This document shows, in pieces, positions 1 to 64,000 of a stretch of 64,000 nt of DNA (positions are counted from its first letter, which is position 1; each line of letters begins with the position of its first letter). This stretch comes from Cliona cf. orientalis (lineage: Eukaryota; Porifera; Demospongiae; Clionaida; Clionaidae). A program made the translations under genes and the position numbers. Location: NCBI GenBank assembly GCA_963930775.1, contig OZ005694.1, positions 2,418,001-2,482,000 of the forward strand, given 5' to 3'. The notes under the pieces were generated by a model. The model had not been told where the DNA came from. It did not search any database and saw nothing but the letters and a program-made list of their open reading frames with translations.

Positions 1-129
1 TTACACCCAGCAACGAAAATGATGCTCTTTTACTCAGAATACATTTGAACATTTGCATGTAATAAATTTTATGTCAGAATTTCTTGTTTAACCATGCAGC
101 CTCCTCATAACCCTTAATGTTAAATGCAG

Positions 130-3100
130 CTGAGGAGCAGCTTGTAGAGTGTAGCACTACAGTGAACTGTTCCTTCGTCAGTACACTGATGTCAGCCAGG
201 GAGTGCTGTGTGAACAGTGTGGATGGACTCTCATACTCCATACCAGGACAACAACAATGTCACACATGTATTGGTGAGCCAGAAATCATTCTGTCACTAG
301 AAAGAAGCGATTATACCGTATAGTGGGAAACTTTGGTAGGGAATTGAATTTGGCAGTTTGGCGGTCTAGCTTTGAATCACCAAATTAAAATCCATCAATA
401 TTTATTATACGTATGGTGATCCCGTACCGAAAGATCAGCACTAAGTTTGGGTCACCTATACAAGATTATCAACAAGCTCACATATTATCCGGAACCTCCA
501 ATAATTCAAAGAAAGATCCCTTACAGGAACAGGGGTATTAACGCTAACACTGTCTGCATACCACATGCAACTACTACTGCATATCAACAGTCCTTCTATC
601 CAAAAACTCTCTCTTTGTGGAATTCGCTTCCTGAAGGAGTGACAAGCTGTACTAGCATTACTGGTTTTAAGCACCACCTGAAACAATTAAACTTACAAAT
701 TAATTAATATAATATATATTATTACATATATTTAAATCTCATTAATTTCTATGTAGACATGCATTTAAATTAGCTATATAGCTAGCTCTTCTGCATAATA
801 TTGTGCAGTAAATTAGTATAAACAAACTGCCAAATTTAAATCCATCAATATTTTACAATGGCGATATAGGGTCCAACTGCCAAATTTAATTCCCACCAAT
901 ATTTTGGCTATACTGCAATATATCAGTACATACGTAATTGTACACAGCATATTCAGAGGTATGCATATTATAAAATGTATCTGTGCGCTATCCCCCGAAC
1001 CGCTGTTCATTCAAATCTCTCCACAGTATTTGGTTGGTTTCAAAACTCATTTAATGGAGTTGAACAAGATTCTGCTTACAGTCTCTCTGTTGGTTATCTG
1101 AAAGGTGCTGAGCAAGCTGGTGTCAGTTCTATACTGAATTTAAATGTGATGATTATGACTACACCTGGCAATGCAAGTAATTTTGACTGTGTCTATATGT
1201 GTTGAGAAAGCTTGAAACAATACTTTAATAGCAACTATAGACATTATAGCTTTATGGCAAATCTTAATTTGCTTCTCAGCATAGTTAAGGTCTGGGTCAG
1301 CCCGCACTCGGTATTAATGATATTCATAGTGGGTGGAGCTATCGTTCCCATGGTTACTTGCCTAGGTCATGATACCAACGCTACTTATTCAAAGTTAGTA
1401 ATATTAGCATTCACACGAAAATCGCTGATTTTACCCTATAGAACGTTGTCACAATAGTTATTCTTCATAGTTGCTACGTTTTTAGCCTCGTAAGGTAAGT
1501 GTTGTTATTTGGCTGATATGGGCACGTTCTATGATCGAGGAGTGTGACCGCATTCGTGTGGGCGTGGCATGTCACATGACATTTCATTGATACAGCCAGT
1601 GTTTTGGTGCAGGAATATATAGAGTACAATTTAGGCATTGTTTTCGAATTTGATAGCAACTACTAGAAGTGAACTATCTGCTCACTGCATGCGTTTTGCA
1701 AAGACCTTGCCAAACAGCGGTGATATGATTGGAAGGATTCGAAAATGAGCTAAAAATGGACAAGGTTTGTACATTACTAAGTTAGTATCCATCGTACTAA
1801 CCTGCACGGCACTGGTGGCATGGTCAATAGTAGCTTCTTTATAATATTATTCCAATGCACTTTTGTTAATAAACATTGATGACGTCAGCACCCGCTGTGA
1901 CATAATGATTTAATTAATGCCTAATCTAATCAATATCGACAGCTTCCTTAATGACTAATATTCAAGATTATAGTGGAAGGTGCATTTTCACAGAGGATTC
2001 TCTTTCAGAGTTATTTGGTCTTGAATTCGAATACTGCAATTTTCAAGGCTAAAGAAGTGTGACCCAGATCTTAACTATGCTGAATTGTCTTTGTGACCAA
2101 TAGCTATCAAAAAGTGAGAGACTCAGTGTTGTTAAGGACTGTCCCAGAGCTTGTCGCGTGCACCCAACTAACGGCCACTTATCGCGCATATTTGTGGTCA
2201 ATTAGTGCAGTACCGTGACGTAATCCCACAGTGGCCACATACAAGCCACGGCAGCAAGGCCGCACGGCTGCAACAATCGAACAAGATTTTGTTCAGTAAC
2301 GAGTTCCAATATTGTTCCCGAGGTAATTTCGCAGTTTGTAGAATGAAACGCAAAGCTTCGGGGCGATCTCGACGATCTGTCGCGGCGATTGTTCGTAGAT
2401 CCCTTCGTTTCTTAGCTACGTGCGAGAGATCGTGTCGTCAAATTTCCGAAACGGCATTTTTTGCGAGTAACTACTTACTGCAAGGTTGTTTGAGAAATCG
2501 CCGTGGCGAAAATCAAGAGCATCATCCTCACTTTCTTTTAGATTAGTTAAGGTCGCCTAAATATGCCGGGAATAATGTTGGAAAATCAGAAATAGTGTTA
2601 AAAAGGGCGTGGCTAATCGCGGTTATACCACCTAATTGGATAATTGTTTGCGGCTTTTATCCAGAAATTCATGAAGTACTAAAGTTGCACTTTTACTTCA
2701 TTATCATGACGAGCCTCTCACATCTTGTTCTGGTGCTAGAATTTCCAGTTGAAAATGCATGAATTTTATGCTCAGCTGTATCTAGGACTGTCCTTAAGTG
2801 CACTGAGGAGAAAGAAAGTGTTCAGATATTTTTATGGTTTTCTTAGCTGAGTGATATATTAATTTTTTAGCTACGTCTGATATATCTTTGGAGACGACCA
2901 ATATACAAGTGATGCCTATAGCAGATCCACAGACAATATTGTTCACTTTTCTCCCCGATGGCATTGCTGAACTGGGAGGCAATGAATCACTAAATCTTCA
3001 TCTGGTTCCCATGCCATCAACACTTCGGACCATACCAACCGGGCAAGGAGTTTTCTTTAAAAATGTCATTCCCTTGACAATTATGGATGGTAATAGACTG

Positions 3101-6100
3101 AGTATGTTTGATCAATCATGATGCTTAATACCCTTTTAAATTACTTGTGATAGAGCCTAGTCTTCAAAATAGTGGAGGTGTGGATGCTGGTTTAATTGGT
3201 GGAGTTGTAGCAGCTGTACTGGTTGTTCTAGCAGTTTTATTGGTGACTGTGACACTCTATATCAGTTGTCATTTCTATCGCACATCTAGGATAAAGTCTT
3301 ACCAGTAAGACTGCATCTTGACACTCTAGTTATTATTGTGAGCCTTAATATTATGATCCCTAACGAACCATTTTCCCCATATAATTATACTTTTTTTCCC
3401 TCTATTTTTTTAAACATCTTTTGCTATCCATGTATTAATTTAATACTTATTAATATTCACAGAAATAAACTATTGGAGGGAAAGAACAGTTTCTGTAAGT
3501 GATAATATTAATTATTATGTACTTCAATTAAGGTGCTAGCTAGCAAAAATATGCTATTATATCATAGCTTTAAATGAAGAGCTCACAGAACTCTCCGTTA
3601 AGAGTTCATTTGAACTAAAGTTACCACCTCATCTTATTTTCTCATCATCGAGCATTAAACTTAATGAAACTATTGGACAAGGTATGAAGCTTAATGGCAC
3701 ATCATCAACACCAATCAAATTGATAGTATGTAGCTATGCCACCACAATAAACTTTAATTTTCAGGTGAATTTGGCATTGTGTACAAGGGCTACATTAAAA
3801 AGGGTGATTCAAATTCAGTGGATGAATACCTGGCAATAAAGACACTCAAAGGTAAAATACTGTATAGCCAAAATTTTTGTGAAGCCCAGGTTTTACCAAT
3901 CCAGTGAAGATTGCTATATCCTATATAGATGTTAGAGTTTTTGTAACCCTAGGCTAGGCGCATGCGTGAGGGTTACGGTCTATAGTCGTTCTGTCTGTCT
4001 GTCTTTCTGTCTATTACCAAGCTAGCTGCTACATACGTTGAAATCCAGGTGTCATTAGGCTTTCTGTGCTGACCTCAACATATGTATTGTGTGGATTTTG
4101 TTGAAAACGCTTGTTCAAAAGTTCTGGTGAGATTTGCTGATCACCTCTGCCTTCTTAGCTTCTGGATGAACTTTCGATCGATAAAAGAGGCAGCGATGGC
4201 CTCTTTTCGAGAAGACTAGCATGTAGGACTAACATTAGGTCTTACAACTTGACTGATTCATCACTGATCACAGTAGATTATTGGACGGCAATGCTTCTTA
4301 GCTTGCTTTCTTTGTTGCATAGCAAAACTGCTGACTCAGGCACGTGCATGGTCACGCTGCATATTACGTAATATCATGCAATTGCACATGTGCATTCTTG
4401 TGGCTACTACTATACCTACAATATTATTATAGTCCATCGTTTGCACAACACCATGCTGCACTAGGCTAGATGGCTTGCAAGTGCGCCTAGGGTTTTGAAC
4501 GATAGTGCTTTATTATATTGGCTATAATATTATCGTAATTGATGAAACTTTTGTTGTTAAAAAATCGATTTTTTTCTCGCACAAAATGACAAAAGTTTTT
4601 ACCAATTTTTTTTACTAGTAATACTATCGCTATAGGGAGAATATATGGCACACATTGACATGAATGAAGATATTATTACATGAAAATTTCTAACAAATAT
4701 TTTGCAAACAGTATTCATTGTTCTCTGTACTCAGTGCAGTTAAGGACAGTCACCGTTTGTTGCGCGCGCGCCCGACTACGAGCCAATTAGCGGTCTTGTA
4801 ACGTGACGTCATTCCATATCAACCGCATACAAGCCACGGCCGAAAGGCCGCATGGTCGCAGTTTTAGCCTCGAAATCGCCGCCGAATTCTTGCCAGACCC
4901 CTAAACGTTCGTTTAATTTTCCGTCTCTACTATCAAACGACTCTTTGCCAAGCTTAAAGCTGTTCTACCGGAGCGATTGTTGCCTTAGTTTGTCAATCGG
5001 CCATTACATGCGAAATCGTCGGCTGCCGAACCACCGATTTTTGTCATTTCTGCGGTTAACTCTTCAGCTATAGCACTTATCCACTATCGCTCCGATAAAA
5101 ACTTAGAGCACCTTTAGTATTGTCTACATGCTGGTTAAGGTCGGGATACAAGGGGTTCTTCCCCTCTGGCAAACTCGATTTTTACGTTTGGAGGGCGTGA
5201 CTTCAGAAGCTCCTCCTACTTAATTGGTTTGTTGTTTGCAGTTATTTTAGTGTTAAGGGGATAGTACTAGGATTGAACTTTTATATGAGCACCATAAAGA
5301 CAGCACTTAATATTCTAATACTTCTAGAATAAGCTCTCAATGTAGGTTAAAAAGAGTAAAAAAAAATTCACTGGTGACATGCCTTAACTGCACTGAGTAT
5401 GCTCAGAATTGAGTGGCACAGCCTACAAGCATCACAAATAGACTGTGTGTACTCTTTACCATCACAGCCACACCCATCGACTAAGCCCACTATACATATG
5501 CAGCAGGACCATAATATTATGCTTTCTGCTCGTGCTTACAACTGTTGTCATAATTATGTATCATAGAGTCGGTAGACTCTATAAGTAGGGATGGCCCGGA
5601 TATGCCATATTATATGTAATACATTACAAATACCCAAATATCTCAAAATAAGTAGATTTGTGGAATTTCTAAGAGTGAAAATCAGAATCTCCAGCAGATT
5701 ATCTATCTAACAAGACCAAGATCATCCATCAAATCAATTGTACATGCCAGAACCAAAAATGGCCATTTCTCATTCTTTCTTTCTTCTTTCTCATTTCCAG
5801 GGCCAACTCAAGACTGTCTGGACCTCTCACCTTACTTCTCATATAAATCCACTCTATTTTGTAGCGCGCAGTGCAGTGGAACGCTAGTTTGGCGTTATCT
5901 CGACAGTTATGTAGTAGTGGGTGTGTACGGCGTATTAATGATTGGGTGTGACTGATACGCCACCATTTTGTGATATAATGCGCATGCTCGGAATGTGTTG
6001 CTATGGTGAAGTTATGCATGTGACAGCTCCTGGCCGTGCCCTAGGCGATCGCGAGCTAGCTAGCTACGTACGTACTACCGAGTTCAGCGGTGCGCTGGAT

Positions 6101-9100
6101 CGATCATGGAAATGAAGGTGCAAGGCTCGAGGAGCGGTAAGGCGCTAGGCATAGGCGAGCTATTCGCTAGCGCGTGCAGCGCTAGTGCTCCGCTGGTTCG
6201 ATCATAGATATCCGGCATACTATCATACGCCGTTGAAGGCTCCCGACAAGCGGCTCGAGGAGTGGTTAAACGTACAGATCATAAAATTGCGCCCGGTACT
6301 GAGCTAGCTAGTGCTGCTGCCAACAATAAAACTTAGAACTCGGTTTTCTCCCTAAGCAGAGTCTCATGCACCGCCTAAATAATACTATTATAGGCATATG
6401 AGCGCAAGTTAATGAGGGGCGTGGCTACGAATTCTGACACCTCCCATTAAGCTTCCACTTATAATTAAACTGTGATAAGATGGCACTGATAAATTACACT
6501 AAGTACAATAAAAAAAAAGAACAGAAACAAGTATAAAAACAATTGAATAAAATTGAAGAATGAAGTAGGGATGGCAGGATCAAAAAGTACACAAACAAGA
6601 GATAATCGTATCTACTATACATCCCTACGCTTGCTTTTTGAGGGTTACAAAAATAATCAGTAATAATATACGATTGAATCAAAACTGATAAATTTGAACC
6701 TTTATGACAACTAGGGAACTACCTGAATATCTCCCACATACCACACTCAACAAACGCATCAACATTAATAGGTGCATAGCTAATAGTCGAGAAAAGCAAG
6801 CGTAGGGATGTATAGTAGATACGATTATCTCTTGTTTGTGTACTTTTTGATCCTACCATCCCTACTTCATTCTTCAATTTTATTCAATTGTGTTTATACT
6901 TGTATTATATAGATGAAGGTTGTCAACAGCATATGCATGCACGACTGCATTACAGAGTGATGTACTAAATGCACATTAAGGCAGCATGGTATATTTATGT
7001 GCTAGTAATTCACATAATACACAGGATTTTATAACCGTGGTATGGTGAAAGATATGCTGAAAGAGTGTTCGAGGATGTCAACATTCGACCATGTCCATGT
7101 GCTCACCTTGAAAGGAGTTTGTCTTGATGGAGGTCCTGCTCCTTACATCATCATGCCCTTCATGACCAACGGCAGCCTACTGGTCTATCTCAAGAAGAAC
7201 AGAAATAGCTTGGTCATCTCTAGTGAGGATGATGATCAAGAGTGTGTAAGCTCATTTACTTCTAACAACAGTGGCATTTTAGGGCTGGGTAATCTGATCT
7301 ACATAATATAAATTTTGTCAACAATTTGCATGGATAGAGAAAATTTACCGCAGGACTTTCTTGGAGGAGTCCAATCATGATTTTTTGGAGCTAGTACATC
7401 AGCTAACAATAACAGTGGCATGATCTCACTAGCTATTTCTCACATATCCAGTTGAACTCCTTGAAGATATCCAGCTCTCATCTAATGCCATGCATGCACA
7501 TGCATGTAACCCCCACCGCATGCATTCACAGTTAACTCTCAATGATTGGGTAATCATGGCAATGGAGTGCTGCCGAGCTGGCGATAGTTAGTATACAACA
7601 ATGCTATATATGCAATGACAGAAAAAGGCTGTCCGAAATTTGATATGACCAGCCATATAATAACCATGAATACACAATTTGATATGATGACGACTAGTAC
7701 TGCTTTTATTTAGGGTATGGCATCCATGATGTCATACCCACGGGAAAAAAACCTCAGACACATAAAAAACCTCTTTGAGGAAAAACTGTGAGTGAGGAGA
7801 AAAAAACCGTTAGCTATGTAAGGCTCTGTATGCAGTGGCTCTGACTTGTATAGCCCTCGATATCTGATTTGCTGCGAGGCTTCTTATGGCATCAGAGATA
7901 TGCTCACCACCTGAGGAGACAGCTTACAGGGAAAGAAGATAATATACAATATTATTATGGTAATATAGTGAGAACAATGCTCAATACTAGATGGAAGTTT
8001 ACCAGGGCTGGTTGAAGCTCTTAGCAGCTGAATTGCCGAGACTGCACTCGGATAGCCCGCCAGCCATTTAAATACCCAACCAACCAGATTCCACACATAC
8101 GTGCGCCAATAGTCTATCCCCAGCAGCGCATGCGCATCGGATGCAATCCATGAGAGCTAATTTTCTTTCTAATTCACATGCTCAAACGATAGAAAATACA
8201 TATATTTAGCTACGTATACCTTATTGTATAGTTATCAATGAGAGCAATGATGATGTACTCAATGTTGCCATTGAGTATTCATTATATATCTCTATACTTG
8301 CTGTATAATAATGCAATATAGGTGGACACGGTGTGCAAACAGCTGATGGATATGTGTATTCAAGTTGCCAAGGGAATGGAGTATCTTGCTAGCATGAAAG
8401 TGGTACACAGAGACTTAGCAGCTAGGAACTGCATGTGAGTTGACAGTTAAATAATTATTATTAACAAAAGTTTATGTGCATTCTCCCTCACTCAAAGGAT
8501 TGATATAAATTTTGTGATCAAGGTTGCCGATTTTGGACTATCTGAAAACATTGGAGTGAAAGAATATTTTCGCCAAGATGAACAGTCTCCTGTGAAGTTA
8601 CCATTGAAATGGCTAGCACCTGAAAGCATCGATGACCACATCTTCTCTGAAAAGTCAGATGTTGTAAGCATAATTATATAACTATATAGTTATGGAATTC
8701 ATGACTGCATAATATTGCTCTCTGTGTGAATATTTCTTTACAAATTTCTGGGCATAGCAACTAGCCTACGACGAAAATTTTCTTCTGCAAAACTGTTAGT
8801 TTTGACCCTCGAAGACTTCTATTTGGTTTTTGAAGTCTATGACTCAAATTTATGCTGGAGTATGATAATTTTAATATTTGTATCAATTTGCTTCCATGCA
8901 GTGGGCCTATGGTGTTACTTGTTGGGAGATCTTCAGTGGAGGGAAAGTCCCTTATGCTGAAGTGCCTGTAAGAGAAATTTCTAAGCTTTTGGCAAATGAC
9001 TATCGATTGGAGAAGCCATCAAATAATGCTTGCGGTGAAGAAATGTAAGCTTGGCTTATAACATTATTGAATTCTATGCAGCTACGTAGACATGGTGCTC

Positions 9101-12100
9101 AGATATAGGTAGAATATATATACATGTATGGCTGAGAACTTAACCACTTAATCAAGGTGGACTAACACAAACTTAAATGCAAGGAATTGTCTAAAAAGCA
9201 TTGAAATGTACTAAAAATCATACATTGCTAATCAAGTTACCAAAAGTTTCAAAAAAGTGACATGATTTTCTACAGCTAATGGAAACATATGCAGTGTTTA
9301 TTCTAATGGAACGCAAGCAAAAGCATTTTCAAATCTGGTTTGCACACAGTTAGAGTCAAAACAATTCCAGGAAGTGAATTTCTTCCATTAATTAGATGTT
9401 GCATTATAATGGAACAATAGCAGAGCTTTATGCAACGACCAATAGCAGCTATTGATGGTATCGTACCAGTGACCCTAGCCCCAATCATTATGAGGGTAGC
9501 TTGAAAAAGGCCCTCTGACAGCCGTAGTCGGCGATGCCACATAGTCGCGATCATAGCCTCGGAGTCCTGCTGCTGGACTTAGCAAAGTCCGGTTTCCAAC
9601 TAGGGTCAGTCCCGAGTGTTAGTAACCCTCATGAACGACAAACGACGCTTGCGATTTGGTTAGCAACGAGTCTGGTGAGAGACATATTGAGATCGAAGCT
9701 TCCAGAACATGCAGAACAGTTTAATACTTAGCAGAAGGTGTGATTTTAATGTGCTGCACACAGTTTAAGCATGCGCAAAAAGCATCATGATAGCACTATT
9801 GCGCTAATTGGATTCATAGAAAATAATTACAGGCAGTGGCTTCTGTTCATATAGTAGAGATTTCAGACTATCAGTGTTATGTCATGTTTTTATACCAGAA
9901 ATATTCCTTAATGCATCAGGATTATTGCCGTGCAAGAATCAGCTCGGTATCTCTTTCCTATGTGGTGCCATGATATTTAAGATTAAAGCCATTGACGTCC
10001 TGATTTTATAGTACGGAGAATTGCCATTGTATAAATGGCACCGTAGTGAATTATAGACCTCTACAACAAACAAATACCTGCAAATTGTATTCTTAAGTTC
10101 ATATCTGTTTGGACAAGTGATAATTGGATGTCTGTTTGGACAAGTGATAATTGGATGCAAAAGTGCATATGAAACAATCCTACCTTAGTATTGAATGCAA
10201 TTAATTGGATTTTCAATTGTCCAGAGAAATGAGACTGAAGCTAGGTTACCATGGAGTCCTTGTATTTAAAGTGCATGACAGTATAAACCATGGCCTGTAT
10301 CGATTTTACACAAGCCACTCAACCCTATTAGTGGACGTGGGTGTGGTTATTCAACAATAGAGTGCATATAGCATCTGCAAAGAACCTAAATCAGGTGCAT
10401 ATAGCTACTATGATATTAAGCCATCTGCGCCAATCCGCTGGATCTTTTTTAACAGTTATGGGATTCAAAATTCAACTTTTCAATTCTAGCATCCATTCCA
10501 ATCGGTAACACGCCTGTACTCAACGTAGTTTGGCTGTTAGATTACCAAATAATTTTCAGTTAGAAGGACTTCAGATTCGAGCTTAGCACCTCAGAAGTTG
10601 CCTAGGAAGCATCTATTCGTCTCTATCTGGTCACTTATCATCACAAGAAACCAGTAAGCAACCGTGCTGTACGTGGTGCCACGCTCGCAGTGTATTTTTC
10701 CATACACGCCTACTCTCATATTATGTTTCGTATGGGGATTTTCACGAGGGAAAATTTGATGTGTGCTATCTCCAATTATAAAACTACTTGATCAAAACTT
10801 CTTGAACGAAGTTCACCAGAAGCCTATAGGAGATAGTAGGATAGAGTTTTTTGTGAAAAGTGATAGTTGTCATTCCACGTTTTTGTTTTTTTTTTTTTTT
10901 TTTTTTTTTTTTACGCGAAAATAATATTAATATTATTAAGAGCACATGAAATAGCATAATAACAGCTAGTAAGTGCATGATAAAGATAATTATGATTAAT
11001 ACTATATACATACATACTTAGAATGTGTGGGAGGATGCAAAAAGCCTTAAAGAACGTTTAAAAGAATAAAAGGATGTACAACTTACAATATGATCAGGCA
11101 AACCATTCCACAATGAAGTAACGTGGGGCACAAATGAGTAAAAAAAGGAATTAGTCCTAGCGAAAGGTCTATGGATAAGTAGAGATGATCTAGAGCGGGT
11201 CTGCATGATATGGTCAAAGGATCTGAAGTGGATAATGTTACCTTGGAAAACAAAAAGCTTATTTATGATTTTGTACAGTGTACATAATTTTAAAAAGGCC
11301 CTCCTGTTTCTGAGTGATGGTAAATCAGCTTGCTGAAGTAAGGTATCCGAGTCAGAATGCCAGTCTTTGAGACATATTCTTAGCGCAAATCTCTGGACCC
11401 TCTCGAGAAGTACAATATCTTTTATCAGGTGGGGATCCCAAACTGAGGAGCAATACTCTAAAATTGGTCTGACTGTGGACAAGTAGAGCTTAAGCAAAGC
11501 TGGAGTTGCCAAGTGTTTATAGAATTTTCGGTAGACGAGGCCTGCGACCTTCCTGGCTTTAGAAGAGATTTTGCTAATATGTTTGGACCAGGATAGATCA
11601 GATGTGATCGTGACGCCGAGATATTTCATTTCAGAGACTTGATCAATGGGTGTACTTTCAATAAGAATTGGAGGAAAAGTTTGCACGAGACTGAATCTTT
11701 TACGTGTCACCACCATGTATTTGCATTTCGCTGGATTGATGCTCAAATGTCGGTGCTTGAGCCATACTGACACAGTATTGATGTCGGACTGGTATTGTTG
11801 GTAGTCGGTCACGGAGTGGATGGGTTTGTATAACAAAATATCATCTGCATACAGCATCATCCTTGTTCCAGCAGAGAGCTTCAGATCCTGAATAGAATTT
11901 ATATACAGCAGAAATAGGAGAGGTCCAAGAACCGAACCCTGGGGAACACCAGAGAGGACGACACTTTCATGGGATGTGCACCCATTTACAACCACCCTTT
12001 GCTTTCTATCTGTAAGGTATGAGACTAGCCACTTCAGTACACTGCTAGGTAGTCCAAGATTACTTAGAACTTCCATTAATTGACGATGTGGTACAGAATC

Positions 12101-14749
12101 AAAAGCTTTGCGTAGATCCAGAAAAGTAGCACATACTTCCGTGGAATTTTCAAGATGGAGATGCCAATCATGAATGGTAGATAACAAGGCAAGTGAGGTG
12201 TTAAATCGCTAGGTCCGAAATCTCTACTAATAAAATACAAACAATTCCTGGAATAGAATTTTCTTGTGGTAATTGGATCATGTGTTCTACCTTAAGGTAA
12301 CTAATTTTTGCGGGTACTAACGTTTGATATTTCTGCGGCTTTGCACAAAATCGCAAAATTTTGTACACGCAAACATTAGTTATTGTGCGCGGAATCGGTA
12401 AGGGATCGACAGCACGGCATCAACCAACTATCGACCCCGTACCGATTCCGCATGTGAATCGCAAATTTTAGTACACGCAAAACGCAGTTTAATCTCAATC
12501 CACAGAAAAATGTACCTGCAAAAAATAGTTACCTTAAGGTATTAGCATAAACACGGTAGTGGCTAATTTCAAGATTTGGGGGCTATAAGTCAACATTTGT
12601 GGGTCAGCCCACTCTGATTCTCAGCTCTTCGAATTTATTATTGATCACTTAAGCCCCACTTACACGTAGGGCTTAACTCGGGTCAGGATCCGCGTTAAAC
12701 TAACTCGCTTATGTGTAAACGCGCTAATCCACTTGTAAACCGAATTAGTTGACCCGGGTTGTAACCCACATCCTGATGTGGGTTAGAAGTGGGTTACGTG
12801 CATAGTAGTGGGCTATGAATATCTTGACTCGGGTCAAGCGCGTGCGTGTAAACGCGATTTAATCCGGTTCAGTTTAAACTGGTTTGGTACGTGTAAACGG
12901 GGCTTTAGTCTACTGTAACAGTTACTATAGTAATCATCATAAAAGGCGCACAATCGTAGCTATACACTGAACTGCATGACAATGATAATCATATATTGCA
13001 TACTGAATTTGTTCAGGGGAGGGGCACTTTAACCTTGGGGAGTATTATTAATTCATAGACGTCGGAAGCATCTTGAACGTGAGGGGGCAAAAGTAGTGTA
13101 ACAGTGCACGCGTAAAATTTTAAATGGAAATGGAAAACGACTCAGTAACTTTGTGAACTGCACTGAATTTAGCTAGCAAAAGTAGCTAGCAAGGACGACT
13201 GAGGTAGTGGTGAAAGCATGCGCAATTCAGTTTCTAGTCACAAAGTTCATATAGACAGGAAAACTCAGCTTCTTGTATGCCATAGCTAGGCTAAAAGTGG
13301 GTGTGACCAGTCATGAAAAGTGGGGGGACCATGACCCCCTCCCCCGACCTCCTCAGGGCGCGATGCCTATGTAGTTGATTTGTCCCCTTATTATAGAGTT
13401 CCTGACCATTCAGTATGAGGTTCCCCCTTTCTGTTTTGAATTTTGGCTCTCCCAAGTACCGTGTTTATTCTAATAGCTAACTTATACTTTTGCACAATTT
13501 TCTGGTAAAGGTCGTCACTCGGGACTACATTATATCACTAGAAATTTCATGTATAAGAAATGTATATGAAATCATACATTACAGAGCCGAATTTCATGAA
13601 TATTGCCTGACACATACTCTGTAATCAAGAGTATATACTCTTGCTGTAATGTACTGTTTCCTACATATTTCCTTACATTTTTCTTACACTATAAGGCCAT
13701 ATAAAATAACTTACTTGATTCTCATCCACCTTTTTCCAAAACATTTTTTTACTCATCAGGACACTAGAAAGAGCAATATCTGGAGCATATTTTCGAGATA
13801 TTTGGTAAAGGGTCGCTACTTCGCACGCGCGATAGCAATAGAATTCATAGGGGCGGCCTATAAAAATTGGGACGGGCGGGGATGAGAATCAAGTAAGTTA
13901 TTTTATATGGCCTAACGTTACTATATCTTATGTTTTACCATAAACACAGTTCAGTCGAGCCTCCGAACAAAGGACACTTTGGGAACGGGCCTCTTGTCCT
14001 TTGCTCGGAGGTTGTCCCTATCTCGGAGATTCATGATTTTTCAACCCATTTTGATTGTATTATCCTTAACAAGTTAGTAAATGCACTGAAATCCATAATA
14101 GAGATGATAATCAAGTTGTTGGTATGTTCTGTTTTCAGTATCAACATAGCACAGGCTGAATTTTTATTTCTGAAGTATTGGCTACTCCAAAATCGTTATC
14201 TGGATTCAAGGCTAATATTATTATCGCGCATGCAGCATAATATCGCGACCGCCTAGATTGCGACAAAGGTGGGCGTGGCATCGTTAATTTAAGGGCGTGG
14301 TTTCCGGATGTCTGCTATTTAGAGGCAGTTTTGCATTGAAAAGTCACGTTGGGAGCTTGGATCTTGTCCGCTGTCCGGAATCGAGAAGCGTCCGCTTCTC
14401 GGAGGTTGCTAATGTACTATAACTATGCTAAATTTAATCGGTAACACGGCACTTGTCCGCTGTAGAGGGGTTGTCCGCTTCTTGGAGGGTCCGTTATCAG
14501 AGGCTCGACTGTATTCTGCTTTCAAAACTGCATGCTTTTGAAAAATATTTGATATTATGGTGTTTCATCACGTTAAGGTACTCCTTCATGCATCAGTGCT
14601 GGTCAGGGGAGCCTGAACATCGACCATCGTTCTCTCAGCTGGTTGAATCTCTCTCAAGCTCACTGGAGGCAATGGCTGGATATGTGCACATTGGAGCCTT
14701 TGGAGTTAGAAGTCAGAGTGTGTGTGACTCAGAAGATGCTCATCATTAG
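130..14749 (+). CDS. Receptor tyrosine kinase, 5'-incomplete, 12 exons
   Basis: Exons read from splice sites and phase: 130-273, 1027-1176, 2871-3087, 3154-3304, 3463-3494, 3568-3681, 3765-3851, 7025-7245, 8322-8434, 8498-8663, 8902-9044, 14578-14749. Every junction keeps frame. Exon 1 needs one base from an exon left of the window. Exons 1-3 are ectodomain (paired Cys in ARECCVNS and CHTCIV, N-glycosylation sites). Exon 4 encodes a membrane helix ([19 protein letters not shown]) followed by basic residues. Kinase motifs in order: [11 protein letters not shown] glycine loop, YLAIKTLK lysine, a Glu in the helix-C region (MLKECSRM), [12 protein letters not shown] catalytic loop, [11 protein letters not shown], one activation-loop Tyr before [30 protein letters not shown], and [13 protein letters not shown]. 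The HRDLAAR form marks a tyrosine kinase. All catalytic residues are present, so it is probably active. The tail after the kinase is only about 25 residues. Known role of the family: ligand-driven phosphorylation of cytoplasmic targets. The ligand is unknown. The ectodomain is like those I associate with sponge kinase expansions (from memory). Confidence 0.93.
333..899. mobile_element. MITE with TIRs, hosting a LINE tail, in first visible kinase intron
   Basis: The left end (TTGGTAGGGAATTGAATTTG, then GCAGTTTGGC) matches the reverse complement of the right end at about 870-899 (GCCAAATTTAATTCCCACCAA). The TGCCAAATTTAA motif recurs at 37390-37509, so this is a dispersed family. A LINE fragment sits inside it. 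Superfamily not assigned. Confidence 0.6.
447..707 (+). pseudogene. C-terminal tail of a LINE reverse-transcriptase ORF
   Basis: The 86-residue frame contains LYKIINKL near its start and [20 protein letters not shown] further on. These match the end of the longer LINE ORF at 11018-12187 ([27 protein letters not shown]). This is the extreme C-terminus only, with no catalytic motif, so it is a dead, heavily truncated copy. It has the same orientation as the host gene. Confidence 0.7.
2122..2807. mobile_element. Tc1/mariner-like MITE, copy 1
   Basis: Ends are CTCAGTGTTGTTAAGGACTG and the reverse complement of CAGTCCTTAAGTGCACTGAG. The internal stretch (cgtgacgta, acaagccacgg) is shared with the element at 4730-5397. 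The right end lies about 60 bp before kinase exon 2871-3087. A 113-codon frame inside (2205-2546) has no recognisable domain and is probably not coding. Confidence 0.75.
3945..4494. repeat. Dispersed ~550-bp repeat with AACCCTAGGC ends
   Basis: Begins AACCCTAGGC and ends GCCTAGGGTT (short TIR). Near the left end it has GCGCATGCGTGAGGGTTACG and a (TCTG)n tract. Related copies lie at 60795-61365 and 62055-62405, and a partial one at about 56019. It lies in the intron between exons 3765-3851 and 7025-7245. Confidence 0.65.
4730..5397. mobile_element. Tc1/mariner-like MITE, copy 2, with TA duplication
   Basis: TIRs of about 25 bp beginning CTCAGTGCAGTTAAGG on both sides, flanked by TA at 4728-4729 and 5398-5399. 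It is 668 bp, with internal similarity to 2122-2807. No transposase frame. TA targets plus this TIR form fit the Tc1/mariner group (inference). Confidence 0.8.
5400..6527. other. Kinase intron tract, no gene seen
   Basis: Within the 3852-7024 intron. It contains a GC-richer patch at about 6020-6320 with repeated gctcgaggag and gctagc motifs. Neither strand shows a coding signature I recognise. Confidence 0.5.
6528..6902. mobile_element. Small foldback element with 111-bp arms
   Basis: 6528-6638 and 6792-6902 are near-perfect reverse complements (left begins CAAGTATAAAAACAATTG; right ends CAATTGTGTTTATACTTG) around a ~153-bp loop. It lies 120 bp upstream of kinase exon 7025-7245. Confidence 0.85.
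7246..8321. other. Kinase intron, no gene seen
   Basis: Ordinary AT-rich intron sequence between exons 7025-7245 and 8322-8434. I see no domain, RNA gene or clear TIR pair in it. Confidence 0.5.
9045..10883. other. Left part of last kinase intron
   Basis: The 5.5-kb last intron begins here. A GC-richer patch at 9480-9730 resembles the interior of the 4730 MITE in style (gtcgcgatcatagcctcgg against gtcgcagttttagcctcga), but no matching TIRs were found. A 20-bp direct repeat (tgtttggacaagtgataatt) occurs at about 10107 and 10133. No gene recognised. Confidence 0.4.
10884..12210 (-). mobile_element. 5'-truncated non-LTR retrotransposon (LINE)
   Basis: Antisense to the kinase gene. On the minus strand: an RT ORF, about 100 bp of 3' UTR, then a poly(A) run (plus-strand T run at about 10884-10912). 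The ORF begins abruptly at an in-frame stop near 12209, and no endonuclease or N-terminal RT sequence lies upstream. That is typical 5' truncation. No clear target duplication seen. Confidence 0.85.
11018..12187 (-). CDS. LINE reverse transcriptase, partial ORF
   Basis: An uninterrupted 389-codon frame. The first codon is TTG and the frame runs back to a stop about 20 bp upstream, so the true start is missing. RT palm motifs: [17 protein letters not shown] (residues ~22-37); [21 protein letters not shown] (~77-96); [10 protein letters not shown] (~110-118). The C-terminal thumb/tail carries [14 protein letters not shown] and LWNGLP. The role of the intact protein is target-primed reverse transcription. 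The fingers region and endonuclease are absent, so this copy cannot move itself. The intact frame suggests it is fairly young. The CR1/Jockey-like tail is the closest family I can suggest. The fragment at 447-707 is a relative. Confidence 0.93.
   Translation of the reverse strand: MLSTIHDWHLHLENSTEVCATFLDLRKAFDSVPHRQLMEVLSNLGLPSSVLKWLVSYLTDRKQRVVVNGCTSHESVVLSGVPQGSVLGPLLFLLYINSIQDLKLSAGTRMMLYADDILLYKPIHSVTDYQQYQSDINTVSVWLKHRHLSINPAKCKYMVVTRKRFSLVQTFPPILIESTPIDQVSEMKYLGVTITSDLSWSKHISKISSKARKVAGLVYRKFYKHLATPALLKLYLSTVRPILEYCSSVWDPHLIKDIVLLERVQRFALRICLKDWHSDSDTLLQQADLPSLRNRRAFLKLCTLYKIINKLFVFQGNIIHFRSFDHIMQTRSRSSLLIHRPFARTNSFFYSFVPHVTSLWNGLPDHIVSCTSFYSFKRSLRLFASSHTF
12292..12537. mobile_element. 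TTAA-flanked MITE (piggyBac-like)
   Basis: TTAA at 12292-12295 and 12534-12537 bracket a 238-bp element. Its TIRs begin GGTAACTAATTTTTGC (left) and GGTAACTATTTTTTGC (right, complemented). A second internal inverted pair (cggaatcggta / taccgattccg) gives a hairpin. TTAA target plus TIR fits piggyBac or Kolobok non-autonomous elements. Confidence 0.75.
12651..12905. mobile_element. Palindromic MITE with AAGCCCC ends
   Basis: The left end AAGCCCCACTTACACGTA pairs with the right end TACGTGTAAACGGGGCTT. The interior is also rich in inverted copies (acccgggtt, gtgtaaacgcg). Target duplication not resolved. Confidence 0.6.
13692..13915. mobile_element. TAA-flanked MITE (PIF/Harbinger-like), copy 1
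   Basis: TAA at 13692-13694 and 13913-13915 flank TIRs starting GGCCATATAAAATAACTTAC, continuing to GATTCTCATCC. A sister copy is at 43620-43890. A 3-bp TAA target fits PIF/Harbinger. Confidence 0.75.
13952..14511. mobile_element. CAGTCGAGCC MITE, copy 1 (pogo/Tc1-like)
   Basis: TIR CAGTCGAGCCTCCGA at the left and its complement at the right, with TA at 14512-14513. The interior is made of short inverted tracts (gcggacaa / ttgtccgc). The copy at 31911-32698 is the same element in the opposite orientation. It ends 66 bp before the last kinase exon. Confidence 0.8.
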
Positions 14750-14989
14750 CATGATTGCATGAACGTATGACTAATAATTCATGAATTTAGGAGATAAGTT
14801 TTGTGCCGGAATTTTCCCAAAACAATAGCCGTGCATGACATAACATTATTGTATTTATGTAGATCTTAATTTTAGACTGATGTACCCCCACCATAATAAT
14901 TTTGCTGTTTGATGTATACGTGCGCGTGTATTTTGGATACATCAATATGAAAATTTAATGATTCACATTCATATAGTATTGGCTTGCTG

Positions 14990-15145
14990 ACTTGAACCAC
15001 GTCAACCATATGCATGTGAACCATGCAAATCATGTCAACTCAAAATGGTGCGAGCCATGTGAACTACATGAACCATGTAAACCGTGCAAGTTATGTCAAT
15101 TCAAAATAGTACGAGCCTTAATTATTATTATGAACCATGTGAAAC
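14990..15145. repeat. Degenerate AACCATGT minisatellite
   Basis: Repeated forms of aaccatgtgaac, catgtcaa and tcaaaat with a larger ~70-bp period. It immediately precedes the kinase pseudogene. The His/Asn/Cys-rich translation is a product of the repeat. Confidence 0.5.
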
Positions 15146-15985
15146 TGTGCAAAGTGGTACACAGAGACTTGGCAGCTAGGAATTGTATGTATGTTAATAA
15201 TAATGTATAGACAAAGCTTAAATTGATTCACCTCAGGGTTTCGTTTAGAAATTTCGGTTTGGGGTGGAAGTGGGTGTGGCAGCTCCACGCACCATATTGC
15301 ACCATACCTCCTTTACCATTAATTTACATTAAATTCCATACCATAATGACACTGAGGTGTTATGGATTTTATTCTGAGATATTCAGCAAGTCTCGAAGTG
15401 ATCAAGTATATATCGTAGTACCAAAAACATATACACACCTCCTCCTCTTCCTCTCTCTCTCTCTCCTTTTCTCTATCTTTCCCTTTCCCTTTGGGGGGAA
15501 GTTCCCCCCCCCCCCCCCCCCCCCCCCCCACCGGATGAAACCCAGCCTGCACCTATAAACTGACATGCATTGTATCCTTACTCAAGAATCAACACTCATT
15601 TTACGATCAAGGTTGTTGACTTAAATTGAAGGCTCAGAACCATGCATGCCGAGTGGCCTAACTCACAAAAGTTGAGTTAGCCACCCTAATCTTGAAAACA
15701 TCATTACAAAGTGTTATGGAAAATTCACATTTCTGAAGCAATTAAGTTTTGTTAGAGTATATATAGAGTGCATGATTTTTAGTCAATTTTTGGGCATTTT
15801 AGATAATTCCCCACATTCAGTTTATGGTCAGGCCACTCTGCTTCAATTGGATTCACTGAAAGTGTTACAGTGGTAGAATATTTATACCAAGATAGCTGAA
15901 AGCTTCTGTCAGGCTGCCATTGAAATGATTACCACCTGAAAGCATAAATTACTATCTTTCAGACAAATCAGACGTTATAAGTGTC
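15146..15985 (+). pseudogene. Decayed tyrosine-kinase fragment (duplicate of upstream gene)
   Basis: Three pieces match consecutive exons of the upstream kinase. 15154-15190 reads [12 protein letters not shown] followed by a GTATGT donor. About 15600-15632 reads IKVVD, with a stop where FGL should follow. About 15838-15983 is a decayed version of the activation-loop and APE exon: RLPLK, a TGA where Trp belongs, LPPESI, then SDKSDV. The GT donor after SDKSDV is mutated to AT. The first and second pieces are separated by a (CT)n tract and 26 C. No counterpart of the following exon was seen. Inference: a tandem partial duplication, now dead. Confidence 0.8.
15434..15529. repeat. Pyrimidine tract: (CT)n then 26 C
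   Basis: cctcctcctcttcctctctctct followed by ccctttcccttt and a run of C at 15504-15529. It interrupts the kinase pseudogene. Confidence 0.85.
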
Positions 15986-16344
15986 CTTGCATGTATTCGT
16001 GAATGGATTGAATATTTTTAAGAAATAAAATTGTTATCGTGAATGCTGATTGTAGTCACCTGTCAGCAAAAGCTCTCTATTATACAAATTTTTGGTAGCT
16101 ATAAACTAATAGGGCTAGCAATGCACTTAGTCTAGCTAGCTACAGACTGCATGCAATCTTTAAGGATTTTTACCAAAATTAGCCACCTCCCTATATAGCT
16201 ACATAGCATAGCATAGCTGATAAGAGATGGATAATACAGACTGCATAACTATTTGTTCTCATGCAATGCTATAGTGATAGCTGACTAGCAGGAAATTCAA
16301 GTCTTCCTGGCATGTGCACAGCTATGTAGTGCCGGTGTAGTAGA

Positions 16345-16500
16345 GAAATGGGCCCCCCATAGTTTTGGGTCCCCCCAGTACCATATCTCCAGTGATATAC
16401 GCCCCCCAGGCCTCATATCGCTAGAGATATGCGACCCCGTACCAGGTACTATATCACTAGCGATATAGGGCCCGCGTAGGGATATGCACCCCCCCCCCCC
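16345..16500. repeat. Short palindromic minisatellite ending in poly(C)
   Basis: Three or so ~30-bp units, each pairing a C-rich spacer with a near-palindrome such as TATATCACTAGCGATATA or CATATCGCTAGAGATATG. Ends in a C run at about 16488-16501. Confidence 0.6.
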
Positions 16501-16539
16501 CTTCCCCCAGCTCCAGAATCATATTATTGCTGCTTTTTG

Positions 16540-17200
16540 TCACTTTATATCACACAATGCACATACGGAATACGGATGTACGTATTTCTAAATTAACGAA
16601 AGAAAGTAATATTTCCGAGCGAAGCGAGGTCTCTACTCGATCGGGCTCGAGAGTCGTTTCGTATGGCTTCTGGGCGTATCTTTCGCGTGCGTCAAAATTT
16701 TCTTTCTTACTCTCTTCGGCGACTCAGGCCACGTCGCCATGTGTTGCTGAGTCATAAGCTGTGGCCTCCCTCAAGATGGTCATGCAAGGCCTACAAACTC
16801 TACGGTTCTGCTGGACTGCGCTTACCGGGAAAATCAATGTTCGCGCGGTCAAAAACGATCGCACCTTCTTGGCCCAAAGTTGTTCGTCCTGTCGCTGATG
16901 GCAAAGATGTTGCTACCCGTGGCCTGTCAATTGGCCTATATACTCTTGGCTTTATTCTTCCAAGACTGACGACAAAATGGAGCTCCTTTTGTTGCTAATG
17001 CTGCAGCATAGGCGAAAGAAACCACTCCCTTGTCACGTGATCTACATGTGCAACACAAATTTAATTTACTGGGAAGGGGAAACCCTAAAATATTCATATT
17101 GGCATAGTGGCTCGCTGAGCGAGGACTGCTGCACAAAGTGTAACTCTAGTATAATTTCTATTTGCTATGATGAAGCTGGTGAATAGAAGCTGATTTATAA
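16540..17200. other. GC-richer tract, no supported gene
   Basis: Base composition differs from the surroundings. Frames of about 110 and 76 codons overlap here, but none shows a domain, matching splice sites or an unambiguous strand. It may be a decayed element interior. Confidence 0.4.
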
Positions 17201-17284
17201 AGATGAGTTTATCAATATCTTTAGAATCTTACGAAAATGGTAGGGACATGAAGGTGAAGGGGCGGGTTTTGTTGATTGTATTTA

Positions 17285-17890
17285 CCAAGAAGCAGGGATC
17301 TGGAGGAGGTCATTAATTTGTTAGTTGTAGATGAAACTCCACGAACATTGGACAATGATTACAAAAAGGGGCAGCCTTGACCCAGATCTCATTAATTTTT
17401 GTTGTATTTACCATCTGAAAAGGAGCCTGAGGGGTCTGGAGAGGCTCACTAATTTTGTTCATTGTCGTAGATTGAACTCCACGAATGTATTCATCATCGG
17501 CCAATGATTATAAATGGGGCAGTGGTCTGAAGGGGCTTATTAATTATTTATTATTGTCATAGATTAAACTCCACGAATGTATTTACCAGTTGAGGAAGAT
17601 TACAAAAGGATATCCATGCATGCACCTCAAAGGATATAACATTGCACAAAAGGGGCAGAGGTCTGGAGGGGCACATTAATTTGTTGGTATACTCGTAGAT
17701 TAAATATATTTACCATCCGAGAATGATTACAAGAGGAGCAGGGGTCTGGAGGGGCTCATTAATTCATTGATTCTCATAGATTAAACTCCACGAATGTATT
17801 TATCGTCTGAAAATGATTTAAAAAGGATACGTACAAAAGAAGCAGGGGTCTGGAGGGGCTGATCAATTTGTTGATTAAACCCAATGAATC
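17285..17890. repeat. Minisatellite, ~110-bp units, 6-7 copies
   Basis: Units carry gcaggggtctggaggggctcattaatttgtt, then cgtagattaaactccacgaatgta, then gaatgattacaaaagg. Copies are diverged and of uneven length. Confidence 0.75.
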
Positions 17891-18614
17891 AGGGTTGCAT
17901 ACTAATAGTTATACTACCGTATTTCTTCTAAAAATTCGGCCCTTCTAATTATTCGGCATCCTTTACCGAATAGTCTCTAATTTTCGGCAAAGGTCGTCGC
18001 GTATATGCTATAAACGGGAATAGAATGTGCACGCAGACAGAATGTTAAATATTAATTATAATTATTATATACTTAGGTACACATGTACAATACTTTAGTG
18101 CTAGTTGCATGATTCAGAAGCCACGTACGTACACCATGAATGGGTAACTAATAGTGTTATATAAACAAAGTGTTGCATAATATAGTACAAACCACTTAGT
18201 ACACAGTAGCCTTGTTGTGGTTAATGTGAATTGTATCTCAAGTAGGCAGGTGCATGATTAATTTTTGTTTGAATAGTTTGTGGTTTCTACTGCATGAGCC
18301 TATAACTCAGTACTCGTAGCCATGCATTGGTACATTATACCATTAGCCTCGTTCTCAGTCTTCCTGATCATTATAATTATTCAATTAGATAACGTTTCAG
18401 AGAACTTCTTGATTGGGTAGTCATAATTATTGATAGCTACAAGCTAGATCTTGTTACACCAATCTGGCATTATTTCTCTCAATGAAAAATAATAATTCAT
18501 CATTAATTATTCAATTAGGCAACAAAAATCGGCAATGAGGCTAACCATTATAATCACTTCTGTGTCAGTCACCAAAGTCAGCGTAAATTCATGAGGCTTG
18601 TAGAGTGGCTTATA
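17891..18614. other. AT-rich tract, no gene seen
   Basis: At about 17924 it starts with taccgtatttcttctaaaaattcggccc, which looks like one end of a dispersed MITE. The rest is unassigned. Confidence 0.4.
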
Positions 18615-18619
18615 ATTAT

Positions 18620-18760
18620 AGGTCCTTCACAAATTTATAATACCTCCAATATGTGAACATTGTGAACACGGTGGCATCCATCCTTCACAAAAATTATAAT
18701 ACTTTTAATGTGTGAACACTGTGAACACGGTGGCATCCATCGTTCACAAAAACTATAATA
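18620..18760 (+). repeat. 59-bp satellite, left remnant (2-3 units)
   Basis: Units of the form ttcacaaaaattataatac, ttctaatgtgtgaacattgtg, aacacggtggcatccatcc. The last unit is cut at 'ctataata' by the large inverted element, and the array resumes in the same orientation at 29689. Confidence 0.85.
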
Positions 18761-18829
18761 AACAGTATCCATAAGATCCGGAATATTTTTTTCCGGATTC
18801 TGTAAAAATTTACACTTTAAAGAACCGAG

Positions 18830-19735
18830 GGTAGCTTAGGATCTAAGCCACCCTCGGCTTAGGATCTAAGCCAACCTCCGCTTAGCTTAGAATCTAAGCC
18901 AGTACCATCAGCTTAGGATCTAAGCCACCCTCGGCTTAGGATCTAAGCCAGTACCATCAGCTTAGGATCTAAGCCACGCTCCGCTTAGGATCTAAGCCAC
19001 CCTCCGCTTAGGATCTAAGCCAACCTGCGCTTAATTAGCTTAGAATCTAAGCCAGTACCATCAGCTTAGGATCTAAGCCAACCTCCGCTTAGCTTAGAAT
19101 CTAAGCCAGTACCATCAGCTTAGGATCTAAGCCAACCTCCGCTTAGCTTAGAATCTAAGCCAGTACCATCAGCTTAGAATCTAAGCCACCCTCCGCTTAG
19201 GATCTAAGCCAACCTCTGCTTAGGATCTAAGCCACTCTCCGCTTAGCCATTTTCAGCTTAGAATCTAAGCCAGTGCCATCAGCTTAGGATCTAAGCCACC
19301 CTCGGCTTAGGATCTAAGCCAACCTCCGCTTAGCTTAGAATCTAAGCCAGTACCATCAGCTTAGGATCTAAGTCACCCTCCGCTTAGGATCTAAGCCACT
19401 CTCAATCCGCTTAGCCATTTTCAGCTTAGAATCTAAGCCAGTGCCATCAGCTTAGGATCTAAGCCACCCTCAGCATAGAATCTAAGCCAACCTCTGCTTA
19501 GAATTAAATCATGATTGGCTTAGATCCTAAGCAGAGGGTAACTTAGATCCTATTTATGGCGCTGGCTTGATGGTGGCTTAGATCCTAAGCCGAGGTTGGC
19601 TTAGATCCTAAGCTGATGGCTCTGGCTTAGATTTTAAGCTCAGAATAGCGCTACATGTAAGTGGAGAGTGGCTCAGATCCTTTGAGTAGGAATTACAGCT
19701 TAGGATCTAAGCCACCACTGATGTTGGCACAATAG
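18830..19735. repeat. Left subterminal array of GGCTTAG..CTAAGCC hairpin units
   Basis: About thirty copies of gcttaggatctaagcc (7-bp stem, 3-nt loop) separated by short spacers such as accctcg, accatca and aacctccg. Inverted counterpart at 28640-29625. Confidence 0.9.
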
Positions 19736-20029
19736 CTTACCTTATAAGCCACAAACTACTTGAGCATAACCACTTTGCCTACTTGAGATACAAGCCACGT
19801 GGTCAGCAGCTCACCACCAAGACCATTAAACTATTATTATTCGTGTTTGTGAGACAATTTTGTCACAAATCATCTTGTTTCAATCCATTTTTTTTGTTCA
19901 TTTGCATTTATTATGATAATATTAAATATTTTCAAGTTATGTTGTATTAAACATACACATATTTTGGTACATTTTAATAATTAAATCCCCTTTCTTGAAA
20001 TCAGTCCAGTACAGCTAGTACACACCTTG

Positions 20030-23000
20030 TTATGGTAACTTTTTGGTCTCATTTATACACCCAACACTTTCTAGGTACCAAAATTAGACCAGTACCTTTG
20101 TTTTTGTGTCTATATTCATAATTTAGAGTGGTGTAAACAGTAGACATGGCATTGGTGACTTCTGTGTCTGTGTATTCTAAATTTCTATGTACGTACATAT
20201 ACGTACATTCACAGTAATCGGTACAATTTTTATAGCTTTTTAGCCCTCAATTCTTCACACATGATCTCTGAAGTTCCAAACTTGAACAGTACCTTTGTCT
20301 TGATGTTAACAATCATAATTCTAAGTTTCATTGACTGGTGATGTGGTTGAAGCATGTTCTGCACATGCAAGTATGAGAATTCGTGTGCACATGTATGTAT
20401 TATTATTCGGTAAAATTTTCATAGTTTTTTAGCTCTCAATTCCACATACAACATCTCTGGAGTACCAGACTTGATCAGTACCTTTGTTCTTGTGTGTATA
20501 ACCATAATCTAGAGTGGTGTAAATAGTGGGTATGGTATTGGTGACTTCTGTGTGTGTGAGGATGAGCATTTGTGTACATACTTCATGTTTACTTAATCGA
20601 TACCGTACACATCTTGTAGCTTTCTTGGTCTCATTTGTACACCCTACTTTTTCTAGGTACTAAAATCAGATCAGTACATTTGTTTTTGTGTCTATATTCA
20701 TAATCTAGAGTGGTGTAAACAATGGACATGGTATTGGTGACTTCTGTGTGTGTGAGGATGAGCATTTTGCGTGTACTTCATGTTAATCGATACTGTACAC
20801 ATGCATCTCGTAGCTTTCTTGGCCTCATTTGTACACTCCACACTTTCTAAGTGCCAAGATCAGACCAGTACTTTTGTTCTTGTGTCTATATTCATAATCT
20901 AGAGTGGTGTAAACAGTGGACATGGTACTGGTGACTTCTTTGTATGTATTCTAAGAATTTACTATGCAATCATGCAGCTACATGTAGTACGTATACATAA
21001 TACACATTTCTTGCTTTTGAGCTCTAAATTCTTCACACGACATCCCAGAAGTTCCAAATTTGATCAGTAACTCTATCTCAATGTTAACAATCATATTTCT
21101 AAGTTTCGTCGACTGGCAATGTGGTTGAGGAATGTTCTGCATATGTGAGTATGAGAATATCCTGTGCATAGGCATTCACAGTAATGGGTGCAATTTTTAG
21201 AGGTTTTTAGCTCTCAATTCCACATGCAATATCTCTGGAGTACAAGACTTGATCAGTACATTTGCTCTTGTGTCTATAACCATAATATAGAGTGGTGTAA
21301 ACAGTAGACATGGTACATTAGTGACTTTTGAGTGTGTGAGGATGAGTATTTTGTGTGTACTTCATGTCAATCGGTACTGTGCATATCTTGTAGCTTTCTT
21401 GGTCTCGTTTGTACACTCCACACTTTCTAGGTACTAGAACCATACCAGTACAGTTGTTCTTGTGTCTATAACCTTAATCTAGAATGGTGTAAACAGTGGA
21501 CATGACATTGGTGACTTACTCTGCATGTGTATTCTAAGAATTTTCCATGACATTGTGTGTACACACATTCACAGTAACCAAAATACAACTGTAGCTTTTT
21601 AGCTCTTAATTCTTTCAACATCATCTCTAAACTTCAAACTTGAACAGTACCTTTGTCTTGATGTTAACAATCATACTTGTGAGTTTCGTTGACTCGCGAT
21701 GTGATTGAGGTATGTTCTGTACATGTGAGTATGAGAATATCCTAGTGTGCACATGCAATCATATTAATCGGTACAATTTTTATAGCTTTTTAGCTCTCAA
21801 TTCCACATACAACATCTCTGGAGTGTCAGACTTGATCAGTATCTTTATTTTGATGTCTTTTATCATAACCTAGAGTGGTGTAAACAGTAGGCATGGCATT
21901 GGTGACTTTTGAGTGTGTGAGGATGAACATTTTGTGTGTACTTCAAGTTAATCGATACTGTACACATCTTGTAGCTTTTTTGGTTTTATTTGTACACCCC
22001 ACACTTTCCAAGTATCAAAACCAGACCAGTACCTTTATTTTGATGTCTATATTCATAATCTAGAGTGGTGTAAACAGTGGACATGGTATTGGTGACTTCT
22101 GTGTGTGTGAGGATGAGCATTATTTTAGTGTGTACTTCATGTCAATTGATGCTGTACACATCTTCTCGCTTTTTTGGTCTAATTTGTACACCCCACACTT
22201 TCCTAGTATCAAAACCAGACCACTACCTTTATTTTGATGTCTATATTCATAATCTATAGTGGTGTAAACATTGGACATGGTATTGGTGATTTACTCTGCG
22301 TGTGTATTCTAAGTTTCCATATTATGTGCATACATCAGTATTTGGTACAATTTTCATAGCTTTTAAGCTCTATATTCTTCACACATCATCTCTGAAGTTC
22401 CAAATTTGATCAGCACCTTTGTCTTGATGTTAACAATCATATTTCTGAGTTTAGTCAACTGGCGATGTGGTTGAGGATTGTTTTGTACATCTGAGTATGA
22501 GAATATCTTGTGCACCTGCATGCATACATTCACAGTAATCGGTACTATTTTTATAGCACTTCAGCTCTAAAATCTTCATATAACATTCCTGAAGTTCCAA
22601 ACTTGGTGAGTACCATTGATTTGATGTTAATAATCATATTTCTGACTTTCGTTAACTAGCGATGTGGTTGAAGCATGTTATGCACATGTGAGTATGAGAA
22701 TTACCTATAGCACTGCATGCATGCATTCACAGTAATCGATGCAATTTTAGTAGCTTTTTAGCTCTCAATTCCACATACAACATCTCTGGAGTACCAGACT
22801 TGATCAGTACCTTTGTTCTTGTGTGTATAACCATAATCTAGGGTGGTGTAAACAGTGGACATGATATTGGTGACTTCTGTGTGTGTGAGGATGAGCATTT
22901 TGCGTGTACTTCCTATTAAACGGTACTGTACACATCTTGTAGCTCTCTAAGTCTCATTTGTACACCTCATACTTTCTAAGCATTAAAACCAGACCAGTAA

Positions 23001-23965
23001 CTTTTTTTGATGTCTATATTCATAATTTAGGGTGATGTAAACAGTAGACATTATATTGGTGACTTCTGTGTGTGTGAGGATGAGCATTTTGTGTGTACTT
23101 CATATTAATCGATACTATACACATCTTGTAGCTCTCTTGGTCTCATTTGTGCACCCCATACTTTTTAAGCATTTAAACCATACAAGTAACTTTGTTTTGA
23201 TGTCTATATTCATAATCTAGGGTGGTATAAACAGTAGACATTGTATTGGTTACTTCTGTGTGTGAGAGGATGAGCATTTTGTGTGTACTTCATATCAATC
23301 GATACTGCATGTACATGTACAAATCTTGTAGCTTTCTTATGGTCTCATTTGTACACCCCATACTTTTTAGGTACCAACGCAATACCAGCTGTATCTTTAT
23401 TCTTGTGTCTATATTCATAATCTAGAATGGTGTAAACAGTGGAAATGACATTGGTGACTTCTGTGTGTATGTATTCTAAGAATTTTCCATGTGTACACAC
23501 ATTCACAGTAATCCTACAATTATTTTTGTAGCTCTTTAGCTCTCAATTCTTCACACAACATCCCTGAAGTTCCAAACTTGATCAGTATCTTTATTTTAAT
23601 GTTAATCATCTTATTATTTCTGAGTTTCATTGACTGGCGATGTGGTTGAGGCATGTTCTGCACATGTGAGTATGAGAGTTTCCTGTACACATGCATTCAC
23701 AGTATAATTAGTACAATTTTTATAGCTTTTTAGGTGTCAGTTCCACATACAACATCTCTGGAGCACCAGACTTGATCAGTAACTTTGGTGTTATGTCTAT
23801 AACCATAGTCTAGAGTGGTGTAAACAGTAGACATGGCATTGGTGACTTCTGTGTGTGTGAGGATGAGTATTTTGTGTGTACTTCATATAATATTATTAAT
23901 CGGTACTGTACACATAATATTATCATTGTAGCTTTCTTAGTCTCATTTGTACACGCCACATTTTT
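20030..23965. repeat. Left internal array of degenerate ~190-bp repeats
   Basis: Two alternating unit types share a core (agtacctttg...tgatgt or gtgtctata). One type carries tagagtggtgtaaacagtgg and gtgacttctgtgtgtgtgag; the other carries gatgtggttgaggcatgttc. Copies are more diverged than in the right arm. Short frames occur on both strands but do not join. Confidence 0.85.
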
Positions 23966-24775
23966 ACTTTATACCGCTGTATGTGCTCACATGTTGTGCT
24001 AAATAGGCTGTGAGAGAGGATGTTTCCAATTAAGCTATGAAGTGCGTGCATGTGTGTGTGAGTGTGTTTGTGTGTGTGTGTGACATGAGTGGGTTTGGGT
24101 TTGGGTTGGGTTTGGGTTGGTTTTGGGTTAGGTTTGGGTTTGATTTAAGGTATGTACATGTACACACATACCTTACTTTCACACTCATATCATATGCATG
24201 TATATTACATGGCATGTGCTGTGCACATGCACATGTAATTCTGTCTATAGATACACTACATGTGTACATATACACATGTATACATATTTACATGATCATG
24301 TAAATGATCAATACCCTCTAATTAACACCTACATGTAACCAAAAGGTAGGCATACTAAGAAGTAAGTGATAGGGAAAATGAACCAGCCATAATAATAGCA
24401 TGTATGGTGGTACTGAGCTAGTGATTGGTAGTAGTTTTCCTCTGTGCAGTACTTCATAATTCCACAGAGCATATGCCCCTCTTAATACTATGATTATGAT
24501 ATTGTGGTCACCACAGGTACACATTGATGCACACACATGGTGTAGTTCAAGTGAAGTACACACTAGTAAAACCACATAATGTATAGATGCTCAATCACAA
24601 TAGTGTATGATCTAACGCTGGACCTACCATATTATATGATATTATTATAATACACGTATTATAATTTAAGGTTCAAAGATTTATTAATTTGATTTTGAGT
24701 TGTATGAGGTTGCTTGTGTTTCCTATCATGTAACATACTGACAAAAAAATTCTCCATTGATTAGAATTCTCATAC
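23966..24775. other. Unpaired core of the foldback, with a TTTGGG tract
   Basis: Sequence between the mirrored arrays and not obviously inverted. Contains (TG)n at about 24045-24082, then gtttgggtttgggttgggtt and related G-triplet runs at 24090-24143, then ATGTACA-rich palindromic sequence. No gene recognised. Confidence 0.7.
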
Positions 24776-24779
24776 ATAA

Positions 24780-27700
24780 ACCATCTTTCCTTTTGACTAC
24801 TGTTTACACCACTTTAGATTATGAATACAGACATAAAAACAAAGGTACTGGTCTGGTTTTGGTACCTAGAAAGTATGGGGTGTACAAATTAGACCAAAAA
24901 AGCTACAAGATGTGTACAGTATCGATTGACATGAAGTACACACTAAATGCTCATCCTCACACACACAGAAGTCACCAATACCATGTCCACTGTTTACACC
25001 ACTCTAGATTATGGTTATAGACATCAAAATAAAGATACTGATCAAGTCTGGCACTCCAGAGATGTATGTGGAATTGAGAGCTAAAAAGCTATAAAAATTG
25101 TACCGAGTACCGTGAATGCATGTAAACAGGATATTCTCATACTCAGATGTACAGAACAATCCTCAACCACATCGCCAGTTGACGAAACTCAGAAATATGA
25201 TGTTTAACATTAAGATAAAGGTACTGTTCAAGTTTGGAAATTTATAGATGATATATGAAGAATTAAGAGCTAAAAAGCTATGAAGGTTGTATCTTGGTTA
25301 CTGTGAAAGTGTGTACACACATGGAAAATTCTTAGAATACACACGCAGAGTAAGTCACCAATGTCATGTCCACTGTTTACACCATTCAAGATTAAGGTTA
25401 TAGACACAAGAACAAAGGTACTGATCAAGTCTGGCACTCCAGAGATGTTGTATGTGGAATTGAGAGCTAAAAAGCTACTAAAATTGCATCGATTGCTGTG
25501 AATGCATGCATGTGCTATAGGTAATTCTCATACTCACATGTGCATAACATGCTTCAACCACATCGCTAGTTAACGAAAGTCAGAAATATGATTATTAACA
25601 TCAAATCAATGGTACTCACCAAGTTTGGAACTTCAGGGATGTTATATTAAGATATTAGAGCTGAAATGCTGTGAAAATCGGACCTATTACTGTGAATGCA
25701 TGCAGGTACACAGGAAATTCTCATACTCATATGTACAGAACATGCCTCAACCACATCGCCAGATGACGAAACTCAGAAATATGATTTTTAACATCAAGAC
25801 AAAGGTGCTGATCAAATTTGGAACTTCAGAGATGATGTGTGAAGATCTTAGAGCTTATAAGCTATGAAAATTGTACCAAATACTGATGTATGCACATAAT
25901 ATGGAAACTTAGAATACACACACACAGAAATCACCAATACCATTTCCACTGTTTACACCACTATAGATTATGAATATAGACATCAAAATAAAGGTACTGG
26001 TCTGGTTTTGATACTAGGAAAGTGTGGGGTGTACAAATTTGACCAAAAAACCTACAAGATGTGTACGGTATCGATTGACATGAAGTACACACAAAATGCT
26101 CATCCTCACACACACAGAAGTCACCAATACCATGTCCAATGTTTACACTACTATAGATTATAAATATAGACATCAAAATAAAGGTAGTGATCTGGTTTTG
26201 ATACTTGGAAAGTGTGGGGTGTACAAATAAAACCAAAAAAGCTACAAGATGTGTACAGCATCGATTGACATGAAGTACACACTAAAAATTAATAATGCTC
26301 ATCCTCACACACACAGAAGTCACCAATACCATGTCCACTGTTTACACCACTATAGATTATGAATATAGACATCAAAATAAAGGTACTGGTCTGGTTTTGA
26401 TACTAGGAAAGTGTGGGGTATACAAATTTGACCAAAAAAGCTACAAGATGTGTACGGCATCGATTGACATGAAGTACACACTAAAATAATGCTCATCCTC
26501 ACAAACACAGAAGTCACCAATACCATGTCCACTGTTTACACCACTCTAGATTATGGTTATAGACATCAAAATAAAGATACTGGTCTAGTTTTGATACTAG
26601 GAAAGTGTGGGGTGTACAAGTTTGACCATAAAAGCTACAAGATGTGTACGGCATCGATTGACATGAAGTACACACAAAATGCTCATCCTCACACACACAG
26701 AAGTCACCAATACCATGTCCAATGTTTACACCACTATAGATTATGAATATAGACATCAAAATAAAGGTACTGGTCTGGTTTTGATACTAGGAAAGTGTGG
26801 GGTGTACAAATTTGACCAAAAAAGCTACAAGATGTGTACGGCATCGATTGACATGAAGTACACACTAAAATAATGCTCATCCTCACAAACACAGAAGTCA
26901 CCAATACCATGTCCACTGTTTACACCACTCTAGATTATGGTTATAGACATCAAAATAAAGATACTGGTCTGGTTTTGATACTAGGAAAGTGTGGGGTGTA
27001 CAAATTTGACCATAAAAGCTACAAGATGTGTACGGCATCGATTGACGTGAAGTACACACTAAAATAATGCTCATCGATCCTCACAAACACAGAAGTCACC
27101 AATACCATGTCCAATGTTTACACCACTCTAGATTATGGTTATAGACATCAAAATAAAGATACTGGTCTGGTTTTGATACTAGGAAAGTGTGGGGTGTACA
27201 AATTTGACCATAAAAGCTACAAGATGTGTACGGCATCGATTGACATGAAGTACACACAAAATGCTCATCCTCACACACACAGAAGTCACCAATACCATGT
27301 CCAATGTTTACACCACTATAGATTATGAATATAGACATCAAAATAAAGGTACTGGTCTAGTTTTGATACTTGGAAAGTGTGGGGTGTACAAATAAAACCA
27401 AAAAAGCTACTAGATGTGTACAGTATCGATTAACTTGAAGTACACACAAAATGTTCATCCTCACACACTCAAAAGTCACCAATGCCATGCCTACTGTTTA
27501 CACCACTCTAGGTTATGATAAAAGACATCAAAATAAAGATACTGATCAAGTCTGGCACTCCAGAGATGTAGTATGTGAAATTGAGAGCTAAAAAGCTATA
27601 ATAATTGTACCGATTACTGTGAATGCATGTGCACAAGATATTCTCAGACTCACATGCACAGAACATGCCTCAACCACATCGCCAGTCAATATAACTCAGA

Positions 27701-28195
27701 AGTATGATTGCTAACATCAAGATAAGGGTGCTGATCAAGTTTGGAACTTAAGGGATGCTATGTGAAGAATTGAGAGCTAAAATGCTTCGAAATGTGTACT
27801 ATGTATACATGTAGATGATTGCATGGAAAATTCTCAGAATGCACACACGCAGAAGTCACCAATACCATGTCCACTGTTTACACCACTCTAGATTATGGCT
27901 ATAGACACAAGAACAAATGTACTCTTATAATTTTGGTGCCTGGAAAGTGTGCGGTGTACAAATGAGACCAAAAAGCTACAAGATGTGTACAGTACCGATT
28001 AATATGAAATGCACACAAAATGCTCATCCTCATACACACAGAAGTCACCAATGCCATGCCTACTGTTTACACCACTCTAGACTATGGTTATAGACACAAG
28101 AACAAATGTACTGGTATGGGTTTGGTACCTAAAAAGTGTGGGGTGTACAAATGAGACCAAGAATGCTGCAAGATGTGTACTATACCGAAATGGTT
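24780..28195. repeat. Right internal array of ~190-bp repeats (inverted to left)
   Basis: Near-identical 190-194-bp units run from about 26100 to 27470 (starts of the atgctcatcctcac motif at about 26295, 26489, 26679, 26873, 27067). They are flanked by more diverged units of both types. The homogeneous block implies recent local amplification. Confidence 0.88.
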
Positions 28196-28639
28196 ACACT
28201 CAAAATCCTCATCTATATGTGTACATTGAACAGATTTAATAAGCACTGGATTTATTCCTAGTTATTGATTACCATCATTCAACACACTAAATCTTGCAAG
28301 TTTTAATATTATTATGGTAGTTATCATAATTGTCCCCTATTGTATCATCATGCATTGCCAATTGACTGATTTCAAGAAAAGGGATTTTATTAAAATTCAC
28401 CAAAATAGGTGTATGTTCATAACATAACTTGAAAATACATTATAGTAAATGCAAATGAACAAAAAAATCCCTGCATAGAAGTCAACAGCATACAATGTAA
28501 CAATAGTGCTCAGGTACACTGAGGTACATACTTTAATTAATGGTCTTGGTGATGAGCTGCTGACCACATCACGTGGTTTGTATCTCAAGTAGGCTAGTGG
28601 TTATGCTCAAGTAGTTTGTGGCTTAATTATAAGGCACGC

Positions 28640-29625
28640 TATTGTGCCAACATTGGGGGTGACTTAGATCCTCAGCTGTAATTCCCAAGTCATGATTGGC
28701 TTAGACCCTAAGCTGATGGAACTGGCTTAAATGCTAAGCTGAGAATGGCTTAGATCCTAAGCTGAGGTTGTCTTAGATACTAGTGGCTTAGATCCTAAGC
28801 AGCTGAGGTTGGCTTAGATTCTAAGCCAAGGTTGTCTTAGATATTAGTGGCTTAGATCCTAAGCAGCTGAGGTTGGCTTAGATTCTAAACCAAGGTTGTC
28901 TTAGATACTAGTGGCTTAGATCCTAAGTGGAGGGTGGCTTAGATACTAGTGGCTTAGATCCTAAGCTGATGGTACTGGCTAAGCTAAGCGGAGGTTGGCT
29001 TAGATCCTAAGCTGATGGCACTGGCTTAGATTCTAAGCTAAGCGGATGTTGGCTTAGATCCTAAGCTGATGGTACTGGCTAAGCTAAGCGGAGGTTGGCT
29101 TAGATCCTAAGCTGATGGTACTGGCTTAGATTCTAAGCTAAGCGGAGGTTGGCTTAGATCCTAAGCGGAGGGTGGCTTAGATTCTAAGCGGAGGGTGGCT
29201 TAGATTCTAAACTGATGGTACTGGCTAAGCTAAGCGGAGGTTGGCTTAGATCCTAAGCGGAGGGTGGCTTAGATTCTAAGCGGAGGGTGGCTTAGATCCT
29301 AAGCTGATGGTACTGGCTAAGCTAAGCGGAGGTTGGCTTAGATCCTAAGCTGATGGCACTGGCTTAGATTCTAAGCTAAGCGGAGGTTGGCTTAGATCCT
29401 AAGCTGATGGCACTGGCTTAGATTCTAAGCTAAGCGGAGGTTGGCTTAGATCCTAAGCGGAGGGTGGCTTAGATCCTAAGCTGATGGCACTGGCTTAGAT
29501 TCTAAGCTAAGCGGAGGTTGGCTTAGATCCTAAGCTGATGGCACTGGCTTAGATTCTAAGCTAAGCGGAGGTTGGCTTAGATCCTAAGCCGAGGGTGGCT
29601 TAGATCCTAAGCTACCCTCGGTTCA
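28640..29625. repeat. Right subterminal array of hairpin units
   Basis: ggcttagatcctaagc units with a higher-order spacer pattern (tgatggcactggcttagatt, ctaagctaagcggaggtt). Inverted relative to 18830-19735 and more regular. Confidence 0.9.
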
Positions 29626-29688
29626 TTAAAGTGTAAATTTTTACAGAATCCGGAAAAAAAATATTCCGGATCTTAAATGGATACTGTT

Positions 29689-30870
29689 AATACTTCTAAT
29701 GTGTGAACACGGTGGCATCTATCCTTCACAAAAATTATAATACTTCTAATGTGTGAACATTCTGAACACAGTGGCATTCATCCTTCACAAAAATTTCTAA
29801 TAATTATGTGAACATTGTGAACGCAGTGGCATCCATCCTTCACATAAATTATAATACTTATATTATGTGAACATTGTGAACACGGTGCATGGCATCCATC
29901 CTTCACAAAAATTATAATACTTCTAATGTGTGAACATTGTGAACACGGTGGCATCCATCCTTCACAAAAATTATAATACTTCTAATGTGTGAACATTGTG
30001 AACACAGTGGCATTCATCCTTCACAAAAATTTCTAATAATTATGTGAACATTGTGAACACAGTGGCATCCATCCTTCACATAAATTATAATAATTCTAAT
30101 ATTATATTATGTGAACATTGTGAACACGGTGGCATCTATCCTTCACAAAAATTATAATATATACTTCTAATGTGTGAACATTGTGAACATGGTGGCATCC
30201 ATCCTTCACAAAAATTATAATACTTCTAATGTGTGAACATTGTGAACACGGTGGCATCCATCCTTCACAAAAATTATAATACTTCTAAATAAATATGCTC
30301 ATGAACATTGTGAACACGGTGGCATCCATCCTTCACAAAAATTATAATACTTCTAATGTGTGAACATTGTGAACACGGTGGCATCCATCCTTCACAAAAA
30401 TTATAATACTTATAATGTGTGAACATTGTGAACACGGTGGCATCCATCCTTCACAAAAATTATAATACTTCTAATATATTCATGAACATTGTGAACACGG
30501 TGGCATCCATGGTTCCTTCACAAAAATTATAATACTTATAATGTGTGAACATTGTGAACACGGTGGCATCCATCCTTCACGAAAATTATAATACTTCTAA
30601 TATATTCATGAACATTGTGAACACGGTGGCATCTATCCTTCACAAAAATTATAATACTTCTAATGTGTGAACATTGTGAACACGGTGGCATCCATCCTTC
30701 ACAAAAATTATAATACTCCTAATGTGTGAACATTGTGAACACGGTGGCATCCATCCTTCACAAAAATTATAATACTTCTAATATATTCATGAACATTGTG
30801 AACACGGTGGCATCCATCCTTCATAAAAATTATAATACTCTTCTAATATGTGAACATTGTTAACCAAAAT
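29689..30870 (+). repeat. 59-bp satellite array, ~19 units
   Basis: Unit: acttctaatgtgtgaacatt, gtgaacacggtggcatccat, ccttcacaaaaattataat. Each unit has a TTCACA..TGTGAA inverted pair. Some units have an AT-rich insertion or lose part of the start. Same orientation as the fragment at 18620-18760. Confidence 0.95.
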
Positions 30871-31908
30871 TAATTATAGTGGCATCAATCTTCATAATAA
30901 TATTATTATTGTGAACATTGTATCAACCCTTATTATCTTGTAATATTTTTATACTTCTTTATTTCTTGTTCGAGCACTATGCTAATTTATGTAACCTCTG
31001 CATGCTATACAAAAATTGTACTATAATATGAACATCATAATGATACATGACATTGTCTACATTATAATATAAACATATTATGGATATATAATTAATTAAC
31101 TGCTCATTGACAATATAGTTGTTACAAGATGACATTGATTTGATTATTATTAATATCTTTACTCCTATAATAATATAACTATTAATATTATAGTGTTTAC
31201 ATACCAATAGATCATAGTATACTATATATAATACTATTATTATTGTGATTTGTTCTCGTTCACAAAAACAACATGCATATTTTTGCATTCTCAAATGATG
31301 GATACTAGGTGCCAATTACTCCATTCCATTTCAAACAAGAGCTCTCTAGAGCTCATACCGCGCATGCTGCATCTGTAATCTGCAGTGCATCTATCTGCAG
31401 CAGTAGAGATATGCGTATAGCTACGCGTTTGCTTTATTGACGACCTTTTCCTGATTATGCTACGTTGTGTGCATGAGCAGAAAGCACGTGGGGGTGTGGT
31501 TGATAGGCGTGGCCAACAAACTACTTTAGGGGGTGGGTATCGTGATTTTTGATTTTGGGTGCAGTTGGAGGGTCGAAGGTCACATTGGTACAGGAATTAT
31601 AATAATATTATCGATTGATGGATCGATGATGCCATGCTTTGTACCCCTAATAAGGCAATTACCTTCAAGGCTAGCCTCTTAGTGAATAATGATTGGAGAA
31701 AAGTGAGCCTACAGGAATCTTTTTGAAGTCACGGTTAATATTACACGCAAAAAACGGGAGGGCCTGGTAGCTACGTGAAGTCACGTGTATCGTGTCACGA
31801 TGCTCAATCGTGACATGGCATGACGTAATCAATCTAAAGACTACCATAAAAATCACACATATACATATACATGACATTGTACATGTACAACATACACTCA
31901 TTTACACC
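30871..31908. other. Very AT-rich tract then mixed sequence, no gene seen
   Basis: 30871-31320 is dominated by tattattaat-type sequence and translates to low-complexity Ile/Tyr/Asn. 31321-31908 is more balanced but has no recognised domain or RNA gene. Confidence 0.5.
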
Positions 31909-31910
31909 TA

Positions 31911-32357
31911 CAGTCGAGCCTCCGATAACGGACCCTCCGAGAAGCGGACAACCTCTCTACAGCGGACAAGTGCCGTGTTACCGATTGGATTTAGCATAGT
32001 TATAGTACATTAGCAACCTCCGAGAAGCGGACGCTTCTCGATTCCGGACAGCGGACAAGATCCAAGCTCCCAACGTGACTTTTCAATGCAAAACTGCCTC
32101 TAAATAGCGGACATCCGGAAACCACGCCCTTAAATTAACGATGCCACGCCCACCTTTGCCGCAATTCAAAGTTCAATCCTAATAATTATTGCACATACTT
32201 CTTCTCATGTCCTTGCCCTAGGTGTTTTTCCCATCCAAAGTCATGCTTCTCTATATAAATTATTCATCAAGCTTAATTCTATGTATCATTTATTATTGTT
32301 TTTGTCAGGCTGTTACAGTATTCTTTGTATAGCAGGCCTTCAGCTCAGCTGTAAAGT

Positions 32358-32393
<36 letters not shown>

Positions 32394-32698
32394 CTAGGCG
32401 ATCGCGATATTGTGCCGCATGCGCGATAATAATATTAGCCTTGAATCCAGATAACGATTTGGAGTAGCCAGTACTTCAGAAACAAAAAAATTCAGTCTGT
32501 GCTATGTTGATACTGAAGACTGAACATACCAACCACTTGATTATCATCTCTACTGCTCTTATCATGCATTTACTAACTTGTTAAGGATAATACAATCAAA
32601 ATGGGTTGAGAAATCATGAACCTCCGAGATAGGGACAACCTCCGAACAAAGGACAAGAGGCCCGTTCCCAAAGTGTCCTTTGTTCGGAGGCTCGACTG
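31911..32698. mobile_element. CAGTCGAGCC MITE, copy 2, with nested insertion
   Basis: TIRs CAGTCGAGCCTCCGA with TA on both sides (31909-31910, 32699-32700). Inverted relative to 13952-14511. It is longer because about 226 bp (about 32166-32391) interrupts it; that insert ends in (ATA)n. Confidence 0.85.
32166..32391 (+). mobile_element. SINE- or LINE-like insertion with (ATA)n tail
   Basis: Absent from the sister MITE at the matching point (cctttgtcgcaatctagg). It begins after 'cgcaat' and ends with about ten ATA units before 'ctagg'. A trinucleotide 3' tail suggests a non-LTR or SINE origin. No RNA polymerase III boxes were confirmed. Confidence 0.5.
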
Positions 32699-32713
32699 TA
32701 TACTGCTAACCTG

Positions 32714-33190
32714 CTAATTATTGCAGAGAAAGTAGATTGTCCTGTCCTGGAACAGGATCCTTCTCCTGAAGTCTGGTCTGAAGGAGACCTCCCCTTCATC
32801 CAGGTTAGTATCTACCACCTCTGGCTGGTAGTCAGCTGGGCAGGGCAGGGCCTTGACCTCACTGAAGCACTGGGAAGCAGCTTCAAGCCACGAGGGAATC
32901 ACGATTGGACAACTAGACCGAATGGACACAACCTGCGCAATATTTTTTTTATGGAGACCAACACATATTATTATTATAATATTATGTACGTATAATAATA
33001 TTATTATTATCATAATATGTGAAGGTGTTCCTATACCGGTATTTACAGAGTTATGGCTTGAAGAAGTCAGCTATGTACGTATAGCTAACTACAATGCCCT
33101 AGTTGCTGTTGCAGTTAGGCAAGCGTGGCAGGTGCATACATGCACACAAAAAGTCCCCAACCACTTCTTTCTTCGATTCTGTAAATAACC
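32714..33190. other. Exon-like open stretches, strand unresolved
   Basis: On plus, ttgcag|A...CATCCAG|gttagt (32726-32801) reads KVDCPVLEQDPSPEVWSEGD, and 33050-33140 reads ELWLEEVSYVRIANYNALVA, but the two are not in joining phase. On minus, 32714-33013 is open for 99 codons with SCPIVIPSWLEAASQCFSEV. Codon texture looks protein-like, but I recognise no family and cannot choose a strand. Probably a gene or transposon remnant. Confidence 0.35.
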
Positions 33191-33278
33191 GAGTTTTACT
33201 AGATAAAATTAATACTAGTCTTCTATTTTGTGAACATAGCCCTCCAGGTGTGACAACAACATGGAAGAAGATACCCTA

Positions 33279-34219
33279 CAGTATACACTAAGCCCTCACT
33301 TTTGCCTGATTGTGGAATGTGATTCAGTAGTAACCACTAATTACGTTATCTTGCATTTGCGGTGCTTCGCGCGCGCGCCGCGCCATATATTGTAGTGTAT
33401 CGGCAACGCCCACACTTACCCTTCGTGACGTCACAAGGTCCTGAGGCCGGCCAGAAGCAAGAGAAAAATGGTCCTGGTCGACATTTTGCAAGTTCATATT
33501 CAACACGAGCAAGGGATTTAGCCAAGGATATTGCACTGGGCAACTCTCGAGGTCAAACTGTCCATGTGATCTTCATATGACTTGGCTCTGACCTTTCGCA
33601 TCAGGTTGTCCAGTAAGCTGAAATCGAGCTAGCCACGAGTATGGCGATTGATTGGTGAGCGATCGCCTCCATATCTCAACAACGAAGACAGTTGAAGAAA
33701 CGGAACTTCTTCCATCCTTTAGTAGAGTTGTAAAACTAATCTCTATGTGAGTCAGCTAGTCTACAGAGCTGTTTATACTATGACAGTACGTTATTGAATG
33801 TATAAATTATTTTCATTTTTCATGATCTTATAATTCAACAAATACAGTAAATATTACTTAGTTAAGCAAATATACTATACTGCTAGTGGTACTCTCCTTC
33901 CAGCTGAAGTATGAAAGCCTCAGCAGTCTTCGCATCAGGTTGTCCAGAATGTTGAAAATGAGTCGGCCAAACATTTACGGCCGATATTCGGCCGTGTATA
34001 GCGAGGTAGCTACGCTTTGGACACGAACTGAACGTGCCCATATGTTGTTTAGCTAGTCTTCTTGCAGTCTGCTGTGTTTCAAAACCCAGAAATATACCAG
34101 TAGCCAGAAACTAAACTTTTTTGTCATGCATGTTGACCGCGATCGCGGTCTCCATATGTTCAATACAGCAACCGCAAACCGGAAGTGATCAGGCAAAAGC
34201 GAGGGCTTAGCGTATACTG
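33279..34219. mobile_element. 941-bp non-autonomous element, CAGTATAC TIRs
   Basis: TIR CAGTATACACTAAGCCCTC (left) and CAGTATACGCTAAGCCCTC (right, complemented), continuing to TTTTGCCTGA. CTA lies on both sides (33276-33278, 34220-34222). Inside, cgcatcaggttgtccag occurs twice (about 33597 and 33931). No supported gene; a 72-codon frame at 33362-33580 overlaps several others. Confidence 0.75.
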
Positions 34220-34355
34220 CTAGGTCGGGTTTTGATTGAGAGATTCTAATGATTGCGAATTGTGAGTATTTCAGGAGCTCACAATCAAAAGTATTGCAAA
34301 GTACAACTCAAGCATATTCAGTGTGAACGGTGAATTGAAATACCGTAAAGTCTGG

Positions 34356-35372
34356 TTAAGGTAGCATTAAAGTGCGTGGGCGTGAGCGTCAGGATTGGCT
34401 AATTCAATTAGCGAATCGTGAAGGGGCGTGGCCGAAGAGGCCATACGAGTGCTTTTGGTCGAAGGTGGGCGTGTCTAGAATCGGCCAGGGATGATTATGC
34501 GCGTGTAATTAGCGACCGGAAGTGGCCCCTGAAGAAAACACCGGTAATTGCCCACTTCAAAGCAAGATCAAAGCATTCTTTCTTAACTATTAACAGCAAC
34601 GACAAAAAAAAAAAAAAAAAAAAAGCCTTATTAGGCCTAATTAAGCATGTGGGCGTGTTCCTGGCACTGTGTGGAGTGTGTGCGTGTGCGTTAATGCAGG
34701 TTTTATTGCTTCCGATTGGGCGTGGCTTCACGGGCCAGTGCTTGGATATCGGCGCCTGGGACTTGGCCTCGGCGATAGGTGGGCGTGTCCCGGAAGCGGT
34801 GGTGACCTTTGAACCCCGCGAGGAGGCTTTGGGGGCGTGGCAGGAGGTCAAAGGTGAGGCCATGTCTGTTAATGAGGCACTGTACGCCGGTGCGATGGAG
34901 GGGACCGTACGGCTGGACGGAAGCTGACGATGGTTTGAAGCGGATGTGGTTGCGATGACGTGTTGTTACTCCGCCCACACAGGAAATGAGGTGAGCTCTT
35001 GCGTGGGCGGTGTGGCAGAACGGCCTCCAAGTGTTTGTGCGTGTTTTGGCCTTGAGGAAGCTGTGTGTTTTAATTGGGATTGATTGTGGGCTTCCGGTGG
35101 ACATCCGGTGGTTAGTAGGCACTTGATTGAGAATGGTGGTCCTTGGGGAACAGGGTGGGGCTGTTTTGGGCGTGGCCTGGCCCCTCCCTTCCGGCTCGGC
35201 TTCCGGTCCATGGAGGATATTAAATGAACACTTCCGGCTCTAGCAGCCACACCCCTGAGACCTGTGCAATTAAAAGGGCGTGGTTACACAACATGCACCT
35301 CACTAATGACTTTGATGTGGTTTAGGTGTCATATCCCCCATCTCACGCCCACGCACTTTAATGCTACCTTAA
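34356..35372. mobile_element. TTAA MITE family T, copy 1 (1.0 kb)
   Basis: TTAA at 34356-34359 and 35369-35372 flank TIRs beginning GGTAGCATTAAAGTGCGTGG, identical on both ends through GGCGTGAG. Nearly identical to 56335-57340. The main difference is an A run (about 20 A at 34605-34624 against about 10). Frames of 90-170 codons exist on both strands because the sequence is GC-rich, but none shows a domain. TTAA targeting fits piggyBac or Kolobok. Confidence 0.88.
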
Positions 35373-35599
35373 AACTTATCTACTGTACACAGTATATGGC
35401 ATAGAAGAAAGCTTAATAAGCGCATGCGTTTATCACTCGCGGTGGTAAGGAAACATGCGCCTATTAGAAGGCGTTCTTGTCGAGGGTGGAGAGCGCTAAG
35501 CCGAGTCTCGCTCCCAGAGGCTCACCGCCGCTGGACAGTCGCGACTGAGCTACTTAGGGATATGGCTGAAGCCACTCCTAGATCCCTCCGCCTGCTACC

Positions 35600-36768
35600 A
35601 CGTGCACTAGAGATCAGTTTTGAAGCAGGCAGTCCCTACAGGATCTATGGCAATGCTGGAAAACTCAGGTGTGTATTAGATACATGTAATGGCTTTAGTC
35701 ATAAACAACAAACCAACTGTTGTGCTTAGGATTCTTTGTACACGGTGATGAAGGCAATGATGAAGCCCAATCATTGTTTGTTTGTGAGCGCAAGATGTTT
35801 GAGGATCTTTGCGCTGGGCTCACACAACCATGTCAGTGCCAAGCTAGTGCACGGAGGATAATCAAGACTGTTCAGGTGTGCATGGCCCATTCAAGTGAAC
35901 TCACCAAGTATTTAGTTGGTGTTTATGCGTGTACCTCAGAGAGTACATGTCCTTCGTGTCGAGTTTCAGTGTCGGCAGTGTAAACAGAAGCAGCGGTGGG
36001 CCAGTTCATGAACACTTGGAGGACGCTATTAACCAGAAGTAAGTTTCCATTACTTTCCCTTCATTACAAGAGGTACTGAAATATTATTAGAATCGTGCAT
36101 TCGTTCATCCATCAGTTGTTCACTTACCTTCCATAACGTATTCATTTTGGCTCTACAATCTTCAAGATAAGATGAACCTTGCTATTATAGATTGGGTATA
36201 TTGTTCATTTTATTGTGTTCATAAATGTTGACCCTCATCCCATCTCCACCCCCCCCCCCCCCCCCCCCCAAAACGTAGAATGAGAATGTACAAAGAGTCA
36301 GCACAAGTGAGCGTTTTGTTCTGGATATGAGGAGACCCGACCGAAGAACTCCCATGAAGGTGCTAGTCAAGAAGACTTTCAATTTTGTTGGTGATATCTG
36401 AAGGACATACATGTACATGTACATTCGCTGGAAGGTTACCGACCTCAGGTGAGTGAGGTCTTATGCATCTTGTATGGTGGAGAATGGTGTGGTACTTCAT
36501 GTATGCACATATTCACATGTATATGCATATGCATATTTACATGCATGTACACATGTATGCATCTCTTGCTGTTGCTCCCTTCCTCCCCCCCCCCCCCCCC
36601 CTTGGCCCCCTTCCCCATCTGTAAGTGAATTCTAACCTGAAGTGATATTGAGGGTGGAGAGATGGTAATGAATACCACAGTGTGTTTTATTTTCTGCATA
36701 ACCTTACAGAGAGATTGAAGAGAATGACTATGATGTGGATGTGGGTGATGAGGAGGATGATTTGTTAT
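35600..36768 (+). pseudogene. Multi-exon remnant of an uncharacterised transposon-type protein
   Basis: Pieces on the plus strand. About 35649-35667 reads MLENS and joins at an AG/gattc acceptor (35730) to GFFVHGDEGNDEAQSLFVCE, FEDLCAGL, then CQCQ. A GT-AG intron at about 35877-35945 then leads to RVEFQCRQCKQKQRWASS, which is a Cys-pair zinc-ribbon-like motif. A TGA and a TAA follow within about 10 codons. About 36291-36394 reads SERFVLDMRRPDRRTPMKVL then KTFNFVGDI and stops. About 36711-36768 gives an acidic tail (DVGDEEDDLL) and stop. I recall similar repetitive hypothetical proteins in sponge and cnidarian genomes but no function. The stops indicate decay. Confidence 0.45.
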
Positions 36769-36906
36769 AGCTGATGGAGAAGGTATACCAGATGATGATA
36801 CTATGGAGGTGCAACCACAAGAGTAAATGAACTAGCTACATGTAAGCATATGAAACTGTTTGCCTAGCAATGTGTGTGTGCATTAATAGTATGATACATC
36901 TAACGA

Positions 36907-37327
36907 TTAGAACTTGATAGTGAACCGTGACGATGACTTGAAGTTAGTGTAAGGCACCCCAGGTGGATTAGGGAATCTGCGACGCACCTCCTGAAAGGAC
37001 CATACTCAATATTATTGTAAGCTCCTATGGTTATAAAAGTAAATAGGCTTACCCTTACTACACAAGCAGGCAGCACATCCCTAGTGTCCATTACACTCGT
37101 CCTTGTACGCTTGTGTTGTAGGTATGTAGGATGGTTCCACACACCCAGCTGACGTAAAAATGTCCAAAACCTCCCGTACAGTGTGAAACGCTTGGAATTA
37201 TTCCCAAGACTTGGTGCTGAAGAGCCCCTCACCCAACTGGGTGGTCTCTCTATCACACAGGGAGACAAATGACAGTGTGGGCAGGCATTCGGACCATCGA
37301 GCACAGGAGGATCGTACCCACTTGGAT
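36907..37327 (-). CDS. Unrecognised protein, C-terminal exons (P2X7-tail-like motif)
   Basis: Two exons on minus, 37327-37053 and 36990-36907, joined in phase 0 (AGG|gtaagc ... tttcag|GAG). The first carries ACPHCHLSPCV, a Cys/His cluster, then RFTLYGRFWTFLRQLGVW and DTRDVLPACVVR. The second continues EVRRRFPNPPGVPYTNF and ends in a stop. The form '..YxxFW..LG.W.....LPxCVV..VR..FPxPxGxPY' resembles the C-terminal cytoplasmic domain of P2X7-like proteins, which also occurs in orphan metazoan ORFs; this is a weak resemblance from memory. An upstream exon may lie at about 37550-37670 (ERCICDSCPTE, Ser-rich). It faces the plus-strand remnant tail-to-tail, inside shared terminal repeats, so it is probably transposon-borne. 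Confidence 0.55.
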
Positions 37328-37389
37328 CTATAAAGATAAGTTACCACTATGCTAATATTATATTGGTGGGAATGACAAACACTACAAAG

Positions 37390-37509
37390 GTATTGGCAGA
37401 CATAAATTTGGCAGTTCAGTATTGGAACACCATACATGTACAATGTCATAATATTGGCGGTTACAAAGATGGACTGCCAAACTGCCAAATTTAATCCCCA
37501 CTGATTTTT
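37390..37509. mobile_element. Short MITE related to 333-899
   Basis: Left tattggcagacataaatttg; right ccaaactgccaaatttaatc, then cccactgat. The TGCCAAATTTAAT end motif is shared with the first MITE of the window. Confidence 0.5.
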
Positions 37510-38568
37510 CTGACTGTATACAGTATTAAATTTATGTTTAGTGACTGCAGGATAACCTTTCTTTGCTGGGGGAGCAGTGGCTTGGCCAGTAGCAGAGGAG
37601 CTGGAGGAATTCTCGGTTGGACAGCTGTCACAGATACACCGTTCTTTGTGGATACTAGCTCTATCCCTGGATGAGAGCCTTTCAGTAGCCTGAGCTCCTC
37701 CAGAAAGTCATTTGGAGCCTTTTCCTTATAATGTACCTCAAGCTAATGGAATTTTAGTTATTATTTATGATGTTTTGTTGCTATTCAGCTAGCTCACCTT
37801 GAGTTTTGCCTGCCAGTGAAGCCATTATTTACTTTGTTTTTTGTTATGAAACTGTCAGACAGCAGCTGTTCAAATCTCTTTTGTTAGGCGCGCTTGTATG
37901 GTACCGCGCATGCTATGTAAAGTGCATTGTAAGGGTTTCACAGTGGTAAGAGACTGGCTATACAGCCATGGCAAACTCGCCGAATTTGAATCTTGGCGGT
38001 GAGGTCAAAGGTCGTGCCCTGGGCACGCGCCTTAAATACCCGCAGTCCGCAAACGATCGCGCGTTGGAAACTTTCGCGTATTGCAATATTTAACCCCAAC
38101 TTCCTCGTTTAATAGATAGTGAAGTTTTGGCCCCGCCCACTACCAGCACGTTCGAGCGCTCAATCACAAAGCTAGCAAGTTATGAATACAGCGATTCTTG
38201 GAGTAAGCTCTGGAATAGTTCGTAGGAGTATGATCGGAAGCCATCGCTGGAAGAAAACCGGGAAAATAGCTGATTTCTTTGGCGATACTCGCTTCTAAGT
38301 CAAGGTCAAGTGTCCGAACCCATCTCAGTGGAACATCTCGGTGTTGAGTAAAGCCGATCTCGTGCAGCTGGCTATCCGAAACTAGGTTGGTAAACAAGTT
38401 CTAACTATGTAGAACATGGAGAACTCATGCTCGAACGGTAAATATTACTGCCGTCTTTTTTGGACGCATGCGCTTATTAGACGATACTTAGTAATAACAG
38501 GAAGGAAGCATGCGCTTATTAAAAAATATGCGCTTAATAAGCATGTGCGCTTATCAACCAGACTTTAC

Positions 38569-39990
38569 GAAACTTAGTTCACAGTAGCTAACGGGCTGTG
38601 GTCTGCAATGTTATTAACAGTCACTTCTCTCTGCAGTATTAGAATTGCTTTAAAACTACGCTGCATACAGCCTCGAACCAAGGCTCTAATTTTTGTGTTT
38701 AATTTTGCCGGGCCTTGAGTAGCTATACATAAGTAGGCAGTACAAAACAGTAATAATTGTACATGTAGGTAAAAATAATGTGTGGCAGGTGATGCTAACG
38801 TATTAAGACATTGTAATAAGACAAACTCTCCAAAACAAGGCAAAATGAGTCACTACATGATCACAGTCCAATGCAGTAACTTAAGGATACTAACCAGTAG
38901 ACGGATCACTGGGAATGAGAGCAGTAAGGATCGGGATTGTGTGGGGAGGGGCAGATCTGAACCCTGACTCCGTCCAAGAATCCTTCATCAAGAAAACAGA
39001 AGCAAAAGTAATAACATTAGTGAGCTTGACAGCCTCATATTACCTGGGCTATCCCATATTTTCATTAATCTGCATACAATGCCATAAATAATATCATTAT
39101 AGGATGATCTGGAAGAGAGGCTAAAGCTTCAAGTTGTGTTAAATTTCCCTTTCCTACCTTAATTAAAACACTTTTAGGCTGCCCCTAGTATGGCTGGAAG
39201 TCCAAATGCATGTGCATGTGGTAAAGGGTCACTAAGAGTTTTAAGTTGCGACATTCACTGTTTAATTTTATAGATTGATGATCATTACCAATCAAGCCTG
39301 CCTAACTTCCGCTGTTCCTAGTAACTTTATTTGCAAGTACTGATGTAGCAGACCAGTACTCTACTTTGTAGTAGAGTTAGCAATTCTTTGTACAATTTAT
39401 GTGTGTTGATGGTATCAGTTATTCTAAGGGGTCCAAAGATTAGCTAGGTATTTAGAAAACAATGAGCAAAAGATCGGGACTAGTCCATGAGAAGAGGCAA
39501 AGTAATCAGTTATGAATGTTTGTTCTCAAGTATTGTATTATGACACTCCTGTTACATTCACCCCACTGTTGAAGAATCATGATCAGTAATTTAAGTATTA
39601 TTAGTTCATCATTGTCTTAGACTACATCCCCATATTATCTGTTGGGAGATCGTCTATTCCTCCTGGGTAGTTGTGAGTTGCCATCATCTATCAAACTATC
39701 ACCACATTCCTAGTAGCTCCATTGTAATGTGTCACTACACGTATGTATTACTAAGTGGCATACTTAATTATGCAGTGTTATGCAATCATCAAATTAATGC
39801 TATCATAACTTGAAAATAAAAACAGATGACAAATTTAGCATTAATTTTACTGAATCATTCTCCATATTAGTCACCTGTGTCTATGGCAAATATTGTGTTT
39901 GATACTCTTACTGGGCTAATATTGCTAACTTCAGAATTGCTATAATATATTAGGGATGTAATTCGTTGGTTGGGAATAGCTAATTCCTGT
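38569..39990. other. No gene seen
   Basis: Mixed AT-rich sequence. Short frames (for example 38782-38967) lack domains and splice support. Confidence 0.45.
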
Positions 39991-40302
39991 CTTGAGTCCA
40001 GTGGTGTCTCTAGGTATCAGAAATATAATTGCATAGGTGGGATGCATAAAGCTAGCGGTGTCCTATAGTATACATGATATGTATAGTGTAATAACCAAGC
40101 TAGGTACTATTCCATGTAGAAAGTCTATGTTAATTATAACATGTTACATTACTGGATGTGGCAGTGTAGTGAAACATGCATACTGTGACAGGCTATAGGT
40201 AAACAGAACTACAACTACACATGCATAGGATAGGTGCACAGGTGCATATGGACTGGGTGCAAATGAACCCACATGCACCCTGGTGACACCACTACCTGAG
40301 TC
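39991..40302. mobile_element. hAT-like MITE, 8-bp duplication
   Basis: CTTGAGTC (39991-39998) and CCTGAGTC (40295-40302) flank CAGTGGTGTCTCTAGG at the left and CCTGGTGACACCACTA at the right. The 8-bp duplication and CAGTGG-type end fit hAT. Confidence 0.7.
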
Positions 40303-41270
40303 CCAGTTGTTGGTCCTTCTGGGAGAGCATGGTTGTGCTTCTGGGGCTGTGGTGGTTGCTTCAACATGTTCTTTTGTGTTTAAATACTACTTGTAACAAA
40401 TACTGTGATCTGGTTGGTTTATCTATCCTTCATAGAAAATCATCTAAAGCTCTGTAGAAAATTGGTTGTTGCTAGGCAGTAGCTTATGTATCAAGTTTTT
40501 GACACTGTTCAGTCAGTTTGTACATCATTAAAGACTTCAGGGCTCAGTAGTACTTGGGATTCTACAAAGAGCCCTTTGGTCTTTTAAGTCCTGTAGAAGC
40601 CTCCTAAACAGTAACATTGTAGTAATTACCAATAATATTCCATTTAGTAGCTATGTTGGAGCCAGGAATCCTAGACCACTAATGGGTAACAGTTCCCCAT
40701 ACATCTGCTTCAATTCCCTTCTCTGACTTTAGATGACAGATAAGTAAATCAATAGATAGGATACATCCAGCTAGCTTTATTAATATCATTGGTGAGTGTA
40801 CCAGCTGATTGATCAACCCAACAGTCCATACCAGTCATATGTAGTCCAGGCTTATGTTGTGTATGTGTGTGTGTGATAGCTAACCTGATGTTGGAGATCC
40901 TTCACAATGGCAGTGTGAGGAGCTAAACTACATCCTTCCTACTCATGTTGAACAGCGACTTGCAGTCACGCAACATAGTACTTATCCCTACAGGGTAATG
41001 CCTATAGCTAATACTACCATGATTGTGCTGGCCTAAAATTACCTAACCCCACTCACATGTACCTACACGCGCACACATGTACACACACAAAGACACAATG
41101 TCATAGTATTACCTGGAGATCATTGAATATTATAGTGAAGCAAGCTACCTTCATCAATCTCATTAGTGGGGGATTTTTAATTTTTAGCTATTTAAATTAG
41201 TGACCTGGTGCGAGAAAAATCATTAATTTTGGGGAAGATGAAAGAAGTAGCTATCATGATAATAATATTA
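40303..41270. other. No gene seen
   Basis: AT-rich intergenic sequence with short CA-rich runs at about 41045-41098. No feature supported. Confidence 0.45.
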
Positions 41271-41274
41271 GATG

Positions 41275-42565
41275 CCTATCATATTTAAATTTGTGCGTTT
41301 GTGATAGATTATTATTGTGTGCATAATATAGCTGTGTACCATCATGAGCCTAGTAGGCGAAAGTTTATAGAGTTGGGAATAAAAATTAATAAGATTGATA
41401 AAAAAGGAAACTATTAATGGATAATAGTCTCCCATCCCCATTATTATTCTCTTTCCTCTGATTGGTTTTGAGTTAATTCCTCCACAGCTAGCTGACATAA
41501 ACCTTATGATTGTAAATCTAGCACAATGTTTTATAAACACCAATTCTCTGTTGTAGATCTTACGATTACCTTCTTAGTCTCCAGAGGCGTAGGAAGATGG
41601 TTTGGTAAAGGGGGACTTCTATAGATCTATAGGCAAGGGCAGTATGATCAGTGTGCATAAAATTGAGCCTAGCTATGTCACTATCAGAAAACATAGGGGG
41701 CACTATATAGCCCCCGGAGCCCCCATGGTTGCTACGCCTATGGTTTCAGTCAGAGTGTTTTTGTGCGTACCCGTGTACATACATAGATGACATAAAATAG
41801 TGTCTAGGGCTTCTTGTATATCAGTTTGTGTGATTTTAATGAGACATAGACCTATGTATCACAACATGAGTCCATATCGTGACACATTTACAAATGTCTA
41901 GTTAGGGCAACATCCTAATAAAGTGCCACCCAGGAATTTTGTACGATAGTGGCACGGCTAACAATAAAAAAAATTACAATATCTACTATTAATAAATTTT
42001 TATGAGTACCATAGCTGTGAAGGTATTAGCTAATATAGACTTATAATCTTTGCACTCTGATGCAGACCAGTGAATTCTTTTCTTGTGAACAAGCGATTTT
42101 CCCAATTTAAAATTCTATTATCAGATACCCCCGGTATCCCATATCCTCATATGATTAGGATCAACATTAATATTGAAATGCTATCCCCAATAATTATGAT
42201 GTTATAAAGATTAAGTTTTCAACAAACTATATACAACTTTATAGTAGCATGATTAGAGACTCAGTATGCCACTATAGCATTATCACAGCATTACCACAGC
42301 GTTGTGTCTCAAATTTTGTGTCTATACAGATAGTAACTCTATATGTGTGGTGTGGAACTTATTTCCAAGTTGATAAATAGCTAAAGTTGGATAAAGATTT
42401 TATATGCAATAGCTACATGCTGCAGCTCTGTGTGGTTTGTAATTATTATGAATTTTATTTTTATCCCCAACTCTGTGAACTTTCGCCTACTAGGCTCATG
42501 ATGGTACACAGCTATAGGCACACAATAATATAATTCAGTCACAAATGCATGATTTAAATAAATCC
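41275..42565. mobile_element. ~1.3-kb element with ~120-bp TIRs
   Basis: 41311-41395 (tgtgtaccatcatgagccta, gtaggcgaaagttta) is inverted at 42450-42530. The similarity extends outward with indels to about 41275 and 42565 (atttaaat...tttgtga). A shorter GGCGTAG-type element (about 41584-41743) seems nested inside. No coding frame recognised. Confidence 0.7.
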
Positions 42566-42579
42566 CGCTAATCATTCAC

Positions 42580-43174
42580 AACACAGCCCCTGACCCGTCA
42601 CGTGATATTTGGATCTCACATATCATTATGGCCACGCAGATCCTGGAGACTAACCCAGAGCCCACTGGATCCACTTGATTGGGGTTCCAAATTTGTCGTG
42701 ACAGATCCGTAAAGTTCACGTATATAGCCATCGCGATCGGGTCAGTGGGGATCCAATTTGCCTATATCTGGGACCCGGATGATATCGTTCCTCTGGCGTG
42801 GGCGACTCTTGCCCATCCCAGATATTGAGATACTAAGACCTCTTTAATACAGGCTTCCGTCGCTGGCTGAACTGAGACCTTCTATCCGCGAGTCCAACTT
42901 TTGAGCCTTTCCTTGTGGCCCGGCAACCTAGCTGCGGGTTTAGCGGGGAAATGAGAAACGAGAAATCGGAAACGAGGAAATGGAAATAACTTCATGATTA
43001 AATTTTGGTTATAGGTTGGGCACGAGACTACCCGCAGAGGTACGATCAATAACATTCTCAGTACCAAGGGCGTGCTAAACTATGATGATGTGACCTGTCA
43101 TCGAAGCCTACCAGTAGTACATTATAGGCTGTGGTCGGAGAGAAAGGAAGGTATCATACTGTTGCTTTACCGGG
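42580..43174. promoter_or_regulatory. Probable promoter and 5' leader of the ankyrin gene
   Basis: Less AT-rich than the surroundings. It directly precedes the first ATG at 43175 (context cgggATGG, favourable at -3 and +4). Transcription start and binding sites cannot be placed from sequence alone. Confidence 0.35.
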
Positions 43175-46100
43175 ATGGAGAAGCAGCTTCTAGCAGCGAT
43201 CGTGGCTGGAGATTCAGATGGCGTTAAACGTATAGTGCAGGATGAGAATCTGATTCACCGCATTAACACCATAACTGACGACCGGCTCCAGTACCGTGGT
43301 ATGACACCACTACATCATGCCTGCTCGTGAGTATTAAATAGCATAGGCTATAGATAGCTAGATGGCTGCAAGCGACAAATACTGAAGGGGTATAGCTAAA
43401 TACAGTGTAGTCTACCTAATTCAAATCCGCATACCACGAATTTTCTTCTAATTCGAAGTCTTTCCAATGGACCTTATGCAGAAAAACGCTGCCAGGGGTA
43501 CTGTGCCTGCTACAGCTGTAGCCCAAAATTTTACATGAAATGCACATTTTCTTACCGCCCAAAAATAGCCGCTACTACAGATTGTAATTTTCTGGGTACA
43601 AAACTGCAAAGAACTACTCTAAGGCCAAATAAAATTGAATATTAGTTTCTCATCCCCGCCCGCCTCTAGTTTTTCCTCTGCCTGACCATATTTTAATTCA
43701 TGAATATCATTAAAACTATCATAAAAATGCACGGAGGCATTACGTCATAGACTCGCCCATTTTTTTAATGAAATTCATGATGACATTTAATGATATTCAT
43801 GACAAAAAATAAAATAAAAAGCCACCCTCCCGCCTGGGGAAATTCCTGAACATAGGATGAGAAACTAATAATCAATTTTGCTTGGCCTAAAGTGAGTGAG
43901 ACAGCATGATTCTGATTTTAGCTGTCATTCCTACCTGGAGAAATCTGAGTTTTACTGAGAGTAGTTCCGTGGCTGGCTGACCAATTTTAAGCCCAGTCGG
44001 TATGTTTGGATCCACCAGTTCCACAAAAAGGCCCCTTTCTGGCTGTTTGCAGCTATGCAAGTTCTAGCAATGTCAGTTGCATTGCTTGCATGTGGTAAAG
44101 GTGGTTAGGCAGGGCTAATCAGGATTCTAGGAACCAGGAAACCACATTGTTTAATTGCATTACTGAGGAGTAGTAGCATGTTGAACCACAATCTCAGTAA
44201 CCAGATTACTGACACACTTATATGGTTTGCACAGGATCATGTCAACACAACAGGGACAGTCCACCAAACTAGAAGACTCCTATACATGCATGCCAATATT
44301 TACGATTGCAAACCTCATCAACTAGTTTGTCACCCGAATAGCTTCCGACGGAAAACCTGCAAATGACTTCAAGAACGTAAATTCACGCACATATCCTTTA
44401 TTTAAGGCGGTACACATTCAATCAGTATTTATTACTTGTAAGGATACTTCACATGATATTAGATGTATCTGTTTACCGGAAATGAAGAAAGATGCCCTAT
44501 AATAAGATTAGTCTAACTTTAGATAGTGCTGCTGATATCACTCAAGCTAGCTATATACCTGTGCCTGTCCAGCTGGTTAAGGTCCTTTTGGAAGTTGCAA
44601 ACATAATATTATTTCTGCACTCTGCTATGCCCTGGAAGAATTCAGTAGAATTAAACAACTTCGTTCACCTGATTCATGTACTTCGCGACTTCAGATATGG
44701 AATCAACCACGTAAGCGCAAGCTCGAACCCTGCAATGTGGACAGTGGCGTAGCCAGGGGTAGGCCTAGTAGGGCCAGGCCCGACCAACTTTGTACTAGTA
44801 ATGCTTACTACTTAACCGTTGATCGTGTCAGCCCCTCAATTCTATGAGAATAGGGCAGAAATAATCCAGATTGTAGGCTATAGACTGAGATTCAGCACTG
44901 TTAATTTGGGGTGTGGTCAAACTTATCGCTATAGACAAGTGACCATTTATCATATTTGTGCCCTACTGGACTCCTAGCTCTAGCTACGCCACTGAATGTG
45001 GACGACATAACATTCGTGAAACATGAATTTGGAAATAGCAAGAAGCAGATGCGATATGTTCCTTATGATCTTCGTTCATCTGATCTTTCTTTGACATCAG
45101 ATGCTGACATCTCATCGCTCCAAAAAAAATTAAGACAGAAAAGGATATTGCTCTGCTTCACGTTCTTCCTTGCTCACTTCCTGAGATACCATCACTTGCA
45201 CCATCTCTACCATTGACACCACCCTTACTGAGGGATAGAGTCCGACGTGAGCTTGCAATGCAGCCACAGCCAGTTAGCTGCAAGTCCATAGGGGTATCTG
45301 CAATGGAATTTTTAGCAAATTTACAACACTCAAGTGCACAAGTGTCTCTGATTGAACAGGAAACGAGAGCGCAACGCTTATGCAGACGATGGCAAGAGGA
45401 GAGACAGTGTTGAATAACTGCTTCTAAGTTTGGTACTGTCATCAAACGCTGTCGCAACCACACAAATCTGGCACAGCAATTGCTGTATCCAAAAGTCACT
45501 GGACCTGTCCTGGCACTCATATGGGGTCAGCAGCATGAGTCCGATGCCTATAGATTGACGATCGATAGCAGTTATACAGTTAATCAGGTGGGAATGTACA
45601 TCAAGGAGCTCCCCCCCCCCCCCCCCCCCCCGATGGTGTAGTAGAAGACAGCAGTGAAGACCCCATTTGTCTTCAAGATAGAGGTTAAATGTCCATACAA
45701 GGTGCGAAATCAATCTGTTGCGAAAATGTATGATGACCCTTAATTCTGCGTATCACTTGAAGATGGGAAACCCATGCTGAAGACTAACCATGACTATTAT
45801 TTTCAGATTCAAGATCAAATGGCGGTGACGGGCATTCACATTAAATATTCGTGATTTTGTTGTGAGGACCCCTACAAAGTTTGTAACAATAACAGTGGGA
45901 TTTGACGAAACCTTTTGGAAATCAAAGTGCTTTTCCTTTCTAACTAACTTTTACTTCAATATTATATCGCCTGAAATCATTTATCCTAAATACCCAGAAC
46001 GTCCCATTGATTATTCCCAAGTACCCCTATATTCCCCCTTAGTTTTATTCTTTAGCCTGGTAGAACATATGCTGTAAGAATCACAATAACCTTTGATGTG

Positions 46101-49100
46101 GAAATTTATGGATAAAAATCATGACCACATAATTTAATTAATAATATTATTATAAGAGTTGATGGACAAAAATCATTTTGTACAAAGAGGTGAAGTAAAG
46201 TTACATAAGATCAGGGGAGGCGGAACAGGGGGGGCAGGGGGGGCAATCGCCTCCCCCCCCCAAAGCTATGATCAATAGGCCTTGCCCCCCCAAACTGGAT
46301 GGCTATAGTTAGACCTACATTATTATGATGATGCATGTACACTGTATTTCTAGCAACTCACCTACTATCATCGATTCAAGTTCATTGAACCAAAATTCTA
46401 ATTTATGTAATAGTCATGAAAACTAGCTATCTTCGAGCTCTATGTACTGAACTATACTAAATATATGACATTTGTTATAAAACTTGTGGGTGCCTGACTG
46501 CCCCCCAAACTGACCTACCCTCAGCCGCCCCTGAAGATGCAGCATATAAAAAATATTTGATCTGATATCTTGCTCATGTTGTTAGGAATGTCATTAAGTA
46601 TTTTGTAATGTTTAATTCTACCAATTGCTCTCTCAACATGTATTCTTAAGGCTGTTGCATCTATTATACATCGAGTTGTCGGATAATAAGCTTTAAATAA
46701 TTGAGGCTTATAATGATTTACTTGCTGTCTAGATGGCCATATATTCAAATCCTTAAATTTACAATAATTCAAGTAATGATAATTCTTGACACAGTTGATT
46801 GAGATACCTTAAACCAAAAAGCAAGGTCTGTTTCCATGATACCACCGAACCACAGCGTCATCGTCCGCAATATCCTCGATGCAAAAGTGTGATGAACGTG
46901 TTTGTGTGCTTACATCAAGTGTAAATGGAGATAAGGCTACAAAAGATTCCATAAGTGGTGTTAGTTGTGTAGAAGGTATGTCTGGTGACAGTGCAAAGTA
47001 TGTAAGATCATGATACACAATATCAGTGGGAGAAAGTTGCACAAGTGTAGGTGTAGACATGGATGTAGAAGTGGTTGCTGATCACTTTTACCAGGGAAAT
47101 ACGTGGGGTAGCTACAGAATCCTTGTTTTTAAATCCGTCAATGAAGTGTTGGCTGCATATCCTGCTATGAAGACTAATTTCAGATAATCTACGTCCTATA
47201 AGTGATAACCAGGTTTGAAGAAGCTTCTTAGCTTTTGGTGGAGCATTCTAGTTTCTAGTTTATTTGATAATATGTTTGCACATTCTGGAACAATACAACT
47301 GTGCAACATGCCTGTGGAAATACAAGTGTGTAATGAAGCATGCTGCTACTCCACAGGAATGCAATGTGGTTTCCTGGTTCCTGGAATCCTGATAAGCCCC
47401 GCCTAACCACCTTTACCACATACAAGCAATGCAACTGACATCACTAGAACTTGCGTAGCTGCAAACAGCCAGAAAGGGGCCTTTTTGTAGAACTGGTGGA
47501 TCCAAACATACCGACTGGGCTTAAATTTGGCCAGCCACGGAACTACCCTCAGTAAAACTCGGATTTCTCCCGGTAGGAATGAGAGCTAAAATCAGAATCA
47601 TGCTGTCTTAGCTATTCACTTTAGAGTAGTTCTTTGCAGCTTTGTACCCAGAGAATTACAGTCTGTAGTAGCAGCTATTTTTGGGTGGTATGAAAATGTA
47701 TAAGTGTTTGGGCTGTATACAGCTGTAGCAGGCGCAGTACCCCTGGCGTGCGTGTGCGTTAATTACAATCACTTTTTCTGCATAAGGTCCATTCCCCACA
47801 TAGAGCTAATGCATAAATTTGAAATACCTTATTTTGAACATGCACAAGGTCTAGTATACGGACATGCACATATAGATTATGGAACATAGATCACGTGGGC
47901 ACCACATGGCTGCAGCTGAGTGCAGCTGTACTAGGCAGAAGTAGCTATATCCAGGGGCGTAGCCAGGGGGAGCACAGGGGGCATTCCCCCCCCTGCCCCA
48001 CTTTTTTCCAGAGTCATTTAATATTTATCACTTCTTACCAGCACCAAGTTGTTACAGTAGTCTTCAGAGTCAAAAATGATCACAGAAAGGCTGACTATGA
48101 AGCTATCTGTAAACAAATTTTCGAGCTATGCCTCGATCGAGCGGTCTCTTGTCTCGAATCTTGAGCGTTTGATGAGTTCAAAGGGCAGAAAACAGAGCGC
48201 GTGATTTAATTAATGGGTGTGGGTTCCGGTCTAAAATTTTTCGCGTGCTTAACGCGCCATCTTGCCCCTTCTTTTCTAAAATCCTGGCTATGCCCCTGAT
48301 ATCTATGTAGCAGTATCAGGCTCTAAACTGTTAGAAGAAAGCTAGAAATAGTAGATAGAGTGGACAGTCTGCCTTCATAGAAGAAAAAAAAGGTTGTTGC
48401 ATCCGAGCTTATAATTATGTGTGGTAGCTATTATCCCTTTAATTCAAAATTATCATTCATATGAGCAAAATTCGAATTAAGTGGATATTATTGTAATTCA
48501 AATTTTCCTTTAATTCAAATTATTTGGATGGATTTTAAATTCGAATTAAGTGGACTGCACTGTATTAGCGTAATGTGCCAATTACCGACAGGTATCAACT
48601 ATCGGAAATACGGGTATCGATTATCGACATAGGGCCTTAGTACAGGCAGTGGGCGTGGCTCGTTTAATAATAACTTCGCGTGGTCGATCGCGACTCGCTT
48701 CTGAGCTTCAGGCTGGATTTTTGAAGGTAAGTTTTGCTTCATTTGTGATAAGATGACCCTTACGGTGTCTTACTTTCGCAATACAGGGGCAAAGACGCGA
48801 TGGTGCCGTTCCCTAGGCGCTTCTGCCAAGATTGAAAAACGATAAAGATCGAACAAGCTCACCTATCAACATGAAATTGTCTCAGTAGTTAGAGCTCATG
48901 ATTATGTACCTGCTAGTATTTTTTATATAATTTTCTTACTCTTGGATTGCATGCACTGTGATGACAAAGCTCCAAGTGACGATAATTGATTGTATTGAAA
49001 GTATACGGTGTGCCGATAATACGTACCGACTGTTGATAACTGGCATTCGCAATTATAAGCTAAAATTGCCATTGCTGACGTATTTTGATAGGCAGCCCCC

Positions 49101-52100
49101 CGAGACTTTAGGTACTTGTAGCCCTGGCGACCCCTACCTTTTGGTCCAAGTTCGAAGTTCAGACGATGTTCCTAAGCGACAGCACACGCGGGAGAAAACC
49201 GTATGTCGATAATTGGCACTTTACGCTATTGTATTGGTGTAGCGGGAGGGCGCGCCCAGAAGAAGTAGGACATGATCACGCTTGTTAATTAGACCAGTAT
49301 AATTTTATTCATTGTTTCCTGTCACCTGCCCATTTGCTTATTAAATTTTGTAGAAATTCATTATGTATTGCTATAGCAAGCCAGCTAGTTGTATTTCTCG
49401 TAAACAATAGGAAGTGGGGCAAGGTTTAGTGGTTAAATAATGATATTCATACATAGCTAATGAATAATGAATAATGATCGCTGCCTGCATGCTTTCCAGG
49501 CATACCTAAGAGAGGACAGGAAACAAGCATTGAAGTTACAGTGGCCTTAACCAGTATGTGTCTGTCAAGCCATTTTTATGCAGGGTATGGTGGACTAAAC
49601 TTTATATGTGGCAGTCACAGGTAGAAAACGTACATTATTCCTATCACTTTTTGACCACCCTTTTTGACTTTGCAATATTATAACTCCATCATTTAGTGTC
49701 CCAGAAAGCGTAAAATTGATTTTCAGTAACTCCTATCTATGCGCTAAGAGTGTACCAAATTTGGGCTTGAGATTACAAAGTATAGTAGCAGGAGACCTGA
49801 TTTAATTAAGCTAATTAAAAACGGAATAATGTACGTTTTCTACCTGTGACTGCCACATATATATATGCTCACTCTGAACAGTAGGGATTTATTTTATCCC
49901 TCGTGCAAATAATTTAGGGTAGGGTCTCTGGAATAATATGTAGCAAGCAGTATGCTAATGCATTGAATGAATCATACAAGATGGGTGGATGAAATACTAA
50001 GGTATGGTGGTTGCTGGCTGGACAGGAATATTGATCACCAAAGAATGAGTGAGGACAGTTGATCTGTGACCATTTCCCATCCAATCCACTGCCCCTGTGT
50101 GCAGTATTGAGATTATGGAGCGGCCGTAGAGTTGTTCTGTTAATATTATCAGGAGTACATTACCAGGAGTGTGCAACGCACACAATAGTAGTACCATGAA
50201 TCTCATTGACCTCGAGCAACCTCCCATAGTATACTCTGTATAGAAGCTGCCGTGTGCAATGGAGTGCAGACGCTATGATCGATCTTCCGGGTACGAAATT
50301 GGTACTAGACCAGGACCTTTCTTAGACATCTATGCTCTACCATGGATAAAGAACATGGTGGAGAGTGGAAATGGTGCCTTGTATGAACCATGTGCCAACA
50401 GTATGTTCATGAATACATAATTAGCTCATTTTTATAGCCTGAAAGTGCACATTTCTTTGTCTAGCTCCAACGTGCTTTATTCTGTGCAGCGTTTCCAGGC
50501 GGTATTGCTGATCCCACTTTCGATGCCATATTCGAGCATTTTTGTACCCGGAAAACGGGAAAATGTAGTTAAGGAAGCCGAACTTTGACCCCATGTATCT
50601 AGTTAATTAAACACCATTGCCATGGTAATGGATGTTTTTAATAAACTTTGTTCTTCATGCAAACTCAGGGGCGTAGCCAGGATTTTAGAAAAGAAGGGGC
50701 AAGATTGCGCGCGAAGCGCGCGAAATTTTTAGACCGGAAACCACACCCACTAATTAAATCACGCGCTCCATTTTGTGCCCTTTGAACTCATCAAACGTTC
50801 AAGATTCCAGACCAGACACTGCTCGATCATAGATTATATATGGCTCGATCGAGGCATAGCTCGAAAATTTGTTTACAGATAGCTTTATAGTCAGCTTTTC
50901 TGTGATGATTTTTGACTGAAGACTGCTGTAACAACTTGGTGCTGGTATTTATACGGTAAGAAGTGATAAATATTACATGACTCTGGGAAAAAAAGGGGGG
51001 GGGCAAATGCCCCCTGTGCTCCCCCCTGGCTACGCCCCTGAAACTTGTAGATGTGTGTTTGTGTTGCTGTAATTTTGTAATTCTGTTCAGTCTTAATTTT
51101 TGTACCAGCGTGTTTGGCCATTTTGGTGGTGTAGACACCATCTGATCCTGCCTTAACTGTCCTGAGAGACACAACCTTTATGGCTTCATTATTATAGTGG
51201 TTGAATATTAATGATATTCTGTGATGTCAAATCTGGAAAGAGATGATTGCACTAGCTACTACTATGTGGGTTGCACACTCCTAGTAATGTATTGCTATTA
51301 TTATTCATTCATAGTGGACAGTAGCCTCGTACCTAGGCTTTTGAGGAGGAGTAAGGGCCTGGTACACACTGTGTGCATGCAGTAAAAGCTGGAATTCATA
51401 TTAATTTTGTCCGCTTATTGGTCTATAAATGTGAACCCTGACCTCAGAAGTATGCCTAAAAATCGTTTTTATTGGTTAAAGATGCCTGCTGTGACCAATT
51501 TAGTTATAACAAGTGAGCAGTATCGACAGAAGAACAATAAAGCTAAGAGAAAAACGTCTACTCACGTTTAGTCAAGTGTTTTGATGAATAATCGAAAGTG
51601 TTGACACCGAGGTAGTTGTCCAACAGCATCGAAGAGACTTTATCTGATCTCTGAAGCTCAAGAAGGATTGCTTAAAGTCAAATGAGAGCGAAGAAAGTCT
51701 GCCGTATAACATGCTTTAAAGTCCTTAGGCTTCACCATTCGTGCACGTGAGTACAAGTACTAAGACAATACTCCCAGCTAATCGCCTTGTGTGATAGGTG
51801 CCACGCCTCCTGTTCTCTTTCGAGATCAGTGTTTATTTTTTTGAGATACTGGTAAACCCCTGGCTCGTAAATGAGACCGGCGTTTACTTGAGGGAAGCTT
51901 TTATTCATTACAAAATTGGTGGCCAGTTGATGTTGGTGCTGTTGCTAAGTACTGTGCGGTCAACAACAGGCATGATGTCACAAACACCAGCAACAATAAT
52001 ATTGATAGTGGTCATGTTAAGTCCTGCCCAGTGGTGTAGTAGCAGTGGCAGATCCAGAGGGGGTTCGATGGGTTCGGATGAACCCTCTTTCTGACTAGCT

Positions 52101-55100
52101 GTTGAGTACTTAGCCTGTATAGTAGTGTAAAGTCTCGGCTTCATAGAATCCCCCTGCCTTTTAGCTAGCTACAGTACTAAAGCCTCTGTCTTTAGCTCAC
52201 CTACTTGGACGTTTGTAACGGTTTGTTTGGTCGATTTGAAGTCTTGGAGCACGTCACAAGAGCTCGAACACACGATCTCTAGTAAGAAATGGGCATAGTC
52301 AATGAGCAAAGTGGGCATGGCTTTTAAATCGCACACGCTTCGTGCGCATACTGTTAAATGAAGAATCCCCTCTGATAAATCCTGGATCCACCCCTGAGTA
52401 GTGTAAGTTGACCAATTTCCCTAGCCTCATCCCCAGGCTCCCATTGTGCAACATTGAGAACATTTTTAAGTTGACCGATTTCCCTGCTGTACAGCACTGT
52501 CCTCTCTCTCTATGCGGCTGTAGTTGTTGCCTCTCTCTGTGTTTACATTAAAATGGTGTATCAGCATTTGTATACTAACAGGGGCGGATGCAGGATGTTG
52601 TGAAGGGTGGTCTTGTTATTGTGCGTGCTTCATTATCGACCATGCCCACTTTTCGGTTAGCCTTTTCGATTGAGCTTGCCGCTGAATCGTGCAGTTGATA
52701 GAGAGACGACGTATTCTCATAATATTATCAAGAATCACTGGTACAACAATTTTTTCGCATAAAGGCAAGTAGGCTAGAGGTCAGGGGGGCTCAAACGAAC
52801 CAAACAAACTACCCCTGGATCCACCACTGACTAGTTTAACACTCCATTTGATGTATCCCTGATGCTACATAGTGCCTAGGGAGAAAGGGAAGGATTGAAA
52901 CTTCTAGCTATATAATAATATACATTTATACTATGATGAAGCTATACATCAAAGGAAAATTAGCTAGTACAATACCCATGTACTCTAATTAGTCCCCATG
53001 AAGTCCCATACACCCTAGGGTACATCTCATACACCCTAGAATGCTGAACACATTATTGGTTTTACTAAATTATTATTCGACAAAATACACACAGGAAAAA
53101 ATGTGTTTCCTTAAACAGGAACACCTTTCTTTTCTTTAGTAATAGTATTCTAATTTTCAAGAAAATTTTCTTGAAGTGAAATGTAAATTCTGAATGATAC
53201 TTAAACTTAGCAGATAAAATCTTGATAAAAGACAATACCTTTCTCAGAGTTAGTCCAGTGCCTTCTTATGTTTTGAATAAAGTAAACACTCTGCTTACTT
53301 ACAGGAACGAATTGCTGCATAGTAGAAGATTTGCTAACATTTAGCATTCTTTTCTTCCGGAAGATTGTTTTTGAAGCAAATGTGATCTTTCATTAAGAAA
53401 TTGCAATCCTTAAGTTAAGTAAATCCCCAGCTCAAATTAAATTTCTAGTATAATCAGTACTTGGTTTTAGAATCAACACTTCACACTTTCTCACGGGAAA
53501 AAATGTACTTCCTTAAACAGGAACACCTTTCTTTTCTTTAGTAATCGTATTCCAATTTTGAAGAAACTTTTCTTAAAGTGAAATGTAAATTCTGAATGAT
53601 ACTTAAACTTAGCAGATAAAGTCAGTACTTGGTTTTAGAATCAACACTTCATACTTTCTCACAGGAAAAATGTGTTTCCTTAAACAGGTACACCTTTCTT
53701 TTCTTTAGTAATAGTATTCCAATTTTCAAGAAAATTTTCTTAAAGTGAAATGTAAATTCTGAATGATACTTAAACTAAGCAGATAAAGTCAGTACTTGGT
53801 TTTAGAATCAACACTTCATACTTTCTCACAGGAAAAATGTGTTTCCTTAAACAGGAACACCTTTCTTTTTTTAGTAATAGTATTCCAATTTTCAAGAAAA
53901 TTTTCTTAAAGTGAAATGTAAATTCTGAATGATACTTAAACTTAGCAGATAAAATCTTGATAAAAGACAATATCTTTCTCAGAGTTAGTGCAGTGCCTTC
54001 TTATGTTCTGAATGAAGTAAACACTCTGCTTACTTATAGGAACGCATTGCTGCATAGTAGAAGATTTGCTAACATTTAGCATTCTTTTCTTCCGGAAGAT
54101 TGTTTTAGCAAATCCGATCTTTTATTAAGAAGTTGCAATCCTTAAGTTAAGTAAATCCCTAGCTCAAATTAAATTTCTAGTATAATCAGTACTTGGTTTT
54201 AGAATCAACACTTCACACTTTCTTAACTTAAATCATGAGCAATTAGCTAAGGAACTGATATTCTTAGAATATAAGGAAAAAATAGTGAGTCACCCCTTGG
54301 TACAAGAAAGCATGTAGCTACTAGAATTAAGCATTGTGTAAAAGAAAGTTATTTAGATAGCATACCCAATACAAGAGGCCAGTTCTGTATATTAAGAAGA
54401 GGATCTTATCCAAAGAAACATCTATGCTTAGAGACAAAGTATTAGTGTTCCTGATAATATCTTACAGTAAAAAACTTCATTCTGGTTCCAAGTAATTAAT
54501 AACAGGACTTGCATACGTACGTTCAAATGCACTTGACACTTAAATTAAAACAGGTGTAAAGTTCTATAGAGAGTGATAATTAGAAATTATAATCCCATAA
54601 GAAAACAATTTGAGTTCTGGACTGTAAGTTACATAGTAATTATTAATATGCATCTGATGACCACTGGTACTAGTACAAAAATGCATACAAATCGATGCGA
54701 GGCTTAATAAAAACAGTAGATGACTCATGGTCAGTAATTATTGTGCTTAATGGCTCATAAAAAAGGAGGGATGAAGGATGTATAATTCTCACTTGATCCG
54801 TAAGCGTAACTTCGTAAGAACGTAAATGCTGTAGGTAGCATCTGTCAGTAGGGACTGCAGTATTCACAGCTAGGTAGGGTGTTGAGCTATGTTGAAAGAT
54901 ATCCACTATTTTACCAAATTTTGGATGAGCAATCCCATTTAGTTCACTTTTCCCGATCATTAGCCAGCATCCTCGACGATAATCTGTCCCATGAATTTCA
55001 ATCGACAGGCACCTGCATGATTTATGACATCAAAATATGCATGTCATCGTCTATTATAATAATAATACCATGCTGTACATACCTGTAGAGGTTGTTCTCT

Positions 55101-58100
55101 TCCATTCTCAGGCAGGTTCCAAGAATTGCCACAACTTCAGCTTTTATGCCGTGTGGTAAATCACAGGGTGATATCTTTTTTGATCCTACACATTTGATTA
55201 ACATATTATAGACTCGGGTTATTATGAATACACATTTTTCATAAGTACATACTTCCTTGAATTCCTGATAATGAACATTGCTCTAAGCCTTATTGTTAAT
55301 ACCTGTATAGATAACAGCTTCTGAGCTATTGAAACGATGAGAAGAGAGGGCATAAGCTTCATTTTTAGGGTGTACAGTGCATACACCCTAAAAATGAAGA
55401 AAACCACAAGAATGGCCAAATTCTGCCGAATTGTTCAGTTGTTCTTGATTAAGGGCATACTCAGATCGCTGTGTCACACTTCCGTTGTACATGGTAATCA
55501 TGGTTGCAGTTATTGAATGTGAAGTTAGGCACATTAAAACCCCAAGGAAAAGGCATGTTGGGACGACTCGGGTTGACAGAAGCTACTGAAGCCTGGAAAT
55601 GATTGGTAACATCGGAAAGAGCAGTGTTAGTAGTGGCTGGAACTGGTTTTGTTTCGGTACAAGCGAGTGCCCTGCATGCCTTTGCTTGTTGCTCCTTGCT
55701 AGATCGCTCATACACCCTCAAAGCCTCTACACTCTGGTGCCCAGTCTGGATGGTTTCTTCAGGTATACTGCTGTTGTACATACGAGTGGCTCCAGTGACA
55801 CGCAAGCTGTGATTTGTCTTACCACTGATCCCAGCATCATTAAAGATTGTAGTTACCATCGCATCAAGTTTGTTCCAACCAACTGGTGTCACAGAGAACC
55901 AGGGCTTTGAAGGATCAAGAGGTATATATGCTTTTCAGTGGTGTGCAGTATTAGTATCCCTCGGCAGTTTAGATATATTATAAAGATCCAGTAGCCTGAT
56001 GTGGCACCTCTCCTTATTAACCCTCGCCGCAAAGCGTAGGCGGAGGGTTACTGCAATCGTTTGGCGATTTTTGTCCGTCCGTCCGTCCGTTTGTCCTTCC
56101 GTCTGTTTGTCCGTCCGTCCATATGGTAAGGGTCGTCTGAGAGAAAGTACGCATCTGAGGATTACTAAGCATCAAGGAAGAGTGGTCACGTTAAGTCCTG
56201 CCCAGTGGTATAGTAGTGTGCTGCTGTGGTTGCCATTCTGTGCCTTGCTGGTCAGTTGTTAATGCAGTGACAGTGTAAACAGGCAGTGGCTCTCAAGTGC
56301 ATAATTCAGTTTAAATAGTCACAGAGGCTTTCAGTTAAGGTAGCATTAAAGTGCGTGGGCGTGAGCGTCAGGATTGGCTAATTCAATTAGCGAATCGTGA
56401 AGGGGCGTGGCCGAAGAGGCCATACGAGTGCTTTTGGTCGAAGGTGGGCGTGTCTAGAATCGGCCAGGGATGATTATGCGCGTGTAATTAGCGACCGGAA
56501 GTGGCCCCTGAAGAAAACACCGGTAATTGCCCACTTCAAAGCAAGATCAAAGCATTCTTTCTTAACTATTAACCGCAACGACTTAAAAAAAAAGCTTATT
56601 AGGCCTAATTAAGCATGTGGGCGTGTTCCTGGCACTGTGTGGAGTGTGTGCGTGTGCGTTAATGCAGGTTTTATTGCTTCCGATTGGGCGTGGCTTCACG
56701 GGCCAGTGCTTGGACATCGGCGCCTGGGACTTGGCCTCGGCGATAGGTGGGCGTGTCCCGGAAGCGGTGGTGACCTTTGAACCCCGCGAGGAGGCTTTGG
56801 GGGCGTGGCAGGAGGTCAAAGGTGAGGCCATGTCTGTTAATGAGGCACTGTACGGCGGTGCGATCGAGGGGCCTGTACGGCTGGACGGAAGCTGACGATG
56901 GTTTGAAGCGGATGTGGTTTCGATGACGTGTTGTTACTCCGCCCACACAGGAAATGAGGTGAGCTCTTGCGTGGGCGGTGTGGCAGAACGGCCTCCAAGT
57001 GTTTGTGTGTGTTTTGGCCTTGAGGAAGCTGTGTGTTTTAATTGGGATTGATTGTGGGCTTCCGGTGGACATCCGGTGGTTAGTAGGCACTTGATTGAGA
57101 ATGGTGGTCCTTGGGGAACAGGGTGGGGCTGTTTTGGGCGTAGCCTGGCCCCTCCCTTCCGGCTCGGCTTCCGGTCCATGGAGGATATTAAATGAACACT
57201 TCCGGCTCTAGCAGCCACACCCCTGAGACCTGTGCAATTAAAAGGGCGTGGTTACACAACATGCACCTCACTAATGACTTTGATGTGGTTTAGGTGTCAT
57301 ATCCCCCACCTCACGCCCACGCAATTTAATGGTACCTTAATATTATTGTGACATAGGCAGGTGCCTTCCCCCCATGCCTATATCATGCACTGACTCTAAA
57401 GAAAACCAGATGCAGGGTATGTATATGGTAGCTAGTATGTATCTAGTTCAATACTCCTGATATTGAGCAGGCATACATACTGATATGCTACATGTGCATG
57501 AGTCATGCATGCGTGTAGCGGTGAGAGTTCTGCACTCCTGTGCATTCATTAGCTGAAGGCAATGGGTACTGGTAAACAACTTTGTTTTCTTGATGGAGAT
57601 CAGCAACACTACCACGGAAGCACTTTGAGCCACTTTTGATATACTTCTAGTGATCGATCCTCTTCCCTCATCAACTGGGAACGTTTCAGATCCCTGTGTT
57701 CCTTCCCACCTCGTAGAGAAAAATCAATCCCATTCAAATAGAAGACAGCTATTAAAAATAGCTGTAGGGGAATGATCACCAATGATTCCAGATTGCCAAA
57801 TGTGGTTTTCTTCCTGATCAGTAATGGCAGAAGCATGCTTGACTGCAGCTCCCACTTCTTTTTTGTGTAGTTGCTGAAATACACTTTCCATTAATCATGA
57901 AAATTGCGAAAACACACGTCTCTCTCATAATATTATTATCATGGCTAATATCTGCCCACCCCCTTCAAATGTATGTTGCACCTGCACACATTTGCCAACA
58001 TATTGAATAAAACAGTAAATACTACAGCTCTGTAGAGCACATACCCTGCATGCACATTATGCAATCTGTAGATCTACTTTGCATAGCTACATGTCTAAAA

Positions 58101-58949
58101 CTTGGTGAATTTAAGAAAACAGCGGAAATGCTGCTTAGCTGTAAGAAGATGTCAGCCCTCTCTGCCTCAGCCATCTTACATCATTCTGATTCGGGCATCA
58201 GAACATTTCACTGTTCTCATAATTATACACCAGGACTGGTCACTTAGTTGTGTGCATGAGCAGAAGCACAAGGCCTGCATGCATTATGCATTGGTAGGCC
58301 CACTGCAAAAAGTGCTCTATTTGAGATGCATGTGGAATGTGTCCCTCAATATGAAGCACACTGAAGCAAATTTTTCTCTGAATTCGATCAATTTGATATG
58401 CTTATGAGTTGCTTAGATGCCTATATCTCATAACAATAACAATTATGGTGATTTCTGTGCTAATGACAATGACAATGATACGACCAATTACTTTATACCC
58501 TTTGCACATGCATGCTGGTTAATTAATGTACACCCTGTAACGAAAAATTGCTGTTGTAGGCCTCATTTGTAAGTGAGGTCAAGAGAGTAGCTACATTTGG
58601 TTATCCCTTCTGCCATCCTTATATATACAAAGAGAGGGGTGCGTGAGGCCAGCAATGGAATACCCACTGTCTCTACCATTCCTCCAAATCTTATAATAGG
58701 TTGGCTTATGTCATCCGATGAAGGTGTAGCTAATGATAGAAAATAATGGCTCAGTAGGAAAGTATTTTCTGATATTAGTTAATTTAGAATTAGTCAAAAT
58801 TGATCATCCTTGTAGCTGGAGTATTGTTGTCGTTGATTCTAATCTAGGAATGGTGATCTGCGAATATCCACTTACCTCGTCGAAAATTGTCAAGCAGATG
58901 TTAATGTGAAAGATAATATTGGATGGACCCCACTCCACCACGTCTGCAG
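43175..58949 (+). CDS. Ankyrin-repeat protein, first two coding exons (3'-incomplete)
   Basis: Exon 1, 43175-43326, starts MEKQLLAAIVAGDSDGVKRI and ends mid-codon at GMTPLHHACS before GTGAGT. Exon 2, 58848-58949, follows AATCTAG, restores the frame and reads NGDLRISTYLVENCQADVNV, KDNIGWTPLHHVCR, then GTAAGT. GMTPLHHACSNGDLRISTYL and IGWTPLHHVCR are ankyrin-repeat consensus (TPLHxA, a helix, then a loop with D-V-N). Joined, they give about 85 residues with one full repeat, an N-terminal degenerate repeat and the start of another, so the gene must run past 64000. Ankyrin repeats bind protein partners. The partner, and any C-terminal domain such as a kinase or death fold, is not visible. The 15.5-kb intron is packed with transposons. 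Confidence 0.85.
43620..43890. mobile_element. TAA-flanked MITE (PIF/Harbinger-like), copy 2
   Basis: TAA flanks; TIR GGCCAAATAAAATTG on the left and GGCCAAGCAAAATTG on the right (complemented), extending to tagtttctcatcc. Nested in the left terminal repeat of the ISL2EU-like element: the opposite repeat at about 47632 continues uninterrupted at that point. Confidence 0.8.
44178..46077 (+). pseudogene. YqaJ-type nuclease of the ISL2EU-like element, broken
   Basis: Pieces in order. About 44178-44368 starts MLNHNLSNQITDTLIWFAQD. About 44492-44735 and 45003-45110 read as one region split by a hAT-like MITE (…ASSNPAMW / NVDDITFVKHEFGNSKK). About 45188-45415 ends in RWQEERQC. A stop follows, then ITASKFGTVIKR and YPKVTGPVLALIWGQQHESD at about 45417-45560. 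About 45676-45833 has EVKCPYK and YYFQIQDQMAVTG. About 45850-46077 has FDETFWKSK and a stop. ITASKFG, the E-x-K of EVKCP and Q-x-Q-M-x-V-T are signature elements of YqaJ/lambda-exonuclease-type nucleases. A C run at about 45611-45630 and several stops and shifts break it. In intact relatives it presumably processes DNA ends for transposition. Confidence 0.78.
44734..45002. mobile_element. hAT-like MITE, perfect 8-bp duplication
   Basis: AATGTGGA at 44734-44741 and 44995-45002. Ends CAGTGGCGTAGCCAGGGG and TAGCTACGCCACTG. It interrupts the YqaJ remnant; removing it and one duplication rejoins the sequence. Confidence 0.88.
46173..47060 (-). pseudogene. DDE transposase (Tnp_4-like) of the ISL2EU-like element, broken
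   Basis: Minus-strand pieces. 47060-46815 reads FCIEDIADDDAVVRWYHG. After a shift comes FWFKVSQSTVSRIII, a helix-turn-helix-like segment, at about 46825-46780. Then 46772-46540 reads KFKDLNIWPSRQQV, YYPTTRCIIDAT, and joins directly to LRIHVERAIGRIKHY and KISDQIFFICC. In full-length relatives the IIDAT (first catalytic Asp) and HVERA (region of the last acidic residue) blocks are separated by over 100 residues, so the catalytic core has been deleted. The end continues beyond the nested MITE as LCNFTSPLCTK and stop at 46173. It faces the YqaJ remnant tail to tail, about 96 bp apart. Confidence 0.82.
46207..46538. mobile_element. hAT-like MITE, 5-bp duplication AAGAT
   Basis: AAGAT at 46207-46211 and 46534-46538. 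Ends CAGGGGAGGCGGA and the complement of CAGCCGCCCCTG. It has G-rich and C-rich inner ends. It splits the last codons of the transposase remnant. Confidence 0.8.
47947..48303. mobile_element. hAT-like MITE family C, copy 1, 5-bp duplication ATATC
   Basis: ATATC flanks (47947-47951, 48299-48303). Left end CAGGGGCGTAGCCAGGGGGA; right end TCCTGGCTATGCCCCTG. The interior matches 50666-51040 in the opposite orientation, for example tcgagctatgcctcgatcga. Confidence 0.88.
48563..49232. mobile_element. MITE abutting the ISL2EU-like end
   Basis: Left TTAGCGTAATGTGCCAATTA then CCGACA; right, complemented, AATAGCGTAAAGTGCCAATT then ATCGACA. TA lies at both sides, and the left TA may be shared with the ISL2EU-like element. 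An 84-codon frame inside is unsupported. Confidence 0.7.
49603..49860. mobile_element. MITE with ~37-bp near-perfect TIRs, TA target
   Basis: TATGTGGCAGTCACAGGTAG continuing through AAAACGTACATTATTCC, repeated inverted at the right end. TA flanks at 49603-49604 and 49859-49860. About 254 bp, no gene. Confidence 0.85.
50259..50572 (+). CDS. Unrecognised small two-exon gene, 74 codons
   Basis: Exon 1, 50259-50400, starts MECRRYDRSSGYEIGTRPG and continues FLDIYALPWIKNMVESGNG, ALYEPCAN, then a GTATGT donor. Exon 2, 50490-50572, follows TCTGTGCAG, restores frame and reads FPGGIADPTFDAIFEHFCTR, KTGKCS, then TAA. Phase agreement and the balanced residue mix make this more than chance. The start could instead be a spliced exon, since TAG directly precedes AAGCTGCCG in frame. 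I recognise no family. It lies inside the large ankyrin intron on the same strand, so it may be an alternative terminal exon pair, a nested gene or a gene relic. Confidence 0.5.
50661..51045. mobile_element. hAT-like MITE family C, copy 2, 5-bp duplication AAACT
   Basis: AAACT at 50661-50665 and 51041-51045. Ends CAGGGGCGTAGCCAGGATTT and CCCCCCTGGCTACGCCCCTG. Inverted relative to 47952-48298. Confidence 0.9.
51046..52037. other. Ankyrin intron tract, no gene seen
   Basis: Mixed sequence. 52010-52045 (gtcatgttaagtcctgccca, gtggtgtagtag) recurs at about 56185-56218, which marks a dispersed repeat. Frames at 51798-52094 are overlapping on both strands and unsupported. Confidence 0.45.
52038..52401. 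mobile_element. hAT-like MITE, 5-bp duplication AGTAG
   Basis: AGTAG at 52038-52042 and 52397-52401. Ends CAGTGGCAGATCCAGAGGGG and CCTGGATCCACCCCTG. Confidence 0.8.
52574..52834. mobile_element. hAT-like MITE, ACTAA/ACTAG flanks
   Basis: Ends CAGGGGCGGATGCAGGATG and CCTGGATCCACCACTG; 5-bp flanks with one mismatch. Related to the AGTAG element by its right end. Confidence 0.65.
53092..54240. repeat. Compound tandem satellite, ~400- and ~166-bp units
   Basis: Units start with cacaggaaaaatgtgtttcc (about 53090, 53495, 53660, 53829). The first and last are about 400 bp. The middle two are about 166 bp and lack the internal stretch from atcttgataaaagacaatac to ttaaatttctagtataatc. All four share ccttaaacaggaacaccttt and tcagtacttggttttagaat. 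Confidence 0.85.
54241..54669. other. AT-rich tract, no gene seen
   Basis: No domain, repeat or RNA gene recognised. Confidence 0.4.
54670..55185 (-). CDS. Unrecognised protein, two C-terminal exons
   Basis: Minus-strand exons 55185-55083 (GSKKISPCDLPHGIKAEVV, EENNLYR) and 55012-54670 (CLSIEIHGTDYRRGCWLMIG, PKFGKIVDIF, stop). They join in phase (AG|gtatgt ... tgcag|G). The second exon's I-x-G-x-x-Y-R-x-G-x-x-x-x-I, followed by 'FGKI.DI', looks like a conserved module I have seen in repetitive sponge ORFs, possibly transposon-derived, but I cannot name it. Earlier exons are not identified. It lies downstream of the tyrosine-recombinase remnant on the same strand, so both could belong to one element. 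Confidence 0.5.
55357..55399. repeat. Perfect 18-bp inverted repeat with 7-nt loop
   Basis: CTTCATTTTTAGGGTGTA, then cagtgca, then the exact complement. Lies between the two minus-strand ORFs. It could be a MITE terminus, a hairpin insertion or a terminator-like structure. Confidence 0.9.
55461..55940 (-). CDS. Tyrosine recombinase C-terminal part (Crypton-like)
   Basis: A 143-codon minus frame open for several codons further upstream (PLDPSKPWFS). Residues ~25-70: GKTNHSLRVTGATRMYNSSI, then IQTGHQSVEALRVYERSS. HSLR (His/Arg), TGHQS (second His) and the Tyr of RVYERSS are in the order of the tyrosine-recombinase catalytic box. The N-terminal Arg box and DNA-binding arm are missing, so it is a fragment. 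Crypton-derived and KIAA1958-type proteins share 'HSLRxTGAT...TGHxS...YER'. The C-terminal tail is low complexity. Probably an immobile relic, perhaps an exon of a larger spliced recombinase. Confidence 0.7.
56019..56150. repeat. Partial dispersed repeat with (GTCC)n
   Basis: aaccctcgccgcaaagcgta, ggcggagggttactgcaatc, then gtccgtccgtccgtccgttt and more. Resembles the left part of 3945-4494. Confidence 0.6.
56335..57340. mobile_element. TTAA MITE family T, copy 2
   Basis: TTAA at 56335-56338 and 57337-57340. Nearly identical to 34356-35372 across about 1 kb, with scattered substitutions (for example gacatcgg for gatatcgg, cgatcgagg for cgatggagg) and a shorter A run. Right TIR has two changes. 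Confidence 0.9.
57341..58847. other. Ankyrin intron tract, no gene seen
   Basis: Ordinary AT-rich intron up to exon 2. Frames at 57609-57884 (minus) and 58102-58407 (plus) have no domain or splice support. Confidence 0.45.
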
Positions 58950-59538
58950 GTAAGTTGTCAATTGTACAGTTATCTAGAAAGTAATTGTACAGATCCGTAA
59001 TTGGTGTTGATCTGCATGTAAGTAAGTATTTACATCATAATTGTTCTGAATTATTTTTCATTAGTCAGTAATAGAGGATCACTTGAAGGCTGCATGTATC
59101 TCTGGCTATAGCATTACAAATTGACCTAGGCAATCATGTCAGTCGTGGCACTAGCTACTGGCACAAGTACTATTTTTCTTAGATAGACCATACAAAATTC
59201 AGGAAGATGGACACTAACATGTAGCTACCAATTTTTGGTGAAGTAGCTTCATTCATAAGACAATATAATATTGTCCAAGTCATTACGGAGGTATACCAGG
59301 GGCGGATCTTTGGGGAGGGGGGAGGGGTTCACTTCCCCCTCTCCCTAAATCATTCTGAGCAGCCCCTTGGTGACACTAGCATGCAAGCTACTAGCTTGGC
59401 ATAGTAGCTGCCGCTGTGTGGTTAGCAGCAGACACGCTGTGTAGCATGAAATTATTGGTCTAAACCAACAGGTGATGCACGGTGGTTAGTGGTACAACCA
59501 TAAAGAGTCAGCCGTGGTGCATGGTGTGATATATTATA

Positions 59539-60388
59539 TAGCGTAAGTCATCAATAGTCGACCACCTTTTATTGTCGACTGATATCTACTATACGGTGGT
59601 CTCGGGTGTGGTCGCGTTTTGCCATGCACTATGAACGTATGGCGATGGTTAGTCTCGTGCCCAGCCCCTCCTACGCAAAAAGGGAGAAAGGGTCTGGTGA
59701 AAAGGGTCGCACTACCGTGTCCCTCTGGAATGCAATAATTGGCGTTTTGGTGTGCGTTAAATAAGAAATAAACCATACCGTGCGCGCGCATAGCTATATA
59801 TAGCTATAGGTCGGGCGCATGCGTGCAATAGATGATTACATTCCAATAGTCATGTGACTACGCTACTGCAATCTGATTGGCCACGTACGATTTTCAATGT
59901 GGGGACACGGTAGTACGACCCTTTTCACCAGACCCTTTCTCTCTTTTTGCGTAGGAGGGGCTGGGCACGAGACTAGGCGATGGTATTGATTTTGTGCATC
60001 CTGCGTATATAAAAGTTTCACTCAATATAAAAACTTAATATTTGTGATAATAGTAAGTAATAATCATGATGAAAGTATTATTTTAAGTATCTACTACTTG
60101 CATGCACATTTATTATAAAAACCGGCGATCGGTCGACATTAGCGCTGTTACAAATTACTGCATGGGCGGTCGACAACAGGTGGAAACGGTCGCCAATTCA
60201 TAAAATCATGGGTCTAGCATACTTGCTCATAGTGACCTGCAGAAACAAGAGTAATACATGGTAAGTGGTCGTTTAATAGACAAATGAATTATCTACCGGA
60301 TGGTGTTTGTTCGAGGCTCATAGCATATACAGAGCCCGAATTACAGTCACGAACGTCTTAGACGGTCGAGAGTTGATGACTTACGCTA
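59539..60388. mobile_element. ~850-bp element with TAGCGTAAGTCATCAA ends
   Basis: Left TAGCGTAAGTCATCAATAGT then CGACC; right, complemented, TAGCGTAAGTCATCAACTCT then CGACC. gtcgac/cggtcg motifs occur through the interior. A MULE-like MITE is nested at 59650-59975. Target duplication not resolved. Confidence 0.65.
59641..59984. mobile_element. MULE-like MITE, 74-bp TIRs, perfect 9-bp duplication
   Basis: GGCGATGGT at 59641-59649 and 59976-59984 flanks TAGTCTCGTGCCCAGCCCCT at the left. Its complement at the right continues inverted for about 74 bp with few mismatches. Long TIRs with a 9-bp duplication fit Mutator-like elements. Confidence 0.88.
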
Positions 60389-60794
60389 CTTGGTTTGAAG
60401 ACTGCTACTGCATGCACTCAGATTGGCACATCAAACAAGAGACCATGTCCCTGGTGACAAAGGTAGCAGAAGTAAGATCTAGGGAGGGTGTCTGTTACTG
60501 AACTGCAACGATAGCAAGCACTTGAACAACAAGAAAATCACACTGTGCCAAGTGTTCCTTCTATTGACCTTGGGTTCATGGGATACATATCCAAAAATTT
60601 GCAGTCTCCTTGCAGGCTACATTTGAAATAATATTATTTCAGATTTTTGGGGGTGATTGAGTGGGAGTGCATTATTATTGTGGTGTGATGTTAGCAACCT
60701 GGCCAGAAGCTGTTAGTCTCAGTTGAAGACTCTTGATTCACTATTGTGTCATCTAAAGTAAGAGTTGTCTATTGCTGTCTGGGTCATACTAGTT
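60389..60794. other. No gene seen
   Basis: Downstream ankyrin intron sequence with no recognised feature. Confidence 0.4.
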
Positions 60795-61365
60795 AACCCT
60801 TGGCGCATTCACGAGGGGTACGGTCGTTGTTCCGTGTGTGTGTGAGTGTGTATGTATGTGTGTCTGTTACCACGCCAGCTGCTACATGCCTGGTTTATAC
60901 GATGTAAACAAGGTACTGTTAGGCTTTTTATGGCATTTTCAAAGTAGCTATGCATTAATACTTATGTGGATTTCGTTGAAAATGCTTCATTCACAAGTTC
61001 TGACGACATTTGCTGACCACCATGGCCTTCACTTCTTGACGACCTCTTGATCGATAAACAAGAGAGCTATGGTTTTATTTCAAGATTAGTAGTGTATAGC
61101 TCTAGAGATAGTTCTTATAACTTGACTGACTCATCACTGATCTCAGTAGGCTATCAACTGCACTTCTTGGCTTTACTTTGTACTAGATCTGCTGATCTGG
61201 CATGCATGTGGTACTATTATGTAATTACGTGCAATCCGTATTAGTGCATTCTTGTGGTTACTCTCTACAACCAGAACTGTACAATGTACAGTAATGGTGT
61301 TGCTTTGCTTTACAAATTTGCAACGTGCAAACTAGATATAGCTATTGTAATGCACTGAGGGTTTT
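60795..61365. repeat. Dispersed ~570-bp repeat, second full copy
   Basis: Begins AACCCTTGGCGC and ends TGAGGGTTTTG; (TG)n near the left. Internal blocks shared with 3945-4494 include cttgactgactcatcactga and tagtgcattcttgtgg. Confidence 0.65.
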
Positions 61366-62054
61366 GCACTATAGTGCTTCATTGTAATCATGCATGTTGT
61401 CATTGGTATAAATCTTCCCATTCCATCATGTGTGACTGTCATTCAGTTCTTAACCCAGAATCATTGCTTTAGCTTACAAACTAGCGACAACAGATAGGTT
61501 TGATGAGAGAGTAGGTTTGCATTGTAATACCAACAATGACTGCATAATATGGAAAAGTATTCTGTTACTAGCCGAGCCGCATCCATAATTCTTTTTAAGC
61601 TTAGACTATATATAATAGCTACATGTATGAACTTTTTGAGTAGGATTAATAAATAGTGCTATCAAATTAGTGAACTCTAGTAAAACTACGTATATTCAAG
61701 AACTTGAGCTAAAAGTGTAGGGGGGCGTAACTGCGGGATTCTATGGTAGTATTAAGGGGCATGCATCCTCAAGATAATAGTAGAGTTACAGTTAGTGAGT
61801 ACAGAGTGTACAATTTTCTGCTGGCTTCACCATTGTAGCATGGTTTCAAACGGCTACTTTTGACTGTTTCCAATTCAGTTAGGAATGAATTTAATCTCAC
61901 ATGCTCGGTCATGTGCATAAAATTTTATGTGTGTGGGAGGAACACTACCTCATTGACAAGTGCATATATGAATTTAAAAGCTTCAATACACACAAACAAG
62001 TCAGCACCTCAGTATTTTTGTTATAGCTACTTAGCAAGGCTCTCTCAGGTCATT

Positions 62055-62405
62055 AATCCATGGCGCATGCGCGAGGATTACGGTAGTTGTTTTGTGTGTG
62101 TTTCTGTCTGTCTGTTACCACACTAACTGCTACATACCTCGTTTGCAAGTCCAAACTGCGGTGTTATAAGGTTCCTTATGGCGTTCCAAATGCATGATTT
62201 GTGTGGATTTCGCAGAGAACGCTTTGTTTGCTAGTTTTGGTGTCATTTGCTGATTCTAAGCTTTTTGACTTCTCCAATCCTGGCCAACTGACTTTACATA
62301 TAGATTGAACATTGGACGTGTCGTGCTATATACGTCATATAGGCCTAAAAGTTCTATAGCCAGCTGCCTAGTACATGTATGTCCTTACCATAAACGCTGA
62401 GGGTT
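62055..62405. repeat. Dispersed repeat, shorter third copy
   Basis: aatccatggcgcatgcgcga, ggattacggtagtt, (TCTG)n, ttaccacactaactgctaca; ends acgctgagggtt. Confidence 0.6.
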
Positions 62406-62568
62406 TGGCACCAGTGGTGTTCATATTGCCATGCTGGAGTTGTTTACACTGCCTGTGGAGTAGCTTGACTACCATCCTGTGAGTGATAGCTTAGGTTGGC
62501 CCTGTTCAGCTTATCCTCAGAATAACCATTGTGCATGACATCACCAAGAGGCAAACATAGGCGTCGGA

Positions 62569-62571
<3 letters not shown>

Positions 62572-62611
<40 letters not shown>
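62572..62611. repeat. Run of 40 G
   Basis: Follows 'aggcgtcggaacc', a hAT-like end motif, and precedes 'gatgccccc'. The exact length may be affected by sequencing or assembly. Confidence 0.95.
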
Positions 62612-62612
<1 letters not shown>

Positions 62613-62857
62613 TGCCCCCACTTTTTCAGGCTGACACACCCACTCTTGCCTTGTGCTAAGCAAAAACAGTGAACTTGTCAATTTTACCAGTCTTCTGTCA
62701 GCTCTGAGTCAAAATCATGCTAGTTTCTTTGCTGCTCTCCTTGAAATCGACTGTTTTTTCCTGTTATCCATCGTTGTTTCTTCATTTTCGCCATCGTATC
62801 ACGAACGCGTTACCGTTAATTAGTGGGCGTGGCTTAACATTTTGCGCGCGCGAAGTA

Positions 62858-63259
62858 CTAACTCATAGTTGCCAACCTCCTGAGTTTGCTTGCCGGGACA
62901 TGCTGCTCTATACATGTGCCACACCCCCATCACTACCTACGCCCACCTCAAATTTCTCTAATAAAACGAAAATCATGGGTGTGGTTGAAATTTGGATCGT
63001 TAGTTTAGTAGTACTGAGCTGAAGATCATGAAAGATCTTGTCTGTTTGGGACTTTTACAGGCTAGAAAATGTCAAAATTGAGTGTTATTCTGCAAGTTTG
63101 TAATGATAATATTGTCTATCAAATGTTTTTGTGGTACTTTTGGGCTTTGTCGGGACATTCCTTTGATGAAAGTGTCAGGCTGTCGGGCGGGACAGTGAAA
63201 ACAGCCTCAAAATCGTGATTGTCCCGCTCAAATCGGGACTGTTGGCAACTATGCTAACT
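62858..63259. mobile_element. MITE with CATAGTTGCCAAC ends, 6-bp duplication
   Basis: CTAACT at 62858-62863 and 63254-63259 flank CATAGTTGCCAAC and its complement. tgccgggac / gtcccgctc lie further in. About 390 bp. Confidence 0.75.
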
Positions 63260-64000
63260 CCTGGCCCCCTCACATTCAAAATGCTTCCGGCAAGTAATTA
63301 TTAGGCATTTGCAGTTAGAGAAATGATTGTTCTACATTAATTACGGTGGAACCTCATTGTGTAGTCTTGTAGAGATACAGTGGCTAAGGTTCACCACTAC
63401 ATAATAATATTATGTGTACATAAAGATGATGCTATGACTGTTAATAGCAGTAAATGCCATGCAAAATATCACATGATGAATAGTGTCATGTAGAGCGAAG
63501 AATGCGTTTGACATGTCTTTTCTTTTCTCCATTAATTTTTATCAGTATTTGGGGGTGGGGGGGTGGGGGGAGGGAGTATGCCAGCATCACTACTTGATTG
63601 TGCATTATTTATGCATTTTTCCATCGTCTATATGCTTATGAGAGGACCTGATTCCACATCCATATAAATATCACTAACTTTTTATGACATGGGTTATGGT
63701 GTTAACAACTGTCTAGCAACAGGTAGTCTCATCTGATTCTAGTACTGATGTTTCTTAATATCACTGAGAAGTTTCAGTTTTATCTTAATCCTTGATTTTT
63801 TCCAGTGATCCTGTTGTGCTGCAATCACAATAACTGTATGCATAGATGTGACCCTCCACAACAAAACCAACCATATATATATATATATATATATATTGTG
63901 CTGGATATCAATCTGAGATACAGACCTATTTAGTAGTTGCCCAAGGTGATAATCATCATTTTTCACTTTTTGGCATATAGATCGATAGAGGAATCATTCC
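63260..64000. other. Tail of window, no gene seen
   Basis: Contains a G-rich run at about 63549-63575 and a (TA)n run at 63873-63896. No ankyrin exon was recognised here, so exon 3 lies further right. Confidence 0.5.

What the first reader, a model, noticed from the sequence alone, without database searches (positions are those of the whole stretch)
18761..29688. Giant non-coding foldback element inserted in a satellite
A 10.9-kb segment reads as one large inverted repeat: terminal repeats, hairpin-unit arrays, unique spacers and internal repeat arrays all recur in mirror order about a centre near 24225. The surrounding 59-bp satellite has the same orientation on both sides, and AATA is doubled at the junctions, so it inserted as a unit. 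It has no visible transposase, which makes it a non-autonomous foldback far larger than ordinary MITEs. If transcribed across the centre it would give a ~5-kb hairpin RNA.
Basis: partly seen in the sequence, partly recalled or inferred. Interest (0 to 1): 0.9.

Follow-up and report, generated by a model that had tools for sequence, protein, structure and literature searches.

The report
Giant foldback transposon, one of many
A 10.9-kb mirror-image stretch of DNA turns out to be one of a young family of unusually large jumping elements scattered through this animal genome, most likely moved by a little-studied enzyme that rare longer copies still carry.

Summary
Window 18761-29688 is one mirror-symmetric element inserted in a 59-bp satellite with a 4-bp AATA duplication. 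It belongs to a family: the host assembly has 62 recognisable ends. All 19 convergent pairs (7.7-32.9 kb) have matching 4-bp target duplications, of 17 different sequences. One arm segment is 99-100% identical in 11 of 12 copies probed, but the two arms of the window copy are only about 82-86% alike outside the terminus. So the foldback is ancestral, the spread recent, and an assembly join excluded. Each arm begins with a shared terminus, then GCTTAGnnnCTAAGC palindromes, then about 190-bp repeats.

The window copy is non-coding. A RAG1/Chapaev-like transposase inside one copy first looked like the partner, but is a separate nested element: eight copies keep its empty site. A better candidate is a head-to-head gene pair at the centre of another copy: an intact DUF7869 gene, whose family has a DDE-transposase-like core, and a companion gene. 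A second, diverged copy shares one arm-gene border, and the window's centre resembles the gene's flank. I read it as a giant non-autonomous foldback DNA transposon, mobilised in trans. The transposase assignment is inferred, not shown.

The parts
18623..18756 (+). 59-bp satellite, left flank
   Evidence: same consensus as right flank
18757..18760 (.). target-site duplication AATA, left copy
18761..18832 (+). terminal inverted repeat core AACAGTATCC..., with an inner palindrome ATCCGGAA...TTCCGGAT at 18776-18798
   Evidence: 98.6% to the right end
18834..19712 (+). array of GCTTAGnnnCTAAGC palindromes (27 perfect), left
19713..20034 (+). arm spacer, left; most of it (19800-20030) 99.1-100% identical in 11 of 12 copies probed
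20035..23960 (+). array of about 190-bp repeats, left (outer limits approximate)
23961..24798 (.). unique centre, shared (either orientation) by 10 of 13 copies examined
24166..24345 (-). stretch of the centre that resembles the flank of the DUF7869 gene of the C7 copy (c4 7120-7325), 68%, E 6e-12
24412..24415 (.). ACTG: empty site at which the C5 copy carries a nested Chapaev element
24799..28213 (-). array of about 190-bp repeats, right (limits approximate)
28214..28690 (-). arm spacer, right
28699..29612 (-). array of GCTTAGnnnCTAAGC palindromes (27 perfect), right
29614..29688 (-). terminal inverted repeat core, right
29689..29692 (.). target-site duplication AATA, right copy
29693..30864 (+). 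59-bp satellite, right flank

Best explanation
The segment is one copy of a family of giant foldback DNA transposons that insert by cut-and-paste with a 4-bp target duplication. The window copy is non-autonomous. It is mobilised in trans by a DDE transposase that recognises the conserved terminus and probably also the palindrome arrays of the arms. The best candidate is the DUF7869 protein, encoded with a companion gene head-to-head in the centre of rarer gene-bearing copies. The window type arose from such an element by loss of the gene pair, keeping the arms and a remnant of the gene flank, and then multiplied. SHOWN: family, termini, target duplications, satellite site restored when one duplication is removed, recent spread with older arm divergence, gene pair at the arm-to-arm transition in one copy and its right border in a second, integrase-like core in the model of a DUF7869 relative. 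INFERRED: cut-and-paste as such, that this protein acts on these ends, that the palindromes are binding sites, and the origin by internal deletion.
Confidence: 0.58

Rival explanations
1. Foldback transposon family as above, but moved by a transposase not identified here; the DUF7869 pair is an old passenger in one subfamily.
For: Only two copies with the module or part of it were found; the family carries other passengers, a nested Chapaev in the C5 copy and a RAG1-core-like frame in the C9 copy.
Against: The module replaces the centre instead of interrupting one arm, shows no exact nested ends, shares its border with a second locus, and has a possible trace in the window type's centre.
Confidence: 0.28
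2. A Chapaev transposase (RAG1-like N-terminal domain, RING, DDE) is the partner, and the window type is a Chapaev with its gene deleted. This was my own first reading.
For: The C5 copy holds an intact 10-exon, 968-aa gene model with RAG1 importin-binding and DUF1280 matches; Chapaev has 3-4 bp duplications (PMC4079192, passages).
Against: The gene lies in its own CACGGGTG...CACCCGTG element with ACTG duplicated at its borders; W, c10, s10, n9 and c2, c3, c6, c8 (sequences) hold the empty site. Ordinary 4.5-kb Chapaevs with such ends and 4-bp duplications occur elsewhere in the genome. The foldback's ends are AACAG...CTGTT, not CAC...GTG.
Confidence: 0.1
3. Segmental inverted duplication or an assembly join.
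For: Long inverted repeats are prone to both (general knowledge).
Against: Arms differ by 14-18% outside the terminus; precise ends, target duplications in 19 of 19 pairs; 62 ends on many contigs.
Confidence: 0.01
4. The element's main present role is as a source of hairpin RNA that feeds small-RNA silencing.
For: Anatomy only: imperfect pairing over about 3.5 kb of each arm.
Against: No transcript or small-RNA data; conserved ends and target duplications are explained by transposition alone.
Confidence: 0.03

Closest known systems
Foldback elements: FB and Tetris (Drosophila), Tm1 (root-knot nematodes)
   Same: Long terminal inverted repeats with internal tandem repeats, non-coding copies, and for Tetris a tie to satellite arrays (PMC4079207, passages).
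   Different: Tetris has 8-10 bp target duplications and is put with Mutator by its authors. Here 4 bp, copies of 7.7-32.9 kb, palindrome arrays as well as 190-bp repeats. Tm1 was seen only in search listings and as a mention, FB only as mentions in other papers.
Galileo (P superfamily)
   Same: Foldback-like; long, internally repetitive arms; most copies non-autonomous (PMC2775673, passages).
   Different: 7-bp duplications, arms up to 1.2 kb, non-autonomous mean 953 bp. Some Galileo copies have arms over 99% alike within a copy; here the arms of the window copy are about 82-86% alike outside the terminus.
Chapaev / CMC transposons
   Same: 4-bp target duplication; a Chapaev sits nested in one copy.
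   Different: Ends are not CAC...GTG; the Chapaev is a separate insertion.
Sola superfamily
   Same: 4-bp target duplications, and a DNC..NKN-like motif (both recalled, not from a call). A bivalve survey gives Sola1 a mean of 5445 bp (PMC10294476, passages).
   Different: No Sola reference protein was available to compare, and the 2009 description was not held. Relationship open.
Proteins with Pfam domain DUF7869 (PF25273)
   Same: The candidate transposase belongs here; relatives in mussels, oysters, sea urchins, lancelets and others, and eukprot entries Em0757g1a and Em0010g956a that I take to be Ephydatia muelleri.
   Different: Those of the 120 listed relatives that bear a name are called uncharacterised, hypothetical or DUF7869 proteins, one 'ATP binding'; no PDB relative by sequence; 0 papers in the held library contain DUF7869.

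Membership tests
Foldback transposon (structural class) | Long terminal inverted repeats with internal tandem repeats | tested here: met
Foldback transposon (structural class) | Target-site duplication and dispersed copies | tested here: met
   19 of 19 pairs
Mutator superfamily foldbacks | 8-11 bp target duplication (Tetris 8-10 bp; upper limit recalled) | tested here: not met
   4 bp in 19 of 19 pairs
P superfamily (Galileo) | 7-8 bp target duplication (Galileo 7 bp; 8 recalled) | tested here: not met
   4 bp in 19 of 19 pairs
Chapaev | 3-4 bp target duplication | tested here: met
Chapaev | Ends 5'-CAC...GTG-3' | tested here: not met
   AACAG...CTGTT at the ends; true Chapaevs of the same genome have CAC
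Chapaev | Own Chapaev transposase | tested here: not met
   the full one found in this family is nested, with its own ends and ACTG duplication; a distant RAG1-core-like frame in the C9 copy was not resolved
Sola | 4-bp target duplication (recalled for Sola1/2) | tested here: met
   19 of 19 pairs
Sola | Sola-type transposase | not tested
   no reference sequence at hand; 2009 paper not held
DDE transposase (DUF7869 protein) | RNase H-like core with D, D, E at the end of strand 1, end of strand 4 and in the following helix | tested here: met
   on a homologue (P0005, Saccostrea echinata); Foldseek alone was weak. The C7 protein itself was not folded; it has the same three motifs
DDE transposase (DUF7869 protein) | Acts on the ends of this element | not testable with these tools
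   needs binding or cleavage assays
MITE | Short, usually under about 0.8 kb (recalled) | tested here: not met
   paired copies are 7.7-32.9 kb

The most novel reading that the evidence does not exclude
DUF7869 plus its head-to-head companion gene (ParB-like by an IGGNHSR motif, my reading) is an undescribed two-gene superfamily of animal DNA transposons. In this host one branch has grown arms of about 5 kb made of palindrome arrays and 190-bp repeats, which act as multiplied transposase-binding sites, and has given rise to a wave of 10-kb non-coding parasites of itself.
Probability: 0.35. Interest if true: 0.75.

Novelty: new variant of a known kind. Interest (0 to 1): 0.56.

Why it matters
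Most foldbacks have been put with Mutator, and Tetris has no known transposase (passages); Galileo belongs to P. This family has exact ends, target duplications, young copies and candidate gene-bearing relatives in one genome. It gives a direct way to ask whether arm repeats are multiplied transposase-binding sites. It also suggests a role for a protein family, DUF7869, that occurs in many animals without a known function. The long inverted arms are expected to promote rearrangement, as proposed for Galileo.

Tried and rejected
Rejected: that the window type is a gene-deleted Chapaev. I held this, because four copies shared one junction with the C5 copy. One search showed CACGGGTG...CACCCGTG ends and a doubled ACTG at that junction, so the shared junction is an empty site. 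One copy, c1, has a small deletion over that site.

Rejected: that the DUF7869 pair inside the 32.9-kb element supports the model; 3.2 kb next to it show no similarity to three family copies. Its CATG target duplication is palindromic and its flanks look inverted, so it is the weakest of the 19.

Not explained: of 24 unpaired ends (pairing by nearness, my own count), 12 match perfectly, and 11 of these 12 are left ends (+ strand). Over all 24 it is 17 left and 7 right.

One search used hits typed in from the tables, and an assumed length for contig C11. and one search scored only about 8000 best candidates each, so their hit numbers are lower bounds.

Full report
OBSERVATION. The window's minus-strand self-comparison shows a strong anti-diagonal over 18.76-29.69 kb. 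Read directly, the element runs from AACAGTATCC at 18761 to GGATACTGTT at 29688, flanked by AATA on both sides. The order is: terminal core; array of GCTTAGnnnCTAAGC palindromes about every 23-28 bp; spacer; about 190-bp repeats; unique centre; then the same in mirror order. The palindrome occurs 54 times in the window, 27 in each arm and nowhere else; with one mismatch 61 times, 0.09 expected. Mirror identity is 98.6% in the terminal 72 bp, 82.2% in the palindrome zone and 82.1% in the spacer; a shuffled control run for the spacer averages 46%. The collinear pairing covers 3538 of 5200 left-arm and 3495 of 4898 right-arm bases. The 59-bp satellite is in the same orientation on both sides, and the flanks joined with one AATA align through the junction to the satellite array.

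FAMILY. The window lies in an assembly of 216.8 Mb in 149 contigs. A 27-base terminal pattern with up to 3 mismatches has 61 matches, and none for the reversed control; the window's left end, which carries a small deletion, makes 62. They form 19 convergent pairs, 7.7 to 32.9 kb apart. Every pair has a matching 4-bp target duplication: 11, 7 and 1 (CATG, palindromic, weaker); the 19 show 17 different sequences. Twenty-four ends are unpaired. Thirteen copies were read wholly or in part: W, c1-c10, s10 and the middle of the C9 copy, n9. A 230-base piece of one arm spacer was found in 11 of 12 copies probed (not in c4) and is 99.1-100% identical between them. The centre of W, c7, c10 and s10 is 98.2-99.4% identical; n9 stands at 95.8-96.3% against these four and c1, with a rearranged centre, at 85-89%. 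Since the arms within the window copy are far less alike, the foldback predates the spread, the spread is recent, and a misassembly is excluded. In the C7 copy the outer 3.3 kb of the arms are 94.8% alike, so subfamilies differ in this.

A WRONG TURN. The C5 copy (c7) has a gene model for a 968-aa protein in 10 exons with a RAG1-like N-terminal region and RING-like matches (PDB RAG1 E 4e-6; Pfam RAG1_imp_bd and DUF1280). Kapitonov and Koonin (PMC4411706, passages) describe Chapa and RING domains in Chapaev transposases. Four copies share the junction at which c7 has the gene, which looked like an internal deletion. The base-level view shows a separate Chapaev, CACGGGTG...CACCCGTG, with ACTG doubled at its borders. 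W, c10, s10 and n9 hold the empty site GGTACTGAGC, as do c2, c3, c6 and c8 in reverse (sequences printed); c1 has a small deletion there; c4, c5 and c9 lack this centre. Ordinary Chapaevs of about 4.5 kb with the same kind of ends and 4-bp duplications occur in this genome: two copies compared; a third, diverged one with CAC ends and inverted repeats of about 200 bp, where no target duplication was recognisable. The hallmark CAC...GTG (PMC4079192, passages) is not met by the foldback. It is not a Chapaev.

MECHANISM. Most likely a DDE transposase made by gene-bearing copies binds the shared terminus, and probably the arm palindromes, cuts the element out and inserts it with 4-bp staggered cuts. 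Non-coding copies with the same arms are moved in trans. The role of the palindromes is an inference by analogy: the Tetris paper reports that Galileo's internal arm repeats contain additional transposase-binding sites (PMC4079207, passage).

COMPARISON. Structurally it is a foldback. By target duplication it is neither Mutator nor P. Paired copies are eight or more times longer than the non-autonomous Galileo mean of 953 bp. No paper in the held library contains both foldback and Chapaev, and none contains DUF7869. Whether DUF7869 equals a Repbase superfamily such as Sola could not be tested; the 4-bp duplication would fit (recalled).

LIMITS. No expression, activity or population data. Only parts of the gene-bearing C1 copy and of the 32.9-kb element could be read.

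Noticed in passing
G000:C5:2180292-2183755 (c7 5824-9287): Intact-looking 10-exon Chapaev transposase gene with RAG1-like N-terminal and RING-like regions, nested in a foldback copy; a 39% relative in the sponge Ephydatia muelleri.
   Followed up: yes
L031:5445-7001 (-), C9 copy: 519-aa frame with a weak RAG1-core match (E 2.9e-4, below Pfam cut-off), 23% to the c7 transposase: another Transib/CMC-like transposase carried by a foldback copy.
   Followed up: partly
G000:C1, 16.2-34.1 Mb: 30 of 47 matches to the Chapaev N-terminal frame (several rows can be one gene) lie in this part of contig C1, although C1 is about 17% of the assembly: a graveyard of transposase genes or a special chromosome region.
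   Followed up: no
62 family ends: Of the 12 perfect ends without a partner, 11 are left ends; no explanation found.
   Followed up: no
window 13947-14513 and 31909-32705: Inverted copies of another repeat, 92-97% identical, lie on either side of the element and satellite.
   Followed up: no
window 34495-35239 and 56583-57207: Two direct copies of the same repeat with similar long frames, no Pfam match for one of them.
   Followed up: no
window 55461-55934 (-): Frame with a phage-integrase-type match (E 1.6e-6), perhaps a Crypton-like tyrosine recombinase.
   Followed up: no
window 11018-12208 (-): Reverse transcriptase frame, 396 aa, RVT_1 E 3.6e-30, probably a non-LTR element.
   Followed up: no
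window 53454-53953; 62572-62611; 15504-15529: 167-bp tandem repeat of 3 copies, a run of 40 G and a run of 26 C.
   Followed up: no
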